Below, piece after piece: positions 1 to 26,472 of a stretch of 26,472 nt of DNA. Within the stretch, counting starts at the first letter, position 1; each line of letters opens with the position of its first letter. Origin of the DNA: a virus; IMG/VR virus record IMGVR_UViG_3300042565_003507, positions 1 through 26,472 of that record. One strand, written 5' to 3'. The position numbers were made by a program, and so were the translations under genes. Under the pieces are notes generated by a model. It had not been told where the DNA came from, ran no database searches, and was given only the letters and a program-made list of their open reading frames with translations.

Positions 1-493
1 TCATATTTTGGCACTCATCAACTATTACTATGCTATTTTTAAATGTTAGACCTCTTACTAAATTTACAGGGACAAAGTTTATTACACCTGATTTTAGAAT
101 GTGATGGACATCAGTCGGAGATAATAGCTCGTTCAACTTGTCCATAAGTGGCATAGACCAAGGATGAAATTTTTCATGTAAATCTCCCGGTAAATGCCCG
201 AGCTTGTTAGTAGCAGATTCCACAACACTTCTAATATAAACTATTTCTTCTACCTGATATTTGCGTAAAAGTAGTAGTGATGCTAAGGCTGCGACAAATG
301 TCTTCGCGCTTCCAGCCGGTCCGTTTACTATACACATATTAGTGGTTTGTTCTAATATGGTTGTGAGAAATGCTTTATGAACATCGCTCAGAGGAAATTC
401 ATTTTTAATTTCAAATTTATTGTTCCACTGTCTCTCTAAGCTCGATTCAACCTCGCTCAGAGGACCCGTCTTAGGCCTCGTTTTTCTTGGCAT
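1..493 (-). CDS. phoH: PhoH-like ATPase (3' part lies outside the window)
   Basis: Reading leftwards from an ATG at 493 the frame stays open for 164 codons to the window edge, so only the N-terminal part is visible. A Walker A motif GPAGSAKT lies at about residues 58-65. It is followed by the PhoH-type segment LGHLPGDLHEKFHPW near residues 95-115 and a Walker B-like VIVDECQN near residues 155-163. These are the hallmarks of the PhoH P-loop ATPase family, common in T4-like marine phages. Family members are linked to phosphate stress or RNA metabolism in bacteria, and the phage role is unsettled. The gene is divergent from the P-loop NTPase gene at 553, with a 59-base gap. The family call is firm; function is not claimed. 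Confidence 0.9.
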   Translation of the reverse strand, partial: MPRKTRPKTGPLSEVESSLERQWNNKFEIKNEFPLSDVHKAFLTTILEQTTNMCIVNGPAGSAKTFVAALASLLLLRKYQVEEIVYIRSVVESATNKLGHLPGDLHEKFHPWSMPLMDKLNELLSPTDVHHILKSGVINFVPVNLVRGLTFKNSIVIVDECQNM

Positions 494-538
494 ATACGTT
501 TATTTAGTCAATTAAGTTTTGATTTACCCTAATATAGA

Positions 539-546
539 AGTAAATA
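539..546 (+). promoter_or_regulatory. Late-promoter-like box (AGTAAATA) before the P-loop NTPase gene
   Basis: AGTAAATA is followed by 6 bases and then the ATG at 553. It is a variant of the T4 late -10 element TATAAATA and has the same spacing as the better matches elsewhere in the window. Two of eight bases differ from consensus, so this is one of the weaker members. Confidence 0.4.
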
Positions 547-552
547 TACCAT

Positions 553-1260
553 ATGAGAATAGCAGTTTCTGGCACAGCAAACACTGGTAAAACTACCTTT
601 ATTAAGGATTTTATTAATAAATGGCCTTCTTATAAAACTCCGGAAAAAACTTATAGAGATATAATTGTTGAAAAAAATCTGCCCCACAGTGATAAAACAT
701 CTATTGCTACCCAGAGAGCTATTTTAGACTTTCAAGTAGAGACTCAATCATCTTACTCTAAAGATGATAATGTAATTTTTGATAGATGCCCGCTTGACAA
801 TTTAGTATATTCAATGTGGGCACTTAATGAGGGCAATAGCGATATCGATGAAAAATTTATTGAAGAGTCGATTCCACTAGTGAGAGAATCGATGAAAAAT
901 CTTGATATTATCTTCTTTATTCCGCTAACCAAGGTAGCTCCTATTGCTATTGTAGATGACGGAATGAGACAAGCTAATGAAGATTATATTAAAGAAGTTG
1001 ATTATATCTTTAAAGAGTTTCAACGAAGATATAGTCATCAGTCTTTCGAGCCTTTTTTTCCTCAAAATGATGTACCAGCTTTGATTGAGATATTTGGTTC
1101 GCGGCAGGAAAGATTAGCTATAGCTGGTCTTTATATTGATGTTGACGGGGACGCAATCGAGGGAGATATGGAGTCCTTGTTAGGAAAAGAAGCTGTGGAA
1201 GAGCTCTTTAAATCTCAAAAAGACGAGCTTTTTAAGACTAAAAACGTTATTTTTAGTTAA
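553..1260 (+). CDS. P-loop NTPase/kinase-like protein (AAA_28/NadR-like)
   Basis: A 235-residue protein beginning MRIAVSGTANTGKTTF. The P-loop GTANTGKTT sits at residues 7-15, where small-molecule kinases carry it. A conserved-looking FDRCPLDNLVYS at about residues 76-87 resembles the DR(x)xxD substrate/lid region of nucleoside-kinase-like and NadR-like P-loop proteins. A hydrophobic strand IIFFIPLT near residue 118 would follow. No membrane segment or signal peptide is seen. Substrate cannot be told from sequence; nucleotide, nucleoside or protein targets are all possible. A TAAATA box ends 6 bases before the ATG. The gene ends convergently with, and overlaps by 4 bases, the 288-aa fibre-type gene on the other strand. 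Confidence 0.75.
   Translation: MRIAVSGTANTGKTTFIKDFINKWPSYKTPEKTYRDIIVEKNLPHSDKTSIATQRAILDFQVETQSSYSKDDNVIFDRCPLDNLVYSMWALNEGNSDIDEKFIEESIPLVRESMKNLDIIFFIPLTKVAPIAIVDDGMRQANEDYIKEVDYIFKEFQRRYSHQSFEPFFPQNDVPALIEIFGSRQERLAIAGLYIDVDGDAIEGDMESLLGKEAVEELFKSQKDELFKTKNVIFS
1237..1257. terminator. Possible bidirectional A/T-rich hairpin at a convergent gene end
   Basis: ACTAAAAA (1237-1244) and TTTTTAGT (1250-1257) form an 8-bp stem around the loop CGTTA. It sits across the ends of two convergent genes, where a bidirectional terminator is expected. The stem is AT-rich and therefore weak. Confidence 0.3.
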
Positions 1261-2123
1261 AATTGTTCGTCGAGATTTACCCCTAGTAGATCATAAATAT
1301 CGTCCTGTGAAACTCTTTCTAAAATAATTTGAGCCGGGTAAGTTGTACCATTATAGTGGGCGTAATTTAATAGAGGTGGTTTAGGAATTACGTTATTATT
1401 GAGAGATCCGTCGCCGAGGACAATATTACCGTCAGTCGAGACGCGCAGACCTACTCTTGCGGTTTTACATATATAGAAGAAACCATCAATGGTAGATGTT
1501 ATTGTTCGTTTTCCTTTCAAGGCTCTAGCAGGAGTATATTTAATATCGCCTACTAGCATAGTTCTTGATGGAGTATCTAGCTGAGCAATATTAGTTGCTA
1601 TATTACAACCATAAGGCTCTCCTACGTAAATTCCAGAAGACTCATAATATTTACCGGGGTTCCGTATACAGAATGATGTTGCAGCTCGAACTCTGTATGT
1701 ACCAGGAAGAAGTAAAATACTCCCATCATTAGATAAAATCTGATCAGAGCTCGCATATGAACTTGCTAATGAATTAGCCCCAATAAAATTAAAAGGAATA
1801 ATATAATTAATAGTATTTTTTATAATAACTTCTGATAAGTCAGAGGGTCTCATTTTATAATATAGTGCGATAGCTCCTTTAAGACCAGTGTTTACGTTCA
1901 GAGCGCTTGCTGCTATAAAAAAATTATCGTTTATTGAATTTAATAAATTGGTATTATTTTCAACCACGGGTCCGAATTCTGCATTATAATTTTTAAAAAT
2001 AATATCTTTAATTGAGATAGTTCTTATTCCTTCAGAAGTATCAATAATGATCTTACTATTATTGTCAATTATTTGTATTGACGGTATATTGCTTAAATTA
2101 ATTTCTGTAGTGTGATTACTCAT
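1257..2123 (-). CDS. Short tail-fibre-type protein lacking a glycine-rich tip (paralogue of the long adhesins)
   Basis: A 288-residue protein starting MSNHTTEINLSNIPS. Residues ~10-60 (NNSKIIIDTSEG...TISIKDIIF) resemble the N-terminus of the two long adhesins upstream (GDKIIVEKSDKQVYLVDY; TDKIIVQAPNDQTYITEF). The C-terminal half carries the module they share: LLPGTYRVRA, then DGFFYICKT, then an ending of type IILERVS. The protein stops where the long proteins continue into a Thr/Pro linker and glycine-rich tip. No signal peptide or membrane segment is seen. Its start overlaps the upstream gene's stop (TAATG), so the two are probably translationally coupled. It is likely a virion fibre or collar component. 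Homology to the neighbours is seen by eye; the exact role is inferred. Confidence 0.65.
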   Translation of the reverse strand: MSNHTTEINLSNIPSIQIIDNNSKIIIDTSEGIRTISIKDIIFKNYNAEFGPVVENNTNLLNSINDNFFIAASALNVNTGLKGAIALYYKMRPSDLSEVIIKNTINYIIPFNFIGANSLASSYASSDQILSNDGSILLLPGTYRVRAATSFCIRNPGKYYESSGIYVGEPYGCNIATNIAQLDTPSRTMLVGDIKYTPARALKGKRTITSTIDGFFYICKTARVGLRVSTDGNIVLGDGSLNNNVIPKPPLLNYAHYNGTTYPAQIILERVSQDDIYDLLGVNLDEQF

Positions 2124-4477
2124 TAAAAATTTGCATTGTTAGGAAATGATTTTCCTGATCCCCATATAACTCTGACCGCTCCTTGACCTCCATCCATAAC
2201 ATCTATGTTGGTGTCTCTATATGTTATACTGCGACCACCTTTTCCGAATACCGGGCCAGTTAGCGATGATCCATCATCTCCATTATCGCCTAGTATAGGC
2301 ACACTATTGCTTCCTATGGGTCTACCAGTTCCTCCGACGCCGCCGCCGCCCCTGCCTCTCCAGCCAGTACCCCCGCCGCGGCCTCCAGGGTTAAGCCATC
2401 CAGTGCCTCCACCACCACCACCCCCATTGCTACCGGATTGACCATTAATAGGCGGAGTTAATTGGCTACCCCCATCGCCTCCATTACCGCTATACCCGCC
2501 GGCGCCGCCTCCGCCGCCAATAGATTCAAGCGGAGGGGTAGATCCTGGCTTGCGATAATTTTCTCCACCGTTGCCCCCTCTACTCACTGCATCCCCTCTT
2601 CCTGCAGATCCGTTGTTACCTCCAGGCGCGCGACATAATAGTTCTTCAGCAGTTGAATTTTTGCGACGAACCCAAAGTTCTGAATTACCGCCAATCCTAC
2701 TAGTAACGCCCCTATTTTCCCAAGATCTTCCTTGACCAGGATCACCGGGCCTAAGAATTAAAGTATCGCCTACGCTTACTGGTATAAAATTTTTATATGC
2801 TAAACTTCCTCCGTTACCTCCTTTGCCAGCCCTATAAATTCCTTGAGTAAAATCCGACTTATACCCCCCAGCGCCACCGCCTATACATACTACATGAACG
2901 TGAGTTATTAAAGAATTTTGAATGGTATAATTTACAATCCCGCTGGTAGATGTTGCTGTTACTTGACCGGCTGGCACTGGTGCGGGAGTAGTTGGAGCAG
3001 GGGTAGTTGGAGCAGGGGTAGTTGGAGCAGGGGTAGTTGGAGCGGGGGTAGTTTGTCCAGCGATGCACTTGTGGTAATAAGTGGATGGATCTACTATATA
3101 TTGTCGTTGAGAAATGACCCCATTTAAATCTACCCTAAAAATAGTATCATATGTTTGACCGACTTGCTTATTATTATCTATAATAAGACCGTACCACCCA
3201 GGCGATAATAATTTTAAGCTAGAGTCTCGAATATCATATTTTGCAAATCCAGTATCTACTACTCCTTGATTATTAGGCTGTTGGGTTCGATATCGAACAT
3301 TATCCCCTACCTTTATATATCCCTGATATGATTTAGGCTCTGTAATATACCCTCTTAGATCCCCGACATAAGTGTTAGTATTACTTCTAAGTTGAAATGG
3401 TAGCGTTGTAATAGTAAATTTAGACGAAGCAGGTACGACGCTAGTGTCCTGAGCATCAATCCGCTGCAGCCAACCAGCGTTATAAATTAACGGTACTCTC
3501 TGCTGTAATACTAGAGCTTGGGATCTATACCCCGCGGGGGAATCTTCGAGAGGATTTAACGTATTTGTTTCCGAGATTCTTTCTATAATTAATCTCGATT
3601 GATTATACTGCTCTCTACCAAATAAATCACTCAAACTAAGGTATTTTATATCTACTTCGTTGTTATTTGTATCTTGGCTATATGTACCGGTTACGATACC
3701 GGGATATAAGCGACCGAGAGTATGTACCTTTAGCCCGTATTGTCTTGTTTTATCAGTATAAAAGAATCCGTTTAAGGTTAATGTAATACTTTGACCGACC
3801 GTGTTATAGGTAGATGAACCAGACCCATTTATAATAACTCTCTCAGGTGAAGTTAATTGAACAAACGATAGATATGCCCACAGTTGTTGTTTTTTTTGTA
3901 TAAACTCGTCAATATTTTGTTGTTGCAAATCAATATTAACGTCTGGAGACAAACTAATACTTGCCCTTATTCTATATGTTCCTTTAGGTATCGATATTGT
4001 ACCAGCTCCAAATACGATTTTATCTACATCGCATTCGAGATTATCTGTTTGAGTTGCTTCATCTATGCTAATTTCGAGCTTATTTACAATAGATTCATCT
4101 AATAACACAAGATTATTAGGGCCATAATATGGTATGTTACTCGAAACAATGTATTCTCTATAATTTGAAGAACTTAAAGTTCCCTGAGTAGTAACACTTG
4201 TTAAATCTATTAAGTGTGCTGTCGATCGACCGATACTTTTTTCGGTAAGTTCCCTAACTAATTCATTAAACTTATTATTCGTATAGCTAGAAATATCTAA
4301 TACATTTTTTGAATCTTTTACGAGATCTTGCTGAAAAGAAATTTGGTCTTCAGAGACATATAAATTATCGTAATCTACGAGATATACCTGTTTATCGCTT
4401 TTTTCCACTATAATTTTATCGCCTGGAATAAAATCCGGACTGATTGGTAGATCGCTTATTTTTGGTATCTCCGACAT
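2123..4477 (-). CDS. Long modular tail-fibre adhesin with PAPTT linker and glycine-rich tip
   Basis: I place the start at the ATG at 4477 (MSEIPKISDLPIS, 784 aa), not the in-frame upstream codon at 4501, because a perfect TATAAATA lies 5 bases before it. Order of parts: N-terminal module (GDKIIVEKSDKQVYLVDY, ~20-45); beta-rich module (PKGTYRIRA ... LNGFFYTDKT ... RLIIERIS, ~130-305); a second module ending SPGWYGLIIDN (~330-465); five PAPTT-type repeats (~475-500); a glycine-rich domain from about 500 to the end, with long GGGGG runs, ending GAVRVIWGSGKSFPN. Glycine-rich polyGly-II-type tips are known receptor-binding modules of T4-like phages (S16 gp38 type), and this ending is common in marine T4-like adhesins. 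A receptor-binding role is inferred. The visible GC richness of 2300-2600 comes from Gly codons. Confidence 0.75.
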   Translation of the reverse strand: MSEIPKISDLPISPDFIPGDKIIVEKSDKQVYLVDYDNLYVSEDQISFQQDLVKDSKNVLDISSYTNNKFNELVRELTEKSIGRSTAHLIDLTSVTTQGTLSSSNYREYIVSSNIPYYGPNNLVLLDESIVNKLEISIDEATQTDNLECDVDKIVFGAGTISIPKGTYRIRASISLSPDVNIDLQQQNIDEFIQKKQQLWAYLSFVQLTSPERVIINGSGSSTYNTVGQSITLTLNGFFYTDKTRQYGLKVHTLGRLYPGIVTGTYSQDTNNNEVDIKYLSLSDLFGREQYNQSRLIIERISETNTLNPLEDSPAGYRSQALVLQQRVPLIYNAGWLQRIDAQDTSVVPASSKFTITTLPFQLRSNTNTYVGDLRGYITEPKSYQGYIKVGDNVRYRTQQPNNQGVVDTGFAKYDIRDSSLKLLSPGWYGLIIDNNKQVGQTYDTIFRVDLNGVISQRQYIVDPSTYYHKCIAGQTTPAPTTPAPTTPAPTTPAPTTPAPVPAGQVTATSTSGIVNYTIQNSLITHVHVVCIGGGAGGYKSDFTQGIYRAGKGGNGGSLAYKNFIPVSVGDTLILRPGDPGQGRSWENRGVTSRIGGNSELWVRRKNSTAEELLCRAPGGNNGSAGRGDAVSRGGNGGENYRKPGSTPPLESIGGGGGAGGYSGNGGDGGSQLTPPINGQSGSNGGGGGGGTGWLNPGGRGGGTGWRGRGGGGVGGTGRPIGSNSVPILGDNGDDGSSLTGPVFGKGGRSITYRDTNIDVMDGGQGAVRVIWGSGKSFPNNANF
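2979..3053. repeat. Five tandem 15-bp units encoding the PAPTT linker
   Basis: Five in-register 15-base units of type GGAGCAGGGGTAGTT (plus-strand reading). The three units at 2994-3038 are identical and the outer two differ by one to three bases. On the minus strand they encode Pro-Ala-Pro-Thr-Thr repeats between the beta-rich modules and the glycine-rich tip. Gain or loss of a unit would keep frame and change only linker length. Confidence 0.9.
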
Positions 4478-4482
4478 AATAA

Positions 4483-4490
4483 TATTTATA
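4483..4490 (-). promoter_or_regulatory. T4-type late promoter box TATAAATA for the 784-aa adhesin
   Basis: The minus strand reads TATAAATA at 4490-4483, then TTATT, then the ATG at 4477. It is an exact match to the T4 gp55-dependent late -10 box. It lies immediately after the stop codon of the upstream 285-aa gene (4493-4491), so it fills the whole intergenic gap. Confidence 0.7.
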
Positions 4491-5348
4491 TTAACTATCA
4501 ATATATTGTTTTCTCATCTGACCGTATACGGAGATATTATCTTGTGGGTAATTATCATGGAAGCTAACAACTTTATTAGACTCAATTTTTACAAATGTAT
4601 CGAAGTTAATACCTATCCCGGCCTTTATAGTATACGGGGCACTATCCAGAGAAACTACGCCGTACCAACCGTTACGAAGAGTGGATAATTCATCGATAAA
4701 CAAATTTATAGGATTATAATAATTGGATATTCTGTTAAGATTAGTTATTTCGCCAAAACCTCTACCTATCTTTATATCCTTAGAGCTATTTTCAATAGAT
4801 ACAGGTGTATATTTTTGCAAATCTATTTTTTTAGTAAAAATATAACTGCCTATTTCTAATCTTCCTCCTGGTAAATTTGAAAAGGATTGTATATCTCCAG
4901 CCCATAGAGACCACGTTAAGTCTCCTGACATAATGGGAGTTTTAGACGGTACAGTCTCGCTATAACTTTCTAAAAATTTAGGATATACTAAATCAGTAAA
5001 TTGCTCTCGCCATGTATTATAAATTTGATATCGCCTACATGTAGCTGCTATTAAATATAACTCAGGAAAAAGGTAGCTATCTTCAACTGATATTGTGCCA
5101 ACATTAGTAGGCGATGATAATGTTTTTATAGATTTAATAGCATCAAATGTATTGTTTGCAAAATTTAGCCCTAATAAATCTAGATTCTCTCTTACACCAC
5201 CGATAGAGATATTTGAATTAGAAGGTACATTATCCCAGGACCATCCATCAACATAAAATAAAAACCCGGAAAAATAAAACGATTGATTAGGGTATAAATC
5301 GTTTATCTGCGGTATATTAACATCCTGTATGTAGTTATTCTGACTCAT
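4491..5348 (-). CDS. Short fibre-type structural protein sharing the WYG module
   Basis: A 285-residue protein starting MSQNNYIQDVNIPQI. Its C-terminal half (GDLTWSLWAGDIQS ... RNGWYGVVSLDSAPY ... FVKIESNKVVS) matches by eye the second module of the 784-aa adhesin (GDLRGYITEPKSY ... SPGWYGLIIDN ... FRVDLNGVIS). It has neither the GTYRVRA module nor a glycine-rich tip. It lies 3 bases after the 653-aa adhesin gene and just before the 784-aa one, so all are probably co-transcribed late genes. No signal peptide or membrane segment is seen. I infer a fibre or baseplate-associated component, perhaps a chaperone-like or spacer subunit. No specific family is recognised. Confidence 0.6.
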   Translation of the reverse strand: MSQNNYIQDVNIPQINDLYPNQSFYFSGFLFYVDGWSWDNVPSNSNISIGGVRENLDLLGLNFANNTFDAIKSIKTLSSPTNVGTISVEDSYLFPELYLIAATCRRYQIYNTWREQFTDLVYPKFLESYSETVPSKTPIMSGDLTWSLWAGDIQSFSNLPGGRLEIGSYIFTKKIDLQKYTPVSIENSSKDIKIGRGFGEITNLNRISNYYNPINLFIDELSTLRNGWYGVVSLDSAPYTIKAGIGINFDTFVKIESNKVVSFHDNYPQDNISVYGQMRKQYIDS

Positions 5349-5351
5349 ATT

Positions 5352-7313
5352 TTATTCTGCATCTCTTGGAAAGCTCCTATTTTCTCCCCATATAATTCTA
5401 ACAGCTCCATTACCCCCGTGTCGCGGAGATACATTTAACCCTATTGGTGCTCCCATGAATTCGCCCTTACCGCCGCCGCCGCCTCCAAAATTAAATCCAA
5501 ATGATTTTCTTTCATCGAGATCTATACCGCGGTGTAAGTTTCTCGAGCCAGTTCTACCCGCATTGCCGTTAGCTCTTACAGCAGGTAGATTTCCTCCTAT
5601 ACCATCTACACCTATACCATATAGACCGACACCACCACCGCCTCCGCCAGCGGTACCGGTTCCCTTGCCTCCGGAACCACCGCCGCCCCCTCCTCCATTA
5701 CTATCTTGACCATCACTATTCCAATTGCCCCCATTCCCCCCGGCGCTGGTATATCCCCCAGCGCCGCCTCCCCCGCCTCCAGCGGTAGCTCCTTCTGGAG
5801 TCGAGCCTCGCCCTCCGCGCCCGCCGTTTCCTCCCCCAATTCCTCTATTACGGTCTATGTCTGTGCTAGAAGATTTATTAGCGGGTTGAGCAACATTGCC
5901 AACTCTTCCTCCTCGACCTCCTGCAGCTCTTAATAGAACAAGGCCGTTTTGGTTATTCAACTTCACTACAGTATCCTCTCCATCAGTACCAGGAGTATCT
6001 TGGCCATCAATATTTACCCTATATGATGTTCCCCCGGCCCCTACATCTACCCATATTTTTGATCCCGGTGTGACTTTAATATTATTGCGCCATCTTAAGT
6101 CCCCGCCATTACCTCCATTCGGAATTAAATCATTTGTTGCGGCCCCGCCTCCTCCTGCTCCGACTGCTACTATATCTATAGATGTCACTCCATTGGGAAC
6201 GATCCATGTATGAGCTCCTACGCCAGTAAACAATCTTTCCCCTGATGGTTGTTTGCGCGGAGGAGGAGTCGGAGTAGTATTAATAGGCGGCCCTCCTGTT
6301 AAGATTGGCCTCAGCGTAGTAGTAGCAGTGGGTCTAGTAGTAGTAGTAGTTGTTCTATTTTGAGGCACCGTAGATAATACATCTACCTCTGGGCCTGTGA
6401 TTTCAAATTCAAAAGGATTATCTGTAATTTTTTCAAAGACAATTTGTAGAGGATTATATAGCGATGGAGGTAATTCACTCTCACTGTCCGGGCTAGGGTA
6501 TCCTACGATATAAGTGCCAGCAGTATGAGCTTTTAGCTTAATATTAGAGGTTTTACATATAGAAATAAACCCGTACATGTATGTAACCCCTGTCGCAGGC
6601 ATCTCATAATTTGATTTAAGATATGCTTCCCATTCTGCTTGAGTTCCACACCAGCTAGAGGGAGCAGCTGTGAGGGTTACTTCTGGCGCATAGTCAATAA
6701 TAGGGGTGCTAACTAATAGGGATTCGTTCGGTTCTGTATCTTTATATAGTTCTAAAGTCAGATAGCCTCTATCTCCATTCCCATTAGACGTACCATTTGT
6801 ATTAAAGCTGCCTGCGGGCCCAGCCAATGTAAAGGAGCCAGAGCATTCTACCTTATATATTCCAGGGGAAATATTTATACCTTCGTCAGATTGCGAATTT
6901 TCTAGCCCCGAAGCATCAACGCTGAATTGCGTTATATTGTCGATAGGGGGAGGAGCAATTGTACTGACTTGAAAATAATTTAGAGACAAATTAGTTGTAG
7001 CGATAGTTTGCTGACCGATGGTAAGACCGGTCTCGTTTGTGAATTCCTTAAGATATAAGCACAAAACTTCAGGAACTACAACAATATTAATCCTACTATC
7101 TACATATTCCGCTACATCCCCAGATATTTGCTGTGCCAATAATATATTACTCTCAAGAGTATTAGCTAGTTCAAAATTATTCCTATCAAATATAACATTG
7201 CCGAATTCTGTAATATATGTTTGATCATTAGGAGCTTGTACAATGATTTTATCAGTAGAATCAATAATTGAATTACTTTCAGGTAGAATTTGCCTTAAAT
7301 TAGCATCAGACAT
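5352..7313 (-). CDS. Long tail-fibre adhesin with Thr-rich linker and glycine-rich tip
   Basis: Start placed at the ATG at 7313 (MSDANLRQILPES, 653 aa); the in-frame TTG one codon upstream is less likely. Order of parts: N-terminal module (TDKIIVQAPNDQTYITEF, ~18-40); beta-rich module with SPGIYKVECSGSF, GFISICKT and LQIVFEKIT (~140-300); a Thr-rich linker (TTTTTTRPTATTTLRP, ~318-335); a Pro-rich spacer; then from ~360 a glycine-rich domain opening GAHTWIVPNGVTSIDIVAVGAGGGG. It ends GAVRIIWGENRSFP, like the 784-aa paralogue. Members of this group are tail-fibre tip adhesins in T4-like phages; receptor recognition is inferred. It is the first gene of the leftward adhesin run and has a CATAAATA box 6 bases before its ATG. 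Confidence 0.75.
   Translation of the reverse strand: MSDANLRQILPESNSIIDSTDKIIVQAPNDQTYITEFGNVIFDRNNFELANTLESNILLAQQISGDVAEYVDSRINIVVVPEVLCLYLKEFTNETGLTIGQQTIATTNLSLNYFQVSTIAPPPIDNITQFSVDASGLENSQSDEGINISPGIYKVECSGSFTLAGPAGSFNTNGTSNGNGDRGYLTLELYKDTEPNESLLVSTPIIDYAPEVTLTAAPSSWCGTQAEWEAYLKSNYEMPATGVTYMYGFISICKTSNIKLKAHTAGTYIVGYPSPDSESELPPSLYNPLQIVFEKITDNPFEFEITGPEVDVLSTVPQNRTTTTTTRPTATTTLRPILTGGPPINTTPTPPPRKQPSGERLFTGVGAHTWIVPNGVTSIDIVAVGAGGGGAATNDLIPNGGNGGDLRWRNNIKVTPGSKIWVDVGAGGTSYRVNIDGQDTPGTDGEDTVVKLNNQNGLVLLRAAGGRGGRVGNVAQPANKSSSTDIDRNRGIGGGNGGRGGRGSTPEGATAGGGGGGAGGYTSAGGNGGNWNSDGQDSNGGGGGGGSGGKGTGTAGGGGGGVGLYGIGVDGIGGNLPAVRANGNAGRTGSRNLHRGIDLDERKSFGFNFGGGGGGKGEFMGAPIGLNVSPRHGGNGAVRIIWGENRSFPRDAE
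6335..6350. repeat. TAG trinucleotide run in the Thr-rich linker codons
   Basis: Five TAG units plus one base on the plus strand, encoding consecutive Thr codons (ACT) on the minus strand. A related GTA/GTAGTAG cluster lies at 6316-6326. Slippage here would keep frame and alter Thr number. Confidence 0.7.
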
Positions 7314-7319
7314 CAAAAA

Positions 7320-7327
7320 TATTTATG
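7320..7327 (-). promoter_or_regulatory. Late promoter box CATAAATA for the 653-aa adhesin
   Basis: The minus strand reads CATAAATA, then TTTTTG, then the ATG at 7313. It is a one-mismatch form of the T4 late box and sits in the 56-base divergent gap to the glycosyltransferase cluster. Confidence 0.6.
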
Positions 7328-7369
7328 CAAAAAAGTTGATATATAAACTTAACATATTACTATATTTAT

Positions 7370-8212
7370 ATGGAGGATAAAATCGGCATCGCCTTTATAA
7401 CCTGTAATAGAGAAGAATTTTTAAAACAGTCTGTAGAATCATTTCAATCAGATATTAAGGAACTCGAAAATGCGTCTGTAATTATTGTAAACGATGGCAA
7501 ACCTTTACATAATAAATTTGATAATGTTACAAATAACAAGAAAAATTTAGGAGTAGGTAAAACCAAAAATATAGCTCTTAAAAAACTATATGAACAAGGC
7601 TGTGAGCATATTTTTATTATCGAAGACGATATTATTAAGAGAGTGGGATGTAATATTAATGTTTTTAAAGAATATATTAGATATAGTAAAACTACAGGTA
7701 TTCAACACTTTATGTTTGGCTATCATGGTCCTGCAAATAAAGGAAATATTTCAAAAGGATCACCACTTCCTCGATTAGTTTTTGAATATTCCGATGATGT
7801 AAGAGTGTTATTAAATCTCCATTGTGTGGGAGCATTTTGTTATTACTCCGCGAAATGCCTTAATGCGGTAGGCTTTATGGATGAAGAATATAATAATGCG
7901 TTCGAGCATGTTGATCATTCATATATGATAGCGAAGGCGGATATGATTCCTGGATATTGGTGGTGGCCGGATATTGACAAGAGTTATGAAATTTTAGATG
8001 AAATACAATGTAGCGAGGAATCCTCCACTATTAGACCAAGAAAAGATTGGAAGGAAAATATATTGAAGGGGGCCGAGTATTTTTATAAAAAGCACGGATA
8101 TAGACCGGCTTGGGATAATTATGTCCCAGATCAAAGCGATCAAAAAGTAAAGGAAAAACTTATCAATATTTTCGAAAAATATAGTGTTGATTTGAATTTA
8201 TATAGAGATTAA
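7370..8212 (+). CDS. GT2/GT-A type glycosyltransferase
   Basis: A 280-residue protein with a GT-A N-terminus: IGIAFITCNREEFLKQSVES at ~5-24, a VIIVNDG strand/loop at ~38-44, NLGVGKTKNIAL at ~59-70, and an acidic metal/nucleotide-sugar site IIEDD at 83-87. The second half has HCVGAFCYYSA and a FMDEEYNNAFEHVDHSYM segment, the usual acceptor-side acidic motif of GT2 enzymes. It should transfer a sugar from a nucleotide-sugar donor; donor and acceptor are unknown. It is cytoplasmic, with no membrane helix. It opens the rightward sugar-modification cluster and is divergent from the adhesin genes. Confidence 0.85.
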   Translation: MEDKIGIAFITCNREEFLKQSVESFQSDIKELENASVIIVNDGKPLHNKFDNVTNNKKNLGVGKTKNIALKKLYEQGCEHIFIIEDDIIKRVGCNINVFKEYIRYSKTTGIQHFMFGYHGPANKGNISKGSPLPRLVFEYSDDVRVLLNLHCVGAFCYYSAKCLNAVGFMDEEYNNAFEHVDHSYMIAKADMIPGYWWWPDIDKSYEILDEIQCSEESSTIRPRKDWKENILKGAEYFYKKHGYRPAWDNYVPDQSDQKVKEKLINIFEKYSVDLNLYRD

Positions 8213-8221
8213 ATAACCGAT

Positions 8222-8527
8222 ATGGAAGAATTACCTTGGACCTGGACACTGAACAAAGCATATGATAATGATATAGTTGACGCGACTATTCATTCTTGTG
8301 ATAATAAAACTCAATTTGCTGTTAAGGGAATTCCCGGGCAAATTGTAGATGGGTTCGTAGCGCTACTTACGAGTTCCTATAAGTGGGGTTGTACGGAAGT
8401 ATCTATTAATGAGGATATTATAGGTGAATTGAATGAGTTACGAGAGCAAAAGATTCGCGATGCTCAAGCAATTGGAGGGCTCAAGGGCGCTATTACTAGA
8501 CTCAAAAACAAGTATGGCGAAGAATGA
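8222..8527 (+). CDS. Unknown 101-aa protein within the glycosyltransferase operon
   Basis: MEELPWTWTLNKAYDN... is not recognised. It looks like a compact alpha/beta protein with a likely C-terminal helix (IIGELNELREQKIRDAQAIGGLKG) and no signal peptide, membrane segment or metal motif. It begins 9 bases after the first glycosyltransferase. Its stop overlaps the next glycosyltransferase start (ATGA), which argues for real translation and coupling. The previous stop plus following bases form TTAAATA six bases before this ATG, which may be chance. No function proposed. Confidence 0.65.
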   Translation: MEELPWTWTLNKAYDNDIVDATIHSCDNKTQFAVKGIPGQIVDGFVALLTSSYKWGCTEVSINEDIIGELNELREQKIRDAQAIGGLKGAITRLKNKYGEE

Positions 8528-9195
8528 CGATTGATGCCATAGTCTTAAGTAAGACCGGTAGTTTAAATCACTACGGTATATCCTGTAGAACTATTAATAG
8601 TCTACAGGCATCGCGTGAGTGGGGCGGTAAAACTATTGTTGTCGAATCTATGACCGAGTCTCACTTGCAAGAAAATGGGTTTATTTACAATAATTGTGAT
8701 ATAATATTTCCAGAAATGGAATTTAATTATAACAAATTTTTAAATATCGGGATAAAGGCAAGCACGGCGGATTGGGTACTATTATGTAATAACGATATAT
8801 ATTTTTATAAAAACTGGCTTGTAGAAATGAAGAAAGCTATTTTTGATTATAAAGATATTAAATCGTTTAGCCCTATTAGCCCGACATGGCATCTACATCA
8901 AGGCCTTGAGAGCGGGTGTATTGTGGGATATGAAGTATCTAAGCATATATGCGGGTGGTGTATTCTTGTACGTAAAGATGTCGTTGAGTCATGTGATCTT
9001 TTTGATGAGAATTTTAAATTTTGGTACCAGGATAATGACTATTCGCTTACTCTTAAAAAGAACAATATTAAACACGGGCTGGTGACCAGCTCGCGAGTTG
9101 AGCATTATATAAGTAAGTCTTATGACTTATTGGGCGATACTGAAATAGACATGACTCACGGACAGCATCAAAGATTTATAGCAAAATGGAATTAG
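8524..9195 (+). CDS. GT2-family glycosyltransferase (rhamnosyltransferase-like)
   Basis: A 223-residue protein. The segment FLNIGIKASTADWVLLCNND at ~72-91 is the classical GT2 pattern: helix with N.gi..a.g..vllLNnD, where NND replaces DxD. The later segment FDENFKFWYQDNDYSLTLKK matches the C-terminal F.ed.D...R motif of rhamnosyltransferase-type GT2 enzymes. It presumably acts in the cytoplasm on a nucleotide-activated sugar. It overlaps its neighbours at both ends: ATGA with the 101-aa gene upstream and 10 bases with the next glycosyltransferase downstream. The operon is therefore tightly packed. Confidence 0.85.
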   Translation: MTIDAIVLSKTGSLNHYGISCRTINSLQASREWGGKTIVVESMTESHLQENGFIYNNCDIIFPEMEFNYNKFLNIGIKASTADWVLLCNNDIYFYKNWLVEMKKAIFDYKDIKSFSPISPTWHLHQGLESGCIVGYEVSKHICGWCILVRKDVVESCDLFDENFKFWYQDNDYSLTLKKNNIKHGLVTSSRVEHYISKSYDLLGDTEIDMTHGQHQRFIAKWN

Positions 9196-9827
9196 GCACT
9201 TGTATTAAGCGCACAACATGCGATAATAAAAGATTCAATATAGTTGTTCCGACTTATAATCATAAACATAAGTTAGAAGTAATTATAAATTGCTTTTTAT
9301 CTCAAACTGTTAGTGATTGGATGCTAACAATAGTGTCAGACGGCCCCCCGGATATAGAATATAATACTATTATAGAAAGATACTCTGATATAGATAATAT
9401 ATCTTTCCACTATTTACATAAACGATATAATGACTGGGGACATACCCCTCGCGAATATGGGTTATATCAGGGTGATAGTGAGTGGACCGTAATGACGGGG
9501 TATGATAATTATTATGTACCTACATTTATCGAGGAGTTTTCAAGGGTTAGTCAAAATATAGATAACTGTGAATTTATATTCTGCGACCTAATTCATAATC
9601 ATTTAAGAGATGGAATATCTTATAATAAGTATATGGATTCCAAGCTCGAGGTAGATCATATAGATATAGGCAATTTTGCAACTAAAACATCGACGTTGAG
9701 GGAAGTTGGATTCCCGTTTAGATCATTCGCAGCTGATTGGGAATTAGTAAAGGTTTTAAAGTCTGTAATCTCGGAAAAGGGAGGAAATATTGTTAAATTA
9801 AATCAAACGCTTTACGTTCACAATTAA
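9186..9827 (+). CDS. GT2-family glycosyltransferase with degenerate DxD
   Basis: A 213-residue protein with FNIVVPTYNHKHKLEVIINC at ~17-36 and LTIVSDGPPD at ~47-56, both typical of the GT-A nucleotide-binding half of family 2. Where most relatives have a D(D/N)D the sequence is TGYDNYYVP at ~104-112, so the metal site is altered but keeps an Asp-Asn pair. The start overlaps the previous gene by 10 bases and the stop abuts the next ATG (TAAATG). A short protein for GT2, probably a single domain. Donor and acceptor unknown. Confidence 0.82.
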   Translation: MELGTCIKRTTCDNKRFNIVVPTYNHKHKLEVIINCFLSQTVSDWMLTIVSDGPPDIEYNTIIERYSDIDNISFHYLHKRYNDWGHTPREYGLYQGDSEWTVMTGYDNYYVPTFIEEFSRVSQNIDNCEFIFCDLIHNHLRDGISYNKYMDSKLEVDHIDIGNFATKTSTLREVGFPFRSFAADWELVKVLKSVISEKGGNIVKLNQTLYVHN

Positions 9828-10559
9828 ATGAATATTGACTGCTATACTATTACATATAATGAGGAAAAAATAATAGACTTTTTCCTTGACCATTATTCCA
9901 AATTTTGTAGAAATATAACGGTATTTGATAACTGCTCAACTGATAGCACCGCAGATATAGTAAAGCGATATAAAAGCGATACTATTCATATCGAACAATA
10001 TAATAGTGAAAATACCCTAAACGATAGCATTTATTTACAGATAAAAAATAACTGCTGGAAAAATTCTGATGCAGATTACGTAATTATAGTAGACTGCGAC
10101 GAATTGCTATACCATCCAAGTATAGTCTCGTTTTTCGAGACTACAAGCCAGCCTGTTTATATGCCCTACGGTTATGATATGGTGAGCGATAGCTTTCCAG
10201 AGAAAGGTAAAAGTATTATTGAGCAGATTACCGAAGGAGTTAATTCGCCTAATTATTCGAAGATGTGTGTATTCTCTCCTAAGTTCATTAGCGATATAAA
10301 TTATACCCTCGGGTGCCATAGAGCAACCCCGCGCGATATTCACGGGGTAAATACATCACCGTATAGGGACGACGAATTAAAATTATTACATTATAAAAAT
10401 ATATCATTTGAATATCGATATAATAAGCATGTTGAATATAATCAAAGGTTAAGTGATTTTAATAAAAAAGGGGGATCGGGAATACATTACTCGTATGAAA
10501 AGGAAAAACAATTTGACGAATTTTGCACTATGCTTAATAGCAAATTTAAAATTATATAA
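9828..10559 (+). CDS. Glycosyltransferase-like protein (GT2, DUF23/GT92-like N-terminus)
   Basis: A 243-residue protein. The N-terminus CYTITYNEEKIIDFFLDHY (5-23) followed by ITVFDNCSTDSTADIVKRY (30-48) is the pattern of the 'nEe..i..wl.hy......vyDn.StD.T' glycosyltransferase group. A clear metal-binding strand VIIVDCDELLYHP lies at ~85-97. The C-terminal part has a conserved-looking HRATPR and an LLHYKNISFEYRYNKHVEY segment. It begins directly after the previous stop. It is probably a soluble sugar transferase; substrate unknown. Confidence 0.8.
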   Translation: MNIDCYTITYNEEKIIDFFLDHYSKFCRNITVFDNCSTDSTADIVKRYKSDTIHIEQYNSENTLNDSIYLQIKNNCWKNSDADYVIIVDCDELLYHPSIVSFFETTSQPVYMPYGYDMVSDSFPEKGKSIIEQITEGVNSPNYSKMCVFSPKFISDINYTLGCHRATPRDIHGVNTSPYRDDELKLLHYKNISFEYRYNKHVEYNQRLSDFNKKGGSGIHYSYEKEKQFDEFCTMLNSKFKII

Positions 10560-10565
10560 TATATT

Positions 10566-11327
10566 ATGGAAAGAGAATTTAATATATACGGAGTACAATA
10601 CAACTTTACCTCCAGTTCAAATGATAGTGTTAAATGTTTAGATTGGTTCCTGCCGCTGTTTAAAGAGGGGGGATGGGAGTCCGATACATTCAAAATTTTT
10701 GAATGTGTGAAAGATAGGGATAAAGTAGCAGTAGATATTGGGGCGTGGATTGGTCCGACGTCAATATGGCTATCGAATAATTTTAAGAATGTTATTTCGA
10801 TTGAACCCGATCCTATAGCTTATAAGGCGCTAAAAGATAACTTAAAAAATTCTAACTGCAATAACGCTATTACAGTTAATAGGCCTTGTTACAATGAAGA
10901 GAAAGAAATAGTTTTTGGGGTTAATAGTTTTGATAAAAACTTAGCCCGTGAGGGGTTAGGGTCATCTACAAGTCAAATAAAAACGACAACAGACGACTCC
11001 CAGGATTGTATTCAAACGGCAATAACGCTTAAATACTTAACCAATTTTAGTGTTTTTAGTGAAATTTGTTTTGTGAAGGTGGATATAGAAGGCGGAGAAG
11101 AATATATTTTGCTGGATTTATTTGAATACGCTCAAAAAAATAGATGGAAACTGTATATATCGTTTCACTATAATTGGTGGAGAGAAAAAAATATTTTAAA
11201 ATATAAAAAATTATTTAATACCCCTGCTCTCAATAATATTAGAGTATATAACAAAAATCTAACAGGTAATGAATTAATTTATTATATAATAAATAACCCG
11301 TTTTGTTCAGTTTACTTTGAATTTTAA
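10566..11327 (+). CDS. FkbM-family SAM-dependent methyltransferase
   Basis: A 253-residue protein. The SAM-binding motif VAVDIGAWIGPTSIWLS lies at ~54-70, motif II VISIEPDP at ~76-83, and the FkbM-type acidic post-motif CFVKVDIEGGEEYILLDL at ~165-185. The FkbM family O-methylates sugars and natural products, and such genes are frequent in glycan loci. In this cluster a role capping or modifying the glycan made by the neighbouring transferases is likely but inferred. It has a 6-base gap upstream and abuts the next ATG downstream (TAAATG), so it belongs to the same operon. Confidence 0.88.
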   Translation: MEREFNIYGVQYNFTSSSNDSVKCLDWFLPLFKEGGWESDTFKIFECVKDRDKVAVDIGAWIGPTSIWLSNNFKNVISIEPDPIAYKALKDNLKNSNCNNAITVNRPCYNEEKEIVFGVNSFDKNLAREGLGSSTSQIKTTTDDSQDCIQTAITLKYLTNFSVFSEICFVKVDIEGGEEYILLDLFEYAQKNRWKLYISFHYNWWREKNILKYKKLFNTPALNNIRVYNKNLTGNELIYYIINNPFCSVYFEF

Positions 11328-11993
11328 ATGAATGAAAAAATAACGGTTACCCTTACTCACTGCCGACGGCCAGAATTACTCGATCGAACAGTAGACTCTT
11401 TTTTAAAGACAAATCAATACCCTATTGATGAATTTTTAATAATTGACGATTCTGGAGATCCTCAATATATCCACTCTATTGCAGACAAATATAAAGATGT
11501 AGCTACAATTATAATAAATGAGAAAAATTTAGGACAGCGGCAATCTCTGGATATTTTATTTAATATTTGTAAAAATGAATATATTTTTCATCTCGAAGAA
11601 GATTGGTTGTTCGATGGTAGCTCTACAACGTACATAAATGATTCGTTGATAATTTTAAAAAACAGGCCCGATGTACATCAAGTACACATAAGACATCAAG
11701 ATGACGATCCTCACCCCACAGTAGGGGAAGTCAATTATATAGAAAATATAGGGTGTAGTTTTCTGGATCCTAATTTTAGAGAAGTTTGGAATGGCTTTAG
11801 TTTTAATCCGGGCTTAAGAAGAAAATCAGATATTAAAAAAATGTTTTCAGAGGGGTTGGTAAAGTTCGAAGACGAGCTGCAAGCTTCTTTGCATACGAGA
11901 ATATTTAATTACAAGGCGGTTCGATTAGAGAATACCGCGTGCCACCATATAGGGTATGGCGTGTCTACCCAGACGGGCAGGAGGGGATTATAA
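11328..11993 (+). CDS. GT2-family glycosyltransferase
   Basis: A 221-residue protein. GT-A features: ITVTLTHCRRPELLDRTVDS (5-24), FLIIDDSGD (36-44), NEKNLGQRQSLDILF (64-78), and the metal/nucleotide site FHLEEDWLF (88-96) with EED in the DxD position. Further on, the basic segment LRRKSDIKK and the acidic FEDELQ fit the acceptor half. It starts immediately after the methyltransferase stop. Fifth glycosyltransferase of the cluster; sugar unknown. Confidence 0.85.
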   Translation: MNEKITVTLTHCRRPELLDRTVDSFLKTNQYPIDEFLIIDDSGDPQYIHSIADKYKDVATIIINEKNLGQRQSLDILFNICKNEYIFHLEEDWLFDGSSTTYINDSLIILKNRPDVHQVHIRHQDDDPHPTVGEVNYIENIGCSFLDPNFREVWNGFSFNPGLRRKSDIKKMFSEGLVKFEDELQASLHTRIFNYKAVRLENTACHHIGYGVSTQTGRRGL

Positions 11994-11997
11994 ATTT

Positions 11998-12672
11998 ATG
12001 CATAATATTATATTAGGGGAGACGTGCTTGCTATCCCATCAACTTAGGCGACTTGATATATTAAATGGGCCGAAAGGTTTATTTGAAAATATGCTGATAA
12101 ATCTGGATGGCGTGCAGTTTATTATTAAGGATGATTTATCGCAAGTTATTGCGAGAGATCATTTATCTTATGAATACTATACGTATTACCCGGATTATGG
12201 TGTAGGTGACTATAAGTGGATAAATAAAAAATATACCTTAGATAATGATAATATTTTTAGCTGGCCAGTTTGTTGCTTTTTTCACTATGATAAATTTACT
12301 ATATATCAAATAGAATCTTTAAAAAGAAAAATTGATAGATTAAAAAGTAATTTAGAAGATAGTGTCAATGTAAATTTTTTTTATTATTATAAAGGATCCA
12401 TTAAATATAATATAGATCTTTTTTTACAAAAAGCTAAAAATTTTATAGAATTCGTATCAAAGAAATATAATAAAGTATTTACAATGACAGTTATAACTAA
12501 AAATTATTCGAAAGATTCATATATATTGCGCAGCTCCCTCGGAAGTATAAATTGTATTGATTTTTTATCACCTCACTCCTGGGACGAGCCTAATGATAAC
12601 TGGAATGGCTCGAGTGACGATGATTTATTTGATAAATTTGCCGAATATTATAAAACAATCACTACAAAATAA
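11998..12672 (+). CDS. DUF1796-like putative cysteine peptidase-fold protein
   Basis: I use the ATG at 11998 (224 aa), 4 bases after the previous stop and with GAGGGG upstream, rather than the in-frame codon at 11956 inside the preceding gene. The N-terminus IILGETCLLSHQLRRLDIL resembles the 'sLG..C..a.qLrr' opening of DUF1796, a putative papain-like cysteine peptidase family often met in glycan loci. Cys10 would be the nucleophile. A later FFHYDKFT could hold the His/Asp. The usual PFDW motif appears as GLFENML, so it is divergent. Last gene of the cluster, AT-rich in its second half. Assignment is by motif memory and moderate. Confidence 0.55.
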   Translation: MHNIILGETCLLSHQLRRLDILNGPKGLFENMLINLDGVQFIIKDDLSQVIARDHLSYEYYTYYPDYGVGDYKWINKKYTLDNDNIFSWPVCCFFHYDKFTIYQIESLKRKIDRLKSNLEDSVNVNFFYYYKGSIKYNIDLFLQKAKNFIEFVSKKYNKVFTMTVITKNYSKDSYILRSSLGSINCIDFLSPHSWDEPNDNWNGSSDDDLFDKFAEYYKTITTK

Positions 12673-12732
12673 AACAAGATTGATTAGAGTACTATTAAGT
12701 AAAAAAAAATTTTACAGGATTAACAAGGAACA

Positions 12733-12756
12733 GCGCATTTGTTGAGGAATGTGCGC
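12733..12756 (+). terminator. Weak candidate hairpin after the glycan cluster
   Basis: GCGCA (12733-12737) pairs with TGCGC (12752-12756) across a 14-base loop, followed after GATCG by TTTT. It lies in the 139-base gap between the sugar cluster and the next operon. The stem is short, so this is tentative. The rest of the gap is AT-rich, with TATAAT at 12804-12809 just before the next ATG. Confidence 0.25.
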
Positions 12757-12811
12757 GATCGTTTTAAATAATCTATTTGATTTTTATAATAGCTTAGTTA
12801 TATTATAATAT

Positions 12812-13402
12812 ATGATTATAAAAGATGTAAAACTCTACGATGGATCTCTTATTCATAAGAGATTTGCTTATAAATATTTCCGCAACCATACTCTACCAAT
12901 TGGCAATATTGTAGCGTTTAGAGCGCCGATGGATGTATCGATCGATAATATGATCGACCAAGAAGATGTTCTTCAAAATGATACTATCATTAGTGATGAT
13001 GCTATTAACTTCTGCTGGGAAATTCCTAATATGTGCCCGAAAGGTGCTGTAGCTTTTCAGCGGCTTTTTAATACTCAAATTGCGAATGTTTTATCTCTTG
13101 AATTTCTTAAGAAGCCTATTGAAGTTAAGGGAGATGATTTAATGGTTGTAGATGAATTTAACGGAAGTGATAATAAGCTTCGCGATAAAGGTAAGTGCAG
13201 CGTATCGATTACATATTCAAAAGATAATGTTGCTATCGGTCACACCGGTATTAATGTGAGCGCTGGTAGAAAGGCCCCGCCCTTCGCGTATTCGACTAAT
13301 CTTAGTGATGAGGATGCTACCAAATTTATGAATAACGTCGTGCAAATCTTTTATTCTATTAACGATGAAATTTTTATTGCGTCTTCAAAAGTGGATTTTT
13401 GA
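12812..13402 (+). CDS. DUF366-family protein
   Basis: A 196-residue protein. The run IVAFRAPMDVSIDNMIDQED (~33-52) with VLQNDTIIS following, then AFQRLF, a GDDLMV motif, and SVSITYSKDNVAIGHTGINV (~131-150) reproduce the pattern I know from DUF366, a family of uncharacterised archaeal and bacterial proteins. Its biochemical role is not established. No membrane segment is seen. It heads a rightward set containing the clamp-loader subunit, co-chaperonin and helicase, so a link to DNA or nucleotide metabolism is possible but only positional. Presence in a T4-like phage is unusual to my knowledge. Confidence 0.65.
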   Translation: MIIKDVKLYDGSLIHKRFAYKYFRNHTLPIGNIVAFRAPMDVSIDNMIDQEDVLQNDTIISDDAINFCWEIPNMCPKGAVAFQRLFNTQIANVLSLEFLKKPIEVKGDDLMVVDEFNGSDNKLRDKGKCSVSITYSKDNVAIGHTGINVSAGRKAPPFAYSTNLSDEDATKFMNNVVQIFYSINDEIFIASSKVDF

Positions 13403-13415
13403 TTTTCTATGCTCT

Positions 13416-13550
13416 ATGGGCCAGCATCAGTGGCAGCCTGTTCAGTGTGCGTTTAAGCTGCAGATAGATAGTAGCAACTATCGCTTAATAGAGTGTAGCC
13501 ATTGCTATAAATGCAAATATGTTCAGTATCCAAATAAAATGATTGAATGA
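13416..13550 (+). CDS. Small Cys/His-rich protein (possible zinc ribbon)
   Basis: A 44-residue protein MGQHQWQPVQCAF...IECSHCYKCKYVQYPNK. I choose the ATG at 13416 over the in-frame codon at 13365, which lies inside the DUF366 gene. One Cys near residue 11 and a CSHCYKC cluster near residues 29-35, with His4, could bind one zinc ion. Its TGA overlaps the ATG of the clamp-loader gene (ATGA), which supports real translation. Function unknown. Confidence 0.55.
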   Translation: MGQHQWQPVQCAFKLQIDSSNYRLIECSHCYKCKYVQYPNKMIE

Positions 13551-13912
13551 ATATTTTCAATATAATTAATTCTCTTTTCTTTTCTAAGAAAAAAATCGAC
13601 CTGTCTCTAGATAGTGAATCTCAATTCTCTCCATATATGATTAATAGATGGATGTCAATGTATTCTGACGAAATGCTAGTTATTATTAATAATACATCTA
13701 ACAAATACGGTGGGCTATTTAAGAATAAGGATCAGCAATATAACTGGTATTTTAATTTATTTCCAAAGATTCGATTTAAAAAGATACAGTATATTAAGAA
13801 GAATAAAAAAGCAAAAGAAGAAATTAAAGAAGATAATTTACCGCTTATAGCAAAGAATAAAGAAATTAGTGTGAGAGAGTTAAGACTCTATAAGGATTTT
13901 TTCGATAGTTGA
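13547..13912 (+). CDS. 62: Sliding-clamp loader small subunit, gp62-like
   Basis: A 121-residue protein. The segment FSPYMINRWMSMYSDEML (~26-43) followed by QQYNWYFNLFPKIRFKKIQY (~64-83) and a basic KKNKKAKEE stretch matches the gp62-type clamp-loader A subunit of T4-like phages: 'p(f/y)..nr..s...d......n' then 'y..l....pk.rf.ki'. In T4 gp62 joins four gp44 ATPase subunits to load gp45 on DNA. It is shorter than T4 gp62 (187 aa), as in many marine relatives. No gp44 or gp45 gene is in this window. It is coupled by ATGA overlap to the Cys/His protein upstream. Confidence 0.7.
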   Translation: MNIFNIINSLFFSKKKIDLSLDSESQFSPYMINRWMSMYSDEMLVIINNTSNKYGGLFKNKDQQYNWYFNLFPKIRFKKIQYIKKNKKAKEEIKEDNLPLIAKNKEISVRELRLYKDFFDS

Positions 13913-13941
13913 TAAAAAAATTTTAACAAATATATAATAAC

Positions 13942-14337
13942 ATGCGAGCTAATATAGACCAATTACTGCCTGAGCGCGGGCTAATACAAATCTCAGCCGA
14001 CTCAGCAGTCGATATGGATATTGATAATTTTAAACTAACACGTCTTCATGGGGATGTTTTATTTTGCGAATACATTGATATGTCAGAAGATGGAGAGTCT
14101 ATTTTGAGAAATGGTATTTATGTTCCGTTGCATGCTCAAACAAAAGCTTGGCGCAAAGCCAGAGTAGTAATAGCGGGAGTTGAGGCTAAATGGACTAAAG
14201 AAGATGAAATTGTAATGTTTCCAAATAACTATGGGGTTGGTATTGAAAATTTAGAAATTGACGGAAAAGGAAAAATTAAGCACGGGGTATTTCTAAATGA
14301 GTCTAGAATATTCGGAGTTTGCGCAAAATCAGAATAA
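13942..14337 (+). CDS. Co-chaperonin, GroES/gp31-like
   Basis: A 131-residue protein. The core GDVLFCEYIDMSEDGES...NGIYVPLHAQTKAWRKARVVIAGV...EDEIVMFPNNYGVGI followed by GVFLNESRIFGVC follows the GroES fold order: beta strand, mobile-loop region with a 'GIyvP' exit, ARVVIAG strand, D.V.F....G, and a terminal 'l.E..I.gV'. T4 gp31 replaces GroES so that GroEL can fold gp23; a similar role is plausible because the major capsid gene is nearby. The N-terminal ~25 residues are extra relative to GroES. Confidence rests on motif order, not on alignment. Confidence 0.7.
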   Translation: MRANIDQLLPERGLIQISADSAVDMDIDNFKLTRLHGDVLFCEYIDMSEDGESILRNGIYVPLHAQTKAWRKARVVIAGVEAKWTKEDEIVMFPNNYGVGIENLEIDGKGKIKHGVFLNESRIFGVCAKSE

Positions 14338-14338
14338 T

Positions 14339-14716
14339 ATGAAAATTGGTAGAGCTAGTTTACAGTCTTTGCTTCTCAATAATGTGGCAGAGATTAGATT
14401 TAGACGTCGAAGCAATGATCCGACAAGACCTCCGTATAGAACGATGCTGTGCACTAATAGCGATGATATTTTAAAAGGTATTAATGGTCAAATAACTTTG
14501 AACTTTGACCCGCCTAATCAAGGCCCGAAATATAACCCTGCTTCAAAAAATATTGTTATTACATGGGATATTTTAATGCAGGAATTTAGAGCTGTATCGA
14601 TGGATGATTGTGAATTACTAAACCAATATCCGGCGGGTGAAGAGTTTTGGAAGGTCTTTAATGAAAAATTTTACCCTATGTCAGCAGAACAAAAAGTCCT
14701 CTACATGAACGCATGA
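14339..14716 (+). CDS. DUF2693/WYL_2-like small protein
   Basis: I take the ATG at 14339 (MKIGRASLQSLLLNN, 125 aa), two bases after the co-chaperonin stop (TAATATG), rather than the codon at 14297, which would overlap it by 41 bases. The pattern ASLQSLLLNNVAEIRFRRR ... PYRTMLCTNS ... IVITWDILMQEFRAVSMDDC matches the small Sm/SH3-like barrel proteins (DUF2693, WYL_2) common in T4-like phages. These are thought to be regulators, but the function is unproven. Its stop overlaps the next start (ATGA). Confidence 0.65.
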   Translation: MKIGRASLQSLLLNNVAEIRFRRRSNDPTRPPYRTMLCTNSDDILKGINGQITLNFDPPNQGPKYNPASKNIVITWDILMQEFRAVSMDDCELLNQYPAGEEFWKVFNEKFYPMSAEQKVLYMNA

Positions 14717-15054
14717 TTAATAAAGAGTCTATAGAAAAGAAAATATCGAATCTATTACAGCGAAATGTAAAATTTATTATTAATAATAAAGTTATTCGCA
14801 GCGGTAAGCTATTAATCTTTAACATTAAAGATTTTTATGCAAGCTTCACGATTGTATCTGAGAATGATACAAAGGTGTATGAATTGCCTTATCCTTTTTC
14901 AGTTAATATTGAGGAGAATAGAGTAGAGTTTGATTATACTTTAGACACTCTTGCAGGTAATAACACAATGCTTCTTTATAAGTTAAAGGTATTAAACAGA
15001 GTGAAGAAAAACAAAATGTTTAATAATAAGGTGGTTATACAATTTGATATTTAA
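14713..15054 (+). CDS. Unknown 113-aa protein
   Basis: MINKESIEKKISNLLQRNVK... is not recognised. It is predicted as a short N-terminal helix followed by beta strands (KFIINNKVIRSGKLLIFNIK, YASFTIVSEN, KVYELPYPFSVNI), with a Lys-rich C-terminal segment NRVKKNKMFNN. No signal peptide or membrane helix is seen. Its start is coupled to the upstream gene by ATGA, and it precedes the helicase by 22 bases. Possibly a small DNA-replication accessory protein, from position only. Confidence 0.55.
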   Translation: MINKESIEKKISNLLQRNVKFIINNKVIRSGKLLIFNIKDFYASFTIVSENDTKVYELPYPFSVNIEENRVEFDYTLDTLAGNNTMLLYKLKVLNRVKKNKMFNNKVVIQFDI

Positions 15055-15076
15055 ATTTTAGATATTATATTAGATA

Positions 15077-16663
15077 ATGCTTATATCTAATTTTCCGACC
15101 GGGGTTTCGCCTAGACCGGCGCAAATAGATCTTATTAATAAGATCGAAAAAGCTTTCGAGGAATACGATATTGTTATATGTAGCGCGCCTACAGGAACTG
15201 GTAAATCTTTTCTATCTAAAACTCTTGCTAATGCGAGTAAATCGCCAGATGAAGAATTCGTCGACGACATAACTTCTTATAGGGCGTTTCGACAAGATTA
15301 TGAAGAGGTTTGGTCTAATCAGGGAGCAGCAGTATTGACAATAACCAAAGCTCTTCAAGACCAATATACATCGTTATTCGATGATTGCGAATCCCTGAAA
15401 GGTAAAGGTAATTATAGATGCGCTGTAGATCCAAACTGCGATGTTGAAATAGCGCCGTGTTTATATTTGCCAAAATTAAAAAAAGAATGTTGGTCTAAAA
15501 ATAAATGCCCGTATTATGAGCAGCGCAATAGAGCATTATCGAGCAAATTCTCGACCTATAATTATGATATGTTTTTCGCGCTCCCTACTAATTTAAAATA
15601 TAAAGACTATTTAATTTGCGATGAGGCGAGTGAAATCGAAGACCAGCTAGTTAAGCACTTCACGCTTAATCTAACTGAGAAGACTTTAAAGTTTTTAGAT
15701 ATTAAAGCTAAGCTTCCGAATGTAACTAACTATAATACATTTTATAAATGGCTTGTCGATTTAAATTCTTTGGTTTCTGATTTAGTAGTAGAGTTAAAAC
15801 AGCTTATTGGATCAAATAAAAAAACAGAAAAAGATGTTACTAAATTTAAAGCGTTGTCAAGGCTAAATGATAAGGTGAAGCTTATTGTTAATTCGTGGGA
15901 AAATTGTCAATATGTTCTTACTAAGAAAAAAGACTCAATTACTGTTACCCCGTTATATATTTCTTCTCTATCTTCTGAGATTTTTAAATACGGTAAAAAG
16001 ATACTTTTAATGTCTGCGACAATTATTGATCCTCAAAATTTTGCTAAAACTCTCGGCATTGAAAAGTATAAATTTATCGAATCCGAATCTCCATTCAATC
16101 CAGAGAGGTCCCCTATTTTTATTTCGTCAAAATATAAATTAAACTATCAAAACCTACAACAAAACTTGCCAAAGGTCGCTGATTTAATTCAGCAAATTTG
16201 TGATGAGCATCATAATACTGACAAGGGGGTAATTCATACTCATACAAGTAGTATAACTGAGTTTTTAAAGAACAGACTTAAAGGGGATAGATTTCAATAT
16301 AGATATGAGGAAGTAAACAATGAGAAACTTTTGCAAGAGCATATTGCAGCAGACTTTGCAAGCGTATTAGTTAGCCCTTCTATTACCCATGGGGTAGATT
16401 TAAAGGATGATTTAGCTCGATTTCAAATAATTGTTAAATTGCCATATATGCCTTTAGGGGATGATCGTATTAAAAAGCTATTCGAAGAAGATTCAAATTG
16501 GTATACTAATAAAATGCTATCAAGCTTAGTTCAGGCTTGTGGTAGAGGGATTAGAAGCCAGGAGGATTGGTGTGTTACTTATATTCTTGACGGAAGCGCG
16601 GTAAGTGTAGTTCAGCGAACTAAAGATAAATTGCCTAAATTCTTCCTTGATAGAATTCAGTAA
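15077..16663 (+). CDS. DinG/Rad3-type SF2 DNA helicase with Fe-S cysteines
   Basis: A 528-residue protein. Motifs in order: Q-like RPAQ at ~13-16; Walker A APTGTGKS at ~37-44; GKGNYRC with further Cys residues ending KNKCPYYEQ (~111-153), as in the Fe-S domain of XPD/DinG; Walker B LICDEAS (~177-183), with Ser in place of His; LLMSATIID (motif III); VSPSITHGVDLK (motif V); and QACGRGIRSQED (motif VI). The family unwinds DNA 5' to 3' and uses the Fe-S domain as a wedge. It probably acts in phage replication or recombination. It is the last gene of the replication-type set and abuts the structural block. Confidence 0.85.
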   Translation: MLISNFPTGVSPRPAQIDLINKIEKAFEEYDIVICSAPTGTGKSFLSKTLANASKSPDEEFVDDITSYRAFRQDYEEVWSNQGAAVLTITKALQDQYTSLFDDCESLKGKGNYRCAVDPNCDVEIAPCLYLPKLKKECWSKNKCPYYEQRNRALSSKFSTYNYDMFFALPTNLKYKDYLICDEASEIEDQLVKHFTLNLTEKTLKFLDIKAKLPNVTNYNTFYKWLVDLNSLVSDLVVELKQLIGSNKKTEKDVTKFKALSRLNDKVKLIVNSWENCQYVLTKKKDSITVTPLYISSLSSEIFKYGKKILLMSATIIDPQNFAKTLGIEKYKFIESESPFNPERSPIFISSKYKLNYQNLQQNLPKVADLIQQICDEHHNTDKGVIHTHTSSITEFLKNRLKGDRFQYRYEEVNNEKLLQEHIAADFASVLVSPSITHGVDLKDDLARFQIIVKLPYMPLGDDRIKKLFEEDSNWYTNKMLSSLVQACGRGIRSQEDWCVTYILDGSAVSVVQRTKDKLPKFFLDRIQ

Positions 16664-16670
16664 ATAAATA
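16663..16670 (+). promoter_or_regulatory. Late-promoter-like box (AATAAATA) before a GTG start
   Basis: AATAAATA, part of TAAATAAATA at 16661-16670, is followed by ATAAT and then the GTG at 16676. The spacing of 5 matches the perfect boxes elsewhere. It supports GTG 16676 as the true start, since the out-of-frame ATG at 16674 is followed directly by a stop. Confidence 0.5.
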
Positions 16671-16675
16671 ATAAT

Positions 16676-17266
16676 GTGAAGAGTAGAGCGTTTAGTTGGG
16701 AAATACATGACCTTGTTGGTCAATTTGTAGCTGCATTTGACGATGTAGTTATCGGACGCTTCAATCGCGAACGAGAAGAAAAAGATAAAATTCAAGTTGC
16801 GTATGTTTATCAGCCTAAGGCGCGTGTTCTCCATGATATTGAAAATCGAGCTCAAAATTTAAAGTTGCCGATTGGCTCAATTGTTATTGAAAGTATATCA
16901 AGAAATAATAATAGAGCTTTCAATAAGATTGAAGGATTTACCTATCCGGCAAGAAGGCAGGATAAATTTACGAAGCAGACGGTAAAAATACCTCCGGTTG
17001 TTCCGATTGATATTAAAATAAAATTGTCCTTGCTTGCAACTTATCAAACAGATATAGATCAATTAATATCTAACTTTGCAGCGTACGCTAATCCGTATAT
17101 TATTATATCCTGGAAGGTGCCAGAAGAGTTCGGACTTCCTGTCACAATGCCAATTAATACTAAGGTAGAGTGGGATGGCAATATAGCAATTACATACCCT
17201 CTTGATATTAATCATTCATCTAGATCGGTTATAACTGCTGATGCGTCATTTACTATAGAGGGTTGA
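16676..17266 (+). CDS. Tail-sheath stabiliser/tail completion-like protein (gp15/gp3 type), possibly truncated in frame 0
   Basis: A 196-residue frame with a GTG start. Segments such as SWEIHDLVGQFVAAFDDVVI, IQVAYVYQPKARVLHDIENR and SIVIESISRNNNRAFNKIEG, then PYIIISWKVPEEFGLPV, follow the layout of T4-like sheath-stabiliser/tail-completion proteins (gp15; gp3 is the alternative). T4 gp15 caps the contracted-tail end and joins tail to neck; it is 272 residues, so 196 is short. Just after ...ASFTIEG the frame meets TGA at 17264. The +1 frame is open from 17259 and continues DPINNIFFIDANF, which looks like the missing C-terminus. Exact T4 equivalence is uncertain. Confidence 0.6.
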   Translation: MKSRAFSWEIHDLVGQFVAAFDDVVIGRFNREREEKDKIQVAYVYQPKARVLHDIENRAQNLKLPIGSIVIESISRNNNRAFNKIEGFTYPARRQDKFTKQTVKIPPVVPIDIKIKLSLLATYQTDIDQLISNFAAYANPYIIISWKVPEEFGLPVTMPINTKVEWDGNIAITYPLDINHSSRSVITADASFTIEG

Positions 17267-17813
17267 TCCTATTAATAATATCTTCTTTATCGACGCTAAT
17301 TTTCATAATACAAGAATCCTATCAGCAGGAAACTTTATTACATATGATGATTATGCTACTCTGTCTGGGGCTGATTATGATTACAGCGAAGGCCAGCTAA
17401 CTGTGACGGAGGTAGATACGGTCAGTATATCTGGCTCACCTACTATAACTAACGTATTTTACTCTCCATCAGGCGCCGGGCGCGGAGCATTCCCGCTAAT
17501 TAATACAAATTATACTATTACAAATCCAGGCGATATTATTCTGTATGGTAAGCGCTTTAATTATACAAGAAATGTTTATGTTAGTGCAAATACTCCCGCT
17601 TTATACGGATCATTAACCGCTGTTAATTTTAAATATTTCCCTTCACTTACAGCGGCTCCTCTGCCATTAAGTTCATATAGAGTTATCACAGATAATATTA
17701 TGGAAATAACTCTCCCTAATATTACAAATAACGGAAGCTTCAATATCGTAGTAGATACAATCGTGGGGTGGGATACGAGCTATAGCGCTATGTCCGGGTA
17801 TTTTATTACCTAA
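17262..17813 (+). CDS. +1-frame continuation carrying an Ig-like (IPT/TIG-type) domain
   Basis: The frame is open from 17259 to the TAA at 17811-17813. It reads VDPINNIFFIDANFHNTRIL... before a domain with GDIILYGKRFNYTRNVYVSA ... YRVITDNIMEITLPNITNNGSF, resembling IPT/TIG Ig-like folds. No ATG, GTG or TTG occurs in frame before GTG 17403; starting there would leave 136 aa and discard coding-like sequence upstream. The simplest reading is that it is joined to the 16676-17266 gene by a +1 frameshift at GGT TGA. The alternatives are a sequencing or assembly error, a recent indel, or a separate gene with a rare start. Ig-like domains on phage structural proteins bind surfaces weakly and are sometimes added by frameshifting. 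Confidence 0.6.
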   Translation, partial: VDPINNIFFIDANFHNTRILSAGNFITYDDYATLSGADYDYSEGQLTVTEVDTVSISGSPTITNVFYSPSGAGRGAFPLINTNYTITNPGDIILYGKRFNYTRNVYVSANTPALYGSLTAVNFKYFPSLTAAPLPLSSYRVITDNIMEITLPNITNNGSFNIVVDTIVGWDTSYSAMSGYFIT

Positions 17814-17841
17814 TTTGGTTATTGTATTTTTTACTTTTATT

Positions 17842-17849
17842 ATTAAATA
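17842..17849 (+). promoter_or_regulatory. Possible late promoter box (ATTAAATA) before the portal gene
   Basis: ATTAAATA lies 9 bases before the portal ATG at 17859, in a 45-base T-rich gap. The match to TATAAATA is partial and the spacing is longer than at the other boxes. Confidence 0.3.
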
Positions 17850-17858
17850 ATTAAGTAA

Positions 17859-19688
17859 ATGGCAAAAAATTTTACAGGAGAAGGCAAGCAATCTACATTT
17901 GGTCGTAATTTAATGAATTACGTAGCGTCAAAACTGCCTTATTCGGGGTTTGAAGCTATCGATACAGCTCACGAATCAAACCCGAAATTTAAATATTTCG
18001 AAAACCAAGGGGTAAGAAGACCAGAGGTCCTTGCTAAACATTCGATATCTCAGTCGAATGAATTTAATAATGAAGGCATAGGCCTTATAGACGCTGCAGG
18101 CAAGTTCAGCGATATGATGTATGCGAACGTTCAAAAGAACAAGCATGCAAGAATAAATGATTATCGAGTGATGGCGGCATTTGCAGAAATTGCAGACGCT
18201 CTTGATGAGATTTGTGATGAGGTTATTAATAAAGATGATAACGGAAATATTGTAAAAATTGAGCTACAGAGACAGTTTGAAGAAGATCTTTCATATGATG
18301 ATAAAGAGCAATTGTTATCTGAATTTAAAAAATATATTAATTATTTTGAGCTCGAAAGAAAAGGATGGAGTTACTTTAGAGATATATTAGTTGAGGGTGA
18401 AGTGTATTTTGAGCATATTATACACTCCAAGCATGCAGATAAGGGTGTATTAGGCATTGTCCGTATACCTACCGAGCTTATAGACCCTATTTACAATAAT
18501 ATACAAAATCTTTTGATTAAGGGATTCTTATACAGAAAGCCTATTATCGACCCTACCAAGCCAAATAAGGCTGAAGATAATTTCGATTATATACCTCTCA
18601 ACGAGAATCAGGTTGTTTATTTTGATAGTGGAATTTGGAATGAAACTAAAACAGTAAGACTGCCATTTATAGAAAATGCACGTCGAGCTTATAGACAGCT
18701 TTCCTTGATTGAAGACGCTATTCTTATATATCGATTGGTTAGAGCGCCAGAGCGTTTAATTTTTAATGTTGACGTTGGTAATATGGCTCCGCCTAAGGCT
18801 GAACAGTATTTGAGAAAATTAATGTCTCAATATTGGTCTACAAAAACGTTTGACGCAAATCAAGGAGACATAGTTAATAAATTTAACCCTCAATCGATGC
18901 TCGATGCATTCTGGTTCGCAAAGAGAAACGGCCAAGAAGGTACATCAGTTACGCAGCTAGCCGGTGGTGCAAATTTGGGCGAGCTTTCTGACTTAATGTA
19001 TTTTGTTAAAAAGCTTTATAAAGCTTTAAAAGTGCCGGTGAATCGCTTAAGTGAAGAATCAGCACTACAAGATCCCAAATCTACATTGAGAGAAGAATTA
19101 AAGTTTGCTAAGTTTATTGTTAGGATGCAACAGCATTTCGCAACTAGCTTAAAGCAAGGGTTTATTACCCATCTCAAAATGACCGATTTGTGGGAAGATC
19201 TCAACATAAAAGAGATAGATTTTGATTTGAGTTTCAATCCTCCGTCGAATTATTATGAGCTAAGAGAAGCTCAAAAATTAGGAATAAAGCTAGAAAATTA
19301 TAATAATATATCTCAAAACGAGTTGGTATCTAAGACGTACTGTCAGAAAAAGTATCTTGGCTGGGATGATCATGCTATACTCGCGAATAGACAGTACTTA
19401 CGAGTTGACACTGAGCTGAAATGGGAGTTGGCTCAAATTGAAAATATGGGACCGAATTGGCGAGAACAAATTGCCGCGCAAGCTCAAGGCCTTGAAGGCG
19501 CTGCTGGAGGCGAAGCTGGAGGAGGAATGGATCTAGGAGCTGCCGGCGGTGGAGCAGAATTAGGAGGAGGAGCGCCTCCAGCGTTTAGCGGAGGACCGGC
19601 TGAGGTAGGCGCGGCAGGTGAAGCGCTCGCACCGGAAGGAGAAGCTCCTGAAGCTACTCCCGAGGCTGCTCCAGAAACTCCAGCTTAA
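17859..19688 (+). CDS. 20: Portal vertex protein gp20
   Basis: A 609-residue protein. The segments SNEFNNEGIGLIDAAGKFSD, YRVMAAFAEIADALDEICDE, WSYFRDILVEGEVYFEHI, RAPERLIFNVDVGNMAPPKA, and the NKFNPQSMLDAFWFAKRNGQ...LPVNRL-type region (LKVPVNRLSEESA) are characteristic of T4-like gp20. Twelve copies form the portal ring through which the terminase packs DNA and to which the neck attaches. It is longer than T4 gp20 (524 aa). The extra length is a low-complexity Gly/Ala/Glu/Pro tail from about residue 535. It heads the head-gene block. Confidence 0.93.
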   Translation: MAKNFTGEGKQSTFGRNLMNYVASKLPYSGFEAIDTAHESNPKFKYFENQGVRRPEVLAKHSISQSNEFNNEGIGLIDAAGKFSDMMYANVQKNKHARINDYRVMAAFAEIADALDEICDEVINKDDNGNIVKIELQRQFEEDLSYDDKEQLLSEFKKYINYFELERKGWSYFRDILVEGEVYFEHIIHSKHADKGVLGIVRIPTELIDPIYNNIQNLLIKGFLYRKPIIDPTKPNKAEDNFDYIPLNENQVVYFDSGIWNETKTVRLPFIENARRAYRQLSLIEDAILIYRLVRAPERLIFNVDVGNMAPPKAEQYLRKLMSQYWSTKTFDANQGDIVNKFNPQSMLDAFWFAKRNGQEGTSVTQLAGGANLGELSDLMYFVKKLYKALKVPVNRLSEESALQDPKSTLREELKFAKFIVRMQQHFATSLKQGFITHLKMTDLWEDLNIKEIDFDLSFNPPSNYYELREAQKLGIKLENYNNISQNELVSKTYCQKKYLGWDDHAILANRQYLRVDTELKWELAQIENMGPNWREQIAAQAQGLEGAAGGEAGGGMDLGAAGGGAELGGGAPPAFSGGPAEVGAAGEALAPEGEAPEATPEAAPETPA

Positions 19689-19700
19689 GCTATATTAAGC

Positions 19701-19708
19701 CATAAATA
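19701..19708 (+). promoter_or_regulatory. Late promoter box CATAAATA
   Basis: CATAAATA is followed by TTCAT and then the ATG at 19714. It is a one-mismatch T4 late box with a 5-base spacer, in the 25-base gap after the portal gene. No Shine-Dalgarno sequence is visible. Confidence 0.6.
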
Positions 19709-19713
19709 TTCAT

Positions 19714-20895
19714 ATGGCGTCGTGTAGCATAACCCCGATATCTGCTTTTCAATCTACCAATCTTAGCAATAGGATTAATACCTATAATAGATTGGCAGAT
19801 AGAGTTGTTAGATCATTAGGCGCGCCTTTAATTCAGGTTGAGCTACATCAGGATCAAATATTTGAAAATATTTCTATAGCTATAGAGATGTTTACAAAAT
19901 TTGCAGGCTATACCGCAGAATATCTAGTATTTGATTCAGATTTATATGAAAAAAATAAAGGATTAAGATTAGATTATCTTTTTACTCTTTCTAACCCTAC
20001 TCTGACCTTAGAGCAAAAAGTAGATCATAAAATACAATCGCCGGAAGCTTCTTTCTATATAACAGAGCCAAAAACTATGTATATAGCAACTTCGGGAATT
20101 GCTAGTTCATACTTTACAAGTATAAATCATTTGAGTTCTGTTTTCGAAAATGGGGTGTTCCAGAATCAAATTTTTGATCAAACCACATATAATGAAATAT
20201 TAACTTCATTTTCATCGAGCAATACCTTAAGCACAATTCCAGTATCATCTTACTTTATTGAGTCTTTTATTAATCAACCGACAGTTAAGGGAGAGACTAT
20301 TGTCAGACAGTCTGACTACAAGATGGCTAATATGTTTGATTACGATATTTTAGACTATCGTAAGGTCATGGCGGTCTCAGAATTTGAAGAAGGATCTACG
20401 ACTGGCATTAATACTCTCTTTACAATTGAGCAAACCTTAGCGCAACAGACATACTTCTCATACGCAATGGGTAATTATGGCTTCGATCTTGTCTCTTGGT
20501 ATACTTTAAAAGAATGGCTTGAAATGAGAGAGAAACTTCTCGCGATTCGTAGAACATACACGTTTAATGATCGTACTCAAATACTTCAAATGTATCCAGA
20601 GCCAACGGCAAATTCAAGATTTTATGGAGTGTTATCTTGCTATGTAGAGAAACCTATCAGAGATGTAATAAAAGAGCCTTGGGTATATCAATATACTTTA
20701 GCATTATGTAAAATTACATTAGCTCAAATTAGGGGCAAATATGGGTCTCTAACACTTTTTGGCGGACAAACTTTTAATTCAACTGATTTAATGACACAAG
20801 GAACGGCGGAAAAGGCTGAGCTCGAGAAGAAGCTATATGAAGGTAATTCCCCAGGATTCGGGGACGCGGATCCTGCTATGTTCTTTGTCGGTTGA
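19714..20895 (+). CDS. Virion structural protein of unknown T4 counterpart
   Basis: A 393-residue protein MASCSITPISAFQSTNLSNR.... The middle includes FDYDILDYRKVMAVSEFEEG and the C-terminal third has EPWVYQYTLALCKITLAQIRGKYG, followed by an acidic tail of type AEKAELEKKLYEGNSPGFGD. This resembles a structural protein repeatedly found in marine T4-like phages; I cannot tie it to a numbered T4 gene. No signal peptide or transmembrane helix is seen. Its position between portal and head-completion genes, under its own late box, suggests a head or neck component. Its stop precedes the next ATG by only 5 bases. Confidence 0.65.
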   Translation: MASCSITPISAFQSTNLSNRINTYNRLADRVVRSLGAPLIQVELHQDQIFENISIAIEMFTKFAGYTAEYLVFDSDLYEKNKGLRLDYLFTLSNPTLTLEQKVDHKIQSPEASFYITEPKTMYIATSGIASSYFTSINHLSSVFENGVFQNQIFDQTTYNEILTSFSSSNTLSTIPVSSYFIESFINQPTVKGETIVRQSDYKMANMFDYDILDYRKVMAVSEFEEGSTTGINTLFTIEQTLAQQTYFSYAMGNYGFDLVSWYTLKEWLEMREKLLAIRRTYTFNDRTQILQMYPEPTANSRFYGVLSCYVEKPIRDVIKEPWVYQYTLALCKITLAQIRGKYGSLTLFGGQTFNSTDLMTQGTAEKAELEKKLYEGNSPGFGDADPAMFFVG

Positions 20896-20900
20896 ATCAT

Positions 20901-21278
20901 ATGAAAACATTTAAACAATATTACGGGAATCAGCGACTTATACAAGAGGCAGCAATTGATAAACTTCAAACAGCGCTTGATATAGTTGGATTCGAACCGA
21001 CAGTGGGTACGGTAGCAGATGCTACAAACGCAGTAATATCTGGTTTAAGAGCTGCCCTTGCAAAAGAAAAAGATTTAAAAAAGAAACACTTAATCAATAT
21101 GGGAATTTCAGCAACTTCACTTATACCGTTTGCTGATGTTATAAAAATATTAAAACTTCGCAAATTAGGCAAAAAGCCTACAAGGCTAGCTATATCGGGG
21201 GCAAGAGCCATAAAGTCATCAGCAGAGACTAAAAAAGCTCAAGGGAATAGATTTAGTGAAAAAGAAACAAACATATAA
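20901..21278 (+). CDS. Candidate internal head protein with capsid-targeting peptide
   Basis: Start chosen at the ATG at 20901 (125 aa) rather than the in-frame TTG at 20892. The N-terminus MKTFKQYYGNQRLIQEA closely resembles the capsid-targeting sequence of T4 internal proteins (MKTYQEFIAEA). It contains IQE|A at residues 14-17, matching the gp21 cleavage rule (I/L)-x-E|(A/G/S). Cleavage would leave about 109 residues. The mature part has two hydrophobic, Gly/Ala-rich stretches (LDIVGFEPTVGTVADATNAV; NMGISATSLIPFADVIKIL) and a strongly basic tail. T4 internal proteins are packaged with DNA and some are injected as anti-restriction factors. Packaging is inferred; the function of the mature part is unknown. 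Confidence 0.65.
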   Translation: MKTFKQYYGNQRLIQEAAIDKLQTALDIVGFEPTVGTVADATNAVISGLRAALAKEKDLKKKHLINMGISATSLIPFADVIKILKLRKLGKKPTRLAISGARAIKSSAETKKAQGNRFSEKETNI

Positions 21279-21699
21279 ACAGGGTGTTTTTAAGCCTAAA
21301 AATATTCTAAAGTTTGAGGGCACAGCAGCGGTTTATCGCTCCTCTTATGAACTTAAGTTTTTTAGATGGTGTGATGAAAATCCTAATGTTGTAAGATGGG
21401 GGAGCGAAAATATAGTTATACCTTATATTAATCCAAACAATAATAAATTTTCGAGATACTTTGTAGATAACTTTATTGTTTTAAAAGAAGGAGACAAGAC
21501 AAAAAGATATTTAATTGAAATAAAACCCGCTAAACATACAAAACCTCCTGACCCTAAGCGCTATCGCAATAAGAATAATCTAATCTATGAACAAGCCATG
21601 TTCAATCAAAATCAGGCTAAGTGGAGAGCGGCGAACGAATGGTGTAATAAACACGGCGCAGAATTTATTATATTAACAGAAAAAGAATTAAATATATAA
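21256..21699 (+). CDS. 4: Head completion protein gp4 (nuclease-fold)
   Basis: A 147-residue protein starting with GTG at 21256; AAGGGA ten bases upstream is one of the few clear Shine-Dalgarno-like sites here. YKQGVFKPKN, then YRSSYELKFFRWCDENPNVV, then RWGSENIVIPYINPNNNKFS, RYFVDNFIVL and KRYLIEIKPAKHTKPP follow T4 gp4 nearly segment by segment (T4: 150 aa). The VD and EIK residues are the PD-(D/E)xK-type catalytic pattern of this TnsA-like family. gp4 acts after packaging to finish the head before tail joining. It overlaps the preceding gene by 23 bases. Confidence 0.93.
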   Translation: MKKKQTYKQGVFKPKNILKFEGTAAVYRSSYELKFFRWCDENPNVVRWGSENIVIPYINPNNNKFSRYFVDNFIVLKEGDKTKRYLIEIKPAKHTKPPDPKRYRNKNNLIYEQAMFNQNQAKWRAANEWCNKHGAEFIILTEKELNI

Positions 21700-21738
21700 T
21701 AAAAATACAATAAAAACTATATTTTTGTAATAAGTAAC

Positions 21739-21746
21739 TATAAATA
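21739..21746 (+). promoter_or_regulatory. T4-type late promoter box TATAAATA before gp21
   Basis: An exact TATAAATA, then TATAT, then the ATG at 21752. It lies in the 52-base gap after gp4. The 5-base spacer would put transcription start at about the A of the ATG. Confidence 0.7.
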
Positions 21747-21751
21747 TATAT

Positions 21752-22429
21752 ATGGGATTCCGATTAATTACTGACGAGGCGGCCTCATCTCTCGATGAGT
21801 TCGAATATATATTTGAGGAAAAAGATAGAAACCAGCCTAGGTCTCTCTTCATACAGGGGCCATATATGCTCGCCGAAGCTGTAAATAGAAATAAGAGACG
21901 GTACCCTATTCACGAAATGAGATCGGAAGTTGATAGGTATACTCGCGAAATGATCGGCAAGAAGAGAGCTATGGGAGAGCTTAATCACCCCTCATCTGCT
22001 GACGTAGATTTAGAAAGAGCATGCCATCTAGTGGAGTACCTTAAAGAGGAAAAAGAAGGGGATAGATACGTATTCGTTGGAAGGTCTAAAGTTTTAACTA
22101 CACCTTGCGGTAAGATCGTCCACTCTCTCGTTAATGATGGGGTGACAGTAGGTATGTCTTCAAGAGCACTTGGCCAGCTCACTGAAAAGACTTCTTATAA
22201 TGAAGTTCAAAATATGAGGCTCGTGGCTATTGACTGCGTTGCTGATCCTTCTTTTAGCGAAGCATTTGTAAATGGTATACTAGAATCAAAAGAATGGGTG
22301 TTGAAGGACGACGGTCACTTTGAAGAGCATTACGATGCTTTTGAAAAATCTTTCTTAAACATACCTTCTAAAGAAAAACAACAATATTTAACAGAACAAA
22401 TTATCAAATTTCTGAAAAATATTCACTAA
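21752..22429 (+). CDS. 21: Prohead core protease gp21
   Basis: A 225-residue protein. FIQGPYMLAEAVNRNKRRYP, GELNHPSSADVDL with the catalytic His at residue 79, and VTVGMSSRALG with the catalytic Ser at about residue 136 identify the T4 prohead protease (peptidase family U9/S78-like). LVAIDCVADPSFSEAFV follows as expected. The enzyme cleaves scaffold, capsid and internal proteins after (I/L)-x-E during head maturation, then degrades itself. Length is close to T4 gp21 (212 aa). It is in the canonical order before scaffold and capsid genes. Confidence 0.94.
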   Translation: MGFRLITDEAASSLDEFEYIFEEKDRNQPRSLFIQGPYMLAEAVNRNKRRYPIHEMRSEVDRYTREMIGKKRAMGELNHPSSADVDLERACHLVEYLKEEKEGDRYVFVGRSKVLTTPCGKIVHSLVNDGVTVGMSSRALGQLTEKTSYNEVQNMRLVAIDCVADPSFSEAFVNGILESKEWVLKDDGHFEEHYDAFEKSFLNIPSKEKQQYLTEQIIKFLKNIH

Positions 22430-22433
22430 GTAG

Positions 22434-22441
22434 TATAAATA
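22434..22441 (+). promoter_or_regulatory. T4-type late promoter box TATAAATA before the 52-aa gene
   Basis: An exact TATAAATA, then TATATA, then the ATG at 22448. It is within the 18-base gap after gp21 and would drive the small gene and gp22. Confidence 0.7.
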
Positions 22442-22447
22442 TATATA

Positions 22448-22606
22448 ATGAATAAGACTATTCAAAGCAAGTGCTTAAAAGGATTTGTTGCTTCGATTCT
22501 CGAAGAAGATTACAAATTCTCTAAACTTTTTTTAGAAAAGGCCGTTCAGCTTAAAATAAAAGAACGGATTAAACAAGCAAATCAAAATAAAATTTTTAAC
22601 CCATGA
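22448..22606 (+). CDS. Small 52-aa protein between protease and scaffold genes
   Basis: MNKTIQSKCLKGFVASILEE... ends at a TGA whose bases overlap the gp22 ATG (ATGA). It follows a perfect late box by 6 bases, so it is very likely translated. It appears mostly helical, with a Lys-rich C-terminal half (FLEKAVQLKIKERIKQANQN). T4 has small prohead-core proteins (gp67, gp68) next to gp21, and this could be a functional counterpart, but no similarity can be asserted from sequence alone. Confidence 0.7.
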   Translation: MNKTIQSKCLKGFVASILEEDYKFSKLFLEKAVQLKIKERIKQANQNKIFNP

Positions 22607-23520
22607 GCAAACAAAAATCACAATCGACCGGTAACATAATTACCGTGTTAAAAGAAGCGACTAACGGTCTTCTTAATGAAGAGTCTCTTCAAGCTATTGA
22701 ATCTGCCTTTAATGAAGAGGTCGAGAAGCGCGCTACTCTTCGTGAGCAAGCAGCTTTAGAGCTTCAAGATCAAGAGTATTCTGAAAAGCTTATTCAAGTT
22801 TTAGAGGCTATCGATCGCGATAAAACAAGAAAGCTCGTTAAGGTAGTTGAAGCTATCGATAAGAATAACGCTAAGAAGCTCTCGCGAGTGGTTAATAAGT
22901 ATAAGAAGACTCTTCATACCGACGCTAGAACATTTAAAGAGTCTGTCGTTAAGCACATTAGTGATTATTTAGAAGTTTATTTAGAGGAATTAATACCTCA
23001 ACAATCTATTAATGAAGCGGTTAAAAATAAGAAAGCCTATACAGTGCTCGCTGGGTTGAGGAATCAGCTTTCTATCGGTTCTTCGCTTCTTGATGAATCT
23101 GTTCGCTCTGCTGTTATTGACGGGAAGCAACAAATCGATGCTCTTGAAGCTCAGCTTGACGAGAAAAATAAGCAAATCGAAACATTAACAGAGCATTTTA
23201 GAGCGGTTGCTGCTAACTTACTGCTCGAACAGAAGAGCGCTGGTCTTCCTTCCAAGAAGAAAGAATATCTTAAGAAAGTTCTTGGAAGCAGATCCCCTGA
23301 ATTTATTAATGAAAACTTTGAGTACACTCTTAAACTTTACGATAAGAAAGAAAGAGAGCAACTTGAAACTCTTAAGGAAGAAGCCATGGAAACTCGTAGA
23401 GTTAAAGTAAAGGCTCCTTCTATTGAAGATATGATAATTAATGAAAAGGTAGATAGACAACCCGTTCGTCAGCAAAATATAAACGATATCTATCTTGAGC
23501 AATTAAATAAATATATGTAA
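22603..23520 (+). CDS. 22: Prohead core scaffold protein gp22
   Basis: A 305-residue, highly charged, helix-rich protein. An internal near-repeat, VLEAIDRDKTRKLVKVVEAI then DKNNAKKLSRVVNKYKKTL, sits at about 66-105, and long coiled-coil-like stretches follow (LEAQLDEKNKQIETLTEHFR). The C-terminal ASIEDMI-type segment (PSIEDMIINEKVDRQ) and the position between gp21 and gp23 fit gp22. It assembles the inner core of the prohead and is degraded by gp21. T4 gp22 is 269 residues. Coupled to the 52-aa gene by ATGA overlap. Confidence 0.88.
   Translation: MSKQKSQSTGNIITVLKEATNGLLNEESLQAIESAFNEEVEKRATLREQAALELQDQEYSEKLIQVLEAIDRDKTRKLVKVVEAIDKNNAKKLSRVVNKYKKTLHTDARTFKESVVKHISDYLEVYLEELIPQQSINEAVKNKKAYTVLAGLRNQLSIGSSLLDESVRSAVIDGKQQIDALEAQLDEKNKQIETLTEHFRAVAANLLLEQKSAGLPSKKKEYLKKVLGSRSPEFINENFEYTLKLYDKKEREQLETLKEEAMETRRVKVKAPSIEDMIINEKVDRQPVRQQNINDIYLEQLNKYM
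23502..23512 (+). promoter_or_regulatory. Possible late promoter region for gp23
   Basis: ATTAAATAAAT lies within the last codons of gp22. It would give gp23 a leader of roughly 60-70 bases that contains the hairpin at 23541-23560. Partial match only. Confidence 0.3.
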
Positions 23521-23540
23521 GGTTTTTTAAACCCTTTATG

Positions 23541-23560
23541 TCGAGGCTCGCGAAGCCTGA
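23541..23560 (+). promoter_or_regulatory. Leader hairpin upstream of gp23
   Basis: TC(G)AGGCT-CGCGA-AGCCTGA folds into a 7-bp stem with one bulged G and a 5-base loop, 24 bases before the gp23 ATG. No T-run follows, so it is more likely an mRNA-stability or translation element than a terminator. A short inverted repeat GGTTT-TTT-AAACC (23521-23533) precedes it. Confidence 0.45.
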
Positions 23561-23584
23561 ACTAAGTGAAAGAATACGAAAAAT

Positions 23585-25045
23585 ATGAATAACTACATCG
23601 ATCAAAATAGAGCGAAGACCCTTCTTGAGAAGTGGGCCCCAGTGCTTAACTATCAGTCTAAGTCTATTGCTCCTATTGAAGATGAGCGTACTCGTGTTAA
23701 CACAGCTATCATGCTTGAAAACCAAGAGAAGTGGTGCCGTGACCCTGAAGGTGGTCTCCTTATGGAGAACAACTATTCTGGTAACGCTGGTGCTTTTGGC
23801 GGAGGTTCCTCTGTTGGGGGAATTTATAGCCCTTCTACCGGGAAAGTCACAAGCAACGATGGCTATGCTACTGGCGATGCTCGCCTTCCAAAGATTCTTA
23901 TTCCGATGATTCGTCGTACTTTCCCTGAATTAATAAGTAACGAGATCGTTGGCGTTCAGCCAATGAGCGGCCCTGTTGGCCTTGCGTTTGCGTTGCGCTA
24001 CAAGTATAATTCCGCCGGTCTTGGTACTGGTGGTGTTGATGGTGGCCAATCCTCGCCTGGCACCCATACTGCTGTCGGAAACGCCAGTGGTAGGGAACTC
24101 GGCTACCAATTCATCGATACTCGCTTCACAGGTACCTCGTCTAGCCGACTTTCCGGTGGTAGTGCTTGGACTTTCGCAGCTCAGGATCAAGGCGTTGCCG
24201 AGATTCTTAAGAACTGGGAAATTAACAACAACATCCCTCAAGTTGACATTTCGTTCGAGAAGACCGCCGTTGAAGCTGGTACCAGACGTCTTGGCGCTCG
24301 GTGGTCCGTTGAACTTGAGCAGGACCTTAAGAACATGAATGGTATCGACGTTGATGCTGAAATCACTAACGCTATGGCGTATGAGATTCAAGCGGAAATC
24401 GATCGTGAGATGATTGTTCGCATGATCCAAACCTGTCTTAACACCGCATTAGGCGTTGGGTACTCCGTTTGGTCTCCTGCTTCTGCCGACGGTCGCTGGT
24501 TAGTTGAACGAAACAGAGACTTCTATCAAAGACTTATTATCGAAGCGAACCGCATTGCTGTGCGTAACCGTCGTGGAGCTGCAAACTTTATTGTTTGTAC
24601 TCCCCGGGTTGCCGCTATTCTCGAAATGCTTCCGGAATTCCAGTGGGTCCCGGTCCAAGGCAACGTGAATACTCAGCCTGTTGGTATTGCTAAGGTAGGT
24701 AATCTTGGTGGACGTTTCAACGTTTATCGTGACACTCGTACGGAAGTTCAAAATACTGGTAAATATGGAGACAATGGATATACCGGACATACCTCGGGCG
24801 TGGAATACGCGCTCCTTGGTTATAAGGGTCCTGAGTTCTACGATACCGGTATTATCTACTGCCCGTACATTCCTGTCATGGTTCAACGTACGATTGGCCC
24901 GAATGATTTCGCGCCTCGTGTTGGCTTGCTGACACGATATGGTGTGGTCGATAACATCTTCGGAGCTGATCTGTATTACCACATTATTATTGTTCAGGGA
25001 CTTGGTGCGGCGTTTACGCCGGCTTCGCAATCCGTGTATTTCTAA
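23585..25045 (+). CDS. 23: Major capsid protein gp23
   Basis: A 486-residue HK97-fold capsid protein. IAPIEDERTRVNTAIMLENQ near the N-terminus; IRRTFPELISNEIVGVQPMS and GPVGLAFALRYKY at about 108-140; LGARWSVELEQDLKNMNGID and AEITNAMAYEIQAEIDREMI at about 235-275; and an ending of type DLYYHIIIVQGL identify T4-like gp23 (T4: 521 aa). The N-terminal ~61 residues are probably removed by gp21 at LLME|N. The gene is visibly richer in G+C and in codons such as GGT, CGT, GCC and AAC than its neighbours, fitting very high expression. A leader hairpin precedes it and a strong terminator follows. Confidence 0.96.
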   Translation: MNNYIDQNRAKTLLEKWAPVLNYQSKSIAPIEDERTRVNTAIMLENQEKWCRDPEGGLLMENNYSGNAGAFGGGSSVGGIYSPSTGKVTSNDGYATGDARLPKILIPMIRRTFPELISNEIVGVQPMSGPVGLAFALRYKYNSAGLGTGGVDGGQSSPGTHTAVGNASGRELGYQFIDTRFTGTSSSRLSGGSAWTFAAQDQGVAEILKNWEINNNIPQVDISFEKTAVEAGTRRLGARWSVELEQDLKNMNGIDVDAEITNAMAYEIQAEIDREMIVRMIQTCLNTALGVGYSVWSPASADGRWLVERNRDFYQRLIIEANRIAVRNRRGAANFIVCTPRVAAILEMLPEFQWVPVQGNVNTQPVGIAKVGNLGGRFNVYRDTRTEVQNTGKYGDNGYTGHTSGVEYALLGYKGPEFYDTGIIYCPYIPVMVQRTIGPNDFAPRVGLLTRYGVVDNIFGADLYYHIIIVQGLGAAFTPASQSVYF

Positions 25046-25070
25046 CTTGTTTAGAAAGAACAATTTAGAG

Positions 25071-25103
25071 AACCTAGTAAGAGAAATCTTACTAGGTTTT
25101 TCT
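25071..25103 (+). terminator. Strong rho-independent terminator after gp23
   Basis: AACCTAGTAAGA (25071-25082), a GAAA tetraloop (25083-25086), and TCTTACTAGGTT (25087-25098) form a perfect 12-bp stem followed by TTTCT. It starts 25 bases after the gp23 stop and closes the head operon. The following 25104-25241 is AT-rich with no gene seen. Confidence 0.9.
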
Positions 25104-25241
25104 ATTATAGCTCATAAGGTTATTAACGCGAAAATATTTTAAATTAAATTTTTAAAAAAGTTATTTTTTAGTAGAAAATATATTTGGAGACCATAAATCT
25201 TATCTAGAAAGACTGAAGAGTTGTTAGTATTTAAAAGATCT

Positions 25242-25249
25242 ACTAAATA
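25242..25249 (+). promoter_or_regulatory. Late-promoter-like box (ACTAAATA) before the phosphoesterase
   Basis: ACTAAATA, then TTAAC, then the ATG at 25255. It differs from TATAAATA in the first two bases plus the usual CTAAATA form seen in marine T4-like phages, and keeps the 5-base spacer. Confidence 0.5.
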
Positions 25250-25254
25250 TTAAC

Positions 25255-25785
25255 ATGCATTGGTTTACATCTGATCTACATTTTTTAGATAGCAATATTG
25301 AGAGACATCATAAGCCTTTTAGATCGCCTGAAGAGTATTATTTTACCGTTATTAATAATATTAATGAGAAGGTAGAAGAAGATGATATATTGTGGGTTAT
25401 TGGAGATGTTTTTATTACAGATTACTACGACCAAGCTAAGATGTATCTATCTAAAATAAAATGTAAAAATAAAATACTCATAAAAGGCAATCACGACACA
25501 GAAGAAAGAATACCTATTTTAGATTTATATTTTAGAAAAATACTCGACGAATGGGAGGGCGAGATAGAAGGTTTACAAATTTATATGAATCATATACCCT
25601 CTAAATGCCCGAAATCTAAATTCTCATTGACCGGGCACGTTCACGATGCTTGGAAAATAAGAAAAAATCTAATCAATGTCGGAGTCGATGTTCATCATTA
25701 TTTCCCTATATCTTTAACCGATGTAAAATGGTATAAGGATAAGATGGATGGAAACGTATTTGATGAAGAATCTTATATTGATTAA
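25255..25785 (+). CDS. Calcineurin-like metallophosphoesterase
   Basis: A 176-residue protein with the full set of family motifs: SDLH (D7, H9), VIGDVF (~48-53), KGNHD (~77-81), NHIP (~111-114) and GHVHDAW (~126-132). These bind two metal ions and hydrolyse phosphomono- or diesters. Size and motif spacing match the small single-domain phosphoesterases common in phages and bacteria. The substrate is unknown; nucleotides or nucleic-acid ends are possible. Its stop overlaps by 4 bases the end of the convergent LRR-like gene. Confidence 0.9.
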   Translation: MHWFTSDLHFLDSNIERHHKPFRSPEEYYFTVINNINEKVEEDDILWVIGDVFITDYYDQAKMYLSKIKCKNKILIKGNHDTEERIPILDLYFRKILDEWEGEIEGLQIYMNHIPSKCPKSKFSLTGHVHDAWKIRKNLINVGVDVHHYFPISLTDVKWYKDKMDGNVFDEESYID

Positions 25786-26472
25786 GATACAGAAATACCG
25801 CCTCTAACTCCTGGGAGCATTTGTTTAAGCTGATCAGCAGTGTATTTTTTTGCTATTGGAGTATTGGCTAAATCTAAACTACCTCCTACTTTAAGACCAG
25901 TGGGTAATTGAGTTATTTGGGTATTTCTTAAATCTAATTGCCCTCTTACTTTAAGACCAGTGGGTAATTGAGTTATTTGGGCGTTATTTAAATATAAACT
26001 ACCTCTTACTTCAAGATCAGCTGATAATTGGGTTATTTGGGTACTTGATAGATTTAAATTTCCACCAACTTTAAGACCAGCTGGTAATTGGGTTATTTGG
26101 GTACTTGATAGATTTAAATTTCCACCAACTTTAAGACCAGCTGGTAGTTTGGCTATTGGAGTATTGGCTAAATATAAACTACCCCCTACTTTAAGATCAG
26201 CTGGTAGTTTGGCTATTGGAGTATTGGCTAAATATAAACTACCCCCTACTTTAAGATCAGCGGGTAGTTGAGTTATTTGGGTATTGGCTAAATATAAACT
26301 ACCCCCTACTTCAAGATCAGCTGGTAATTGGGTTATTTGGGTATTAATTAAATATAAATCTCCCTGTACTTTAAGACTAGCAGGTAGTTGAGTTATTGGG
26401 GCATCATTTAAATCTAAATCTCCTTGAGATCCATTCTTAATATACTCTTCTACTTTTTTATAAGCTAACTTG
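25782..26472 (-). CDS. LRR-like 20-residue repeat protein (N-terminus outside the window)
   Basis: Reading leftwards from the window edge the frame is open for 230 codons to a TAA at 25784-25782. It begins KLAYKKVEEYIKNGSQGDLD and then repeats a 20-residue unit of type LPADLKVGGSLYLANTPIAK about nine to ten times, ending MLPGVRGGISVS. The regular L-x-L, N/T and LP positions indicate a solenoid of leucine-rich-repeat type, as found in many large phages. Such proteins mediate binding; partner unknown. No signal peptide can be judged because the start is missing. Confidence 0.8.
   Translation of the reverse strand, partial: KLAYKKVEEYIKNGSQGDLDLNDAPITQLPASLKVQGDLYLINTQITQLPADLEVGGSLYLANTQITQLPADLKVGGSLYLANTPIAKLPADLKVGGSLYLANTPIAKLPAGLKVGGNLNLSSTQITQLPAGLKVGGNLNLSSTQITQLSADLEVRGSLYLNNAQITQLPTGLKVRGQLDLRNTQITQLPTGLKVGGSLDLANTPIAKKYTADQLKQMLPGVRGGISVS
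25861..26400. repeat. Nine tandem 60-bp coding repeats
   Basis: Exactly periodic 60-base units inside the LRR-like gene. Units at 26161-26220 and 26221-26280 are nearly identical, as are the first 48 bases of the units at 26041 and 26101. This points to recent unit duplication. No spacers occur between units. Confidence 0.92.

Follow-up and report, generated by a model that had tools for sequence, protein, structure and literature searches.

A small basic protein with a putative T4-type capsid-targeting leader and gp21-type cleavage site in the head-gene cluster of an uncultured aquatic T4-like phage

The window analysed here is a whole viral contig of 26,472 nucleotides (26.5 kb) from an uncultured, aquatic T4-like myovirus that has no near relative in culture (gp23 identity at most about 34% to the best phage records among the matches listed). 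The gene under study lies in the head-gene cluster, in a cargo slot bounded by a neck gene on one side and a head-closure gene of gp4 type on the other, and is followed, in order, by the gp4-type gene, which overlaps it by 23 nt, and the genes for gp21, a gp67-like protein, a gp22-like scaffold, and gp23 (Table 1). As an earlier first-pass annotation had stated, the gene for gp21 starts 474 bases after the last base of the studied ORF, with the gp4-type gene in between. The gp67-like ORF has no Pfam or PHROG match above cut-off, and N-terminal comparison predicts a pro-arm site GGLLME/N in gp23 (here and below, a slash marks the cut). The late-promoter-like sequence TATAAATA occurs six times in the window, overall not above chance expectation; two copies, to which we give no weight, lie directly 5′ of gp21 and of the gp67-like ORF. 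Elsewhere in the window we noted, by eye, ORFs resembling tail-fibre genes, with spacers rich in T/P and repeated C-termini rich in Gly (2123-7316, minus), a series of glycosyltransferase-like ORFs (7370-12672, plus), and an LRR-like repeat protein at the contig end (25782-26471, minus).

The studied ORF comprises an ATG start and 125 codons plus a stop (translation MKTFKQYYGNQRLIQEAAIDKLQTALDIVGFEPTVGTVADATNAVISGLRAALAKEKDLKKKHLINMGISATSLIPFADVIKILKLRKLGKKPTRLAISGARAIKSSAETKKAQGNRFSEKETNI); an in-frame TTG is present 9 bases 5′ of the ATG (20892), overlapping the stop of the neck gene. That the ORF is real, as first proposed, is borne out by codon-position conservation: comparison with the homologue in the same slot of contig L044 over 75 ungapped codons reveals 19, 8, and 43 differences at codon positions 1, 2, and 3, respectively, with 29 synonymous and 16 non-synonymous codons. 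The N-terminus reads MKTFKQYYGNQRLIQEAA, exactly as annotated.

Table 1. Coordinates of the studied gene, its parts, and its neighbours in the window
Feature	Coordinates	Strand	Basis
Neck / head-tail adaptor gene, upstream of cargo slot	19714..20895	+	PHROG 211 1e-22
Studied gene, 125-aa precursor (leader plus helical basic module)	20901..21278	+	ORF; homologues; codon-position bias
Putative capsid-targeting leader, residues 1-16 MKTFKQYYGNQRLIQE	20901..20948	+	T4 IPI/IPII/IPIII leader match
Putative gp21 cleavage site LIQE/A, between residues 16 and 17	20937..20951	+	T4 L/I-X-E motif
Mature module, residues 17-125, predicted all-helical	20949..21275	+	Alignments, low-confidence AF2, composition
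gp4-type head-closure / TnsA-like nuclease gene	21256..21699	+	PHROG 218 5e-48; Pfam PF08722
gp21 prohead protease (Peptidase_S77), presumed processing enzyme	21752..22429	+	Pfam PF03420 3e-28; PHROG 207 1.5e-52
gp67-like small core protein	22448..22606	+	Position, resemblance; conserved in related loci
gp22-like scaffold	22603..23520	+	Position/synteny; strong family match absent
gp23 major capsid protein	23585..25045	+	Pfam PF07068 5e-89

The internal proteins (IPs) of T4 carry a capsid-targeting sequence of 10-19 residues, in which genetics shows that residues 4 and 7 govern targeting, and T4 gp21 cuts after L/I-X-E (PMC9026906). The N-terminal segment of the studied protein has aromatic residues at both governing positions (F4 and Y7), and places its LIQE/A after residue 16, within the range of the T4 propeptides. 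Position 10 is N rather than E, and the leader therefore fits the longer IPI form and not the strict 10-residue rule. Specifically, the T4 leader closest to MKTFKQYYGNQRLIQE/A is that of IPI, MKTFKEFTSTTTPVSTITE/A, with T4 cleavage points in the T4 record placed by the L/I-X-E rule; the first-pass annotation is supported in its reading of a T4-type leader and site, but had cited the IPII/IPIII leader MKTYQEFIAE/A as the counterpart.

Further N-termini of this type, for which the first-pass annotation had proposed a scan, were found. The pattern M.[TS][FY].[EQ][FY][ILFY], which is the IPII/III leader loosened to similar residues, matches 9 of 855 N-termini in the window and five related contigs, as against 7 of 193,139 internal positions, an enrichment of about 290-fold; in T4, as a positive control, ipII and ipIII are its sole matches in a set of 252 ORFs. 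Another type of leader, M..DSxLIFExY, is found at 9 N-termini and 1 internal position of the same contig set, the pattern having been derived from the data on which this enrichment was counted. A PhiXE[AGS] site is present in 11 of 24 homologue leaders, compared with 2.1 in shuffled leaders, the 24 being related sequences and not independent ones. In particular, the site is kept as IIME/A in L044 and as LLTE/G in L032 and L060, the start of the L060 protein being uncertain because no in-frame ATG precedes LLTE/G. The S77 prohead protease that would process such sites is encoded by the window phage itself and in L060, and of 15 further records that carry the module it was detected in 4, three of which exceed 85 kb; none was found in most of the larger module-bearing fragments (e.g. 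of 105, 86, and 74 kb), perhaps owing to fragmentation.

Removal of the leader would leave a mature protein of 109 aa with a pI of 10.2 and a charge of +10, which is small and basic like the T4 IPs and agrees with the basic tail described at the outset. The two hydrophobic stretches described there are likewise present, at residues 63-86 and 35-53, but the Kyte-Doolittle maximum of 1.28 over 19 residues is below that of a classical membrane span. Structure prediction and profile search were both suggested by the first-pass annotation: two AF2 models are all-helical at low confidence (pLDDT 53 and 58), and no family match above cut-off was obtained in Pfam, PHROGs, or NCBIfam. The suggested likeness to polymorphic-toxin linkers yielded no Pfam match at E<=1 for the window or at E<=10 for relatives. 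Profile matches in the PDB to designed Pizza proteins look like composition or repeat artefacts. A compact module is outlined by the positions that are invariant in the alignments (Q, LD, G, P, D, N, IS ... IS, P, D, K, K).

Searches with one sequence revealed no homologues of the studied protein in viral contigs or in phage records, of which 50,697 were covered by tblastn at E<=1. Searches opened with a two-row alignment of the window and L032 sequences recovered, successively, 21, 42, and 45 loci in IMG/VR, on about 45 viral contigs, many of them fragments. The same kind of scan found the module in none of 84,980 prokaryote genomes. One further candidate, L043, matched weakly (HMM E=0.018), spans a different ORF on the minus strand, and was treated as chance.

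The family is modular. In the same slot of L044, MDKESELIWEQYNKAKNDQIIME/A serves as leader before a body that shares 68% identity with that of the window: leaders swap, and site and body are kept. The first-pass annotation had held that homologues lacking the N-terminal motif would count against its proposal, and in part they do: some lack the leader or the site, about half carrying a leader of another type and L049, L050, and L058 having the T4-type leader MQTFKEYY but no PhiXE site. The body is found alone or in fusions: C-terminal to a cytidylyltransferase-like domain (L055), in a 'GGAGGHMAHPFD' protein with a KxDG motif that looks ligase-like and no Pfam match (L063/L064), and inside a protein with a domain resembling phage lysozyme at its end (L062; PHROG endolysin 5e-10, and a Pfam match of 2e-4 that narrowly misses the cut-off). 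T4-type leaders of the lineage also precede domains of RelA/SpoT-like (Pfam 2e-5, below the cut-off), zinc/aspartyl-protease-like (4e-7), HiPIP-like (weak), and DUF6267 type, and a tRNA-ligase-phosphodiesterase-like domain (4e-4, under cut-off) follows the related leader MMLFKEFF; in all these cases, similarity in Pfam or PHROG names a likeness and not a function. Several homologues adjoin tail-tube or baseplate genes instead of the head cluster, which may point to another route into the virion. The cargo slot itself is variable: it encodes a 239-aa MKTFKEFF...VSES protein in L003, and no cargo ORF was found there in the close relatives L002, L005, and L006.

In L003, the neck-gp4 and gp4-gp21 slots are filled by a pair of similar proteins, each about 239 aa or longer (5271-5990 and about 6420-7340), with leaders MKTFKEFF...VSES and MLTFNNFY...INES; the slot protein that was scanned has no Pfam or PHROG match. 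In the close relative L004, a protein resembling, by eye, a homing endonuclease occupies the cargo slot (5013-5993). In a related phage, L056 (773-1489, minus), a RelA/SpoT-like domain stands behind the leader MFTFLEYYQASE, in a protein that also matches PHROG head morphogenesis (5e-6). A 'HxPxxPGILK...NYHC' domain attached to the module in L045, L048, L119, and L129 also ends gp080 of Flavobacterium phage immuto_2-6A (NC_055915 113756-113946), in which many ORFs start MKKSQLRxIIKE. In L009 (7125-8309), L017 (5874-7100), and L021 (7165-8097), the gp67-like segment is the C-terminus of long proteins with Gly-zipper-like blocks, several of which are preceded by xxE/G sites, possibly a core polyprotein releasing membrane-active peptides. 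Copies of the gp23 N-terminal arm, the region just after the gp21 site, are present in L125 (1447-1995), L083 (G022 58293-58538, minus), S-CREM2 gp160, S-SCSM1 gp97, and Syn19_180; the L125 copy ends a module protein (55% over 31 aa, E=3e-5), and S-CREM2 gp160 and S-SCSM1 gp97 are both reported as virion proteins, which suggests a second capsid-docking motif. A regular expression for the arm matched only gp23 itself in the contigs, the copies having come from BLAST.

Cyanophage virion proteomes permit a comparison of leader and virion membership. The T4 rule applied here, an aromatic residue at 4 and 7 and Glu at 10, takes its positions from T4 genetics. In S-CREM2, whose published virion proteome comprises 52 of 219 proteins (PMC10665884 Table 3), the rule picks four proteins: the SAM hydrolase gp6, the kinase gp14, gp136, and the cytidylyltransferase gp154. 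Each of these is in the virion proteome (Fisher p=0.0029, with part of the N-termini inspected before the rule was fixed). In S-SCSM1, the one rule match in 64 CDS surveyed is the NMNAT gp91 (MKSFLQFLKE/A), annotated as a virion protein. The virion proteome of S-SM1 contains the T4-GC190 cytidylyltransferase (PMC3037559), the Syn19 orthologue of which starts MKKFSAFLNE/A. Only the T4 spacing with Glu 10 separated virion proteins from others in S-CREM2; a loose pattern, with aromatic residues spaced by three close to the N-terminus, failed to do so (p=0.13). As the authors of the cyanophage study warn, virion proteins without a structural role may have been carried over (PMC10665884). In the open literature searched, 'capsid targeting' and 'cyanophage' were co-mentioned only via a reference-list entry. 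S-CREM2 gp12 (OR473000 7704-10313, minus), a virion-detected nuclease annotated as Cas9/Csn1, has a T4-type leader, RFASFMAE/A, at about residues 18-25, slightly inside the annotated start, which may be misplaced.

Because the site is kept in L044 despite the exchange of the leader, because the leader type recurs within the lineage, and because, in two cyanophages with published virion proteomes, the proteins with T4-rule leaders are found among those of the virion, the sequence comparisons support the assignment of residues 1-16 as a putative capsid-targeting leader of T4 internal-protein type with a gp21-type site. The explanation we consider likely is that the studied gene encodes a packaged internal head protein. 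Packaging in the head by the T4-type leader and, for the window member, trimming by gp21 are each likely; injection into the host cell is plausible by analogy with T4. Specifically, the motif suggests that the late-made protein would enter the prohead core with gp22 and gp67 by means of its MKTFKQYY... leader; gp21 would then cut after LIQE16, at the conserved site, so that a basic helical module of 109 residues remains in the head among the DNA; and the mature protein, like T4 IPs and Alt, would exit with the DNA through the tail. More speculatively, its two Gly/Pro-kinked hydrophobic helices and basic C-terminal helix might associate with the inner membrane or with DNA, and there help DNA and cargo to enter, or blunt a defence.

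The same pair of kinked helices could instead belong to a membrane-penetrating or tail-lumen ejection peptide: a helical hairpin, housed in the head or the tail tube, that breaches the inner membrane to let DNA in and is not a cytoplasmic effector. This reading, which we hold to be unlikely, draws on the neighbours of some homologues, which we read as tail-tube-like for L049/L050 and baseplate-like for L051/L053, and on the Gly-zipper blocks with xxE/G sites fused to gp67 in L009/L017/L021; it is weakened by the modest hydropathy, by enzyme-like fusions that suggest an adaptor and not a pore, and by the location of the window copy in the head cluster.

Slightly less probable is that the protein is a structural or assembly component of the head, a divergent gp68-like core protein that gp21 processes, that stays behind, and that does nothing in the host. 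Its gene shares with T4 genes 67 and 68 a position between gp20 and gp21, core proteins also have PhiXE sites and are expected gp21 substrates, and T4 IPIII also affects head assembly (PMC9026906). Yet no similarity to gp67 or gp68 was seen, a separate gp67-like gene exists at 22448, and the studied protein is basic, whereas the start of T4 gp68, as read, is acidic. The gene is also accessory, no cargo ORF having been found in its slot in L002, L005, and L006, and other genes being there in L003 and L004; homologues are located far from the head cluster, and the body is fused to enzyme-like domains. It does not match T4 gp68 as a core gene, located between gp20 and gp21, that is conserved and essential. 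An ordinary accessory protein acting in the producing cell, its leader and site resembling those of T4 by chance or through the commonness of such amphipathic N-termini in these phages, is similarly improbable, for although leaders vary among homologues, sites are absent in some, and short amphipathic helices start many ORFs of these phages, the pattern is enriched at N-termini over internal positions, the S-CREM2 virion comparison speaks against it, and L044 keeps the site after a leader swap.

The packaged-head-protein reading can be extended, tentatively and with more doubt than belief, to the family as a whole. The module might be a general delivery or anchoring unit for effectors of aquatic T4-like phages that are packaged in the head and injected, a set not recognised until now, with interchangeable T4-type leaders and gp21-type sites ahead of or beside the cargo, helping RelA/SpoT-, cytidylyltransferase-, ligase-, protease-, RNA-repair-, and lysozyme-like domains to cross or sit at the inner membrane.

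Among known systems, the pre-toxin linker PT-TG (PF14449) has paired hydrophobic helices with Gly/Pro turns, beside the effector domains of polymorphic toxins; the studied module differs in its phage head context and in having no Pfam match. The T4 internal proteins are the textbook head-packaged anti-defence effectors: IPI* inhibits a type IV restriction enzyme, and IPI-III are poorly conserved even among T4 relatives. The studied system shares with IPI-III aromatic residues at 4 and 7, a PhiXE/A site of gp21 type, a small basic body, an encoded gp21, and variable cargo. It differs in that the window gene lies between neck and gp4 and not in an ip region, in that members of the lineage swap leaders and fuse the body to enzyme-like domains, and in that the mature body is unrelated by the searches done (the module profile gave no match to the T4 sequence examined). 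The cyanophage proteins S-CREM2 gp154, gp6, and gp14 (cytidylyltransferase/NMNAT, SAM hydrolase, and APH/ChoK-like kinase), S-SCSM1 gp91, and T4-GC190 have T4-rule N-termini (MKNFSSFLTE/A etc.) on non-core virion proteins of T4-like phages; they differ in being enzymes and in serving phages of cyanobacterial hosts, and the module family was not found in the Syn19 and S-CREM2 sequence examined. Should the leader rule apply to aquatic T4-like phages, their packaged cargo could be read directly from genome sequence, and the rule would bear on whether virion SAM hydrolases, kinases, and NMNATs in cyanophage proteomics are cargo or contamination; the present case adds a module family that accompanies such cargo and has no match in the libraries searched.
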